Below are positions 1-51,902 of a stretch of 51,902 bases of DNA, in pieces. Position 1 is the first letter of the stretch. The number at the start of each line of letters is the position of its first letter. The position numbers and the translations under genes are program-made. A model generated the notes under the pieces. The model did no database searches. It saw only the letters and a program-made list of their open reading frames with translations, and was not told the DNA's origin. This stretch comes from an uncultured Roseburia sp. (GTDB lineage Bacteria > Bacillota > Clostridia > Lachnospirales > Lachnospiraceae), in NCBI GenBank assembly GCA_947567625.1, contig CANONN010000023.1, positions 1 to 51,902 on the forward strand, read 5' to 3'.

Positions 1-137
1 TTCTCAGGGGAGCAAGCCGATGCCAGGCGTGGGAAGAGCCGGCAACTTTCCGCGGTTCTCAGGGGAGCAAGCCGATGCCAGGCGTGGGAAGAGCCGGCAA
101 CTTTCCGCGGTTCTCAGGGGAGCAAGCCGATGCCAGG
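1..137. repeat. 55-bp tandem repeat at window edge
   Basis: Two complete identical 55-bp units (1-55 and 56-110) are followed by a partial third unit (111-137), after which the sequence diverges. The unit starts with TTCTCAGGGGAGCAAGCC. Because 55 is not a multiple of three, successive copies fall in different reading frames, which argues against a coding repeat. The array probably continues to the left of the window. Confidence 0.9.
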
Positions 138-200
138 TGCAGGCAGAACGGTTACGATTTTTCGTTCTCTTTGGGGGACTGCCGTTGTCAATTATGGAAT

Positions 201-234
201 AAAAAAAGAATCCTGCTCGCAGGATTCTTTTTTT
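201..234 (-). terminator. Intrinsic terminator after the ferredoxin gene
   Basis: A perfect 15-bp stem (201-215 with 220-234) closes a 4-nt loop and is flanked by an A run on one side and a T run on the other. It lies 20 bp past the minus-strand ferredoxin stop, and its symmetry should let it work in both directions. Confidence 0.85.
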
Positions 235-254
235 ATTCTACAGTTGTCATGTGA

Positions 255-527
<273 letters not shown>

Positions 528-567
528 TTAATTTAGCACATGAAAAAAATGTATTATGCCGGATTCC

Positions 568-598
568 GTAACTATGAAGCCGAAGGCGGAATAGTTAC
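568..598. other. Imperfect hairpin between divergent genes
   Basis: GTAACTAT (568-575) can pair with ATAGTTAC (591-598), with an inner GCC/GGC pairing. An overlapping inverted pair, ACTATGAA (571-578) and TTCATAGT (605-612), offers an alternative fold. It sits upstream of the ywlC promoter; there is no strong T run, so it is not called a terminator. Confidence 0.4.
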
Positions 599-628
599 CA
601 TAATTTCATAGTTTGTGCAACTCGCGGA

Positions 629-657
629 TTTACAAAAAATAAGTAATCTATTATAAT
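629..657 (+). promoter_or_regulatory. Promoter of ywlC operon
   Basis: TTTACA (629-634), a 17-bp spacer and a perfect TATAAT (652-657), placing the transcription start near 664, about 55 nt before the ywlC start codon. Confidence 0.75.
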
Positions 658-718
658 AAAATCTTAAGAATTCATGAATTTTTGCCAGGATGACAGCGGC
701 GGCTGTCGCGGAGTGTTT

Positions 719-1807
719 ATGCAAACCAAAATAATCAAACTGGAATCTGAGACAACAAATATAGCGGAGGCGGCAGATTTGATACGGGCGGGCGAGCTCG
801 TGGCATTCCCCACGGAGACGGTGTATGGATTGGGCGCGGACGCTCTGAGGGCCGATGCCGCGCGCAAAATCTACGCGGCGAAGGGCAGGCCGTCCGATAA
901 CCCGTTGATTGTACATATCGCCGATTTTGCGCAATTGGAAGCTATCGCTGCGAACGTGCCGGAGGAGGCTAAAGTATTGGCGGACGCTTTCTGGCCTGGG
1001 CCGATGACTGTGATCGTCCCCAAGAACGGGCGCGTGCCTTATGAGACGACCGGGGGCATGGACACCGTTGCGGTTCGTATGCCCAACCACCCGGCAGCGC
1101 TGCGTCTGATTCGGGAGAGCGGACGCCTTATTGCGGCGCCCAGCGCCAACCGCTCAGGCAAGCCAAGCCCCACGGAGGCGGCTCATGTGCTTTGCGATAT
1201 GGACGGAAGAATCCCCTTGATTCTCGACGGCGGCGCCGTGGGCATCGGACTCGAGTCGACGATCCTAGATCTGACGGAGAAGACGCCGATGATTCTGCGC
1301 CCCGGCTATATCACCAAAGAGATGCTGGAAGATGTACTGCACATGGAAGTGAAGCTGGACCCGGGGCTAATAGGGGCGGATTCACAGAGACGGCCCAAGG
1401 CGCCGGGGATGAAATACAAACACTATGCGCCGGATGCCGAATTGATTTTGGTGGAGGGAGAGAGCGCGGATGTGGTGGATACGATCAACGCCCTTGTGCG
1501 AAAGATGAGAGAGGCCGGCAAAAAGACGGGGGTGATAGCCACAAGGGAGACGAGAGACTGCTACCGGGCAGATCATGTCATGAGTATCGGAGCCAGGGAG
1601 GATGAGGACGCGATTGCGCGCCATCTGTACAAGCTGTTGCGGGAGTTTGATGCGCTGCGGGTGGATGTCATTTATTCGGAAAGCTTTCAGACGCCAAGGA
1701 TTGGCCAGGCCATTATGAACCGTCTGATGAAAGCGGCGGGGCATCAGGTGATCAAGGTTGAGAAGCCGCCAAAGCGGCAGAATGAGAGGAACGATGAAAC
1801 AATTTAA
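719..1807 (+). CDS. ywlC: L-threonylcarbamoyladenylate synthase (Sua5/YwlC), 362 aa
   Basis: Makes threonylcarbamoyl-AMP from threonine, bicarbonate and ATP, the first step of t6A37 modification of ANN-decoding tRNAs in the cytoplasm. The YrdC-type catalytic domain fills roughly residues 10-205: PTETVYGLGADA (31-42), KGRPSDNPL (55-63), WPGPMT and APSANRSG (about 140-147). The extra C-terminal Sua5 domain follows, recognisable by the linker APGMKYKHYAP (about 228-238). The length matches the two-domain Sua5 type rather than short TsaC. I chose the ATG at 719, with GGAG 5 nt upstream, over an ATG at 674 that would add residues unlike the family. It is first in an overlapping operon with the phosphatase-like gene and dCMP deaminase. 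Confidence 0.93.
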   Translation: MQTKIIKLESETTNIAEAADLIRAGELVAFPTETVYGLGADALRADAARKIYAAKGRPSDNPLIVHIADFAQLEAIAANVPEEAKVLADAFWPGPMTVIVPKNGRVPYETTGGMDTVAVRMPNHPAALRLIRESGRLIAAPSANRSGKPSPTEAAHVLCDMDGRIPLILDGGAVGIGLESTILDLTEKTPMILRPGYITKEMLEDVLHMEVKLDPGLIGADSQRRPKAPGMKYKHYAPDAELILVEGESADVVDTINALVRKMREAGKKTGVIATRETRDCYRADHVMSIGAREDEDAIARHLYKLLREFDALRVDVIYSESFQTPRIGQAIMNRLMKAAGHQVIKVEKPPKRQNERNDETI

Positions 1808-2258
1808 CAGGATTATATTTGCGGACGAGAACGGTACATGCCGCGCGCCCATGGCGGCGGGAATTTTTCGTGAATTTGTGTTAAAACATCCGCTGGAAAT
1901 TTTGGCCCGCGGCCTGGTGGTTCTTTTCCCGGAGCCGTTAAACCAGAAAGCGGAGGCTGTCATGGTGAGCAACGGCATCAACATGGAAGGCTACACCTCC
2001 TCGCAGCTTACGGAGGAGGATTTTACGGATGATACGCTTGTGCTGGTGATGGAGCGGGGGCAGCTCGAAAAAATTCTCGAGAAAAATGAGAATGTGCCGC
2101 CGGAAAATGTTTTTGTGCTGACGGAGCTGACAGGGGAGGAGCTTGAGATCGTAGACCCATACGGCGGCGCCCTGCAGGCATACGGCCTCTGTTATGAAAT
2201 GCTCAGAAAAACTATACACAAATTGGCAGACATTTTAAATGGAGATTTCTATGAGTGA
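1794..2258 (+). CDS. Low-molecular-weight phosphatase-like protein lacking the catalytic Cys, 154 aa
   Basis: The fold follows the low-molecular-weight protein tyrosine phosphatase/arsenate reductase family. The N-terminal strand and P-loop read FADENGTCRAPMAA where the family has FVCxGNxCRSPMA. The P-loop arginine (R17), second cysteine (C16) and a C-terminal VDPYGG resembling the general-acid DP motif are kept, but the nucleophilic cysteine position is Asp11 and the following Ser/Thr is Ala18. It therefore should not hydrolyse phosphotyrosine by the usual mechanism; it may bind a ligand or partner. The ATG at 1794 has GAGAGG upstream and overlaps the ywlC stop by 14 nt; the dCMP deaminase start overlaps its own stop. 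Bacterial relatives often sit beside ywlC. Confidence 0.8.
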   Translation: MKQFNRIIFADENGTCRAPMAAGIFREFVLKHPLEILARGLVVLFPEPLNQKAEAVMVSNGINMEGYTSSQLTEEDFTDDTLVLVMERGQLEKILEKNENVPPENVFVLTELTGEELEIVDPYGGALQAYGLCYEMLRKTIHKLADILNGDFYE

Positions 2259-2736
2259 AAAACGAACGGATTATATCAGCTGGGACGAATACTTTATGGG
2301 AGTGGCAATGCTGTCTGCAATGCGCTCTAAGGACCCAAGCACGCAGGTGGGGGCGTGTATCGTAAACCCCGACCACAAGATTTTATCTATGGGATACAAC
2401 GGCTTTCCGATCGGGTGTTCCGATGATGAATTTCCCTGGGCGAGGGAGGGGGAGCCGCTGCAAAACAAGTATTTTTATACCACGCACAGCGAGCTCAACG
2501 CCATCTTAAATTACCGCGGCGGCAGCCTCGAGGGAGCCACCATATATGTGACGCTTTTCCCCTGCAACGAGTGTGCGAAAGCGATCATTCAGTCGGGCAT
2601 AAAGAGAGTGGTCTACGACAGCGACAAATACCAGGACGATGCCAGCGTCATTGCCTCCAAGCGTATGCTAAAGGCGGCGGGAGTGGAGGCGGTGCGCTAT
2701 AGCCGTACCGGCCGCACAGTCACGGTTTCGCTTTAA
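2251..2736 (+). CDS. comEB: dCMP deaminase family protein, 161 aa
   Basis: Zinc-dependent deoxycytidylate deaminase, converting dCMP to dUMP for thymidylate synthesis. The zinc site is visible as THSE (His ligand plus catalytic Glu) followed by PCNEC (two Cys ligands); the N-terminal STQVGACIV and GYNGFP motifs are also typical of dCMP deaminases. The ATG at 2251 has GGAG 7 nt upstream and overlaps the preceding stop in an ATGAGTGA arrangement. The alternative ATG at 2239 has no ribosome binding site. It is the last gene of the three-gene operon. Length fits the family. Confidence 0.9.
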   Translation: MSEKRTDYISWDEYFMGVAMLSAMRSKDPSTQVGACIVNPDHKILSMGYNGFPIGCSDDEFPWAREGEPLQNKYFYTTHSELNAILNYRGGSLEGATIYVTLFPCNECAKAIIQSGIKRVVYDSDKYQDDASVIASKRMLKAAGVEAVRYSRTGRTVTVSL

Positions 2737-2755
2737 AAGAAATGTGATTAATTCA

Positions 2756-2783
2756 TAGACAAATTGGTGAAAAATGGTATAAT
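2756..2783 (+). promoter_or_regulatory. Promoter of the atp operon
   Basis: TAGACA (2756-2761), 16-bp spacer, perfect TATAAT (2778-2783) with an extended -10 TG at 2775-2776. The start would lie near 2790, about 67 nt before the first atp gene. Confidence 0.78.
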
Positions 2784-2856
2784 GAAAAAGTAGCTGTGAG
2801 ATTGGCATAATCTGCGGGAAACCGCAGGCTTGCGGCGGGATTGGAAAGGAAAAATA

Positions 2857-3114
2857 ATGGACAGGAAAGACAACAAACAAGTGTTTGCATCCCTGACGCT
2901 GATTTTGCAGTTTAGTTTAAATATGATTGTTCCCATCTTTTTGTGCACCATGCTCGGTGTCTGGCTGGATCAGAAATATGACATCCCCTGGATTGTGGTG
3001 CCGCTGTTTATCATGGGAGCCCTCGCAGGATTTACCAACATTTTCAAAATGGCCAAAAAAATATACGGAAAGAGTGGAGATTCAGACAAAAATCATGCTA
3101 AGAAGGTTAAATGA
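2857..3114 (+). CDS. AtpZ/AtpI-type small membrane protein, 85 aa
   Basis: Two hydrophobic helices (about residues 14-34 and 44-64) joined by a short loop with GVWLDQKYDIP, followed by a basic tail. This is the pattern of the ATPase gene 1/AtpZ family found at the head of F-type atp operons, implicated in Mg2+/Ca2+ handling or c-ring assembly. I start at the ATG at 2857, preceded by GGAAAGGA, not at 2830. The stop overlaps the start of the next gene by 20 nt, consistent with coupled translation. First gene of the atp operon. Confidence 0.8.
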   Translation: MDRKDNKQVFASLTLILQFSLNMIVPIFLCTMLGVWLDQKYDIPWIVVPLFIMGALAGFTNIFKMAKKIYGKSGDSDKNHAKKVK

Positions 3115-3553
3115 TGCATTGCCGGGACTGATATTGGGAATTCTTGTATATGGAGCAGTGGTGGAGCTAGTCGGCGTATGGTTTGTAACGGACAAGCTGC
3201 GCTACACGACCGGACTTTGCATCGGCATCGCGCTCGCTTGCGGCATGGCTGTCAATATGGCGGTTGTATTGCAGGATGCGGTTGATTTGTACAACGCTTC
3301 GGAGCATGGCGGGGTGAAAATTGCAGCGAAGTCGGTATTGCGCTACTGTGTTGTGGTTCTTGTGTTCTTTCTGATGATGAAATTTGACCTTGGCAGTTTG
3401 GCCACAGCGTTTATCGGTGTTTTTGGCCTGAAAGTGTCAGCTTACTTTCAGCCTATTGCACATAGATGGTACTTAAAAAGAAAAGGAAGAGGTGATGTGT
3501 CTTCGGATCACGGAGATCATGATAACTGTGAAGATCTTGAGCAGTTACGATAA
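3095..3553 (+). CDS. atpI: ATP synthase subunit I-like protein (AtpI), 152 aa
   Basis: Four hydrophobic segments are visible, in two pairs: about residues 8-30 and 37-60, then 80-100 and 105-125. A charged tail rich in Asp/His follows. Position and topology fit the AtpI subunit I family, a non-structural factor thought to help c-ring assembly. Start is the ATG at 3095, which overlaps the preceding gene; no good ribosome binding site is close, so translation is probably coupled. Together with the 85-aa protein before it, the operon has two AtpI-type genes. Sequence conservation in this family is low, so the assignment rests on context and topology. Confidence 0.72.
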   Translation: MLRRLNDALPGLILGILVYGAVVELVGVWFVTDKLRYTTGLCIGIALACGMAVNMAVVLQDAVDLYNASEHGGVKIAAKSVLRYCVVVLVFFLMMKFDLGSLATAFIGVFGLKVSAYFQPIAHRWYLKRKGRGDVSSDHGDHDNCEDLEQLR

Positions 3554-3579
3554 TACTATAGTTAAAAGGAGGTGAAAAT

Positions 3580-4317
3580 GTGAGTCATGCAATTTTAATG
3601 TCATCCGGTGCCGATAATATTGACTTTATGATACACGGGATATTTTCCTATGAGATATTTGGTCAGACGGTATGGATTACCACATCACATGTCTGCATAC
3701 TCATCGTCATGGCCATCATGGTGATACTCGCCATTGCCGCCAACCGCGCGATGAAGCATGCCACAGAAGTGCCGGGCGGATTTCAGAATGTCATGGAACT
3801 GCTCGTCGAAAAATTGGATGGGATTGTGGGAAACACCATGGGCAGAATCGCAGCCCCAAAGTTTCGCAATTATATCAACACAATCTTTGTATTTATCTTT
3901 ATTTCCAATATTTCCGGTCTGTTTGGTTTAAGGCCGCCGACAGCCGACTACGGAACAACGTTTGCACTCGGTCTGATTACGTTCTTCCTGATTCATATCA
4001 CGCAGTTTAAAAATTTGCCGTTAAAGCAGATCTGGAAGGATATGTGTTCACCGCTTCCGCCATGGCTGCCCATCTGGTTTCCGATTAACCTGATCAGTGA
4101 AATCGCAGTCCCGGTCTCCCTGTCGCTTCGTCTTTTCGCGAACGTTCTCTCGGGAACCGTTATGATGGCGCTGGTCTATGGCCTGCTGGCAAAGTTCGCT
4201 TTGATCTGGCCGGCGGCGCTCCATGTCTATTTTGATTTGTTCTCAGGAGCAATTCAGACGTATGTATTTTGTATGCTGACGATGACCTACATCAGTCAAA
4301 ACTACGAAGTGGAATAA
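3580..4317 (+). CDS. atpB: F-type ATP synthase subunit a, 245 aa
   Basis: Membrane stator subunit of Fo that forms the ion half-channels. Five or six hydrophobic helices are seen. The essential arginine is in SLSLRLFANVLSG, with polar residues following in the last helix (AIQTYVFCMLTMTYIS). The start is a GTG at 3580 preceded by AAGGAGGT with 6-nt spacing. Length is typical. Lies between atpI and atpE. Confidence 0.96.
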   Translation: MSHAILMSSGADNIDFMIHGIFSYEIFGQTVWITTSHVCILIVMAIMVILAIAANRAMKHATEVPGGFQNVMELLVEKLDGIVGNTMGRIAAPKFRNYINTIFVFIFISNISGLFGLRPPTADYGTTFALGLITFFLIHITQFKNLPLKQIWKDMCSPLPPWLPIWFPINLISEIAVPVSLSLRLFANVLSGTVMMALVYGLLAKFALIWPAALHVYFDLFSGAIQTYVFCMLTMTYISQNYEVE

Positions 4318-4329
4318 TGCAGTTACCTT

Positions 4330-4357
4330 GCAACAGCGAGGAAAACTCAGCTGTTGC
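4330..4357 (+). promoter_or_regulatory. Hairpin in the atpB-atpE intergenic region
   Basis: GCAACAGC (4330-4337) pairs perfectly with GCTGTTGC (4350-4357); an inner GAG/CTC pairing with a one-base bulge extends it. There is no T run, so it is not a terminator. Its place just before the c-subunit gene, which must be translated more than its neighbours, suggests a translation or mRNA-stability element. Confidence 0.5.
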
Positions 4358-4375
4358 GTTAAATTAAACAACTAG

Positions 4376-4642
<267 letters not shown>

Positions 4643-4682
4643 GAAATGAAAACCAAAATAATTACGGAAAGGAGGCCCGGCC

Positions 4683-5194
4683 TTGGAGGAAATGACAAGA
4701 CTCTTTAATCTCGATATCCAGCTGCTTCACGATACCCTGCTTATGGCGCTTGCAGTATTTTTCCTGTTTTTCTTTATGTCGAAGTTCCTGTTCAATCCCG
4801 TGCGCAAGATGCTGCAGGAGCGGCAGGCAAAGATTGCCGGCGATATCAAGACGGCAGAGGACGATAAGGAAGCGGCGAAAGCGATCAAAGCGCAGTACGA
4901 GGCAAAGCTTAAGGATATCGATAAAGAAGCAGAACAGATTTTAAGCGAAGCCCGCAAGAAGGCCCAGACAAATGCGGCTAAGATTGAGGCTGACGCCAAG
5001 GAAGAGGCGGCTCGTATCATCCGAAACGCCAACCAGGAAGCAGAGCTTTCCAAGAAGCGCGCGATGGATGAGGTGAAACAGGAGATGATTACTGTTGCAT
5101 CCATGATGGCGGCAAAAGTTGTCGCGGCTAATATTGATGTGGCAGTCCAGGAGCAGTTAGTTGATGAGACGTTGAAAGAAATGGGTGAATCCAC

Positions 5195-5207
<13 letters not shown>
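4683..5207 (+). CDS. atpF: F-type ATP synthase subunit b, 174 aa
   Basis: Peripheral stalk subunit: one N-terminal membrane helix (about residues 16-36) followed by a long Ala/Lys/Glu-rich coiled coil. The start is a TTG at 4683, supported by AAAGGAGG with 7-nt spacing. An ATG at 4692 would have its Shine-Dalgarno only 2 nt away. The 3' end overlaps atpH by 13 nt. Confidence 0.94.
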
Positions 5208-7266
<2,059 letters not shown>

Positions 7267-7332
7267 TCAGGTAGAAACTTTCCGCTCTAATGCGTGATGA
7301 GCGGTAATAAAAGAGAAAGGCGGTGTGCGATT

Positions 7333-8196
7333 ATGGCCTCGATGAGGGACATAAAAAGAAGGAAAAGCAGCATACAGAGTACGCAGCAAATCACAAAAGC
7401 CATGAAGCTTGTTTCTACCGTAAAGTTGCAGAAGGCAAAGAACAGGGCGGAGCAGACCAACCCGTATTTCAATTATATGTATCAGACGGTCACTTCCATG
7501 CTGGCTAAGTCTGGCACGGTCAATCACCCGTATCTGAATCGGAATGAGTCGCCCCGCAAAGCGGTGATCGTGATCACTTCAAACCGCGGCCTGGCAGGAG
7601 GTTACAACTCCAACGTCGTGAAGCTTGTCGCGGCGAGCGAGGAGCTGCCGTCCAGAGACGTGCAAATCTATGCGATCGGCGGCAAGGGAAGGGACGCCTT
7701 AGAGCGCAGAGGCTACGAGATCAAAGTGGACGATTCGGAAATCATTGAGTCGCCTGCTTACGAGGACGCGTCGGCGCTCTGCCGCCAGGTGCTGGAAGAT
7801 TATACATCGGGTGAGATCGGCGAGATCTATCTTGCCTACACCCATTTCAAAAATACCGTCAGCCATGAGCCGAAGCTGATGAAGCTTCTGCCGATCGAGT
7901 TTGATGAGGAGGAGATCAAAGATGCGGCCGAGTCCAACGTTCTCATGAATTATGAGCCGAACGAGGAGGAGGCGTTGGATATGATCATTCCCAAATACCT
8001 GACCAGCCTGTTCTATGGCGCGCTCGTGGAGGCGGTTGCCAGTGAAAATGGGGCCAGGATGCAGGCGATGGATTCTGCAACCAGCAACGCAGAAGAAATG
8101 ATTAGTGATTTGACCTTGAAATACAACAGAGCGCGTCAGGGCTCTATCACACAGGAGCTCACAGAGATTATCGCGGGCGCGTCCGCGATTTCCTGA
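7333..8196 (+). CDS. atpG: F-type ATP synthase subunit gamma, 287 aa
   Basis: Central rotor shaft. The N-terminal helix (MRDIKRRKSSIQSTQQITK) and the C-terminal helix (MDSATSNAEEMISDL through RQGSITQELTEIIAG) are the conserved paired coiled coil that turns inside the alpha-beta hexamer. The start at 7333 fits family length and has an AAAGGCGG box upstream; an upstream ATG (7294) would add 13 atypical residues. About 105 nt without an evident gene follow before atpD. Confidence 0.96.
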   Translation: MASMRDIKRRKSSIQSTQQITKAMKLVSTVKLQKAKNRAEQTNPYFNYMYQTVTSMLAKSGTVNHPYLNRNESPRKAVIVITSNRGLAGGYNSNVVKLVAASEELPSRDVQIYAIGGKGRDALERRGYEIKVDDSEIIESPAYEDASALCRQVLEDYTSGEIGEIYLAYTHFKNTVSHEPKLMKLLPIEFDEEEIKDAAESNVLMNYEPNEEEALDMIIPKYLTSLFYGALVEAVASENGARMQAMDSATSNAEEMISDLTLKYNRARQGSITQELTEIIAGASAIS

Positions 8197-8298
8197 GGAG
8201 CCTGTGTCATGGCATAGTTATAAAAAGAAAGGCTGTTTTGCCGTCGTCATCGGTGAGACGCAGTGCAGCCAGACAAATATAGTATGAAGGAGAAATAA

Positions 8299-9711
<1,413 letters not shown>

Positions 9712-9728
9712 GAAATGAGGAAAAGTGC

Positions 9729-10139
9729 ATGGCAGATGAAACCAGGATTTTTAGCGTAGAGATCATCACGCCCGACCGTGTATTTTATACGGGTGAGGCG
9801 ACCATGATCGAATTTAATACAGCTGCCGGTGAGCTTGGCGTCTACAGGAGACATATCCCGCTTACCACGGTCCTCGCGCCAGGTATCGTCAAGATTCACA
9901 AGGACGGTGAGGAGGATGTTCTGGCGGCAGTTCATTCCGGTTTTGCAGAAATTCTGCCTGAAAAGGTAATTATTCTGGCAGAGATTGCGGAATGGCCAAA
10001 CGAGATTGACAGGAATCGTGCCCAGGCGGCGCGAAAGCGCGCCGAAGAGCGTCTTGCCAACAAAACGGAGGCGGTGGACGTAAAACGCGCAGAGCTCGCC
10101 CTGCGGAAAGCTTTGGTACGAATTGACGTTACAAAGTAA
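9729..10139 (+). CDS. atpC: F-type ATP synthase subunit epsilon, 136 aa
   Basis: Rotor subunit that couples F1 to the c ring and can inhibit ATP hydrolysis. The N-terminal beta sandwich includes the stretch EFNTAAGELGVYRRHIPL, where most family members have GxxGILPxHxPL. The C-terminal two-helix hairpin (ARKRAEERL through LRKALVRIDV) is present. Last gene of the atp operon; starts 17 nt after atpD behind GAGGAAAAG. Confidence 0.94.
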   Translation: MADETRIFSVEIITPDRVFYTGEATMIEFNTAAGELGVYRRHIPLTTVLAPGIVKIHKDGEEDVLAAVHSGFAEILPEKVIILAEIAEWPNEIDRNRAQAARKRAEERLANKTEAVDVKRAELALRKALVRIDVTK

Positions 10140-10161
10140 CAGAATAGGGGCTGTCACAGGG

Positions 10162-10222
10162 AGGAGATGACATCTTGTTTGGTGAGCAAGAGCTGTTGTC
10201 TCCTGCGGTGGCGGCTTTTTTC
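10162..10222 (+). terminator. Possible terminator of the atp operon
   Basis: A long hairpin pairs 10162-10172 with 10194-10204, extended by TCTTG/CAAGA across a 2-nt bulge with a 9-nt loop. A T run (10216-10222) begins about 11 nt after the stem, farther than in a classical terminator, so it could instead be a processing or attenuation structure. Confidence 0.45.
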
Positions 10223-10258
10223 CTTTTCATTGGAGTGACCACACTTTAGGGGACTTAT

Positions 10259-10873
10259 ATGACGATATATTTTGCACGGCATGGTGAAACAGACTGGAAT
10301 GTAAAAAAAAGAATACAGGGGAAAACGGACATTCCGCTCAACGAGAGAGGGATAATGCAGGCTAAGATGCTGGCAGATACGCTCAGAGAGCGCAACATGC
10401 ATCTGGCCAGAGTCTATACGTCTCCGCAGAAGCGCGCGAAAGAGACCGCCGTGATCGCGGCGGAGGCCATCGGCGCTGACTGCGTCGTGATAGACGAACT
10501 GCGGGAGCTGGATTTAGGGCTGTGGGAAGGCTCAAACTGGGATATCATAGAGGAAGAAAACAGTGAGATTTATCGCGCGTGGAGAAAGGATAAGCGCTAT
10601 GTGCATATCCCGCGCGGAGAAAACTATAATGAATTATTAAAGAGAACATTAGCGGCTGTGGAAAAGATTTTGGCGCAGGAGACACAGGATGTGCTGGTCG
10701 TGAGCCACAGCGCCGTCATCATGGTGCTTCGCTGCTATATCGCGGGGATGCCGTTTGAAGAGATGCCCGGCGGATTGAAGCTGCGCAACGCACAGATGGT
10801 GCCCCTGCGCGAGAGCCAACTGCGGGAGGCGGTCTGCCGCTTTCAAATAGAGGAGAAATTAAGAGAAAAATAA
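10259..10873 (+). CDS. Histidine phosphatase family protein, 204 aa
   Basis: Phosphoglycerate mutase-like branch of the histidine phosphatase superfamily. The catalytic RHGETDWN is at residues 7-14, the second arginine is in SPQKRAKET, the acid Glu is in ELDLGLWEG, and the second catalytic His in VSHSAVI. The protein is cytoplasmic. Substrate cannot be read from sequence: relatives include cobalamin-pathway alpha-ribazole phosphatase and general sugar-phosphate phosphatases, and no cobalamin genes are near. The next gene is a sugar-phosphate kinase, which weakly suggests carbohydrate metabolism. AGGGGA precedes the ATG. Confidence 0.88.
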   Translation: MTIYFARHGETDWNVKKRIQGKTDIPLNERGIMQAKMLADTLRERNMHLARVYTSPQKRAKETAVIAAEAIGADCVVIDELRELDLGLWEGSNWDIIEEENSEIYRAWRKDKRYVHIPRGENYNELLKRTLAAVEKILAQETQDVLVVSHSAVIMVLRCYIAGMPFEEMPGGLKLRNAQMVPLRESQLREAVCRFQIEEKLREK

Positions 10874-10933
10874 GAATAGAAAAAAGATTTATTTAAGGAA
10901 AAAGGGTAAGATTGGAACAGGAGGATGAAACCA

Positions 10934-11851
10934 ATGATTTATACGTTGACATGTAATCCGTCGCTGGATTACATAGCTTACGTCAAAGACTTTCGAGAGG
11001 GAGAAACGAATCGCACCGTAGAGGAAGCGATCTGCCCGGGAGGAAAGGGAATCAATGTCTCCATGGTTTTAAATAATCTGGGACATGAGAGCACTGCTCT
11101 GGGGTTTATGGCGGGCTTTACCGGAATGGAGCTGCAGAGGCTTTTGGAGGAGGCCGGGGTTTTTGCACGATTCATATCGGTCGAACGCGGCGCTACGCGT
11201 ATCAATGTTAAGATTTCTTCCGATAAAGAGACCGAAATCAACGGTATGGGGCCTGCTGTTTCTAAGGATGAGCTGCAACGGCTGTTTGAGCAGCTCGACG
11301 AGCTTGACGAGGACGATATTCTGGTGATTGCCGGGAGTATCCCCGCCGAGCTGCCGGACAGTCTCTACCGGGATATCGCGTGCCGTATGCAGGAAAAGGG
11401 TGTGCGGCTTGTGGTGGATGCGGAGAAGAATTCGCTGCTAAAGACGCTGCCCTATCATCCGTTTTTGATCAAACCCAATAAAACCGAGTTGGAAGCGTTC
11501 TTTGGCGACACGATAAAGAACAAAAAGCAGGCGGTCGGATATGCCTATATGCTCCAGGAGATGGGCGCGGAGAATGTGATCGTTTCCCTTGGCCAGGACG
11601 GCGCGGTCTGCGTCACAAAGAACGGTATGGTATACAAGGCGCGGGCGCCCAAGGGAGAGCTTGTCAGCTCCGTCGGCGCCGGGGACTCGATGGTGGCAGG
11701 TTTTTTGGCGGGTTTCTTGGACTCCGGCAGTTACGAGGAGGCGTTTTGGACCGGAATCTGTGCGGGCAGCGCGACCGCGTTTTCCCAGGGGCTTGCCACG
11801 AAAGAGGGCGTTATGGATTTGTTGGACAGTTTCATGGAGCATCAGGAATAG
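10934..11851 (+). CDS. 1-phosphofructokinase family hexose-phosphate kinase, 305 aa
   Basis: PfkB/ribokinase-fold kinase of the FruK/LacC subgroup. The N terminus MIYTLTCNPSLDY, GGKGINVS (about 36-43) for substrate binding, and GAGDSMVAG with the catalytic Asp251 are all intact. It would phosphorylate fructose 1-phosphate, or tagatose 6-phosphate as LacC does. No fructose PTS (fruA) or fruR regulator is adjacent, so substrate is not settled. AGGAGG abuts an ATG at 10925, too close to use, and gives a 9-nt spacing to the ATG at 10934, which also matches family N termini. Confidence 0.88.
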   Translation: MIYTLTCNPSLDYIAYVKDFREGETNRTVEEAICPGGKGINVSMVLNNLGHESTALGFMAGFTGMELQRLLEEAGVFARFISVERGATRINVKISSDKETEINGMGPAVSKDELQRLFEQLDELDEDDILVIAGSIPAELPDSLYRDIACRMQEKGVRLVVDAEKNSLLKTLPYHPFLIKPNKTELEAFFGDTIKNKKQAVGYAYMLQEMGAENVIVSLGQDGAVCVTKNGMVYKARAPKGELVSSVGAGDSMVAGFLAGFLDSGSYEEAFWTGICAGSATAFSQGLATKEGVMDLLDSFMEHQE

Positions 11852-11871
11852 CAGCAGTAAAGGAATAAGAT

Positions 11872-13110
11872 ATGAGCGTACAGGACAACACGGAACAGGT
11901 ATTGAGAAAAATTCATATTTTATTATCACAGAGCGAGGTCTATGACGAGGCGGCAGGCACAGTGATTGTGGAGAAACAGGAGCTGCTTGGTCTTTTGCAG
12001 GAGCTTAATCTCTGCATGTACGGCATGATGGAGGAATATGAGCTGACACAGCAGGGGAAAGATAAAGTGGAGCGGGACACAAGAAAAGTCGGGGAGGCGA
12101 TCATACGCGACGCCAGACACACGGCGGAGGATGTCTATGCCGCTTCCGTCATGTACACGGATGAGGCTCTTCGGCGCGCCATGGATATTGTCGATGAAAC
12201 CATGGAGTCACTGCGGGATTCCTTTCGCAGGATGGAAAAGGATTTGCAGAGTAAAAAAGATGCGATCGCGGGCAATAAGCTCGAGCTGAAGAGCCAGCTT
12301 CAGGATTTGAAGGATACCGACAAATATTTGCAGTTGATCGAGGAGCGCAACAAGCAGATCGAAAAAGAAAAGAATGAGGAGCAGGAGGCGGAAGTTTCGC
12401 CGACGGCCCACATCAAACCGGAGATCAAGATCAATAAGGATTATTTTGAGAGAAACGGTATCCCGATCGAGGAAGATGCGCCGCAGAAGGACGAACAGGC
12501 GCTCGGCGGTCGGCAGAAGAAAGCGGCGCCTGCGGGCAGAAAAGTGCAGGCATCATCTGCGGGCAGAAAAATGCAGGAGGCATCTGCGGGCAGAAGAACA
12601 CAGGAAGCGGCGTCTGCGGACAGTGGGGCACAGGAAGCATCATCTGCGGGCAGAAAGGCACCGGAGATATCTCCCCGCACGGGGATGCGGGCAGAAAAGC
12701 CTGGTCACTCTGCTTACGAGGAAAACCTGGATGCTGAGATGCAGGAGCTGGAAGGTATCTTAAAAGAGGGTATGAAGGAGGAGAACGCCAGGGCCAAGAC
12801 GCCCGGCGGGGAGATGGTAGACGTCGACGCGCTTGCCGATAAGATTGCGGCGCAGGCCGTGATGGATTTTGGTCAGGAAGAGTTTGCCGACGAGACGCGG
12901 CCGCCGCTTGTGGCGCAAAGCGCTGAGGACGAGGTCTACGATTACGGCGACGAGCCGGAGATGAAAGTGACGCCGGAGATACGGGTCAATCTGGATGCGG
13001 AATATTTCAAGTGGAAAGAAAACATGGAGATCGAAGATTTCGGGGAGGGCGAGAAAACTGACCCGACGGAAAAAACCAAAAAGCCCGGCCGTTTTAGCAG
13101 AAAAAAATAG
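11872..13110 (+). CDS. Coiled-coil protein of unknown function, 412 aa
   Basis: No family recognised. The N-terminal 170 residues are strongly helical and charged, with long heptad-like stretches (for example ERDTRKVGEAIIRDARH and RRMEKDLQSKKDAIAGNK), recalling DivIVA or b-subunit coiled coils. Residues about 215-265 form a low-complexity repeat of SAGRKxQEA units. The C-terminal part is acidic and probably disordered, ending in a basic KKPGRFSRKK. No signal peptide or membrane span is seen, so it is likely cytoplasmic and may polymerise or act as scaffold. It starts 20 nt after the kinase gene and ends 35 nt before the response regulator, so all may be co-transcribed. Confidence 0.75.
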   Translation: MSVQDNTEQVLRKIHILLSQSEVYDEAAGTVIVEKQELLGLLQELNLCMYGMMEEYELTQQGKDKVERDTRKVGEAIIRDARHTAEDVYAASVMYTDEALRRAMDIVDETMESLRDSFRRMEKDLQSKKDAIAGNKLELKSQLQDLKDTDKYLQLIEERNKQIEKEKNEEQEAEVSPTAHIKPEIKINKDYFERNGIPIEEDAPQKDEQALGGRQKKAAPAGRKVQASSAGRKMQEASAGRRTQEAASADSGAQEASSAGRKAPEISPRTGMRAEKPGHSAYEENLDAEMQELEGILKEGMKEENARAKTPGGEMVDVDALADKIAAQAVMDFGQEEFADETRPPLVAQSAEDEVYDYGDEPEMKVTPEIRVNLDAEYFKWKENMEIEDFGEGEKTDPTEKTKKPGRFSRKK

Positions 13111-13145
13111 CAGTGACGACGAAATAAGACATGCGAGGACACAGG

Positions 13146-13838
13146 ATGCAGACCATTTTAGTATGCGATGACGATAAAGAAATAGTGGAAGCCATTGAAA
13201 TTTATTTGCAGCAGGAGGGCTATGCCGTATTGAAAGCGTACGACGGCGAGGAGGCGCTCGCCGTTTTGCAGGAGCAGGACGTGCAGCTTCTCATTATGGA
13301 TGTGATGATGCCAAAGCTCGACGGCATACGGGCGACTCTAAAAATAAGGCAGGAGAGCAGTATCCCGATCATTATTCTCTCGGCAAAGACGGAGGATATG
13401 GACAAGATCTTAGGACTGAACGTGGGTGCGGATGATTATGTGTCCAAGCCGTTTAACCCGTTAGAGCTGATTGCCAGAGTCAAATCCCAGCTGCGCCGCT
13501 ATACAAAGCTTGGCAATGCGGCTGAAACGCAGGGAGCGGTCTACTCGACCGGGGGGCTTTCGATCAATGATGATCTCAAGGAAGTGACGGTCGACGGCGA
13601 GGTGGTGCGCTTGACGCCGATTGAGTACAATATTTTATTGCTGCTGGTGAAAAACCAGGGCAAAGTGTTCTCCATCAATCAGATCTATGAAAGTATCTGG
13701 AATGAGAATGCGATCGGCGCGGACAACACGGTGGCGGTACATATCCGTCATATCCGCGAAAAAATCGAGATCAATCCCAAAGAGCCGCGCTATTTGAAAG
13801 TTGTCTGGGGCGTAGGTTATAAAATAGAGAAAAATTAG
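13146..13838 (+). CDS. OmpR/PhoB-family response regulator, 230 aa
   Basis: DNA-binding response regulator. The receiver domain has the acidic pair CDDD (residues 7-10), phospho-acceptor Asp52 in LLIMDVMMP, and Lys101 in VSKPFNPLEL. A winged-helix trans_reg_C domain fills the C-terminal third (RLTPIEYNILLLL, TVAVHIRHIREKIE, YLKVVWGVGYK). Start at 13146 fits the receiver N terminus and has CGAGGA 6 nt upstream; the ATG at 13131 would add five unlikely residues. It pairs with the kinase that follows and resembles VanR-type regulators in overall sequence. Confidence 0.93.
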   Translation: MQTILVCDDDKEIVEAIEIYLQQEGYAVLKAYDGEEALAVLQEQDVQLLIMDVMMPKLDGIRATLKIRQESSIPIIILSAKTEDMDKILGLNVGADDYVSKPFNPLELIARVKSQLRRYTKLGNAAETQGAVYSTGGLSINDDLKEVTVDGEVVRLTPIEYNILLLLVKNQGKVFSINQIYESIWNENAIGADNTVAVHIRHIREKIEINPKEPRYLKVVWGVGYKIEKN

Positions 13839-13842
13839 AGGG

Positions 13843-13865
13843 CAGTGCGGCATTTGGCCGCACTG
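13843..13865 (+). promoter_or_regulatory. Hairpin just upstream of the sensor kinase start
   Basis: CAGTGCGGC (13843-13851) pairs perfectly with GCCGCACTG (13857-13865) around a 5-nt loop, ending 8 nt before the kinase ATG where a Shine-Dalgarno would be expected. No T run follows. It could control how much kinase is made relative to regulator. Confidence 0.55.
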
Positions 13866-13873
13866 AAAATTAT

Positions 13874-15880
13874 ATGGATAAAAAATCATTTTCCAATGGG
13901 AGTAAAATCACCGGGGTACTGCTTCACATGTTTTTTATGATTGCCCTGACAATATCCGTGTTTCTGGTGGGAGCGCTGCTGCGAAAAAATATTTTGCAGA
14001 TGACGGATATCGGGCCGGTTGATTTTGTGGAGTCGGGGTATTATGTGAATCTTCTAGAACAAAAATGTGATAATCTCGGCATGTACCTGTATCTGCAAAA
14101 GCGCGGGGACAAACGAACGCCGGACGAGACGGCGCTCTACTTGCAGTATGTCAATGAGTTTAAGTCGGAGGATACCAATTTCTGTTTCTGGTGCCGGGAC
14201 CGCAAGGGAAACTGGTACACAAACCAGCCGGACAGCGAGGAGGGCCAGCAATTCGACGTGCAGACGATTCTCATGGAAGCCAAGACGATGGGCAGCTATC
14301 TGCTCTATGACATGCTAAACAGAGAGTTTGGCACGGATATCCGCGGCCTGGAGGATTATTTTCTGAAAAACCGCGCCGCCAGGGATTACTGGAATTCGGA
14401 CCGTGTGATACTGGTGTTCGGCATAGATACGCAGTTTTCTGCCAATGACGATCTGTCGAGGGCACAGAAAGAATATGAGCGGCTGCACCCGTGGGCCAAG
14501 GTGGGCGTGATGGGAGCGATTTGCAGTATGATGGGCTGGATTGTGTCGCTGGTATATCTTACGATCGTGTCGGGCCATAAGAATCAGGATGAGGAGATCC
14601 ATCTGAATATTATCGACCGTATCAAAACCGAAATTTTGATTTCCGTATTTATTGTAACCGCGACGGAGCTGGTGTTTTTGATGGCGCGCCTCAACAGGCA
14701 GCAGTGGGATGTGTCCGGCCTGCTGGTGGCCTCGGGCACGATCAGTTTTCTTCTGGACGCATGCTTTTTGATTTTTTACCTGAGTATGGTGCGCCGCTTA
14801 AAGGCGGAGGTCATGTGGAAGAGCAGTCTTGTTTACTGGCTGTCCGTGAAGTTTTCCAAATTGTTTCGGGAGCGCACCGTGACGATACAGATAGTAATTT
14901 TGTTTTTCATCCATATGCTGGTCTGCTTTATATTGGCTGTGGGGGCGTTTTATTATCAAAAGCCTGGCGCTTTTATGCTCCTGCTGCTTTTTAGTTGCGG
15001 GGAGGCGTATCTGTTTTTGCACAAGGCGGTCGAGCGCTACCAGATTTTGAAGGGAGTAGAGCGGATTTCCCAGGGCAGGCTGGAAGATAAAATTGATGCG
15101 AAAATGCTGCACGGTGAAGAGCGCAAGCTGGCGGAGGCGGTCAACAATGTCGGCGAAGGGCTGCGCAGGGCGGTCGAGGATTCCACGAAGAATGAACGCA
15201 TGAAAGCCGATCTGATTACCAATGTGTCGCATGATATCAAAACGCCGCTGACCTCGATCATCAATTATGTCAGTCTCTTAAAGCGGGAGGAGACCGACAA
15301 CGAGCGAGTTGCCAACTATATCCGTATTCTCGATGAAAAATCACAGCGCTTGAAACAATTGACCGAGGACTTGGTCGAGGCATCCCGCATCAGCTCGGGA
15401 AATATTACCCTTGATATGCACAAGATTGATATCGTGGAGCTGGTCTATCAGACGGGTGCGGAGTTCAACGATAAGTTCGAGGCAAAGGAGCTTACCGTAG
15501 TGACGAAGCTTCCGCGGGAGCCTATCTATATTTGTGCCGACGGCAGACAGCTCTACCGGGTGATCGAAAACCTCTATAACAACGCGGCCAAGTATGCCAT
15601 GGAAAAAACCAGGATTTTTGTGGAAGTGACACAGGAGGAGGGGGAAGTGCTCTTTTCCATGAAGAACGTGTCGGAATATTCGCTGGCGGCCGAAAACAGC
15701 AGCACGGCTGATCTCACGGAGCGCTTTGTGCGCGGCGATACCTCCCGCACGACCGAGGGCACGGGACTTGGGCTCTCCATCGCCAAAAATCTCACCTCGA
15801 TGATGGGCGGCAGTTTTGATATAGAGGTGGACGGCGACCTGTTTAAGGTAAATATTAGGTTTTCCGTTTATTTCGCTTGA
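13874..15880 (+). CDS. Membrane sensor histidine kinase, 668 aa
   Basis: Partner of the preceding response regulator. One membrane helix near residues 14-36 is followed by an extracytoplasmic region of about 170 residues. Six or so further hydrophobic segments lie between about 210 and 385 (for example VGVMGAICSMMGWIVSLVYL), an unusually large membrane module. HAMP-like sequence near 400-440 leads to the HisKA motif NVSHDIKTPLTSI with phospho-acceptor His453. N box (ENLYNNAAKYA) and G boxes (GTGLGLSIAKNL) show an intact HATPase domain. No ribosome binding site is obvious; a hairpin occupies that place. The ligand is unknown. Confidence 0.92.
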   Translation: MDKKSFSNGSKITGVLLHMFFMIALTISVFLVGALLRKNILQMTDIGPVDFVESGYYVNLLEQKCDNLGMYLYLQKRGDKRTPDETALYLQYVNEFKSEDTNFCFWCRDRKGNWYTNQPDSEEGQQFDVQTILMEAKTMGSYLLYDMLNREFGTDIRGLEDYFLKNRAARDYWNSDRVILVFGIDTQFSANDDLSRAQKEYERLHPWAKVGVMGAICSMMGWIVSLVYLTIVSGHKNQDEEIHLNIIDRIKTEILISVFIVTATELVFLMARLNRQQWDVSGLLVASGTISFLLDACFLIFYLSMVRRLKAEVMWKSSLVYWLSVKFSKLFRERTVTIQIVILFFIHMLVCFILAVGAFYYQKPGAFMLLLLFSCGEAYLFLHKAVERYQILKGVERISQGRLEDKIDAKMLHGEERKLAEAVNNVGEGLRRAVEDSTKNERMKADLITNVSHDIKTPLTSIINYVSLLKREETDNERVANYIRILDEKSQRLKQLTEDLVEASRISSGNITLDMHKIDIVELVYQTGAEFNDKFEAKELTVVTKLPREPIYICADGRQLYRVIENLYNNAAKYAMEKTRIFVEVTQEEGEVLFSMKNVSEYSLAAENSSTADLTERFVRGDTSRTTEGTGLGLSIAKNLTSMMGGSFDIEVDGDLFKVNIRFSVYFA

Positions 15881-15905
15881 TTTTTGGTTGAGGGACTTAT
15901 ATAAT
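15877..15905 (+). promoter_or_regulatory. Promoter of the hydratase gene
   Basis: TTGATT (15877-15882), 17-bp spacer, TATAAT (15900-15905). The -35 overlaps the last codons of the sensor kinase gene. Confidence 0.68.
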
Positions 15906-15942
15906 TCCTTAAGAAACATAGTGAGAAGAAAAGAGGATAAAG

Positions 15943-18246
15943 ATGAAGTTATACGAAAAAGGTGTGTATTTAATCAATGGCAATGAGCTGGTGGAGGATT
16001 CCGCCACGGCGTTAGACGAGATCGCGGCGAAGACGGGCGCTTCGGTCACAAAGGAGCAGGCGGCGCAGGGCACGATCGCCTACGGCATATTAAAAGAACA
16101 TAATGTTTCCGGCGATATGAGCAAGCTTCAGATTAAGTTCGACAAGCTGACGTCTCACGATATTACATTTGTAGGCATTATTCAGACCGCGCGCGCGTCA
16201 GGTCTGGAGAAGTTTCCGATTCCTTATGTGCTGACGAATTGTCACAACAGTCTCTGCGCAGTCGGCGGGACGATCAACGAGGACGACCATATGTTTGGAT
16301 TGACCTGCGCAAAGCGCTACGGCGGCATCTATGTACCGCCTCATCAGGCAGTCATCCATCAGTTTGCGCGCGAGATGCTCGCGGGAGGCGGCCGCATGAT
16401 ACTCGGCTCCGACTCTCACACCAGATACGGTGCGCTCGGTACGATGGCGGTCGGAGAGGGCGGACCGGAGTTGGTAAAACAGCTGTTAAACAAGACATAC
16501 GATATTGATATGCCGGGTGTGATCGGCGTCTACCTGACCGGTGCGCCGGCAAAGGGCGTAGGCCCCCAGGACGTGGCGCTGGCGATCATCGGCGAGGTGT
16601 TCGACAAAGGTTATGTCAAGAATAAAGTCATGGAGTTTGTGGGACCGGGCGTCTCAAATCTGAGCGTTGATTTCCGCATCGGCGTGGACGTTATGACGAC
16701 AGAGACAACCTGTCTTTCCTCCATCTGGAGAACCGACGATAAAGTCAAAGAGTTTTATGAGATTCACGGAAGAGTCGGCGAGTATCAAGAGTTGAATCCG
16801 GGCGCGGCTGCCTATTATGACGGCATGATTGAGATTGATTTGTCTCAGATCAAGCCGATGATTGCCATGCCGTTCCATCCGAGCAATACTTACACCATTG
16901 AGGAGTTAAACGCCAATCTGATGGATATACTGGATGACTGCGAGAAGCGCGCGCAGGTAAGCTTTGACGGCGCCGTGGAGCTTGACTTAAAGAGCAAGGT
17001 CCGGGACGGCAGGCTCTATGTCGACCAGGGCATTATCGCCGGCTGTGCGGGCGGCGGTTTCGAGAATATCTGCGATGCGGCGGATATTCTGCGCGGGGCG
17101 AGCATTGGGCCGGACGAGTTTACGCTGAGCGTGTATCCGGCGAGCACGCCGATCTATATGGAGCTGGTGAAGAACGGGGCGGTTGCCGCGCTGATGCAGA
17201 CCGGAGCCATCGTTAAGACCGCATTTTGCGGGCCTTGCTTTGGCGCGGGCGACACACCGGCCAACAACGCGTTTTCCATCCGCCACTCGACGAGGAACTT
17301 CCCGAACCGCGAGGGCTCTAAGGTACAGAACGGCCAGGTGGCTTCCGTGGCGCTTATGGATGCGCGCTCGATTGCCGCGACGGCTGCCAACAAGGGCTAC
17401 CTGACGGCTGCAACCGACGTGGATGTCGACTTCACGAAGCCCAAATATTTCTTTGATAAGACGATCTATGAGAACCGCGTCTTTGACAGCAAAGGGGTTG
17501 CCGACCCGAGTGTTGCGATACAGTTTGGGCCGAATATCAAGGACTGGCCCGTTATGAGCGCCCTCCCCAGAGATCTGGTCTTAAAGGTAGTTTCCGAGAT
17601 ACACGATCCGGTGACGACGACCGACGAGCTGATTCCCTCGGGGGAGACGTCCTCGTTCCGCTCCAATCCGCTGGGACTGGCGGAGTTTGCACTCTCAAGG
17701 AAGGACCCGCTGTATGTCGGGCGTGCGAAAGAGATTCAGCAGGCGCAGAAAGCGGTCGAGAGCGATTCCTGCCCGGGAAAAGTATTTCCCGAGTTAAAGC
17801 CGGTGATGGACGCGATCAAAAAAGCGTTTCCCGACAAGGATTTCCACGACGGTGCCATAAGGGAAAATATCGGTTTCGGCAGTACGATCTTTGCCGTTAA
17901 GCCGGGAGACGGTTCGGCGCGCGAGCAGGCGGCCTCCTGCCAGAAGGTACTGGGCGGATGGGCCAATATTGCCAATGAATATGCGACCAAGCGTTATCGT
18001 TCCAACCTCATCAACTGGGGGATGCTGCCGTTTTTGATTCCGCAGGGCGACCTGCCGTTTGAAAATCTGGATTATCTGTTTTTGCCGGATATCCGCAAAG
18101 CGGTGGAGGAGAAGGCAGATGAAATCACCGCTTATGTGGTCAAAGGCGACAGCTTAAAGGAGTTTAAGCTTCGGCTTGGCGCCATGACCGATGACGAGCG
18201 TGAGATCATCTTAAAGGGATGTCTAATCAATTATTATAAAGGCTAA
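15943..18246 (+). CDS. Aconitase-family hydratase, 767 aa
   Basis: Iron-sulfur hydro-lyase of the aconitase superfamily. Three cysteines expected to hold a [4Fe-4S] cluster are visible: Cys368 in IIAGCAGGG, and Cys429 and Cys432 in [11 protein letters not shown]. Active-site-type arginines follow in [14 protein letters not shown]. The swivel domain is C-terminal (about 560-767, with [21 protein letters not shown]). The motifs differ from classical AcnA/AcnB (ITSCTN is replaced by AGCAGG), matching the YbhJ-like hydratase branch, so citrate may not be the substrate. No citrate synthase or isocitrate dehydrogenase is adjacent. It has its own promoter and a strong terminator, so it is probably a single-gene unit. 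Confidence 0.85.
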
Positions 18247-18256
18247 AAGAAAATAT

Positions 18257-18298
18257 AGGGGGAACAATCGTCCGTCAAGGAGGACGATTGTTCCCCCT
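18257..18298. terminator. Terminator after hydratase gene
   Basis: A 17-bp perfect stem (18257-18273 with 18282-18298) around an 8-nt loop, followed by TGTTTTG. The stem is very stable although the T run is interrupted. Confidence 0.85.
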
Positions 18299-18372
18299 TG
18301 TTTTGTGCGGTAGCGTACAGTCCATAAACCTGTTTTGTGAGCGTTCTTTTTCGATAAAAATGAATAAATGAA

Positions 18373-18400
18373 TTGAAAAACTTGGCAGATACGCTATAAT
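18373..18400 (+). promoter_or_regulatory. Promoter of AI-2E family gene
   Basis: TTGAAA (18373-18378), 16-bp spacer, TATAAT (18395-18400). Start near 18407, about 52 nt before the TTG start codon. Confidence 0.68.
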
Positions 18401-18458
18401 AAGATCAAGTAGTAATATAGGATTCGTCCACAAAATAATAAGGTACGAGGTAAGAAAA

Positions 18459-19793
18459 TTGGAAGAGAAACATTTTGAGAAGAAAACGGAATCCGGCTGG
18501 AATCCAAAGCAATATATGGCGATAGCTGCGGTCGTATTTGCGACGTTCTGCTGCTGCACCCTGTTTTTCTTTATGATCTACCGCTATAACGGATTTGCCA
18601 GCTTCTGGGGGAAGCTGTTTTCGATTTTGCAACCGATTATCATTGGCTTTGTGCTGGCATATTTGCTGAATCCGGTCATGAACTTTTTCGAGCGCCACAT
18701 CAAGCGGGGGCTTCAGGGGAAGTTTAAGTCGGAGGAGAAAGAGAAAAAGATATCACGCGCGGCGGCGATCGTCTGTGCGCTGGCAGTCTTTGTCGGTATT
18801 ATCACCCTTTTGCTGGTAGCGATCGTTCCTTCGATCAGCAACAGTATTCAGGAGCTTGTGGCGGACCTTCCTCAGGAGATCAACAATCTGATTCTGTGGG
18901 CAAACGAATTTATCAAAGGCGACACGCAGATCGCCGCGTTTGCAAGAGAGGGTATCCAGAAAGCCACCGAGTTTATTGAGTCGTTTTTTACCGGCTCCGC
19001 GTTAAAACAGATGCAGACTTATCTGGTGTCGATCACCAGCGGCGTTATTTCCGGCGTCAAGTTTGTCGTGAATATTTTGGTGGGGCTTATCGTTTCCGTC
19101 TATGTGATGTACAGCAAGGAGACGTTCGCCGGACAGGCCAAAAAGATTCTCTATGCGGTCTTTAAGCCGGTGCGCGCCAATGTCATCATTCGCACCGTCC
19201 ACAAGAGCAACGAGATTTTCGGCGGATTTATTTCCGGCAAGATCTTAGATTCCGCAATTATCGGCGTGCTCGCCTACATCGTGCTCAGCATCATGGACAT
19301 GCCGGATACGGTGCTAGTGTCCGTGATCATCGGAGTGACGAATATTATTCCGTTTTTCGGACCGATTATCGGAGCGATTCCGTCCTTTTTCATTATCGTA
19401 TTGCAAAATCCGATGCAGAGCCTTTATTTCCTGATCTTTGTCCTGATTTTACAGCAGCTCGACGGCAATGTCATCGGGCCGAAGATTCTTGGGGATTCCA
19501 CGGGTTTGTCCTCGTTTTGGGTGATCTTTGCGATCATGGTGTTCGGCGGACTGTGGGGATTTTTGGGCATGCTGCTCGGCGTTCCGTTTATGGCGGTGAT
19601 CTATTATATCGTCAAGAATGTGGTCGAGTATATTCTGCACAAACGACAGCTTCCGGTCCACACCGAGAATTATGTCGATATGGTCAGCGTAGACAGGGAG
19701 ACAAACCATCTGGTGTATGCCGAAAAGCCTGTGGAGAAAGCGAGAGAGCGCAAGATGCGAGGGCAATGGCCAAAGAAAAAAGGGCGCAGGTGA
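18459..19793 (+). CDS. AI-2E family transporter-like membrane protein, 444 aa
   Basis: Polytopic membrane protein with seven or eight hydrophobic segments in the 2+1+5 pattern of the AI-2E/UPF0118 family. Conserved pieces are PIIIGFVLAYLLNPVMNFFE near the N terminus and FGPIIGAIPSFFII plus LDGNVIGPKILGDSTGL near the C terminus. Members have been linked to autoinducer-2 export or Na+/H+ exchange, so the substrate is open. The start is a TTG at 18459 with GAGGT 7 nt upstream. A basic tail ends in KKKGRR. Own promoter; the promoter of the next gene lies at its 3' edge. Confidence 0.88.
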   Translation: MEEKHFEKKTESGWNPKQYMAIAAVVFATFCCCTLFFFMIYRYNGFASFWGKLFSILQPIIIGFVLAYLLNPVMNFFERHIKRGLQGKFKSEEKEKKISRAAAIVCALAVFVGIITLLLVAIVPSISNSIQELVADLPQEINNLILWANEFIKGDTQIAAFAREGIQKATEFIESFFTGSALKQMQTYLVSITSGVISGVKFVVNILVGLIVSVYVMYSKETFAGQAKKILYAVFKPVRANVIIRTVHKSNEIFGGFISGKILDSAIIGVLAYIVLSIMDMPDTVLVSVIIGVTNIIPFFGPIIGAIPSFFIIVLQNPMQSLYFLIFVLILQQLDGNVIGPKILGDSTGLSSFWVIFAIMVFGGLWGFLGMLLGVPFMAVIYYIVKNVVEYILHKRQLPVHTENYVDMVSVDRETNHLVYAEKPVEKARERKMRGQWPKKKGRR

Positions 19794-19796
19794 TTT

Positions 19797-19825
19797 TTGA
19801 CATCTTACGGTGCATATGCTAAACT
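19797..19825 (+). promoter_or_regulatory. Promoter of the TPR-ATPase gene
   Basis: TTGACA (19797-19802), 17-bp spacer, TAAACT (19820-19825) with an extended -10 TG (19817-19818). It lies directly after the AI-2E family stop codon. Confidence 0.6.
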
Positions 19826-19912
19826 GGAAACGTCGAAAATTGCTGTAAAATCTGGTAAATCCGCGCGTTGAAAGAACAGCGGAATACGGTACACCGGATA
19901 ATGGAGGATTCA

Positions 19913-22561
19913 TTGGATAAGTTTGAATACAAATTAAAACTGGATGAGCTAAAGTCTCTGACCGCCCAGGGGAAGTATCAGGAGGCGGCGGAGATTGCAG
20001 ACAGTATTAATTGGCACAAGATAAAAAACGTATATGATTTGATGAAAGCCGGCGAGATCTACGAGAAAGTGGAGCGGTATGAGGAGAGCAGAGAAATTCT
20101 GTTGATGGCGTACGACCGCACCCCGATCGGCCGGACGATTATCTACCGGCTGGCAGAGCTCGCCGTTAGGATGGGGCGGTTTGATGAGGCGGAGGATTAC
20201 TATCAGGAGTTTGTAAACATTGCGCCGCATGACAATTTAAGATATGTGCTGCGCTATGAGATTGGCCGGGCGACCGGCGTGGATATCCACGCGTTGATTG
20301 AGATCTTAGAGGAGCTTAAGACACAGGAGTACTCGGAAGAGTGGGCGTATGAACTTGTGACGCTTTATCGACAGGCAGGGATGGAAGAAAAGTGCATTGA
20401 TGCCTGTGACGAGTTGATTTTATGGTTTGGTGAGGGCGATTATGTAGAGCGCGCTCTTGAAGTGAAGATGGCTTACGGACGCCTGACCGAGGCGCAGGCA
20501 TTGAAGTATCGCCGTTTGCAGCAAAAAAAGGGTATTGCGGTGAGCGGGGAAGTGCAGACGCAGACGGTTGCAGAGAGTGAGAATCGACAGACGGCTGCGT
20601 ACCAGAACGTATTTGATTTTGGACGCCAGACAGAGCCGGAGACGGTGGCAGCGCCGACCGGGCTTGCGGAGGATGAAAAACGATTTGCGCCCATCCAGCT
20701 TGCGGACCCGGAAAAAGAGAGTGTGGTTGAGGTGCGGCCGGGCGAAATGCTCGAATCCGGCGAGATTGTCAATAATACGGTAAAGATACCCAATGTCAGG
20801 TTGTCGTCCGATCGATTTAACACACAGAGCTTGCAGGATATTGTGAAATTTGGTATGCGCACAATACGGGGAGCAACGAGGGAGGACGATATCTCTACCG
20901 GGATGGCGATGATTAAGCAGGCGGTGGAGGAGGTGCCCAATATGCACATCACCTCGGACCTGCCCCGAGTAGAGCGGTCAGAGGTTTCCGCCGCAGAGGT
21001 TTACGCAGAAAACCATCCCGATTACAATCAAATGCTGGCCGAGGATCCGCAGGGACAGTTCAGCTTCGTGGTGCCGGAGCAGAGAATGATCGAACGGCAG
21101 ATCACGGGCCAAATCAGTATCGGTGATCTGTTGGAAGAGTGGGAACACGCGCAGGAGGAGGCCAAGCAGCGCAATCTCAAGGCTGCCAAAGAGCAGGCGA
21201 TCCGCGACGTCGTGGATATCATGGGCCAGCTCTCGGAGGTGCTGCCCGTGCTTGACTCCGGTATGACGCCGCAGGACTTGTTGCAGCAGTACCAGGAGGG
21301 TGACGAGGTGGAGGATGAAAAAGCCGCAGCTTTCGTCGCGCAGATGAATCAACTGTTGCAGCAGCAGATGGAGGAGATCAGCCATGATACGGCAGTGATG
21401 CAGGAGGAGATCTCACAGGCGAGGCCGGCCAAAGCGGAGGAGCCGCCGGTATCGCCGGCACCGGAAGAGCCGCTGCCTCAAGAAATGTCCGCGTTGGCGG
21501 AAGAGCTGCCGGACATTGCGGCAGACGATGGGCCGGCGGCAGGCGAGACGCAAGGTATGGACGGGGAAGCGCCATCCGGCGGGCCGGCGGAGGCGTCCAA
21601 GAAACAGGGCAGGCAGCAGACAAAAATATTTCCACAGGTGGAGAAGGAAGCGCCAAAGACTGTGGAAGGCGCGGAAGGCCAGCAGATCGAAGAAGCAATT
21701 CTGCGCGAGGCCATGAAGTCCATGGAAGCCATGAACGCCACCGCGCCCACGCAAAAGATGCCCAAAGTCGGTCAGGCGGACAGCTTCCGGCCGATCAAGG
21801 AGCTGTCCAAACCGCAGCGTGAAATATTTACCTATTTTGTCTCCATCAAGGGGATGGAGGCGCAGATCTGCCAGGCGTTAAATGGCATGGGAGGCCGGTT
21901 GGCGGCGGGACAGGCTGCTGTGACAGGTAATTTAATGATACGAGGAGATTCCGGGAGCGGCAAAACTGTGCTGGCAACGGCTATGATACGCGCGTTGCAG
22001 CAAATGTTCAACCGCCCGTCCGGGAAGGTCGGCAAGATAGAGGCTTCCGTTTTGAATCAGCGTGACGTCGCGGCACTGATCAAAAAAGTCGCGGGCGGAT
22101 GCCTGATCATCGAGAAAGCGGGCGACATTTCCGTCAAGACGGCAAACGAGCTGGCGGCGCTTCTCGCGGGGGATGAGAGTGGATTGCTGCTGATGGTGGA
22201 GGATACGCACAAGGGCGTCGAGAAATTTCTCAGTTTAAATCCCGCGCTCGCACAGTGTTTTACGGAGCGTATCAACATTCCGGCTTTTACCAGCGACGAG
22301 CTGGTCTCGTTCGCCAAGGCGTATGCAAATGAACTGGGCTATAAAATAGACGAACTCGGTGTGCTGGCGCTCTATAACAGCATCAGCAACATACAAAAGC
22401 TTGACCATGCCACGACATTGACGGAGGTAAAGGACATCGTAGACGAGGCAATCCGCCATGTGGAAAAGGGAGGCGTAAAGAAGCTGCTTAGCATTATCAC
22501 CTCTCAGCGGTATGACGACGAGGATTATGTAATCCTGCATGAGAAAGATTTTGGTTTTTAA
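19913..22561 (+). CDS. TPR and AAA-type ATPase protein, 882 aa
   Basis: Three parts are visible. Residues about 1-210 hold TPR-like helical pairs (YQEAAEIADSINW, RFDEAEDYYQEFV). About 220-600 is acidic, Pro/Ala/Gln-rich and probably disordered. About 620-882 is an AAA-type ATPase with Walker A GDSGSGKT (678-685) and a weak Walker B (GCLIIEKAGDI), similar in layout to CbxX/CfxQ and EccA proteins. I start at the TTG at 19913: GGAGG stands 5 nt upstream, while the earlier TTG (19868) and ATG (19901) have no binding site. No signal peptide is seen, so it is cytoplasmic. It likely remodels a partner, but neither partner nor pathway is visible. It precedes glgB by 25 nt. Confidence 0.8.
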   Translation: MDKFEYKLKLDELKSLTAQGKYQEAAEIADSINWHKIKNVYDLMKAGEIYEKVERYEESREILLMAYDRTPIGRTIIYRLAELAVRMGRFDEAEDYYQEFVNIAPHDNLRYVLRYEIGRATGVDIHALIEILEELKTQEYSEEWAYELVTLYRQAGMEEKCIDACDELILWFGEGDYVERALEVKMAYGRLTEAQALKYRRLQQKKGIAVSGEVQTQTVAESENRQTAAYQNVFDFGRQTEPETVAAPTGLAEDEKRFAPIQLADPEKESVVEVRPGEMLESGEIVNNTVKIPNVRLSSDRFNTQSLQDIVKFGMRTIRGATREDDISTGMAMIKQAVEEVPNMHITSDLPRVERSEVSAAEVYAENHPDYNQMLAEDPQGQFSFVVPEQRMIERQITGQISIGDLLEEWEHAQEEAKQRNLKAAKEQAIRDVVDIMGQLSEVLPVLDSGMTPQDLLQQYQEGDEVEDEKAAAFVAQMNQLLQQQMEEISHDTAVMQEEISQARPAKAEEPPVSPAPEEPLPQEMSALAEELPDIAADDGPAAGETQGMDGEAPSGGPAEASKKQGRQQTKIFPQVEKEAPKTVEGAEGQQIEEAILREAMKSMEAMNATAPTQKMPKVGQADSFRPIKELSKPQREIFTYFVSIKGMEAQICQALNGMGGRLAAGQAAVTGNLMIRGDSGSGKTVLATAMIRALQQMFNRPSGKVGKIEASVLNQRDVAALIKKVAGGCLIIEKAGDISVKTANELAALLAGDESGLLLMVEDTHKGVEKFLSLNPALAQCFTERINIPAFTSDELVSFAKAYANELGYKIDELGVLALYNSISNIQKLDHATTLTEVKDIVDEAIRHVEKGGVKKLLSIITSQRYDDEDYVILHEKDFGF

Positions 22562-22586
22562 ATATATAATGGGAGGCTAGGCTATT

Positions 22587-24482
22587 ATGGCGAATTTTAC
22601 AAAGTTAGACCGCTATCTGTTTGGGCAGGCGACGCACTACGACATTTACAAGAAGTTGGGCGCGCATTTTACCGATCAATTTGGCATCAACGGGGTGTGT
22701 TTTGATCTCTGGGCACCAAACGCAGCGCGCGTGTGGGTAATCGGAACATTCAACGAGTGGGATGAGACGGCCAATGAGATGGAACCGCTGGAGGACATGG
22801 GGATTTTTGAGCTGTTTATCCCCGGCGTTGAGGAGGGTGACCTCTATAAATATTTGATTGAGACGAAAGACGGCAAACGCTTATACAAGGCAGACCCCTA
22901 CGCCAATTATGCGGAGCTGCGCCCCGGCAACGCTTCCGCCATCGCCGATATTGATCATTTTAAGTGGACCGATGATAAATGGATGGCGGCGCGGGCGGCC
23001 GTGGAGGATATCTATGCACAGCCGATGGCGATCTATGAGGTACATCCCGGTTCCTGGAAACGGCACCCGGGCAGAGAGGACGAGGGCTTTTACAGTTACC
23101 GCGATCTGGCGGAGCATTTGATTCCGTATGTGATTGAGATGGGCTATACGCATGTGGAGCTGATGGGTATTTCCGAGTATCCGTTTGACGGTTCCTGGGG
23201 ATATCAGGTCACCGGCTATTATGCGCCGACGTCGCGCTATGGCAAGCCGGAGGACTTTGCCTACTTTGTAAATGAATGTCATAAACATAAAATCGGCGTA
23301 ATTCTCGACTGGGTGCCGGCTCATTTCCCGCGGGATGCCCATGGACTGGCGGAATTTGACGGTACCTGCCTTTACGAGTACGCGGACCCGAGAAAGGGAG
23401 AACACCCGGATTGGGGCACGAAGATCTTTGATTACGCCAAAAATGAGGTCAAAAACTTCCTGATCGGCAGCGCCCTGCTGTGGGTGGAGCATTATCATGT
23501 GGACGGCCTGCGTGTCGACGCGGTAGCTTCTATGCTCTATCTCGATTACGGCAAGCAGGACGGCCAGTGGGTGCGAAATATATACGGCGACAATAAGAAC
23601 CTGGAGGCGATCGAGTTTTTTAAGCATATCAATACACTGATCTGCGGAAGAAACAAGGGAGCCCTGATGATCGCGGAGGAATCCACGGCGTGGCCGAAAG
23701 TCACCGCTCCCGTGGAGGAGGACGGCCTTAATTTCAGTTACAAATGGAATATGGGCTGGATGCACGATTTCCTTGACTATATGAAGCTTGACCCCTATTT
23801 CCGCGCGAACAATCACAATAAAATGACATTCGCCATGAGCTACAATGAGAGCGAGAAGTATATCCTGGTGCTTTCCCACGACGAAGTCGTACACCTGAAA
23901 TGCTCGCTGCTCAACAAGATGCCGGGGTTAGAGGGGGATAAGTTCCGCAATCTGATGGTGGCGTATGCCTTTGTCATCGGGCATCCCGGCAAAAAGCTTT
24001 TGTTTATGGGACAGGAGTTTGCCCAGGCGCGGGAGTGGAGCGAGGAGAGAGAGCTCGACTGGTATCTGCTTGCCGACGACAAACACCGGAGAATCCAGGA
24101 CTGGATGAAGAAACTGCTGCATATATATCAGAAGAACCGTTGTCTCTACGAGCTCGACAGCAGCTGGGACGGATTTGAGTGGATCAATGCCAACGACAAC
24201 GAGCGCAGTATCTTCAGCTTTATCCGCAAGAGCAAGGACGGCAAAAACAACCTCTTGTTTGTCTTTAACTTTACGCCGGTGGAGCGCCCCGATTATCGCG
24301 TGGGCGTGCCCAAGAGAAAGGCGTACAAGCTGATTTTGGACAGCGACGCGGCAGAATTTGGCGGCAGCGCTGCCGCCGCAAAGCCTGACTCTTACCGGGC
24401 GCTCAAGAAAGAGTGCGACGGAAAGCAGTTTTCCATCGAGTACCCGCTTCCCGCATACGGCGTGGCAGTGTTTCGTTTTTAG
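22587..24482 (+). CDS. glgB: 1,4-alpha-glucan branching enzyme, 631 aa
   Basis: Introduces alpha-1,6 branches into glycogen. An N-terminal CBM48 domain (FDLWAPNAARVWVIGTFNEW) is followed by a GH13 barrel. Active-site residues are intact: nucleophile Asp311 in GLRVDAVASML, acid/base Glu364 in MIAEESTAWP and Asp432 in LSHDEVVH. A C-terminal beta domain ends the protein. GGGAGG precedes the ATG. No other glycogen genes (glgA, glgC, glgP) are in the window, so the enzyme is encoded apart from a glycogen operon; it may be co-transcribed with the ATPase gene 25 nt upstream. Confidence 0.95.
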   Translation: MANFTKLDRYLFGQATHYDIYKKLGAHFTDQFGINGVCFDLWAPNAARVWVIGTFNEWDETANEMEPLEDMGIFELFIPGVEEGDLYKYLIETKDGKRLYKADPYANYAELRPGNASAIADIDHFKWTDDKWMAARAAVEDIYAQPMAIYEVHPGSWKRHPGREDEGFYSYRDLAEHLIPYVIEMGYTHVELMGISEYPFDGSWGYQVTGYYAPTSRYGKPEDFAYFVNECHKHKIGVILDWVPAHFPRDAHGLAEFDGTCLYEYADPRKGEHPDWGTKIFDYAKNEVKNFLIGSALLWVEHYHVDGLRVDAVASMLYLDYGKQDGQWVRNIYGDNKNLEAIEFFKHINTLICGRNKGALMIAEESTAWPKVTAPVEEDGLNFSYKWNMGWMHDFLDYMKLDPYFRANNHNKMTFAMSYNESEKYILVLSHDEVVHLKCSLLNKMPGLEGDKFRNLMVAYAFVIGHPGKKLLFMGQEFAQAREWSEERELDWYLLADDKHRRIQDWMKKLLHIYQKNRCLYELDSSWDGFEWINANDNERSIFSFIRKSKDGKNNLLFVFNFTPVERPDYRVGVPKRKAYKLILDSDAAEFGGSAAAAKPDSYRALKKECDGKQFSIEYPLPAYGVAVFRF

Positions 24483-24537
24483 TGCGTGAATTTATCAGCG
24501 CAAGCTTCGGCTGTTTGATCGTATAAGTTAATAATTA

Positions 24538-24566
24538 AGCTGATCTGACCGATATAATGATCAGCT
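24538..24566. promoter_or_regulatory. Inverted repeat enclosing a TATAAT
   Basis: AGCTGATC (24538-24545) and GATCAGCT (24559-24566) are perfect inverted arms around 13 nt that contain TATAAT (24553-24558). A -35-like TTAATA (24528-24533) is 19 bp away, weak. This may be an operator over a promoter for the downstream DUF6240-like gene, or a transcript-end hairpin of glgB. Confidence 0.4.
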
Positions 24567-24599
24567 AAGGATGGCGCAAAGATTTTGGGAGGATACCGG

Positions 24600-24650
24600 A
24601 TGAAATTGCGCCATTTATTTGTCATAGGAAAGCGCCTCATGTGTGGGTGA
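24600..24650 (+). CDS. Possible 16-codon leader peptide
   Basis: A short ORF (MKLRHLFVIGKRLMCG) has an excellent GGGAGG (24587-24592) with 7-nt spacing, better than most genes here. A 9-bp inverted repeat, ATGGCGCAA (24571-24579) with TTGCGCCAT (24606-24614), would hide this site when folded. It could be a regulatory leader for the gene at 24737; coding is unproven. Confidence 0.3.
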   Translation: MKLRHLFVIGKRLMCG

Positions 24651-24736
24651 AAAGGGAGAGCGGATGCGGGCATGTCTGCGTTGCTTGGCGTACTGCATGG
24701 ACGGCATGGGGGTTGGATATCGGGAAAGGATTGTGA

Positions 24737-27700
24737 ATGATGAGAGTGGAGCAGCAGAGTACAGGGGTGATTGATTTTATACAGCAGGCGGGGGCGGCGT
24801 CAGGGGATGCCCTGCCCGTAAATGCCAAGGCTTCTGCGGAGAAGAGCAGGGAGACCGGCACGGTGACGGTCAATATGAAAGACGTCACATACGGCAAACC
24901 GCAGGCGGAGGAAGACAATATTCTTGAGGACATGGTGCAGGGCACGGGCATGAGCGCCGCGGACCGCAAAAATCAGATGGCGGTTCTCTCCAACACCACA
25001 TCGGAGGAGGACTATGCCAAGATGCAGGAGGAAGGGTTCTCCCTGGACTCCACCTCGGCGAACACCATCGTCACCGTGACGGATAAGATTAAAGCGGAGC
25101 TTGCCAAGGCGGGAGTCGATATTTCCGCTTTCGGGGATGATCTAAGCCTCGATGAGCTGGCGGAGATTACCGGCAGCCCGGAGCTTGCGGCACAGCTTGC
25201 GGCTGCCATGCGGCAGGCGGATTTGCCACTGACTAAGGACAATCAGCAGGAGGCGGCAAAGGCGTTCATGCAGGCGATGACGCTGAAAAACCCATCTGAC
25301 GGCGCCAAGAAGTATTTGCTGGACAATGATCTGATGCCGACGATTGCCAATCTCTATTACGCTCAAAATAACAGCGCCGGTTATATCGGGGGGATGCCCG
25401 TGGAGACGGATTCGTACCGCAGCCAGATCGAGCAGGTGATCCTGCGCGCCGGCCTCGATGTGGATGATACGACGCTTGAGGAGAGCCGGTGGATGATCTC
25501 CAACGATGTGCCGCTTACGCCCGAGAATCTTGTAATGCTGCATCGCTTAAACGCGGCGGCCGTCGGGGACAAGGCAGGCGATGCGGCGTTTCTCGCGGGA
25601 GCTGTCGCGGAGGCTGTCGCGGAGGGCAAACGGCCGACCGACGCGCTGCTGGTGCCCGATTACCAGCTGCGGGAACAGGCGGCCGAAGCCTGCGAGGTCA
25701 TTGCCCAGGCGACAGAGGAGGATTTGGTCTACCTGACAGACCGGGGACTGGCGCTCACTGTGGCCAATCTGCGGGAGGCGCAGGCGGTACGGCGAAGCGG
25801 CGCCGCGATACCGTCCGTCGGCGATATGGCGCGGCCGGCCAACCAGACGGCAGGCCCGGGCAGGGAGCCGGGCGGCGTGCCGGCCCAGGGTCAGGAGCCA
25901 GGCGGCGTGTTGGCCGAAAGCGGAGGAGTTGCAGCCACCGCAGGCGATGCGGCGTCATCGGCGGACAGCGCGGCTTTGCAGCGGGAAGGGCAGAACGGCG
26001 TTTCCGCGGCACAGCAGCGAGAGATGAATTTGATTACCGCCAGACGGCAATTGGAGGAGATTCGTCTGACGATGACGGTCGAGGCCAATTATGCGCTGCT
26101 CAAGAGAGGCATGTATCTCGACACCAAGCCGTTAGAGCAGCTGGTAGAGCAGCTTAGGAGCATCGAAAATTCCTACTACGAGATGCTTCTGCGGTCGGCG
26201 GACGTGGAACCGACCAGTGACAATACGGCCCTCTTTAAAGAGACTCTGACAAAGGTGGAGGGCATCAAGAGCGTGCCGGCCTATGTGCTGGGACAGAAGG
26301 ATATAGACTCTATCAATGCCGCGCATGAGAGCGGCAGGCAGTTAAAAGATACATTCGAGCGGGCCAACGAGCGCTATGAGACTTTAATGACCGCGCCAAG
26401 GGCCGACATGGGCGATTCGATTCAGAAGGCGTTTCGCAATGTGGACGACATATTGACGGATTTGTCGCTGGAAACATCGGAGGAAAACCGCAGAGCCGTG
26501 CGGATTCTCGCATATAACAGTCTGCCGGTCACGCAGGAGTCGGTTGCACAGATGAAAGCGGCGGACGAGGAAGTGCAGCGGGTATTTAAGAATATGACCC
26601 CGGGGGTGGTAATCCGCATGATTCGCGACGGCATCAATCCCCTGGACATGGATTTTCGCAGCGTGAACACGGCGGCGGAGCAAATCAAAAAAGAAGAGGG
26701 GCTTTCCGGCGAAGCGGAACGCTTCAGCGAGTATCTCTGGAAGCTGGAGAAAAACCAACAGATCAGCGAGGCGGAGCGCAGCTCTTACATAGGAATCTAC
26801 CGCCTGATTCACCAGATAGAGAGCAGCGACGGTGCGGCTGTGGGCGCATTGGTGCACCAGGGCCAGGAGCTGACGATGAAAAATCTTTTGACGGCGGTGC
26901 GCTCCGAAAAGAAGAGCGGGAAAATGGATTATGCAGTCGACGATGCGGCTGACGGCGTCGAGAGCACCGGTTATCAGAGTTCGATCACAGATCAGATTGA
27001 CGCGGCTTATCAGATGAACTGCATCAAGGATGTGAGCGAGGTCTTGAGCCCGGAGCGCATGCGCGATGTGCTGCAAAAAGTAAAAGACTGGGAAGAGATG
27101 ACGCCGGAACAGTTAAAGCAGGCGCTGTCCGAAGCCGCAGGAGACGAAGAGGAGGCCGCATATCTGAAAGAACAGTTGGGGCGTTTGGAGGAGAGCGCGA
27201 GAACCTCCATTGATTTTTACCATGTGCTGGAAAAATACGACGTTCCCAACACGGTCAACTATGTATTGGCGTTAAAGGCGATGAGCGGCAACAGAAACCG
27301 CATGTTTGGGCAGATCTTTGAGCAAAACGACGGCGAAAGCGAGCTGGCGGATGACAAAAAAGCGCTGCTGGAGGAGTTTGCCGATGCTTTTAGCGGCGAG
27401 GAGGCCATGGAGCGGGCGCAGCAGAAGTTGGAACAGCTGGCAGAAAGCAAGACCAGACAGGTGATGGGGCAGGAACATGTCACGAGCCTCGATCTGCGGC
27501 AGATGCGCATGATGTCTGCACAGCTGTCTTTGGGCCGCCAAATGGCAAAGCAGGAGCAGTATTCGGTTCCGGTGCCGGTCGGCGACGAGATCGTCAATGT
27601 CTCCGTCAAGTTAAAGCGCGACGCGGGAACCACCGGCAAGGTGGATGTGATGATGGAGAGCGAGCGTTACGGAAAAGTGGCGGCCACGTTTACCGCGGCG

Positions 27701-27994
27701 CAAGAGGGCGTGGACGGAATGATCGCGTTCGAGAGACCGGAGGCCAGGGAGCTTTTTGCACAGCAGAGAGAAGCTTTGGGGCAGGCGCTGACAGCCGAAG
27801 GGGAGACGGAGGCCAGCCTGCACTATGTAACCGTAAAAGACCTGGATTTCGCGCACTTTTCCATGGGAGCGTTCGGGGAAAAGGCGGAAAACGGTCTGGT
27901 AAACCGGGAAGACGATGCATACCGTGTGCAGACCGGGCGCCTGTTCCATATGGCAGAGAGCTTTATTCGCCAGCTTCGGACGATGGAGAGGTAA
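24737..27994 (+). CDS. Large DUF6240-like protein with FliK-like C terminus, 1085 aa
   Basis: Long helical, acidic protein with no signal peptide or membrane span. Repeated phrases such as NDVPLTPENLVMLHRL, RGMYLDTKPLEQLVEQL and YNSLPVTQESVAQMKAA suggest internal helical repeats typical of a Lachnospiraceae family I recall as DUF6240. Residues about 360-430 are Gly/Ala/Pro-rich linker. The last about 150 residues (VPVPVGDEIVNVSVKLKR, GKVDVMMESERYGKVAATF) resemble the C-terminal domain of flagellar hook-length control protein FliK. No flagellar genes are present, so function is inferred weakly. Start at 24737 or 24740 (adjacent ATGs) behind AAAGGA. The 3' end is duplicated downstream (27938-28065). 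Confidence 0.72.
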   Translation: MMRVEQQSTGVIDFIQQAGAASGDALPVNAKASAEKSRETGTVTVNMKDVTYGKPQAEEDNILEDMVQGTGMSAADRKNQMAVLSNTTSEEDYAKMQEEGFSLDSTSANTIVTVTDKIKAELAKAGVDISAFGDDLSLDELAEITGSPELAAQLAAAMRQADLPLTKDNQQEAAKAFMQAMTLKNPSDGAKKYLLDNDLMPTIANLYYAQNNSAGYIGGMPVETDSYRSQIEQVILRAGLDVDDTTLEESRWMISNDVPLTPENLVMLHRLNAAAVGDKAGDAAFLAGAVAEAVAEGKRPTDALLVPDYQLREQAAEACEVIAQATEEDLVYLTDRGLALTVANLREAQAVRRSGAAIPSVGDMARPANQTAGPGREPGGVPAQGQEPGGVLAESGGVAATAGDAASSADSAALQREGQNGVSAAQQREMNLITARRQLEEIRLTMTVEANYALLKRGMYLDTKPLEQLVEQLRSIENSYYEMLLRSADVEPTSDNTALFKETLTKVEGIKSVPAYVLGQKDIDSINAAHESGRQLKDTFERANERYETLMTAPRADMGDSIQKAFRNVDDILTDLSLETSEENRRAVRILAYNSLPVTQESVAQMKAADEEVQRVFKNMTPGVVIRMIRDGINPLDMDFRSVNTAAEQIKKEEGLSGEAERFSEYLWKLEKNQQISEAERSSYIGIYRLIHQIESSDGAAVGALVHQGQELTMKNLLTAVRSEKKSGKMDYAVDDAADGVESTGYQSSITDQIDAAYQMNCIKDVSEVLSPERMRDVLQKVKDWEEMTPEQLKQALSEAAGDEEEAAYLKEQLGRLEESARTSIDFYHVLEKYDVPNTVNYVLALKAMSGNRNRMFGQIFEQNDGESELADDKKALLEEFADAFSGEEAMERAQQKLEQLAESKTRQVMGQEHVTSLDLRQMRMMSAQLSLGRQMAKQEQYSVPVPVGDEIVNVSVKLKRDAGTTGKVDVMMESERYGKVAATFTAAQEGVDGMIAFERPEARELFAQQREALGQALTAEGETEASLHYVTVKDLDFAHFSMGAFGEKAENGLVNREDDAYRVQTGRLFHMAESFIRQLRTMER

Positions 27995-28065
27995 GCCCAT
28001 CCGCCTGTTCCATATGGCGGAGAGCTTTATTCGCCAGCTTTGGACGATGGAGAGGTAAGCCCATC
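27938..28065. repeat. 64-bp tandem duplication at a convergent gene junction
   Basis: Copy 1 (27938-28001) contains the last 19 codons and stop of the DUF6240-like gene; copy 2 (28002-28065) repeats it with two mismatches. Copy 2 in antisense supplies the final codons and stop of the amidase gene. Confidence 0.92.
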
Positions 28066-28983
28066 CTCTTGGCGCAGAGTTTCGGTGTCAGCTTCGGACG
28101 ATGGGGAGGTAAGCCCATCCTCTTGGCGCAGAGTTTCGGTGTCAGCTTCGGATGATGGAGTTTTGAGATTATTTTCTTGCGTCATGGAAGCTGGGGGAGT
28201 TTCGGAGGAGGGGAGTAGCTCTTCTCTTTCTCCCTTGGAGGACGGCGCGCCGCTGCTGGGCCCAAGGATTTCTTCCGCAGCCATATAGTCCATAATACCC
28301 TGGTAGACGGCCGCTACGATTTTTTGCTGGTATTCATCAGTCAAAAGCAGATCTGCCTCAGCGGGATTGCTTAAAAACCCACATTCTACGATAACGGTAG
28401 GTGTGGGTGTTTTTTTGAGCAGATAGTAGCTGTCGTTGGCTTTGGCGAGGCGGTGATTTTCGGGGTCAACATTGGCGATCAGGCTGTTTTGCAGTGTGTC
28501 GGCCAGCGTTTTGCCCGCTTCTGACTGACTGTAATAAAAAACCTGCGCGCCCTTGATATCGGGCGTCGTATAGCTGTTCTGGTGGATGCTGACGGTGAAG
28601 ACAGGGTTGACCTCAGTGATCAGTTTACAGCGGTTTTGCATATCGGACACTTTCTGATTTTTGACGCCGGCGTCGGCAAGGCAGCTATCGCTCTCTCTGG
28701 TGAGCACGACGGATACCTGGTCCTGTGCGTCAAAGAGCTCTTTTAATTGCAGGGCAATGGAGAGGTTGATATCTTTTTCCAGGGCGTCGTTGACACCGAT
28801 CTTGCCGGGGTCATCGCCGCCGTGCCCTGCATCAATAACGATGCAGGGCTTTTCTGCGGTGACATTTCTGCTGCTGACAAAGGCAGCCCCCTTTCTTGCG
28901 AGGAAAAACGAGGCGGTGATGATCACCAGCGCCATGACGAGTTCAATTTTTTTCTTTGCGTTTTTTACTCTGAGATTCTTCAT
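28027..28983 (-). CDS. N-acetylmuramoyl-L-alanine amidase (Amidase_3), 318 aa
   Basis: Zinc amidase that cuts the MurNAc-L-Ala bond of peptidoglycan. An N-terminal signal anchor (about residues 14-34) is followed by the Amidase_3 domain. Expected zinc ligands and catalytic Glu are visible: DAGHGGDDPG, EKDINLSIA, SIHQNSY and VIVECGFLSN. The C-terminal about 80 residues are a Ser/Pro/Glu-rich low-complexity tail ending in 18-residue repeats. I start at the ATG at 28983, 6 nt after GAGG, rather than at 28989, which touches it. The enzyme acts outside the membrane in wall turnover. It converges on the DUF6240-like gene, separated by only 32 bp. Confidence 0.92.
   Translation of the reverse strand: MKNLRVKNAKKKIELVMALVIITASFFLARKGAAFVSSRNVTAEKPCIVIDAGHGGDDPGKIGVNDALEKDINLSIALQLKELFDAQDQVSVVLTRESDSCLADAGVKNQKVSDMQNRCKLITEVNPVFTVSIHQNSYTTPDIKGAQVFYYSQSEAGKTLADTLQNSLIANVDPENHRLAKANDSYYLLKKTPTPTVIVECGFLSNPAEADLLLTDEYQQKIVAAVYQGIMDYMAAEEILGPSSGAPSSKGEREELLPSSETPPASMTQENNLKTPSSEADTETLRQEDGLTSPSSEADTETLRQEDGLTSPSSKAGE
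28065..28159. repeat. 54-bp tandem repeat inside amidase 3' end
   Basis: Units begin at 28065 and 28119 (the second is partial), period 54 bp, that is 18 codons. In the minus frame they encode repeated PSSEADTETLRQEDGLTS. Each shares about 30 bp with the adjacent 64-bp repeat. Confidence 0.9.
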
Positions 28984-29112
28984 AATCATCCTCTGAAAAA
29001 TATGCGGGCCGCATTATTTTTCAATCTGGGCTTTCTAATTTGTCTGTATAAAATATTCAAAGGGAGGACATTTTATGAAACAGAAATGTTTGCGAATTTC
29101 CAATATCCAAAA

Positions 29113-29140
29113 AACGCTGAAGCCGTGCGGCCTCAGCGTT
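29113..29140 (-). terminator. Terminator of minus-strand surface protein gene
   Basis: AACGCTGA (29113-29120) pairs with TCAGCGTT (29133-29140), with an inner GCC/GGC. In the minus direction a run of six T follows. The plus direction also has a T run, so it may work both ways. Confidence 0.8.
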
Positions 29141-29146
29141 TTTCGG

Positions 29147-31039
29147 TCAGGGGATTTTTTTAGTCCCTTTTTCGTATATTGCATGTCTGCTTATTTGAGG
29201 GATCGTCACCAGCGCTGTGCTGTTGATCTTTACTTTGGTAAGTTTGGTACAGTTCAAAAATGCAGTATCTTTGATCGTTGTCACATGCTTGCCGATCGTG
29301 ATGTTCGTCACCTTATTATTGCTCTTCATCGCATTTTTGCCGATGGTCGTGACTTTGTAGACGACGCCGTTTTTGTCTTTTACGGTATCGGGAATCTTGA
29401 TGGTCTTTCCCGTATTCTTTGTACCGGTAAATTCAACGGTCGGAGCTCTTCCACTCTTGGTTACTTTATAGTTATGTTTGGATGCGGTAAATTTAGCGCC
29501 TACTTTCTGTGCTGCCGATGCCTGTGAGCTGCCGGTCTGTGAATTGCCGGTCTGTGAGCTGTTTGGCGTTTCAGAACCTTTGGTTTCAGAGTTGGTTGGC
29601 TGAGAACTGCCAGTCTGTGAGTTGTTGGTCTGTGAGTTGTCAGTCTGGCTGTTACCCGTCTGTGAGCTGCCTGTCTGGGAACTGCCAGTCTGTGAGCTTC
29701 CGGTCTGGCTGTCACCTGTCTGGGAACTGCCGGTCTGTGAGCTTCCGGTCTGGCTGTCACCTGTCTGGGAACTGCCGGTCTGGCTGTCACCGGTCTGAGA
29801 ACTGCCGGTCTGCGAGCTGCCCGTCTGGCTGTCGCCTGTAATCTCGGAATCACCAGTTTCGGAATCGCCGGTCTGGCTGTCGCCTGTAATTCCGGCCGTT
29901 TTTGTCTTTAAAGAAACGGTGTCGGTTGCAAACAGTGCTTTACCCTCTGCGTCCTTGCCGACTACACGGTAATCGTATGCGGTGTCTGCGGCAAGGTTTG
30001 TGTCAGTGAATGTGTAGGTATAGGTTCTGGAAATCTTGGTAATATCAAGATTGTCTACAAAAACACCGCCATACTGTTTACCGGCTACAAAATAAACACT
30101 ATTTAATTTGTTGATATTTTCATTTTTAAAATTTAAATTACTGTTTTCATATACAACAGAACCATCTGAAATTCTTACAAGTTTCGCATCTACAGTCTGG
30201 CTTGCAAAATCAATCGCAGCCGTTAAACGGAGCCAGCCGGTTGTATCTCTGTTGATACCACCTTTGCCAGAGGATTCTTTATTTGATTTCCCGCTGCTGA
30301 CATTAGCCTGTTTCGTGATATCATTCCCGTTTATGGTGATAGAACTCCAGTAACCATTATCGTTTTGTGCATCTGCACAAATCACTAAAATCTGGCTGTT
30401 ATAGCCTGGTCCTTCAGATTCGTTAGAATCCAGCCAAGAGGATTTATTATTGGCACCTAATAATGCGAAATTAGAACTTTTGCCCTTTGTACACCCATCC
30501 ATTTTTAAGTCAATAGATACAACAGCATTATCATTAATATCTAAATCACCTAACTGCGTACCAGTATCACCACCTCTAGAACCCACACCGTAAATATAAG
30601 CAGAGGAGTTTTTGTTCTGTTCGCAAGTATCTGCTTCTAAAAATTCATTTGCCGAATGCTCCTTATTAATCAGATTAAATATGGATGTTTTGTCTTCAAA
30701 ATCTTCTGATACGACAGCTTCACTTGCAGTAATTTCATGTACTGTAATTTTTTCACCTGCTTCGCCGGCCGTCACCGTCTCCACATCGACCCAAGCATTG
30801 TCAACTTTCTTCTGTACTGTATACTGTGCAGCGTCCTCTGTCGCAAAATCAAATGATACGGTTTTGTCTGTGGCCTCACCTTTTGTGATAGTAGCCTCAC
30901 CTTTTGTTATCTCCGTCACAGCATCGGTCGGTGCACTCGGTGCGCCATCTTCCGCTTTTACGGCTGTTGCTGGCAGTACACTGGTAATTGTCATCGCCGC
31001 CGCGAGAAACAGTGCCAGCGCCTTATTCTTTTTTCTCAT
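29147..31039 (-). CDS. Secreted LamG-like/FN3 protein with SQTG linker and truncated LRR cassette, 630 aa
   Basis: Paralogue of the protein at 32214-34280. Signal peptide: basic start, hydrophobic ALALFLAAAMTITSVLPATA, then cleavage near VKA. A fibronectin III-like strand set (TVSFDFATEDAAQYTVQKK) is split by an inserted jelly-roll-like domain (about residues 120-340) and resumes at TYTYTFTDTNLAADTAYDYRVVGKD. A Ser/Gln/Thr/Gly linker of SSQTG and DSQTG units follows. The C-terminal BspA-like LRR cassette is cut short: it matches the other copies up to INSTALVTI and then ends in an unrelated 17-residue tail, losing about 55 residues. I chose the ATG at 31039, which matches the paralogue and has a purine-rich GGAAGAGAGAGAAG upstream. 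No LPXTG is present. Confidence 0.82.
   Translation of the reverse strand: MRKKNKALALFLAAAMTITSVLPATAVKAEDGAPSAPTDAVTEITKGEATITKGEATDKTVSFDFATEDAAQYTVQKKVDNAWVDVETVTAGEAGEKITVHEITASEAVVSEDFEDKTSIFNLINKEHSANEFLEADTCEQNKNSSAYIYGVGSRGGDTGTQLGDLDINDNAVVSIDLKMDGCTKGKSSNFALLGANNKSSWLDSNESEGPGYNSQILVICADAQNDNGYWSSITINGNDITKQANVSSGKSNKESSGKGGINRDTTGWLRLTAAIDFASQTVDAKLVRISDGSVVYENSNLNFKNENINKLNSVYFVAGKQYGGVFVDNLDITKISRTYTYTFTDTNLAADTAYDYRVVGKDAEGKALFATDTVSLKTKTAGITGDSQTGDSETGDSEITGDSQTGSSQTGSSQTGDSQTGSSQTGDSQTGSSQTGSSQTGDSQTGSSQTGSSQTGSSQTGNSQTDNSQTNNSQTGSSQPTNSETKGSETPNSSQTGNSQTGSSQASAAQKVGAKFTASKHNYKVTKSGRAPTVEFTGTKNTGKTIKIPDTVKDKNGVVYKVTTIGKNAMKSNNKVTNITIGKHVTTIKDTAFLNCTKLTKVKINSTALVTIPQISRHAIYEKGTKKIP
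29517..29890. repeat. SQTG linker repeats (minus-strand gene)
   Basis: Imperfect 15-bp units, usually alternating as 30-bp pairs, encode SSQTG/DSQTG/NSQTN pentapeptides on the minus strand. Such arrays can change length by slippage or recombination with the matching arrays at 33329-33764 and 44946-45315. Confidence 0.9.
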
Positions 31040-31180
31040 TTCTTCTCTCTCTTCCTTTCCTGATAGATGCGGAATCCATGTCATCTAACGTTTTCTCTGT
31101 GAACGGGACAAATAGCTTATTGTTGCTGCCCAAGATTATAGTACGAACAGATGCATGTATTCCTGAGTTTACAAGTAGCA

Positions 31181-31339
31181 AAACCAGCCTGTAAACTTGC
31201 AAAGAACTACTTCATTATTTGCAATTCTCAATACAGTCATAGGGATTATGTTTCCGCCGCGCAGCCGGGCGATGCGAGCACCCAGTTAGGGTATGTGTGC
31301 ACTGGGGGATGATGCGAGCATCACCTCAGTTCTTTACCT
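31181..31339. repeat. Left arm of 159-bp inverted repeat
   Basis: The reverse complement of 31181-31339 aligns without gaps to 32008-32166, with 11 differences in 159 bp (about 93% identity). On the minus strand it lies in the presumed leader of the gene ending at 29147. About 105 bp of sequence absent from the right side separates it from the conserved ribosome binding site. Confidence 0.93.
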
Positions 31340-31410
31340 ATTAAGATAAAATTTAGTTATTGTTAGATAGACAGTGTCCTTACGCCAACGATAATTAATA
31401 TTTTACTGTC

Positions 31411-31433
31411 AATTGGTGCTTAATTGGTGTTTA
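31411..31433. promoter_or_regulatory. Doubled TTGGTG motif, candidate recombinase-binding site
   Basis: TTGGTG occurs at 31413 and again at 31424, 11 bp apart and in the same orientation. The same arrangement (TTGGTG then CTGGTG, 11 bp apart) lies upstream of the tyrosine recombinase gene at 39538-39560. Direct repeats about one helical turn apart suggest cooperative protein binding. Confidence 0.4.
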
Positions 31434-31782
31434 TAAAATATTTTTGGCATAATTTATACAAAATCCAAAATACATTTTTATGTATATTGCATAAAATCAG
31501 AGAAAAAATTTTGACAATAATGTATTCCATAAAGCGCGATAGCATAAGGACAGGCTGTCAGATACAAAAAATTCATATTATTCAACACCTATGTCTGCAT
31601 CGGTGCAAAGGAAATTGTAAAGCATTTTATTTTTAAATGTTAAATGTTTCCATTCCATATATTTTCTGGAATATTTGGTGTGTTGCTGGGACAAAGAATG
31701 CAAATTCCTTGAAATATCAGCAAATTCAAGTTTTTAGCTAGCACAATATTTTCTTCTTATAGCAAAAAAGTTCTATAAAAGA

Positions 31783-31811
31783 TTTACAATGCGATTAATT
31801 GAGAGTATAAT
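31783..31811 (+). promoter_or_regulatory. Promoter directed toward the 32214 surface gene
   Basis: TTTACA (31783-31788), 17-bp spacer, TATAAT (31806-31811). The start would be near 31818, giving an unusually long leader of about 395 nt that includes the right inverted-repeat arm. Confidence 0.75.
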
Positions 31812-31859
31812 ATAGGCGTACTATATTACATATTTGAGGGAAAAGCATAGGGAGCATTT

Positions 31860-31955
31860 ATGTTTTTACAACATAGACGCTTACGGAGGGAGGCGGTAGT
31901 CGTAATATGGCAATACACCGAAATCGTGTGTTGTTCGTATATAGGGCTGTATTAA
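31860..31955 (+). CDS. Possible 31-aa upstream ORF in the long leader
   Basis: ATG at 31860 with GGGAG 5 nt upstream, beginning about 42 nt after the predicted transcription start. The peptide begins MFLQHRRLRREAVVV and is basic then hydrophobic. It could be a leader peptide or chance; no similar ORF is visible before the other paralogue. Confidence 0.3.
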   Translation: MFLQHRRLRREAVVVIWQYTEIVCCSYIGLY

Positions 31956-32007
31956 TTATGGAAAATTAAGCTTCATCATAGGGATATATTTGCGTCTGAG
32001 AATTATC

Positions 32008-32166
32008 AGGTAAAGAACTGAGGTGATGCTCGCATCATCCCCCAGTGCACACATACCCCAGCAGGGTGCTCGCATCGCCCGGCTGCGCGGCAAAAACATA
32101 ATCCCTGTGACTGTAATGAGAATTGCAAGTAATGAAGTAGTTGTTTACAAGCTTACAGGCTGGTTT
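32008..32166 (+). promoter_or_regulatory. Right arm of 159-bp inverted repeat; structured leader element
   Basis: Second copy of the element. As RNA it can fold with a closing stem of about 10 bp, GTAAAGAACT near its 5' end with AGTTxTTTxC near its 3' end. In the left copy this stem is fully paired; between copies a U-G pair is replaced by U-A, but one G-C becomes G-G. Inside lie TGATGCTCGCATCA and GGGTGCTCGCATCGCCC hairpins sharing CTCG loops. It ends 47 nt before the start codon. I do not recognise it as a known riboswitch class. Confidence 0.6.
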
Positions 32167-32213
32167 GATTGTCTGTGAACTTGCAAATATCAGGAAAGGA
32201 AGAGAGAGAAGAA

Positions 32214-34280
32214 ATGAAAAAAAAGAATAAGGCACTGGCACTGTTTCTCGCGGCGGCGATGACAATTACCAGTGTTTTCCCGGCAACAGCCGTAAAGGCT
32301 GAAGATGGCGCACCAAGTGAGCCGGCAGATGTTGTGACGGAAATCACAAAAGGGGAAGCTACAGTGACAGTGGGTGAGGCCACTGAAAATACCGTATCCT
32401 TTGAGTTTGAGACAGCAGATGACGCTGCACAGTATACGGTACAGAAAAAAGTTGACAGCGCATGGGTTGATGTGGAGACGGTGACGGCCGGCGAAGCGGG
32501 CGACAAGATCGCAGTGACCAGCCATGAGGCAGTTAAAAATATTTATTTCAATGACTTTGAAGAAAACAAAGATAATTTTGAAGAAAAAAATACTAGCTTA
32601 GTGTTTTCTCTGATGAAGGACACTGCATCCGTAAATGCGAAAACAGGAAAAGTATTGGGCTGCACCAACGCAGATGGTGAAAGTGACGCGTTTAGCCAGT
32701 ATAAAACAGCCATCTCAGATAAGGTCGTAGTTTCTATGGATTTTAAATTTGATGCCTGCAACAGTACAAATAAGAATGCCAGAATAAGTTTCCTGGGCAA
32801 CGAGAACATGTCTGCCAACTGGATCGATGAAACCAAAGATACTGTCATTTTTGATCTTTGTTTTAACGGTGGCAATCATAAATTTAACAATGTTACGGTC
32901 AATCAAACACAGGAAGCTTTGGATAAGTTCAAAGGTCAGGATGGAGAAAACGTGATTACAGGAGCAGAATCTACAGGCTGGTTAAATTTGTCGGCAATTG
33001 TTGATTTTGCTACGAAAAGCTTGAATGTCAAAGTTGTTCGTAATTCTGATCAGAGTGTTGTGTATGAAAAGAGTGATCTGTCATTCTTTAAAGAAACAGA
33101 CACTATGGGAAATATTGTCTTTGGTACGAACAAAGGCGGTGGTGTTTATATTGATAATTTCTCGATTGATGAAGCTGAACCCACAACTGTTTACACCTAC
33201 ACATTTACCGACACGGACCTTGTCGCGGACACCGCATACGATTACCGCGTAGTTGGCAAGGATGCAGAGGGTACAGCATTGTTTGCGACCGACACTGTTT
33301 CTTTAAAGACTAAAGCGTCTGGCAGCACAGGCGACAGCCAGACAGGCGATTCCGAGACAGGCGATTCCGAAATTACAGGCGACAGCCAGACGGGCAGCTC
33401 GCAGACCGGCAGTTCGCAGACCGGCGACAGCCAGACCGGCAGTTCTCAGACCGGTGACAGCCAGACGGGCAGCTCGCAGACCGGCAGTTCACAGACCGGT
33501 GACAGCCAGACGGGCAGCTCGCAGACCGGCAGTTCACAGACGGGTGATTCGCAGACCGGCAGTTCACAGACGGGTGATTCACAGACCGGCAGTTCGCAGA
33601 CCGGCGACAGCCAGACGAATAGCTCACAGACGGACAATTCACAGACCAACAGCTCACAGACAAATGACAGCCAGACGGGTAATTCACAGACCGGCAGTTC
33701 ACAGACGGGTGATTCACAGACCGGCAGCTCCCAAACCGGAGACTCGCAGACGGGCAGCTCCCAGGCACCGGCAGCACAGAAAGTCGGCGCTAAATTTACC
33801 GTATCCAAGCATAACTATAAAGTAACCAAGAGCGGAAAAGCGCCGACCGTTGAATTTACCGGTACAAAGAATGCGGGAAAGACCATCAAGATACCGGATA
33901 CCGTGAAAGATAAAAACGGCGTCGTCTATAAGGTAACGACCATCGGCAAAAATGCGATGAAAGGCAATAAGAAAGTGACGAGCTTTACGATCGGCAAGCA
34001 TGTGACCAACATCAAGGACAATGCATTTTTGAACTGTACCAAGCTTACCAAAGTAAAGATCAACAGCACAGCGCTGATAACGATCGGTAAAACGGTATTC
34101 AGCGGTGACAAGAATCTTGGGTCGATCGAAATCAAGAGTGCGAAATTAAAGACAGTCGGCAAGAACGCGCTGAAAAACACCAAGAAGAACATCAAGATCA
34201 AGGTTCCGAAGAAACAGGTGAAAAAGTATAAAGACCTGTTCAAGAATAAGGGACAGAAGAACTACAAAGTAAGCAAGTAA
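32214..34280 (+). CDS. Secreted LamG-like/FN3 protein with SQTG linker and LRR cassette, 688 aa
   Basis: Intact paralogue of the 29147 gene. Signal peptide ALALFLAAAMTITSVFPATA. A fibronectin III-like domain (VSFEFETADDAAQYTVQKK) is interrupted at about residues 105-320 by a jelly-roll-like domain (IYFNDFEENKDNF ... GGVYIDNFSID) and resumes with VYTYTFTDTDLVADTAYDYRVVG. About 145 residues of SSQTG/DSQTG linker follow. The last about 170 residues are a lysine-rich BspA-like LRR_5 cassette (TIGKNAM, TSFTIGKHVTNIKDNAF, KTVGKNALKNTKKNIKIKVP). It is secreted and probably wall-associated; no LPXTG or membrane anchor is seen. Start at 32214 has GGAAGAGAGAGAAG upstream. The ligand is unknown; the inserted domain suggests carbohydrate binding. 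Confidence 0.85.
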   Translation: MKKKNKALALFLAAAMTITSVFPATAVKAEDGAPSEPADVVTEITKGEATVTVGEATENTVSFEFETADDAAQYTVQKKVDSAWVDVETVTAGEAGDKIAVTSHEAVKNIYFNDFEENKDNFEEKNTSLVFSLMKDTASVNAKTGKVLGCTNADGESDAFSQYKTAISDKVVVSMDFKFDACNSTNKNARISFLGNENMSANWIDETKDTVIFDLCFNGGNHKFNNVTVNQTQEALDKFKGQDGENVITGAESTGWLNLSAIVDFATKSLNVKVVRNSDQSVVYEKSDLSFFKETDTMGNIVFGTNKGGGVYIDNFSIDEAEPTTVYTYTFTDTDLVADTAYDYRVVGKDAEGTALFATDTVSLKTKASGSTGDSQTGDSETGDSEITGDSQTGSSQTGSSQTGDSQTGSSQTGDSQTGSSQTGSSQTGDSQTGSSQTGSSQTGDSQTGSSQTGDSQTGSSQTGDSQTNSSQTDNSQTNSSQTNDSQTGNSQTGSSQTGDSQTGSSQTGDSQTGSSQAPAAQKVGAKFTVSKHNYKVTKSGKAPTVEFTGTKNAGKTIKIPDTVKDKNGVVYKVTTIGKNAMKGNKKVTSFTIGKHVTNIKDNAFLNCTKLTKVKINSTALITIGKTVFSGDKNLGSIEIKSAKLKTVGKNALKNTKKNIKIKVPKKQVKKYKDLFKNKGQKNYKVSK
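33329..33764. repeat. SQTG linker repeats
   Basis: Roughly 28 imperfect 15-bp units encoding SSQTG, DSQTG and variants (NSQTN, DSQTN). Low-complexity and in frame, hence a protein linker. Ser/Thr richness suggests an extended, possibly glycosylated stalk. Confidence 0.92.
33765..34280 (+). repeat. 516-bp near-identical 3' cassette, copy 1
   Basis: Matches 38862-39377 with only a handful of differences (for example GCACAG/GCCCAG and AAGAACTAC/AAGTATTAC near the ends). It encodes the LRR cassette. The flanking coding DNA is not similar, so the identity points to recent duplication or gene conversion of the cassette alone. Confidence 0.9.
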
Positions 34281-34391
34281 AACCATTACAGCCTCCCTCA
34301 AATTTCACTTGACAAAATTTGACAGGCAAACAAATTGAACCCTCAAATAGGTAAGGGACTGGGGAAAACATTTTTCCAGTCATAGAAAGAG

Positions 34392-34415
34392 GATGCCGCC
34401 CCAACAAGCGGCATC
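34392..34415 (+). terminator. Hairpin, probable terminator after 32214 gene
   Basis: GATGCCGC (34392-34399) pairs with GCGGCATC (34408-34415), loop 8 nt, followed by TTCTC. A weaker GACTGG/CCAGTC hairpin lies just upstream (about 34358-34381). Confidence 0.6.
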
Positions 34416-34469
34416 TTCTCATATAGGTTGGTAAATCAGGCAGAAGCAGAACGGACGGCTGTACAATTT

Positions 34470-34541
34470 CATATACAATTCACATGGTTTGAGGGAACTT
34501 CCAAGATTATGCCGGCTCTCAGATTATATGAATTGTATATG
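34470..34541 (+). promoter_or_regulatory. 13-bp inverted repeat upstream of first esterase gene
   Basis: CATATACAATTCA (34470-34482) and TGAATTGTATATG (34529-34541) are perfect inverted arms 46 nt apart, 66 nt before the next start codon. They may form a leader stem or be a paired protein site. A clear promoter was not found between 34281 and 34607; apart from this repeat and the terminator hairpins I see nothing else there. Confidence 0.5.
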
Positions 34542-34607
34542 GAGGTTCAGGCAGCAGTTTCTGCGGCTGTTTGAAAATATAAAAACCATAGAAATGGAGG
34601 AATTCAT

Positions 34608-37600
34608 ATGAAAAAACACAAAAAATGGCTGGCGCTGTTTACAGCGGCGGCGATGGTTGCTGCCTCCCTGCCGGGACCCAATCTCACGGTAAACGCGGCA
34701 ACGGAAACGGGCAGCGTGACTGTCGAGGATGGGAGACGGGCGGAAACAACGGTTTATTATAGCCAGGATTTTCAAAATGCTGAGACATCCGTCGCGGTTT
34801 CACCCAATTATCCGGCGGGAATAGCGATCAAAGCAGACGGTGATAATAAGTATTTTTCATTCACATGTGGACGTCAAAATAATCGTAATGCATATATCGA
34901 ATTCCAAAACTGGACAAATACACTGGATGATACGGTAAATGAATACGTTATCGAGTTTGACGCAGCAATTACACACAGTACTGCAAACGCATCAAATATC
35001 TCAATTGCGAGTGCGAAACCTAAAGCCAATGAAGCGGTTGGGAGTAACTATATTTTCAATATGGTTCAGGAAAATGGTACGTCTTCCAAGTGGCAACTAA
35101 ATGGTGAGCTCAATACGGATAATTATGTAACACTTACACAGAAAGAGTGGTATCATTATTTAATTTATGTAAAAAAAGATGTGCAAATGATTTCCACGAC
35201 AATTGCACCTAAGAATTCTACAACCCCTGTGCTGGATAAGCGCATATCACCTTTTGACGGCAATGCGGTGTGGGGCATCAACCTTCTTAGTGGGAGATAT
35301 GACAGTGAACTGTGTATTGATGATATTACGGTTCGTGCCGTGGCAGAGAATGATGTGTTCGGAGACGTACCGCAGGAATCATATGCCAGAGCAATCTTTA
35401 CCTCTCAGCTGGGGACCACAATTGAACATCCGGCAGAGGGTGTTCCCGCTCATTATCCGATTACCGTGAAAGCGGAAGGCAGCCTGGGCGGAGATATGAC
35501 AGATCAGGCAGATATTGAATGGTCAATTGTAGGCCTTGAAACTGCTGACGGCTATGTCTCCTTTACCAAGGAGGAGGGTACCGGGCTTGGCACCGAGGGA
35601 GAGGCGCCGGATGGCGGCGCTACCGCCTACTTCAACGTCAGGAACGGCACGCCCAACGTCATTGGCTATGTGCAGGCGAAGGTGACGGTTGGGGACAAAA
35701 CGGAGACCATCCGCACCCCCTATGCGGTGATCGGCTCACAGAACGCCGCTGCCAACCAGCTGGCGCCTGCGCTGGGATACCCGAAGGACATGAACTTCTA
35801 TGGCGATTCTTTGGTTGGATATCAGGCTACCGCTGATGGCGCGGATGCCAGAGACTTGATTTTGAACAACTGGACCAGCTATGGTTCCAATAAGGTCAGA
35901 GAGATCATCCTTGAAAAAGATGCCGACAACATCAAATCCTTGAAATTTAGTTCCAGCGGCGGTACGTCCGGTATGTTTATCTATCCGTGGGCCAGCCAGG
36001 CCAGCCAGTATGTCATTGACTTTACCGCGAAGTTTACATCCGGCCTGTCATTTGGCGTCTATGATAAGACACCGAATATCGCCTCCTGCGATCCGCAGTG
36101 GACGGCTTCCTATGCTTCCGGTGTGCTCTCGGCCGGTACGGAGAGCATAAGCGGCCTCAAAGACAATGAGTGGTACCGCTATGTGATCTCGGCAGACCCC
36201 AGTGTGTCCAGCTATTCGGTAATGGTGTTTGACAGTACTGGTGCCAAAGTCGGCGAGACGGCGGAAGTTGCGATTACCAGCGCGGCCACTCCGAAGTATT
36301 TTGTTTTTTATGTGGGAACCGGTACGATGTACCTCCAGAAATTTGAAGCATACCGCCCGGTTGTTGCAACCATGACGGTCGCTTCTGACAAAGATGCGGT
36401 CAAAGTGCCGGAAACCGGCGGGCAGGTATCCTCTGTTGATGTATCGGCCGCGCTTGCCACAGCGGACGGCTTAAAAGTAACGGGCGCAGTAGAATGGTCC
36501 CTGGAGGAGGACTGCGAGATCGCAGAGATTGTATCCACGGGGCCGCAGACAGCGAAATTAAATGTTTCGGCAGGCGATTATGCCGGAACAATCACGGTTG
36601 TCGCGACAATGGGTGATAAGCGGGCGACAAAAGAGATCGTTCTCACCACATCAAGCGATGTCGTGGCTTTCGCGAAATCCACTGCTTCCATTACCATCCC
36701 GTTTGATGGGGAGGAAAATATCGAGGCGCAGTTTACGGCAGAGACGAGAAACAGCGACGGTGAAGTGATTGACGGCGGCGCGATTACCTACAGCCTCCTT
36801 GCCAAGGACGGCGTCACACCGACGAAAGTAAAAGGGATTACACTGGGCGAGGCTGACGGCAAGCTGGAGGTATCTTCCGGCGCCGCACCCGGAATCGTTT
36901 ATGTAAAGGCAAGCAATGCCAACAATCTCTCCTCCAAAGTAAAGGTCAACATCCACGGCTTAACGTTCGCGTTTGGCTCCGGCGAGCCGGAGGAGGGCTA
37001 TACGTCAGTGGACGCGGTACAGTATACAGAAAAACTGGGCTATGGCTTCCTGACCACCACCGGGCTTACCGTTGGGGAAGACCATGTCACCGGCAGCGCG
37101 GATTTCCGTTTCAAGGCAAATGTGCCAAACGGCAACTATGTCGTAAATGTAGACAGCACCTCCGCTACTGTTTATTCTGAGGCTGTGGATGCCGTGGCTA
37201 CCGCCCAGGGTATTGCAAAAACAGGCTCAAGCTTTAAAGCTGCTGTCTGCGACGGGGTATTGGATTTGACATTTTTGGCCGGCTCTGCGGTAAAGACGCT
37301 GTCCATTTCACAGGATACGATAAAGAGCGCACAGGAGAAACCGGCTGTCTATGCGATTGGTGATTCCACCACCAACAATACGGCCAACGGAGCGGCTTCC
37401 TGGGGCAACTGCGTGGCAGACCAGAGTGTGGCAGTGCCGGACTGCTTCAGCGGTTTTTCCAATAATGGCATGGCGGGACGCGATTCCGTAAACTTCTATA
37501 ACCAGGGGCGTTTGGAAACGGTGCTTCTGGCTGTCTGCCCGGGCGATTATGTCACGGTCAACATGGGCATTAATTCGGCCAATGACGGGACGGCAAACGC

Positions 37601-39377
37601 GTATGAGACGATGATGCGCTATTATGTGGACGGAATTATGCAAAGGGGCGCTGTCCCGGTGATCTTAACCCACACGCCGGACGGCCCGGTAGGCGACCGC
37701 CTTTCCCAGAATTACAACGCGGCGACCAATCAGTTTACCAACAGCCGCGCGGGCGACGGCAGGGTGAAGTTCCTAAAGCAGCTTGCCAAAGAGAAAGGTC
37801 TGCACTTAATTGACGTGGGCCAGGATATGCAGGATTGGATGAATACGCTTACCATAGACGATGTGACCGCGTATAATGCGGCCAACAACACGGCATTTAA
37901 AACCGTGCTTGAAATGGTGCAGAGCTGGTATGTGGACCACAACCACTATTATCCGTACCTTGGCATCCAGATCGGGAACCATGTCTTAGAAGAACTGAGA
38001 GTGCTGCATACCTTCAAGGCGGATATTGAGGAGCTCGACACATATAAGGCCGGGCAGCTGGAAGCGATCGATAACACAATCGCAACGGCAGACGATTCAA
38101 ATGCAGTAAAGGAAATCATCACAGCGGCAAAGGCAAAAATTGAGGCGCTCACATTTGACACCAGCAATGCCGACAAGGACCTGGCGGCTTATAAGGCAGA
38201 GGTGGACGCGATAGTGGCGAAGCTTGTGGAAGATATCGCGGCGCAGAAACAAGCGGAAGCTGAAAACGCAGAAAACATCACGGCATTTGAGCAGTATGTT
38301 GCAGAGCAGCTGACGGTGATGGAAAACATGGGGCAGGACGGCGACTCCAATGCGGTGAAGAAGCTGATTGCAGACGCGAAAGCGGAGCTGGGAAAAATGA
38401 GCTATGACGTGGCCAAAACGCTCGAGGAGAATAAAGCCGCAGTGACAGCCCGCGTAAACAAGCTTGCGGATGACATTGCCGCACAGAAAGAAGCGGAAAG
38501 CGGAAATACGGAGACAACCAACTCGGAGACAACCAACTCGGAGACAACCAGTACGGAGACGACCAACTCGGAGGCAACCGGTACGGAGACAACCAACTCG
38601 GAGACAACCGGTACGGAAACGACCAACTCGGAGGCAACCAGTACGGAGACGACCAACTCGGAGACAACCGGTACGGAGACGACCAACTCGGAGACAACCA
38701 GTACGGAAACGACCAACTCGGAGACAACCAATTCGGAGGCAGCCAGCTCCGAGACGGGCAACTCTCAGACGGGCAGCTCCGAGACAAAAGGCTCGGAGAC
38801 AACAAGCTCTGAGACGCCAGGCAGCTCCGAGACCGGGAATTCTCAGACGGGCAGCTCGCAGGCACCGGCAGCCCAGAAAGTCGGCGCTAAATTTACCGTA
38901 TCCAAGCATAACTATAAAGTAACCAAGAGCGGAAAAGCGCCGACCGTTGAATTTACCGGTACAAAGAATGCGGGAAAGACCATCAAGATACCGGATACCG
39001 TGAAAGATAAAAACGGCGTCGTCTATAAGGTAACGACCATCGGCAAAAATGCGATGAAAGGCAATAAGAAAGTGACGAGCTTTACGATCGGCAAGCATGT
39101 GACCAACATCAAGGACAATGCATTTTTGAACTGTACCAAGCTTACCAAAGTAAAGATCAACAGCACAGCGCTGATAACGATCGGTAAAACGGTATTCAGC
39201 GGTGACAAGAATCTTGGGTCGATCGAAATCAAGAGTGCGAAATTAAAGACAGTCGGCAAGAACGCGCTGAAAAACACCAAGAAGAACATCAAGATCAAGG
39301 TTCCGAAGAAACAGGTGAAAAAGTACAAAGACCTGTTTAAGAATAAGGGACAGAAGTATTACAAAGTAAGCAAGTAA
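34608..39377 (+). CDS. Secreted multidomain SGNH esterase with LRR cassette, 1589 aa
   Basis: Signal peptide (LALFTAAAMVAASLPGP) then a LamG-like beta domain (about 45-245), Ig/BIG-like region, a second jelly-roll (about 390-585), more Ig-like repeats (about 590-790) and an SGNH hydrolase (about 905-1135). Catalytic motifs are AIGDSTTN with Ser920, the NNGMAG glycine, VNMGIN asparagine and VDHNHYYPYLG carrying the Asp/His pair. This resembles rhamnogalacturonan acetylesterases (CE12-like). Two FIVAR-like helical repeats (about 1140-1300), a TTNSETT linker and the LRR cassette finish it. GGAGG is 7 nt before the ATG. Probably deacetylates plant pectin at the cell surface. No LPXTG anchor. Confidence 0.85.
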   Translation: MKKHKKWLALFTAAAMVAASLPGPNLTVNAATETGSVTVEDGRRAETTVYYSQDFQNAETSVAVSPNYPAGIAIKADGDNKYFSFTCGRQNNRNAYIEFQNWTNTLDDTVNEYVIEFDAAITHSTANASNISIASAKPKANEAVGSNYIFNMVQENGTSSKWQLNGELNTDNYVTLTQKEWYHYLIYVKKDVQMISTTIAPKNSTTPVLDKRISPFDGNAVWGINLLSGRYDSELCIDDITVRAVAENDVFGDVPQESYARAIFTSQLGTTIEHPAEGVPAHYPITVKAEGSLGGDMTDQADIEWSIVGLETADGYVSFTKEEGTGLGTEGEAPDGGATAYFNVRNGTPNVIGYVQAKVTVGDKTETIRTPYAVIGSQNAAANQLAPALGYPKDMNFYGDSLVGYQATADGADARDLILNNWTSYGSNKVREIILEKDADNIKSLKFSSSGGTSGMFIYPWASQASQYVIDFTAKFTSGLSFGVYDKTPNIASCDPQWTASYASGVLSAGTESISGLKDNEWYRYVISADPSVSSYSVMVFDSTGAKVGETAEVAITSAATPKYFVFYVGTGTMYLQKFEAYRPVVATMTVASDKDAVKVPETGGQVSSVDVSAALATADGLKVTGAVEWSLEEDCEIAEIVSTGPQTAKLNVSAGDYAGTITVVATMGDKRATKEIVLTTSSDVVAFAKSTASITIPFDGEENIEAQFTAETRNSDGEVIDGGAITYSLLAKDGVTPTKVKGITLGEADGKLEVSSGAAPGIVYVKASNANNLSSKVKVNIHGLTFAFGSGEPEEGYTSVDAVQYTEKLGYGFLTTTGLTVGEDHVTGSADFRFKANVPNGNYVVNVDSTSATVYSEAVDAVATAQGIAKTGSSFKAAVCDGVLDLTFLAGSAVKTLSISQDTIKSAQEKPAVYAIGDSTTNNTANGAASWGNCVADQSVAVPDCFSGFSNNGMAGRDSVNFYNQGRLETVLLAVCPGDYVTVNMGINSANDGTANAYETMMRYYVDGIMQRGAVPVILTHTPDGPVGDRLSQNYNAATNQFTNSRAGDGRVKFLKQLAKEKGLHLIDVGQDMQDWMNTLTIDDVTAYNAANNTAFKTVLEMVQSWYVDHNHYYPYLGIQIGNHVLEELRVLHTFKADIEELDTYKAGQLEAIDNTIATADDSNAVKEIITAAKAKIEALTFDTSNADKDLAAYKAEVDAIVAKLVEDIAAQKQAEAENAENITAFEQYVAEQLTVMENMGQDGDSNAVKKLIADAKAELGKMSYDVAKTLEENKAAVTARVNKLADDIAAQKEAESGNTETTNSETTNSETTSTETTNSEATGTETTNSETTGTETTNSEATSTETTNSETTGTETTNSETTSTETTNSETTNSEAASSETGNSQTGSSETKGSETTSSETPGSSETGNSQTGSSQAPAAQKVGAKFTVSKHNYKVTKSGKAPTVEFTGTKNAGKTIKIPDTVKDKNGVVYKVTTIGKNAMKGNKKVTSFTIGKHVTNIKDNAFLNCTKLTKVKINSTALITIGKTVFSGDKNLGSIEIKSAKLKTVGKNALKNTKKNIKIKVPKKQVKKYKDLFKNKGQKYYKVSK
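38509..38861. repeat. TTNSE linker repeats
   Basis: In-frame 15-bp and 30-bp units encode TTNSE/TTGTE/TTSTE pentapeptides, then SETGNSQTG. A different peptide from the SQTG arrays but the same position and period, directly before the near-identical cassette. Confidence 0.9.
38862..39377 (+). repeat. 516-bp near-identical 3' cassette, copy 2
   Basis: See copy 1 at 33765-34280. The two direct copies are about 5.1 kb apart; recombination between them would delete the esterase N-terminal region or swap ectodomains. Confidence 0.9.
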
Positions 39378-39430
39378 AACATCAATGTTATTATTTTGAT
39401 ATTAATACCATAATATTTTGGAGATCAGAG

Positions 39431-39460
39431 GACCGCAACTTTGAGGAGTTGCGGTCTTTT
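39431..39460 (+). terminator. Terminator after first esterase gene
   Basis: GACCGCAACT (39431-39440) pairs with AGTTGCGGTC (39447-39456), loop 6 nt, then TTTT. A second hairpin, GGACAGT/ACTGTCC (39474-39498) followed by ATTTTTATATTT, may back it up. Confidence 0.88.
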
Positions 39461-39537
39461 GGTAAAAAGATTGGGACAGTGCGTCATGCGTACTGTCCAT
39501 TTTTATATTTGTGCAGTTTTTTTGAAAAATTTTCCAC

Positions 39538-39560
39538 ATTGGTGTTGATCTGGTGTTCAT
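39538..39560. promoter_or_regulatory. Doubled TTGGTG-like motif upstream of recombinase gene
   Basis: TTGGTG at 39539 and CTGGTG at 39550, 11 bp apart, as at 31411-31433. It may be an arm-type binding site for the recombinase encoded 117 nt downstream. A TGCAC/GTGCA hairpin (39581-39595) follows. Confidence 0.4.
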
Positions 39561-39676
39561 TTTCTTTTATTATCATACATTGCACCGGATGTGCATTTTT
39601 TGCATATACAAAAGCAGATTTTGAGTATCTGGCGGTGGTAAAAGAAAGAAACAATCATGTGAAAGGAGCTGTGATT

Positions 39677-40879
39677 ATGGCAAAAGAAGAGACAAGAAAC
39701 GTGGACACCGGCATTATACAGATGGGAAAATCATACCGTTTTACTGTGTATATGGGCTATGATGTCGACCATCGGCAGATTCGCAAAACGATGACGTTTA
39801 CGCCGCCGCCGGGGTTGACAACACGGCAGGCCGATAAACTGGCAAAGGAACAATATATCATTTTTTCTAATAATTGCAAGGGGCTGTACAATTTGAGTGA
39901 AAATATGCGTTTTTATGAGCTGGTTGAAGACTATTTTTGTGTATATGCTCCCGTAAACCTCAAACCAATTACCATTTACAATTATAGAAAGCAAATTGCA
40001 TATCATTTCATGGATTATTTTGGAAACAGAAAGCTCAAAGGTATTACTACCGCTGCCATCAGCCATTTCTTCGCCGTCCACAGGTCAGTTATCAGGGGCG
40101 AGGAAAAGCCGTTGTCGCCCGGCAATGCCAAGCGGCTCTATGGAATTCTGCAAAGTCTGTTCAAATTTGCCGTCACGCAGGGATATATCAGGCAGACGCC
40201 CTGCATCAACGTGATACTGCCCAAAAAGAATCCGTTGGAGGAACAAAAGAAAATGTTTATGACATTGGAAGAGCTGCCGCGTTTTTTGCAGATGTTTGAG
40301 CAGTATTCTTCATTCAATACCATAATATTGGTGCTTTTATATACCGGTATGCGGGCAGGCGAATGTTTGGGGCTTCAGTGGGACGATATTGACTTTGAAC
40401 AGAAAAAGCTTCATATACGACATACATTGACGGATGTGGGAGGCAGGCATTTTCTCACATCGCCCAAATCGGCGACCAGTATCAGAGATCTTTATATGAA
40501 TGAAAGGCTCATTTCTCTGCTGAAACGGCATCGGGAAGAGCAGTGGAAACTACAGCGCGAAGTAGGAGAGCCATTTATACACCCGGAAATGGTGTTCACC
40601 TCTTCCACCGGAAATTATAAAGACCGCAGTATATTAAACACATCGTTAAAGCGTTTCCTTAAGGGAGCCGAGTTTGAATATTTGACGCTGCATAAACTCA
40701 GGCATACCAATGCGACGCTGTTGCTGAACGGCGGCATCGATCTTAAATTGATATCGGAGCATCTGGGACATGCGGGAATCCGGGTTACGGCGGAAACATA
40801 CACGGCAGTGCTGGACAGCTCCCGCATCAGGACAGCCGATGTGATGGAACAGATTATCCAAAATTGTAATTTTTTGTAA
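39677..40879 (+). CDS. Tyrosine recombinase/integrase, 400 aa
   Basis: Site-specific recombinase of the phage-integrase family. The N terminus (about 15-65, YRFTVYMGYDVDHRQIRKTM) looks like an arm-DNA-binding domain, then a SAM-like core-binding domain (about 75-170), then the catalytic domain. Catalytic residues are Arg226 (TGMRAGE), His339 and Arg342 (HKLRH), His365 (EHLGH) and nucleophile Tyr375 (ETYTAV); the beta-hairpin Lys is in SPKSATS. All look intact. Start at 39677 has AAAGGAG 8 nt upstream. No excisionase, relaxase, phage or conjugation genes are adjacent, so it is a solitary recombinase lying between two surface-protein genes. Confidence 0.92.
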   Translation: MAKEETRNVDTGIIQMGKSYRFTVYMGYDVDHRQIRKTMTFTPPPGLTTRQADKLAKEQYIIFSNNCKGLYNLSENMRFYELVEDYFCVYAPVNLKPITIYNYRKQIAYHFMDYFGNRKLKGITTAAISHFFAVHRSVIRGEEKPLSPGNAKRLYGILQSLFKFAVTQGYIRQTPCINVILPKKNPLEEQKKMFMTLEELPRFLQMFEQYSSFNTIILVLLYTGMRAGECLGLQWDDIDFEQKKLHIRHTLTDVGGRHFLTSPKSATSIRDLYMNERLISLLKRHREEQWKLQREVGEPFIHPEMVFTSSTGNYKDRSILNTSLKRFLKGAEFEYLTLHKLRHTNATLLLNGGIDLKLISEHLGHAGIRVTAETYTAVLDSSRIRTADVMEQIIQNCNFL

Positions 40880-40943
40880 ATATAAAAAAATAGTAAAAAA
40901 GTAACGATTTATTGAAATGGTGGTAGTAAAAATCAGAAAATTA

Positions 40944-41152
40944 TGATATACTCATGACGAGGTATCTTTAGCGATAATGAGAACCATATGGACTAGAAAA
41001 CAGGAAGAGAGAGGGGGGAGTGCCAAAACAGATGGAAAAACTACCGCCGAGATGGCAGTAAGCAATACGGTGAGATAAACTTGTGCCTGTTGGTGCGGGC
41101 AAATGTTTCACAGGAATTGACTTGTAGACTTTAGAAAGGAAAAGGAGAAGGG
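40944..41152 (+). promoter_or_regulatory. Promoter and long leader of second esterase gene
   Basis: An extended -10, TGATATACT (40944-40952), with no good -35, gives a leader of about 194 nt. The leader is purine-rich with GGGGGGAG (about 41012-41019) and a CCTGT/ACAGG pairing around 41090-41120. No known riboswitch is recognised. Confidence 0.45.
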
Positions 41153-44100
41153 ATGAAAAAAGCAAAGAAATGGCTGTCGCTCTTGACGGCGGCAGCGCTA
41201 GTGGTATCTTCATTTACTGTGATGCCGACGACGGTAAAAGCGGCTGCAGATGAAAATGGAGTTTACTTTAGCGAGAATTTTGATGAAGCCAATGTTGAAA
41301 TTATTAAGGCTGTACAAGGTCCGTCCCATGGACAGTTAGAAAGTGTAACAAAGGGGTCATTTACATATTCCGCCAAGGGTAAAAATCAAACCGGTAATGA
41401 CATGGATATCAGTGTGGCCGCAGTATCCGGGAACGTTTTATCCATAACAGGAACTAGAGGTGAGACGAGTTCACAGAGAGGAATTGCCATTGCGTTTGAC
41501 AACAGGCCTGCGAGTATGTCTGATATCAGCGAAGGCAATATCCTTGAGCTGAGTATGGATGTCAAAACGAACAATAAGTTTTATCTGTATAATGGTGCCG
41601 AGAGACCTAACAGTGATACCTCTGGTATCGGTATTGATTCCACAGTTGTGGAAGCGATGAAAGATAACTATGTACATTTTCGGGCGATTATCGATCCCAC
41701 GTCCCAAAAGCAGTATGTTATGGTGTCCGAGATGGACAGTGGAAAGCTGCTCTACATGAATGTGGCGGATAAGACGGATTCAGAAGTATTCGGAGGTTTT
41801 ACGTTTTTTAACGGAGCAACCAATGCATACTTGGACAACATCGAATTAAAGCAGTGTAAAAGGGCGGTTGGTGTAATTACTGTCAATGTCAATGAAAATG
41901 AAAGCGGGCTGGGCGACGTGACGGTGACGGCGACAGGCGATGGCGCGTCTGCCACTGTTACTACAGATGCAAGCGGCCAGGCAGTGTTTGTGCTTCCCGA
42001 TGGTTCGTATACCGTTGAAGCCTCACGGACTGGGTACGAGCATACGCCAGGCGAAAAGGATAACGACAGCAAACAGATTACAGTAGCAGGAGCCGATCAG
42101 ACACTCGATATGTCACTGCAGTTGATGACATATACGAAAGAGCCGGGAACAGTAAATTTGAGCGGTGGTCAGGCTTTTATTGCCGCGGCAAGAAAAGGTT
42201 CGGAGCCGTCTACAGCGACAGCATTTACTGCTTCCGTACTTGACCAGTACAATAACCCAATGGAAGACCTACCGATTACATGGGCGGTTTACCCTGCAGG
42301 AACCACAACTGCGGATGAAAATGTTACCATCTCTGACGGTGTTGTTTCTGTGGCAAATGGTTTTCAAGCGGAAGATAAGGTGGCTGCCTTTGATGTGATC
42401 GCAGAGGCAGAGGCAAACGGTAAGAAGGCGCAGGGCAAGTCGACGATTCTTGTGGGAAACAGTGATATTATCTACTATGAAAACATCAACTGGACTGTGG
42501 CCAATGGTGTCCGTAACAGTGTAAAAGACCTTGCAGTGCCTGTGACACTGCATGATATGTCAAGCGTAACGATTGACGTTCAGTTCCCTTCAGGAACAGA
42601 GGGGCAGGCTACACTGGTTTTGGTATCAGACAAAGGCAATTTGGCAGGTATCCAATTACAGTCAGATAATACGATAAAAGCTTGGACAGGATGGACAGGA
42701 AATATCGCTTTCAATCAGAGCGGTGATAAAGATGCTTTTTCAAATGGAGACGTTATTGTAGAAGGTTATGATAAAACGAAATCCGTACCAGTGACCTTTG
42801 TAATTGATAAGATAAATAAAAATATTACGGTTTCTGCCGGGGATAAGAGCGTGGCTCTTCCCATGGTGGTAGGTGTGGATGCCTTGAACGGTTTTGCACA
42901 TGGACAGTATAGGAATACTGGTGGAGTAAAAATTAGTAGTATTACAGTGGAAGAACCAGATCCGAATTCTCTGGACATTTTAGGTGATGCTGATTTTGCA
43001 AAGGTTTCCGGTCAGACAATCACGAGGGATTATAAATTGAGCCAGGCTGTTATTATTCCCGACGAGACATTTGCGTGGGATATTAGTAAAAAAGAAGGCA
43101 CGTTGAATACGGAAACTATTACAATCGGCGAGGGAACGCTGCGCGTTACAGATCAGGCGGAGCCGGGTGAGTATACTATTACAGCCGCAGGCTCTTCCAA
43201 TGAGGCAAAAAAAGCAGAGTTTAAAGTTACCATCGGAGACTTCCAGGAGTTTAAGCCGGAGAATATTGTGGTTTCCGGGGCACGGAATTACAGTGTCGGC
43301 GGTGATGGCGCTTACAGGATTACCAAGTTGACCGACGGTTACGGAGATGATGTGGCAGAATATCTGGCACAGACAGCGACATGGGAATCTGCCGATCCGA
43401 CCGTAATTGAGCTGACGGAATCACTGACGCCGGGCGAGGCAATTGCAAAGGCAAAAAAAACTGGCAAGACGACTGTAAAAGGAACGATCGTAAACGGTAC
43501 TAAGACATCGACTGTTGAGGTTCCGGTCAATGTTGCAGCATATTTTATAACAAAGGACGCGACAGGCGATAGTACGATCATTGAGGCAGATACGCTGGCT
43601 GCTGGCGGCCAGATTGTAGGATATCAGATTACCACCGCTAAGGATGGAAAGCTGGTAAAGCAGGAAGTTGTCAAAGAAGCGCCGACCAGTGTGGATACGA
43701 CGGGCGCTGATAAAGTGGAGGTTGCGCCGGTATTTAAACATGCGATTGGAGTAGCCGGAGATTTGAAAAAGGGCGGCGGATATGATTTTGAGGTTCCGGC
43801 GGATACTTACAACTTTACCATTACCAATAAAGGTACAGATCGATGCGACGTATATGTAAACAATCAGATGCTGGTCAACAACATGCTTCAGTATGGCTCT
43901 ACGCCGGATACGGTGGTAGTCAATGATATTGTAGTCAAAGAGGGTGTTGCCAGAATCGCGACGGACGACTATTCCAGCGGTAAGGATGAGAAGGTTGCAA
44001 ATCTCACCGTTTCCATTGTAAAGTCACCGTCTATCGTTGATCGGGTGAGAAAAGTATATGTTCTGGGCGATTCACTTGTTGCCATGTATTACAATGGCGG

Positions 44101-45832
44101 CAGCTCTACAAACAATGTTCAGACTGGCTGGGGACAGGTGCTTCAGAATTACATGACGAATGATGTGGAAGTGGTAGACCTTGCAAACAGCGGCATTACG
44201 GCCTTTGGACTTCTCAATTCCGCATTTTCTCAGGTGACGGCCAGTGCGCAGCCAGGAGATCTGATGATTCTCGAGAGCGGATATAATGATGCTAACCGAG
44301 ATAAAGAGCAGATGGTAGATGCGGTTAAGACGATGATTTCCGGGGCGAGAGCAGTTGGCGCGGATGTGGTTATCGTGACACCGAATGCATCTTGCCATGA
44401 CTACAAAGCAGATGTGGCGCGCGCTCAGGAGATGAGAGATATCGCAGCTGAGACCGGAACCGATCTTGTTGATTTGGCGAAGCTCAGTTACGATTTCCTG
44501 ATAGGAGTATACGGCGCGGAGTATACGGCACAGGAAAATGTCTGGAGTGTGTACAATGTAGCAGACAGACTGCACTCCACCTACAACGGTGCTCATAAGT
44601 TTGCTTCTCTTGTTGCCAAATCGCTCGCAGATATGGATAAGTATAGCAGCATTATTGACAAAAAGTTTGGTTATGCATTTACCGACGCCAAAGGGGATAC
44701 CATTATTTGTTCGGTCAGCGAAGTTTCTGAAGAAGAGAAAGAGATGATCGTGTACAAGACGGAGCAGAGTAAGGCCGTGCAGGCGATGGCGATGCCGGGT
44801 GATTCCGCAGCGGTGACAAAGCTGATCACTGATGCACTTGAGGCCATCAGTGCGGCCACAACAAAAGAGGCAATTGACAAAATTGTAGCAGACTTGCCGG
44901 CAGCAATTGAGGCACAGAAAAAATTGGAAGCTGAGAGCAGCGAAGCACCAGGGAGCGAGAAACCGGGTAACTCCCAGACAGGAGATTCCCAGGCGGGAGA
45001 TTCCCAGACCGGTAGCTCCCAAACAGGAGATTCTCAGACAGGAGACTCCCAGACAGGAGATTCTCAGACAGGGGACTCCCAGACGGGAAGCTCCCAGACG
45101 GGAGATTCTCAAACCGGAAGTTCTCAGACGGGCAATTCCCAGACTGGAAACTCCCAGGCGGGAGATTCTCAGACGGGCAATTCCCAGACCGGAAGTTCTC
45201 AGACAGGAGATTCTCAGACGGGAAGTTCCCAGACGGGCAATTCCCAGACTGGAAACTCTCAGGCACCAACACCGGGGTCCGAGACGCCAGGCAACTCCCA
45301 GACTGGAAGTTCTCAGGCACCGTCGGCACAGAAAGTAGGCGCCAAATTTACGACATCTAAGAACAGCTATAAAGTAACCAAGAGCGGAAAAGCGCCGACG
45401 GTTGAGTTTACCGGAACCAAGAATACGGGCAAGACGATCAAGATTCCAGATACAGTCAAGGATGTGAATGGTGTAGTCTACAAGGTTACAACCATCGGCA
45501 AGAACGCAATGAAAAACAACAAGAAAGTGACTGCTATCACGGTAGGCAAGAATGTAACAAACATCAAGGACAACGCATTTGCAAATTGTCAGAAGCTCAC
45601 CAAGGTGACGATTAACAGTACGGCTTTGACGACGATTGGCAAGACCGTATTTAACGGTGACAAGAAGCTTAACACGATCACAATTAAGAGTACAAAATTA
45701 AAGACCGTGGGCAAGAACGCTCTCAAAGGTACAAAAAAGAATATCACGATCAAGGTGCCGAAAAAGAAAGTGACCGATTACAAGAACAAGTTCAAGAATA
45801 AAGGCCAGAAATACTATAAGGTGAAGAAGTAA
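41153..45832 (+). CDS. Secreted multidomain SGNH esterase with SQTG linker and LRR cassette, 1559 aa
   Basis: Signal peptide (WLSLLTAAALVVSSFTVMP), LamG-like domain (about 35-240), carboxypeptidase-regulatory-like repeat (DVTVTATGDGASATVTTDA, about 243-320), Ig-like domains, a second jelly-roll (about 445-605), further beta-rich regions, then SGNH hydrolase (about 965-1165). Catalytic features are VLGDSLV with Ser974, NSG, ESGYND and DRLHSTYNGAH carrying the Asp/His pair. A helical segment, SQTG linker and LRR cassette follow; this cassette is clearly diverged from the other three. Predicted to deacetylate pectin-type polysaccharide at the cell surface. AAGGAGAAGGG precedes the ATG. Confidence 0.85.
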   Translation: MKKAKKWLSLLTAAALVVSSFTVMPTTVKAAADENGVYFSENFDEANVEIIKAVQGPSHGQLESVTKGSFTYSAKGKNQTGNDMDISVAAVSGNVLSITGTRGETSSQRGIAIAFDNRPASMSDISEGNILELSMDVKTNNKFYLYNGAERPNSDTSGIGIDSTVVEAMKDNYVHFRAIIDPTSQKQYVMVSEMDSGKLLYMNVADKTDSEVFGGFTFFNGATNAYLDNIELKQCKRAVGVITVNVNENESGLGDVTVTATGDGASATVTTDASGQAVFVLPDGSYTVEASRTGYEHTPGEKDNDSKQITVAGADQTLDMSLQLMTYTKEPGTVNLSGGQAFIAAARKGSEPSTATAFTASVLDQYNNPMEDLPITWAVYPAGTTTADENVTISDGVVSVANGFQAEDKVAAFDVIAEAEANGKKAQGKSTILVGNSDIIYYENINWTVANGVRNSVKDLAVPVTLHDMSSVTIDVQFPSGTEGQATLVLVSDKGNLAGIQLQSDNTIKAWTGWTGNIAFNQSGDKDAFSNGDVIVEGYDKTKSVPVTFVIDKINKNITVSAGDKSVALPMVVGVDALNGFAHGQYRNTGGVKISSITVEEPDPNSLDILGDADFAKVSGQTITRDYKLSQAVIIPDETFAWDISKKEGTLNTETITIGEGTLRVTDQAEPGEYTITAAGSSNEAKKAEFKVTIGDFQEFKPENIVVSGARNYSVGGDGAYRITKLTDGYGDDVAEYLAQTATWESADPTVIELTESLTPGEAIAKAKKTGKTTVKGTIVNGTKTSTVEVPVNVAAYFITKDATGDSTIIEADTLAAGGQIVGYQITTAKDGKLVKQEVVKEAPTSVDTTGADKVEVAPVFKHAIGVAGDLKKGGGYDFEVPADTYNFTITNKGTDRCDVYVNNQMLVNNMLQYGSTPDTVVVNDIVVKEGVARIATDDYSSGKDEKVANLTVSIVKSPSIVDRVRKVYVLGDSLVAMYYNGGSSTNNVQTGWGQVLQNYMTNDVEVVDLANSGITAFGLLNSAFSQVTASAQPGDLMILESGYNDANRDKEQMVDAVKTMISGARAVGADVVIVTPNASCHDYKADVARAQEMRDIAAETGTDLVDLAKLSYDFLIGVYGAEYTAQENVWSVYNVADRLHSTYNGAHKFASLVAKSLADMDKYSSIIDKKFGYAFTDAKGDTIICSVSEVSEEEKEMIVYKTEQSKAVQAMAMPGDSAAVTKLITDALEAISAATTKEAIDKIVADLPAAIEAQKKLEAESSEAPGSEKPGNSQTGDSQAGDSQTGSSQTGDSQTGDSQTGDSQTGDSQTGSSQTGDSQTGSSQTGNSQTGNSQAGDSQTGNSQTGSSQTGDSQTGSSQTGNSQTGNSQAPTPGSETPGNSQTGSSQAPSAQKVGAKFTTSKNSYKVTKSGKAPTVEFTGTKNTGKTIKIPDTVKDVNGVVYKVTTIGKNAMKNNKKVTAITVGKNVTNIKDNAFANCQKLTKVTINSTALTTIGKTVFNGDKKLNTITIKSTKLKTVGKNALKGTKKNITIKVPKKKVTDYKNKFKNKGQKYYKVKK
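44946..45315. repeat. SQTG linker repeats
   Basis: About 23 imperfect 15-bp units encoding DSQTG, SSQTG, NSQTG and DSQAG, with an interrupting TPGSETPG near the end. Codon choice (mainly TCCCAG, TCTCAG) differs from the AGCCAG/TCGCAG mix in the 33329-33764 array, so this array expanded independently. Confidence 0.92.
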
Positions 45833-45890
45833 TTCAAATCGGTAACAGCCTTACTGTTTAGACAAAAAGAGTTGTATTCCTAAAGAAAGG

Positions 45891-45929
45891 GGGTGTCGCT
45901 CCATCATCAAATTGGATGGAGCGACACCC
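45891..45929. terminator. Bidirectional terminator between convergent genes
   Basis: A 15-bp perfect stem (45891-45905 with 45915-45929), extendable by two pairs, loop 9 nt, with T-rich flanks on both strands. It would serve both the esterase gene (plus) and the DUF6062 gene (minus). Confidence 0.9.
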
Positions 45930-46033
45930 TCTTTCATATTACATATCATTTTTGTTTGTGAGCGTGTGATAAAATAATATTCCTGCTATCTGCACGCTGC
46001 ACTTTATGTGATATTTCGCATTTTCAAAAAGTG

Positions 46034-46801
46034 CTAAGGCGCAAGCTTAAATACGTCATCCGCGGGATAACCGCCCTTACATTTTTGCATGGCGCGCTGG
46101 ATGCTGTCTGCGGCATTGCCCCAATCCTTATCCTTATTGCGGTAATCGTTTTTTTGCACAAACCATTCCACGTCCTTTTGCACGCGTTCCATATTTTCCT
46201 GCATCAGAGCGAACACTTTTGGATAGAACGCTTGTTTTTGCTGGTCAGACAGTTTTTCTTCGGCTGTTTCCATCAGGTCGCCAAAATGTGGCAGACAAAA
46301 GCCGTGGCTTTTTTCAAAAAGTTCCCGAAATTCTTCATTCTTGCGGTACAGATCAAAAAAAGTATCCAGATAGCGGCGGTAGATAGAAGAAAAATGGCTG
46401 CACACATAACAGGAGGTTTCTTTCTGCGCGACCCACTTGCCCAGCGGCGTCTTTGCCTCTCTGCTTCCGGCGGAAGTGTGCTTCATCCGTTTGAGAAGGT
46501 TTGACTTGTTCGGCGCAAAATTCTTGATTTCCTCTGCAAGCTCCTGATTCAGCTTTCTGATGTGTGTGCTTAAAATCAGGGCGCTTCCCAGGCGATTTCC
46601 GTAATCATACATCATTTTAAAATGATGGCGGCAGAAGCCCGCAGCGTCGGTTTTCTCCCGAATGTCATCCTCCATATAGGCCGAGCCTAAGATAAAGGAA
46701 ATGGCGTGCTGTTCTGCATTGCGCTCCAAAAAACAAAAAGGGCACTCGTCGTTGGCGCCAAATGCGTCGATTAAGGGGATGGTGGCAATATTCTCTTTCA
46801 T
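46034..46801 (-). CDS. DUF6062 family protein, 255 aa
   Basis: Cytoplasmic helical protein of unknown function. Two matched metal-like motifs occur: ECPFCFLE with FCRHHF in the N-terminal half, and SCYVCSHF with FCLPHF in the second half, so it looks like two copies of a CxxC...CxxH module. These could bind zinc or iron. No signal peptide or membrane helix is seen. Start ATG at 46801 follows GAGG by about 7 nt. It has a possible extended -10 promoter at 46861-46869. Neighbours do not suggest a role. Confidence 0.82.
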   Translation of the reverse strand: MKENIATIPLIDAFGANDECPFCFLERNAEQHAISFILGSAYMEDDIREKTDAAGFCRHHFKMMYDYGNRLGSALILSTHIRKLNQELAEEIKNFAPNKSNLLKRMKHTSAGSREAKTPLGKWVAQKETSCYVCSHFSSIYRRYLDTFFDLYRKNEEFRELFEKSHGFCLPHFGDLMETAEEKLSDQQKQAFYPKVFALMQENMERVQKDVEWFVQKNDYRNKDKDWGNAADSIQRAMQKCKGGYPADDVFKLAP

Positions 46802-46860
46802 AGGCGGTCCTCACTTATAATTTGTAGTATATCGTTGCAATCCATAATCAATGATAATTC

Positions 46861-46869
46861 ATTATATCA
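46861..46869 (-). promoter_or_regulatory. Extended -10 promoter for the DUF6062 gene
   Basis: Minus-strand TGATATAAT, start near 46854, about 53 nt before the start codon. No clear -35 is visible. Confidence 0.4.
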
Positions 46870-46908
46870 CATTTTTGTGCGCCCCACGTCTTTTTTGTAA
46901 CAGTGAAG

Positions 46909-47036
46909 CCGGCTCATTTAAAGTTTGTCTTCGACAAAGAGCCGGATTCCCTCTTGGCTAGATATACGCATTCTTACGGACTTTGCAGCGAGTGCAAAGT
47001 CCTGAGCTGAACAGTTACGAATTGTTCCCCTTTTTT
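46909..47036 (+). other. Cluster of three hairpins ending in a T run
   Basis: Hairpin 1: CCGGCTC (46909-46915) with GAGCCGG (46939-46945), enclosing TTTGTC-TTC-GACAAA. Hairpin 2: perfect 10-bp stem 46978-46987 with 46993-47002. Hairpin 3: GAACAGTT (47009-47016) with AATTGTTC (47020-47027), then CCC and six T (47031-47036), an intrinsic terminator in form. No gene lies just upstream on this strand, so this may be a small RNA or recR leader. Confidence 0.5.
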
Positions 47037-47118
47037 GACAGAGTGCCTTGCGAAATATTGCGGAATCAAGTAAGATAGAAAGCGGGCCGGTACGTGACGG
47101 CAATCGAGAAAGAAAAGG

Positions 47119-47727
47119 ATGGATCATTCCGTGGATTATTATAGTAAGCAGATCAGCCGGCTGATACAGGAGCTTTCCGCGCTGCCCGGCATTGGCGCCA
47201 AAACGGCACAGCGCCTTGCGTTTCATATTATAAATATGCCGGCGGAGCAGGTGCAGGCACTGGCCTCCTCAATGGTAGAGGCGAAACAAAACGTGCGTTA
47301 CTGCAAAGAATGTTATACTTTGACGGACGAAGAATTTTGTCCTATCTGTAGAGATCGCAACCGCAACCATAAAATGATTATGGTGGTTGAGGGCACAAGA
47401 GATCTGGCTGCATATGAAAAAACAGGGAAATATGAGGGGGTCTATCATGTGCTTCACGGAGCCATTGCACCGATGCTCGGCATCGGACCCAATGATATTA
47501 AGCTCAAGGAACTGATGCAGCGTCTCGCCAAAGAGGTCGACGAGGTTATCATTGCCACCAATTCGAGTCTCGAGGGGGAGACAACGGCTATGTATATCAG
47601 CAAATTGATCAAGCCTACCGGTATCAAAGTGACCCGGATTGCCAGCGGCGTCCCGGTCGGCGGCGATTTGGAATATATCGATGAAGTGACTTTACTGCGC
47701 GCGCTCGAAGGGCGTACCGAATTGTAA
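47119..47727 (+). CDS. recR: Recombination mediator RecR, 202 aa
   Basis: Acts with RecF/RecO to load RecA at gaps. A helix-hairpin-helix (LPGIGAKTAQRLA) is followed by a Cys4 zinc finger (CKEC ... CPIC), then a Toprim domain (VVEGTRDLAAYE, ATNSSLEGETTA) and the C-terminal GVPVGGDLEYIDEVTL. The length is about standard. The ATG at 47119 follows a weak purine tract; an in-frame GTG at 47131 would give MDYYSKQI, closer to typical RecR N termini. dnaX, often adjacent, is not in the window. A weak promoter TTGCGA-17-TAAGAT is possible at 47048-47076. Confidence 0.95.
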   Translation: MDHSVDYYSKQISRLIQELSALPGIGAKTAQRLAFHIINMPAEQVQALASSMVEAKQNVRYCKECYTLTDEEFCPICRDRNRNHKMIMVVEGTRDLAAYEKTGKYEGVYHVLHGAIAPMLGIGPNDIKLKELMQRLAKEVDEVIIATNSSLEGETTAMYISKLIKPTGIKVTRIASGVPVGGDLEYIDEVTLLRALEGRTEL

Positions 47728-47856
47728 GTTCCTGTCGAAAACTTTTCTTGAATTCTGTCAGAATACACCAAAATATTTGTACACGCTGTGCTAAGCTTTT
47801 CCCTGAAATATGTTTTCGGAGATTCCACCGGAAATGGCAAAAAGGGGGAAAGCGGA

Positions 47857-49479
47857 ATGATTGAGATTATTCGACAGGAAGAAAATGAGAAAAAGAGAAG
47901 GACATTGCCAAAAGATATTCGCCAGATCGGAAAAACGGATGCTGGCGATCGGATTTACATAGAGAATCAGGTATATCATTTTTTACATACACCGGGACAG
48001 GAAGAGAAAAGCGCTCATGTTTTGCTGGGCAGATTTGAAGAGATCTCTGGAAAATGCTGTGTTTTTATAGAATCGGCCATCCGTTTGACGGAAATGCAGT
48101 TTGAGGGCGGGCTGCCGCTGTGGACAGACCGCACATGGGCATATATTTATAAGCATATCAGTAAGGAACATGACGAGATGTCGATCGTTGGCTGTGCGGT
48201 GGATATACGCGGGCAGCAGCCGGGAATGACCGTTAAATTGGAAGCGATACACCAGAAAAATTTTGGCGGCCCGCACCAAGTCATGCTTTTGATGGACACA
48301 TTGGAGCAGGAGGAAAGTTTCTACGGTAATTATAACGGTCATCTCTATAAGAGAGAGGGCTTCTATATTTACTATGACAAAGATTTGCCGGAAAATATCA
48401 GCATGAGCGTGCATGAGGCTTCACAGGAGAGCGGGGGAGACCGGGAAGCTGCCGGATGGACCATGGAGGAGCGTGAAGGCGCCGGCGACAGGAAGCAGAG
48501 CGAAGCTGCCGGTGAAACGCAGGAGATAAGCGCAGCTTCGTGCGAAGCGGCAGAGAGAGCGCATAAGATCGGGCAAAACGGGCGTGAGCCAGAGGAAGGA
48601 AAGCCCAATATAAAGAAACGGCAACGGGATACCGAAGCAAGCTGGGAGGAGAAAAAAGAAGATGAGCTGCCGGAAGCGCATCGAGAAGAGGAGCCGGAAG
48701 CAGAGCAAGGACGTTGGGAAGCAGAGCTGTTGGGAAGACGCCATGCCAGGGGACAGGCGAACCAGGAGATCAGAGTCGAGGAACTTGGCGGCAGGTCGGA
48801 GACCAGAGATTCACAGAGCAGCCGTTACCGCGAGCGATTAAAGCCCAGAACAAAAAAGCGCCCTGCCGTTTCCTACGCGCCAACGGTGGCGCTGGCAGCG
48901 CTGGTTTGTCTGATGGGTGCCGCCGCCCTGCAAAATCAGAAGAAAGTAAACGAGATGCAAAGCTCAATGGTCCACAGCAGCTCAGAGACTGTTGCAGACG
49001 GTCAGCAGGGACAGCCGGAAAATAATGTGGTGATTGAGACGGTAGGGGGCAATGTCGTGCCGCAGGAGGATGCTGTCGCGCAGGGCGCGGAAAATATGGC
49101 GACGGAGACAATGCCCATCGAGCCGGCGGGGACGGAAGCGACATCGACGGATACCGTAGGTGACGGTCAGACTGAGCCGACAGCGGACCTGGCGGAAAAT
49201 GTGCCGGGAGAACCGAACGAAACGGCTGCGACGCAGACGCAGGAGACAACCGCAGCGGAGACACAGGCGACGGAGACTATGGCTGACGACACCGTAAAAA
49301 CGGAGGCGCAGATTTATCTGGAACAGGGATATTATATCGTGCAAAAAGGGGATAATCTGGCGGGCATCTGCCGAAAAATCTATAAGACGACAGCGATGAT
49401 GGATAAAATTTGCGAGCTCAACAAGATTGAGGACAAAGACGCCATCTATGCGGGGCAGTATCTGGTGTTGCCAAATTAA
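47857..49479 (+). CDS. Membrane protein with degenerate MPN/JAB-like domain and C-terminal LysM, 540 aa
   Basis: Residues about 35-185 resemble an MPN (JAB/JAMM) fold: HVLLGRFEEISG, SIVGCAVDIRGQQPG (from 109), and HQKNFGGPHQVMLLMD, parallel to the IVGWYHSHPG ... VALVID layout of JAMM proteins. The metal-binding His residues are absent (AVD replaces HxH), so it would be a non-catalytic version. A charged, disordered stretch follows (about 190-335), one membrane helix (VALAALVCLMGAAAL, about 342-358), a Thr/Glu-rich spacer and a LysM domain (YYIVQKGDNLAGICRKIY to YLVLPN). Topology suggests MPN-like inside, LysM outside on peptidoglycan. ATG at 47857 follows GGGGGAAAG. Confidence 0.75.
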   Translation: MIEIIRQEENEKKRRTLPKDIRQIGKTDAGDRIYIENQVYHFLHTPGQEEKSAHVLLGRFEEISGKCCVFIESAIRLTEMQFEGGLPLWTDRTWAYIYKHISKEHDEMSIVGCAVDIRGQQPGMTVKLEAIHQKNFGGPHQVMLLMDTLEQEESFYGNYNGHLYKREGFYIYYDKDLPENISMSVHEASQESGGDREAAGWTMEEREGAGDRKQSEAAGETQEISAASCEAAERAHKIGQNGREPEEGKPNIKKRQRDTEASWEEKKEDELPEAHREEEPEAEQGRWEAELLGRRHARGQANQEIRVEELGGRSETRDSQSSRYRERLKPRTKKRPAVSYAPTVALAALVCLMGAAALQNQKKVNEMQSSMVHSSSETVADGQQGQPENNVVIETVGGNVVPQEDAVAQGAENMATETMPIEPAGTEATSTDTVGDGQTEPTADLAENVPGEPNETAATQTQETTAAETQATETMADDTVKTEAQIYLEQGYYIVQKGDNLAGICRKIYKTTAMMDKICELNKIEDKDAIYAGQYLVLPN

Positions 49480-49510
49480 ATATTCCATTTGGAGGAAATA
49501 AAGAGGATAC

Positions 49511-50707
49511 ATGGGTAAAAACGATAAAAGCGGCTTTCACACCGTTAAAAGTGCGGACCATCCAGATTACGAAAAACAGATAAAAATTCATCGGCGTAAA
49601 ATAGTAAGGAGAACGACATTGGCGCTCGCTATTCTGGCGCTGCTCATATCCGGTGCATGGCTGTTCCTCAGCCTGCATCACTATGATGACTATGAGGTGA
49701 TCAATTCTGTCGAGCGCGCCGATACGCAGGGGACGCGCTTTGAGGAGTTTTGCGGGAATATTTTAAAATACAGCAATGACGGCGCTTTTTACACCGACCG
49801 GGACAATGAGCTGATCTGGAATCAGACCTACGAGATGTCAGACCCACGTCTCGCGATGTGCGATGATTATTTGACCATTTATGACAGAAAAGGTACGATG
49901 TTGTATATATTGACGCCAGCGGGTCTTCAGGGGAGTATTGAGACGACGATGGAGATCGAGCAGGTTTGCGTGGCTACTCAGGGCACGGTGGCTGTATTGA
50001 TGCAAAAGGAGTCTACCGGTTATCTGGCTCTATATGATAAGAACGGAAACATTTTAGCCCAGGGCGCCGTTCACGGCGAAAAAGGAGGATATCCGATCGC
50101 AATCGCACTTTCCTATGACGCGCTGAAACTCGCGGTTTCTATGTTGGATTTCAATGACGGGAATGTTAAGACGACAATTGCGTTTTACAACTTTGGTTCG
50201 GTGGGACAAAACGTAGCAGATCATTTGGTGGGGGCTACTTCCTTTGCCGATCTGGTAGTGCCGGAAATCACATTTTTGTCCAAAGACCGCATGATCGCGC
50301 TGGCAGACACCGAGATTATGATATTTGAAGGGACGCAGAATCCACAGGTGACACTGGAAATTCCGCTCGCACAGCAGGCGAAAAGTGTTTTCTATGATAC
50401 CAGATATATCGGCGTGGTGACGATGGACAGTCAGGAGTCGGCGGGGCATCATCTGATCGTTTATGATGAGGGGGGCACCGTTCTGATGGAGCATGACATT
50501 GAAATGGACTATACGGACATTGGATTGCTCTCGAGCGGAGAAATTTGTATTCGCAATGAAAACAGTTGTGATATTTATACTGCCAGAGGAATCTACAAAT
50601 TTCATGCCGATTTTGACGATACATTGTATCAGATACTACCGGGCATGACAGGGCTTCATTATACATTTATCTTGAGCGGGGAGACAAAAAATGTCCGCCT
50701 GAAATAG
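49511..50707 (+). CDS. DUF5711 family membrane-anchored beta-propeller-like protein, 398 aa
   Basis: Short basic cytoplasmic N terminus, one membrane helix (about residues 36-55, LALAILALLISGAWLFLSL), then a long extracytoplasmic domain with repeating short beta strands of WD/PQQ-like character (AFYTDRDNELIWNQTYEM, YLTIYDRKGTMLYIL, YLALYDKNGNILAQG, LIVYDEGGTVLMEH), consistent with a beta propeller. Function is unknown. It starts 31 nt after the LysM protein and precedes CvpA by 29 nt, so these three are probably one operon for envelope-associated proteins. Confidence 0.82.
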   Translation: MGKNDKSGFHTVKSADHPDYEKQIKIHRRKIVRRTTLALAILALLISGAWLFLSLHHYDDYEVINSVERADTQGTRFEEFCGNILKYSNDGAFYTDRDNELIWNQTYEMSDPRLAMCDDYLTIYDRKGTMLYILTPAGLQGSIETTMEIEQVCVATQGTVAVLMQKESTGYLALYDKNGNILAQGAVHGEKGGYPIAIALSYDALKLAVSMLDFNDGNVKTTIAFYNFGSVGQNVADHLVGATSFADLVVPEITFLSKDRMIALADTEIMIFEGTQNPQVTLEIPLAQQAKSVFYDTRYIGVVTMDSQESAGHHLIVYDEGGTVLMEHDIEMDYTDIGLLSSGEICIRNENSCDIYTARGIYKFHADFDDTLYQILPGMTGLHYTFILSGETKNVRLK

Positions 50708-50736
50708 AAACGCAGGAAAAGAGAGGAAAGGAACAG

Positions 50737-51447
50737 ATGAATTGGCTTTTTATTGTAATCGTACTTGTTTTTATTTATTGTCTCTACAAAGGATACCGAA
50801 AGGGATTGCTGCGCATGGTTTTCGCCGTCGCCTCCTGGGCCATTATGCTGGCGATCGTGTCTGTGGGAACGCCGTATGTCAACGATTATTTGACGAATCA
50901 TACAGGGCTCTATGCGCTGCTGGCTGAGCAGTTTGAGGACAGGCTGCAAGAGAGTATCGAGCAGGCAGGCCAAAAGCAATTGGACGCTGCGTCACAGAGT
51001 GAAATGCAGCAGCTGGAGGCAATGGGGATAAAAGTACCGGAGTCGCTTTTGGATAATCTGGTTGATTTCTCTGCCGACACAGCAAATGGTTTTTTGGCGC
51101 AGGGAGGTATATATTCCAATATCGCGCAGAGCCTTGCAGCATTTACGGTTAAAGGGATAGCGACGCTGCTGACCTGGATTTTTGCGGCGCTCGTGGTATC
51201 TTTGATCGCACACATATTGGGAATTGTGTCGAAAATACCGATATTGCGCGGCGTCAACAAATATCTTGGTGTGGCTGCGGGGGCGATTTACGCCCTGCTG
51301 TTGGTTTGGACGCTGTTTAGTGTTACGGCGCTGTGTGCCGGCAGTGAGTTGGGCAGCAACATGATCGGGCTGATTACGGAAAACCGGATATTGACGTATT
51401 TGTATAACAATAATCTTGTGCTGCTGATTTTGTACCGTATGTTGTGA
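50737..51447 (+). CDS. CvpA family membrane protein, 236 aa
   Basis: Four hydrophobic segments (about residues 3-17, 28-48, 130-155 and 176-200) with the CvpA-like N-terminal GYRKGLLRMVFAVASW and a central loop of about 80 residues facing one side. CvpA homologues have been connected with colicin V production and envelope homeostasis; the biochemical role is open. GAGAGGAAAGG precedes the ATG. The gene is last before the rRNA operon leader. Confidence 0.85.
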   Translation: MNWLFIVIVLVFIYCLYKGYRKGLLRMVFAVASWAIMLAIVSVGTPYVNDYLTNHTGLYALLAEQFEDRLQESIEQAGQKQLDAASQSEMQQLEAMGIKVPESLLDNLVDFSADTANGFLAQGGIYSNIAQSLAAFTVKGIATLLTWIFAALVVSLIAHILGIVSKIPILRGVNKYLGVAAGAIYALLLVWTLFSVTALCAGSELGSNMIGLITENRILTYLYNNNLVLLILYRML

Positions 51448-51580
51448 TGATTACCGTGTGGCGGAAAGGAAGTTGATTGTACATAGCTTGTCGTTGGCCA
51501 TGCGCTGCGAGGAAATTGTCTATGCAATTGCGGCCAAGAAACGACAAAAAACTTTCTTTTTGGAAAGTGAAAAACAAATA

Positions 51581-51609
51581 TTGACATTCCTCGAAACGGG
51601 TGCTATTAT
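51581..51609 (+). promoter_or_regulatory. rRNA operon promoter P1
   Basis: TTGACA (51581-51586), 17-bp spacer, TATTAT (51604-51609) with extended -10 TG (51601-51602). An upstream A-rich tract (51571-51580) could act as an UP element. Confidence 0.8.
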
Positions 51610-51715
51610 ATACAAGCTGACCGCCGAGATCATTGCTTACATATACAGTGGTATGTGAGAAAATTCTTGATTGGAATGTTGTGGAAACGAACAAAAATAA
51701 TTAAGAAAAAAGTTG

Positions 51716-51744
51716 TTGACAAATGATTTGCGGCGTGGTATAGT
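51716..51744 (+). promoter_or_regulatory. rRNA operon promoter P2
   Basis: TTGACA (51716-51721), 17-bp spacer, TATAGT (51739-51744) with extended -10 TG (51736-51737), preceded by an A-rich tract (51690-51712). Tandem strong promoters of this kind are usual for clostridial rrn operons. Confidence 0.85.
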
Positions 51745-51750
51745 AAATAA

Positions 51751-51902
51751 GCTGTTAGCAAGACAGACAAGCCGTGGACAATGGCTTGTGAAGATTGTAA
51801 CGAACCTTGATAATTGAACAGTGAACAAACCTTGAAAGATTCTAAAAACAATCACTTCGGTGGTTGTGCGGTTTTCTAAAAACGAGAACCGAAAAGAGAT
51901 TT
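51751..51902 (+). other. rRNA operon leader (16S expected just beyond the window)
   Basis: The transcript downstream of P2 has CTTGATAATTGAACAGTGAA (51808-51827), a typical clostridial rrn leader phrase, an ACAATCACTTCGGTGGTTGT hairpin (51849-51868) and a CGGTTTTC/GAGAACCG pairing (51870-51892) that may take part in 16S processing. No 16S sequence is inside the window. The rest of 51448-51580 shows no gene. Confidence 0.75.

Follow-up and report, generated by a model that had tools for sequence, protein, structure and literature searches.

Head-to-head surface-protein paralogues with a closely similar leader in an uncultured Roseburia: a conserved regulatory element or the arms of an invertible promoter?

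Two secreted-protein paralogues of an uncultured Roseburia sp. lie head to head across a segment bounded by mirrored sequences, which raises the question of whether this segment inverts to select one protein or the other, or whether the mirrored sequences are simply something that both genes carry. In the window, by which we mean the whole stretch of DNA analysed (51,902 nucleotides), a first-pass annotation had read the locus as an invertible promoter. The gene positions that it gave were recovered exactly, the left gene ending at 29147 on the minus strand and the right gene starting at 32214 on the plus strand, as was the 668-bp length of the segment between the arms (31340-32007). Its description of the right gene as the intact one is correct for the right frame, which is open over 688 aa, but the left frame is also open (630 aa) and is not broken. 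The two genes and the sequences between them comprise the following features:

29147..31039, minus strand: left paralogue, 630 aa, with a signal peptide (recognized by eye), a divergent middle, an SSQTG/DSQTG linker and a shortened LRR_5 C-terminus
30049..30724, minus strand: left middle domain, divergent from the right
30741..31065, minus strand: left copy of the ribosome-binding site plus ~100 initial codons, sharing 86% identity with the right
31071..31165, minus strand: left-only leader segment of ~95 nt, from the alignment, predicted to fold into one long hairpin
31156..31206, minus strand: hairpin of the left leader, counterpart of the right one, equalled in stability by 6/300 random sequences
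31181..31339, minus strand: left leader arm, 159 bp ungapped, with looser homology over 31166-31344
31340..32007, no strand: segment between the arms, 668 bp, with internal inverted repeats within chance
32008..32166, plus strand: right leader arm, 159 bp ungapped, with looser homology over 32003-32181
32140..32190, plus strand: hairpin directly upstream of the right ribosome-binding site, equalled in stability by 6/300 random sequences
32188..32515, plus strand: right copy of the ribosome-binding site plus ~100 initial codons, sharing 86% identity with the left
32214..34280, plus strand: right paralogue, 688 aa, laid out as the left paralogue but with a longer LRR_5 C-terminus
32523..33189, plus strand: right middle domain, ~aa 104-325, divergent, L-type-lectin-like in a low-confidence model

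At their C-termini the two proteins match LRR_5 (PF13306) above the curated cut-off, as do BspA-type LRR_5 surface proteins, from which they differ in having a middle domain that matches no Pfam family above cut-off; a low-confidence model likened this domain to L-type (legume-like) lectins, and it is possibly of that kind. Residues 1-626 of the 688 in the right protein were matched by the left one, which has no counterpart to the final ~62. Conservation between the genes is mosaic: DNA identity at aligned codons is 49% over the middle ~200 codons, versus 86% in the N-terminal and 80% in the linker/C-terminal block.

The inverted arms reported in the first pass (159 bp, 11 mismatches) were found again by alignment, with no gaps over 159 bases and 93% identity, and by BLAST (E 2e-65, far beyond chance); they are not free-standing, however, being one block of a larger inverted duplication that also covers 30741-31065 / 32188-32515 (86%) and 29201-30022 / 33192-34085 (80%). 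Read outward, each copy consists of the arm, a hairpin, the ribosome-binding site, the signal peptide, ~100 codons, the divergent middle, the linker and the LRR_5 C-terminus, and past a 95-nt indel the arm homology runs on into the ribosome-binding site, where the copies are 94% identical over 31 bp, and the signal peptide. Because the homology passes from arm through hairpin and indel to ribosome-binding site and signal peptide and returns at the C-terminus, we read the locus as an inverted duplication, in which the arms are best identified as the 5' leaders of the two diverging genes rather than as free-standing recombination sites. Our preferred reading is that a gene was duplicated head to head in inverted orientation and that the leader kept by both copies acts as a conserved cis-regulatory element; we give it about an even chance of being correct. 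No further copy of the leader was found in the organism's own genome, where only the two arms gave a meaningful E-value.

The first pass expected inversion to restore a full leader in either orientation, but the two leaders are not equivalent: ~95 nt of the left one (31071-31165) have no counterpart in the right. This left-only segment has mirrored ends, forms a single long hairpin (equally stable in 15/300 random sequences) and resembles a small insertion; searching the genome for other copies of it returned just short matches, with E of 0.8 or worse. We also considered a leader peptide, for which the right arm offers an ATG frame of 50 codons, and judged it non-conserved because the left counterpart meets a stop after 11.

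Both leaders are predicted to form a hairpin next to the ribosome-binding site, even though the 3' half of this hairpin has diverged. Six of its 13 consensus pairs have changed on one side and are still pairable, in a fold selected from the very two sequences compared, and none of the 13 shows a two-sided compensatory change between the two leaders; one pair that could form within the hairpin is absent from the right copy. Stability of the whole leader was not unusual against shuffles (z 0.13 for the right, -1.49 for the left), nor was that of its 5' part, which 85/300 and 54/300 random sequences equalled. Rfam returned no match in 30500-32800 at E up to 5 and none in the whole window at gathering thresholds.

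The leader has diverged far less than the neighbouring synonymous sites. Between the arms we counted 0.073 substitutions per site, whereas the left and right genes differ by dN 0.12 and dS 0.54 over the first 105 codons and by dN 0.06 and dS 0.31 over the C-terminal block. With open frames and dN well below dS, both genes look as they would if they were in use. The gap between 0.073 in the arms and a neighbouring dS of 0.54 means that the leader is either constrained or recently homogenized. The ribosome-binding-site/N-terminal block, at 328 bp and with a 41-bp exact run, is longer and yet has not been homogenized, which favours constraint on the leader, or recombination limited to the leader; constraint specific to the leader thus fits better than recombination in general. 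The longest exact runs between the arms are 51 bp and 28 bp, and the 51-bp run did not qualify as a protected block, as a run of at least 51 arises with a chance of 0.14 when 11 mismatches are placed at random.

If the inverted-duplication reading is correct, a mosaic secreted surface-protein gene would have been duplicated head to head in inverted orientation, and the copies would have kept the leader, the ribosome-binding site, the signal peptide and the C-terminal leucine-rich region while differing in a middle that may bind carbohydrate. The 159-bp arms would be a cis-acting control element upstream of both genes, either transcribed or bound as DNA, in a leader that would end in the hairpin adjoining the ribosome-binding site, and the divergent intergenic region would drive both genes through this leader without inversion. 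We infer that the pattern is due mainly to selection on a regulatory leader and that both genes are expressed without inversion. Counted against the first of these are the unremarkable fold of the whole leader, the lack of an Rfam match and a leader without known relatives, and counted against the second is the single strong promoter candidate, which leaves transcription of the left gene unexplained.

That candidate lies in the segment between the arms, where a consensus scan for promoters gave two principal sites:

31614..31643, minus strand: weaker promoter-like site TTAACA-18-TACAAT, facing the left gene, 10/12
31783..31811, plus strand: top promoter-like site TTTACA-17-TATAAT, facing the right gene, a consensus match only

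Only one strong promoter had been seen here in the first pass. The site at 31783-31811 is indeed the best sigma-70-type match (11/12). On a generic sigma-70 matrix it scores 11.59; among 300 first-order Markov sequences the 95% point was 10.82 and the highest score 12.54. It is one of nine promoter-like sites in 30900-32400 (4.3 +/- 2.0 in shuffles), weaker left-facing ones included: the left-facing site at 31643-31614 scored 9.24, close to the Markov median of 8.95, and another inside the left leader (31195-31166) scored 8.4 with 9/12. A second right-facing candidate, at 31799, overlaps the top site.

Inverted repeats therefore do flank a segment that holds a candidate promoter, itself identified by consensus only, and we weighed whether a rare RecA-type crossover between the arms flips the 668 bp in an A/B switch of the two proteins, which is the main rival explanation and one that we regard as possible, though less likely than not. 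The paralogues lie head to head, and their homology starts ~200 bp downstream of 31783-31811, the sole candidate in either direction above the random 95% point; homology that ends there fits what a promoter switch would require. The left and right halves of the spacer share no homology, so that one copy seems to be without a native promoter. The arms are more similar than the coding flanks, and their exact runs of 51 bp and 28 bp suffice in principle for homologous recombination. Inverting the segment in silico aims the promoter at the left gene (first base 31564, minus strand), as the first pass had predicted. Against such a switch stand the 11 mismatches between the arms, the neighbouring N-terminal block, which is also capable of recombination and was not homogenized, and a promoter that is a candidate by consensus match. 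Slightly less likely still is the fuller proposal that a homologous flip between mRNA leaders, with no dedicated invertase, changes glycan specificity while the leader retains control and the leucine-rich C-terminus stays constant.

Inversion could also be site-specific, with frequent flipping by a recombinase that acts on sites in the arms. A tyrosine recombinase had been placed about 7 kb away, and such a gene is present 7.5 kb from the right arm:

39680..40879, plus strand: integrase-type tyrosine recombinase, Phage_int_SAM_3 + Phage_integrase

By our own arithmetic, from eight integrase-domain loci (nine matches) in the 3.42-Mb genome, a recombinase would lie this near by chance in ~4% of cases, which speaks for its involvement, but the remaining evidence makes a site-specific inverton very unlikely. 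The protein fell below cut-off in all 10 NCBIfam models listed, with the invertase models at 40 and 27 bits versus cut-offs of 221 and 222, and it resembles phage integrases, its phage relatives being ~28-30% identical (about 29%) in the best 20 of 2476 and carrying, in nearly every case, an integrase or recombinase annotation. We recognized no recombinase core in the arms, and only 14-15-nt repeat pairs surround the integrase. When 31040-32213 was compared with the window outside 30700-32550, just four 13-mers recurred; one falls within the integrase gene, whose flanks contain none, and the word that the left arm has in common with this gene we regarded as chance. Inverted repeats in the spacer likewise did not exceed chance, the best one in the tested interval (31345-32002) being equalled by 80/200 Markov sequences, and a small pair at 31375-31390 / 31537-31552 was accordingly set aside. 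The distance of 7.5 kb also exceeds the 5-kb limit for a proximal invertase in an inverton survey (PMC11892184). Relatives of the recombinase occur in 59/60 other genomes of the genus, at up to 36% identity among the matches listed, and it is probably a solo mobile-element integrase. The gene stands alone between two large surface-protein paralogues.

These two paralogues (34608-39377 and 41153-45832) are further members of the family, downstream of the pair, and 45 stretches across the genome match the right protein, its own included. Such a repertoire, together with conserved ends around a divergent middle, could suggest donor-acceptor variation, in which gene conversion swaps the middles between conserved ends and the leaders resemble each other as a side effect of recent conversion. 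Over their C-terminal 558 bp, the right gene (33723-34280) and the next paralogue (38820-39377) are 97.8% identical, which points to a recent duplication or gene-conversion event involving these direct paralogues; the equivalent part of the left gene is 86.6% identical to that of the next paralogue over 424 bp. Given the 97.8% identity, exchange of segments among paralogues evidently needs no inversion. With the two genes excluded, however, the closest match in the genome to the N-terminal and middle part of the right protein is only 42% identical, so that no recent exchange of middles is visible, and the N-terminal blocks stand at dS 0.54. We consider donor-acceptor variation quite unlikely as an account of the locus, and we retain the inverted duplication with a conserved leader.

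Other genomes gave little to compare. The arm was found in no other genome searched: two of 60 others matched solely at the ribosome-binding-site/signal-peptide end, and 396 other genomes of the family, a set that may overlap the 60, gave short fragments only, in 11, with at most two candidates per genome scored among the matches listed, so that weak copies could escape. Seven of these matches lie inside open frames of at least 155 codons and four at the purine-rich ribosome-binding-site end, and we treated all 11 as chance or generic. An exact 22-mer from the arm was absent from genome and viral contig collections, from which the organism's own genome is perhaps excluded. Two of 60 other genomes in the genus contain regions related to the N-terminal/middle part of the proteins, with 26-36% identity. 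The locus is flanked by a 1085-aa protein (24737-27994) with DUF6240 and a sub-threshold FliK domain, which has matches in 58/60 other genomes of the genus, at up to 60% identity among the matches listed. With protein matches at 26-36%, and those listed for the FliK-like protein at 60% or less, there is no close relative in which orientation could be compared, and that a second orientation was not seen counts as weak evidence against a switch. Between this gene and the pair, two adjoining 54-bp direct repeats (28035-28142, 96% identity) occupy the 3' end of an amidase gene. A search of the open-licence literature, in the portions covered, returned no publication that describes the locus.

In the sap system of Campylobacter fetus, a single promoter lies between opposed surface-protein homologues with conserved 5' ends, and inversion, which has been demonstrated there, picks the gene that is expressed; those ends are almost the same over hundreds of bases. 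The Roseburia locus likewise has surface paralogues that lie head to head on either side of one candidate promoter, unique in our consensus scan, and are conserved at their 5' ends; it differs in that its arms are 93% and its coding ends 86% identical and that it is known from sequence alone. The architecture of such a switch is known mainly from S-layer genes. Lactobacillus acidophilus carries two such surface-protein genes, slpA and slpB, in one 6-kb segment, one of them silent and reportedly promoterless (PMC6015585); their interchange by inversion is announced in the title of Boot et al. 1996, cited there. The segment that inverts in L. acidophilus bears the genes, whereas in Roseburia the genes would stay fixed and the 668-bp promoter segment between them would turn. 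Invertons of gut bacteria, as a survey with PhaseFinder/PhaseFinderDC describes them, are regions flanked by inverted repeats, often near surface genes, called from reads in both orientations, and include cases in Clostridia with tyrosine-type recombinases nearby (PMC11892184). An example from Clostridium sp. D5 has repeats of 26 bp, to go by its coordinates (PMC11892184), whereas the repeats here are 159 bp long, are gene leaders and come from an assembled sequence only.

If the segment flips, the bacterium would alternate between two surface proteins that putatively bind glycans, using long gene leaders in place of short recombinase sites. If there is no flipping, the locus is still a useful warning that the mirrored, conserved leaders of duplicated genes can mimic the arms of an inverton.
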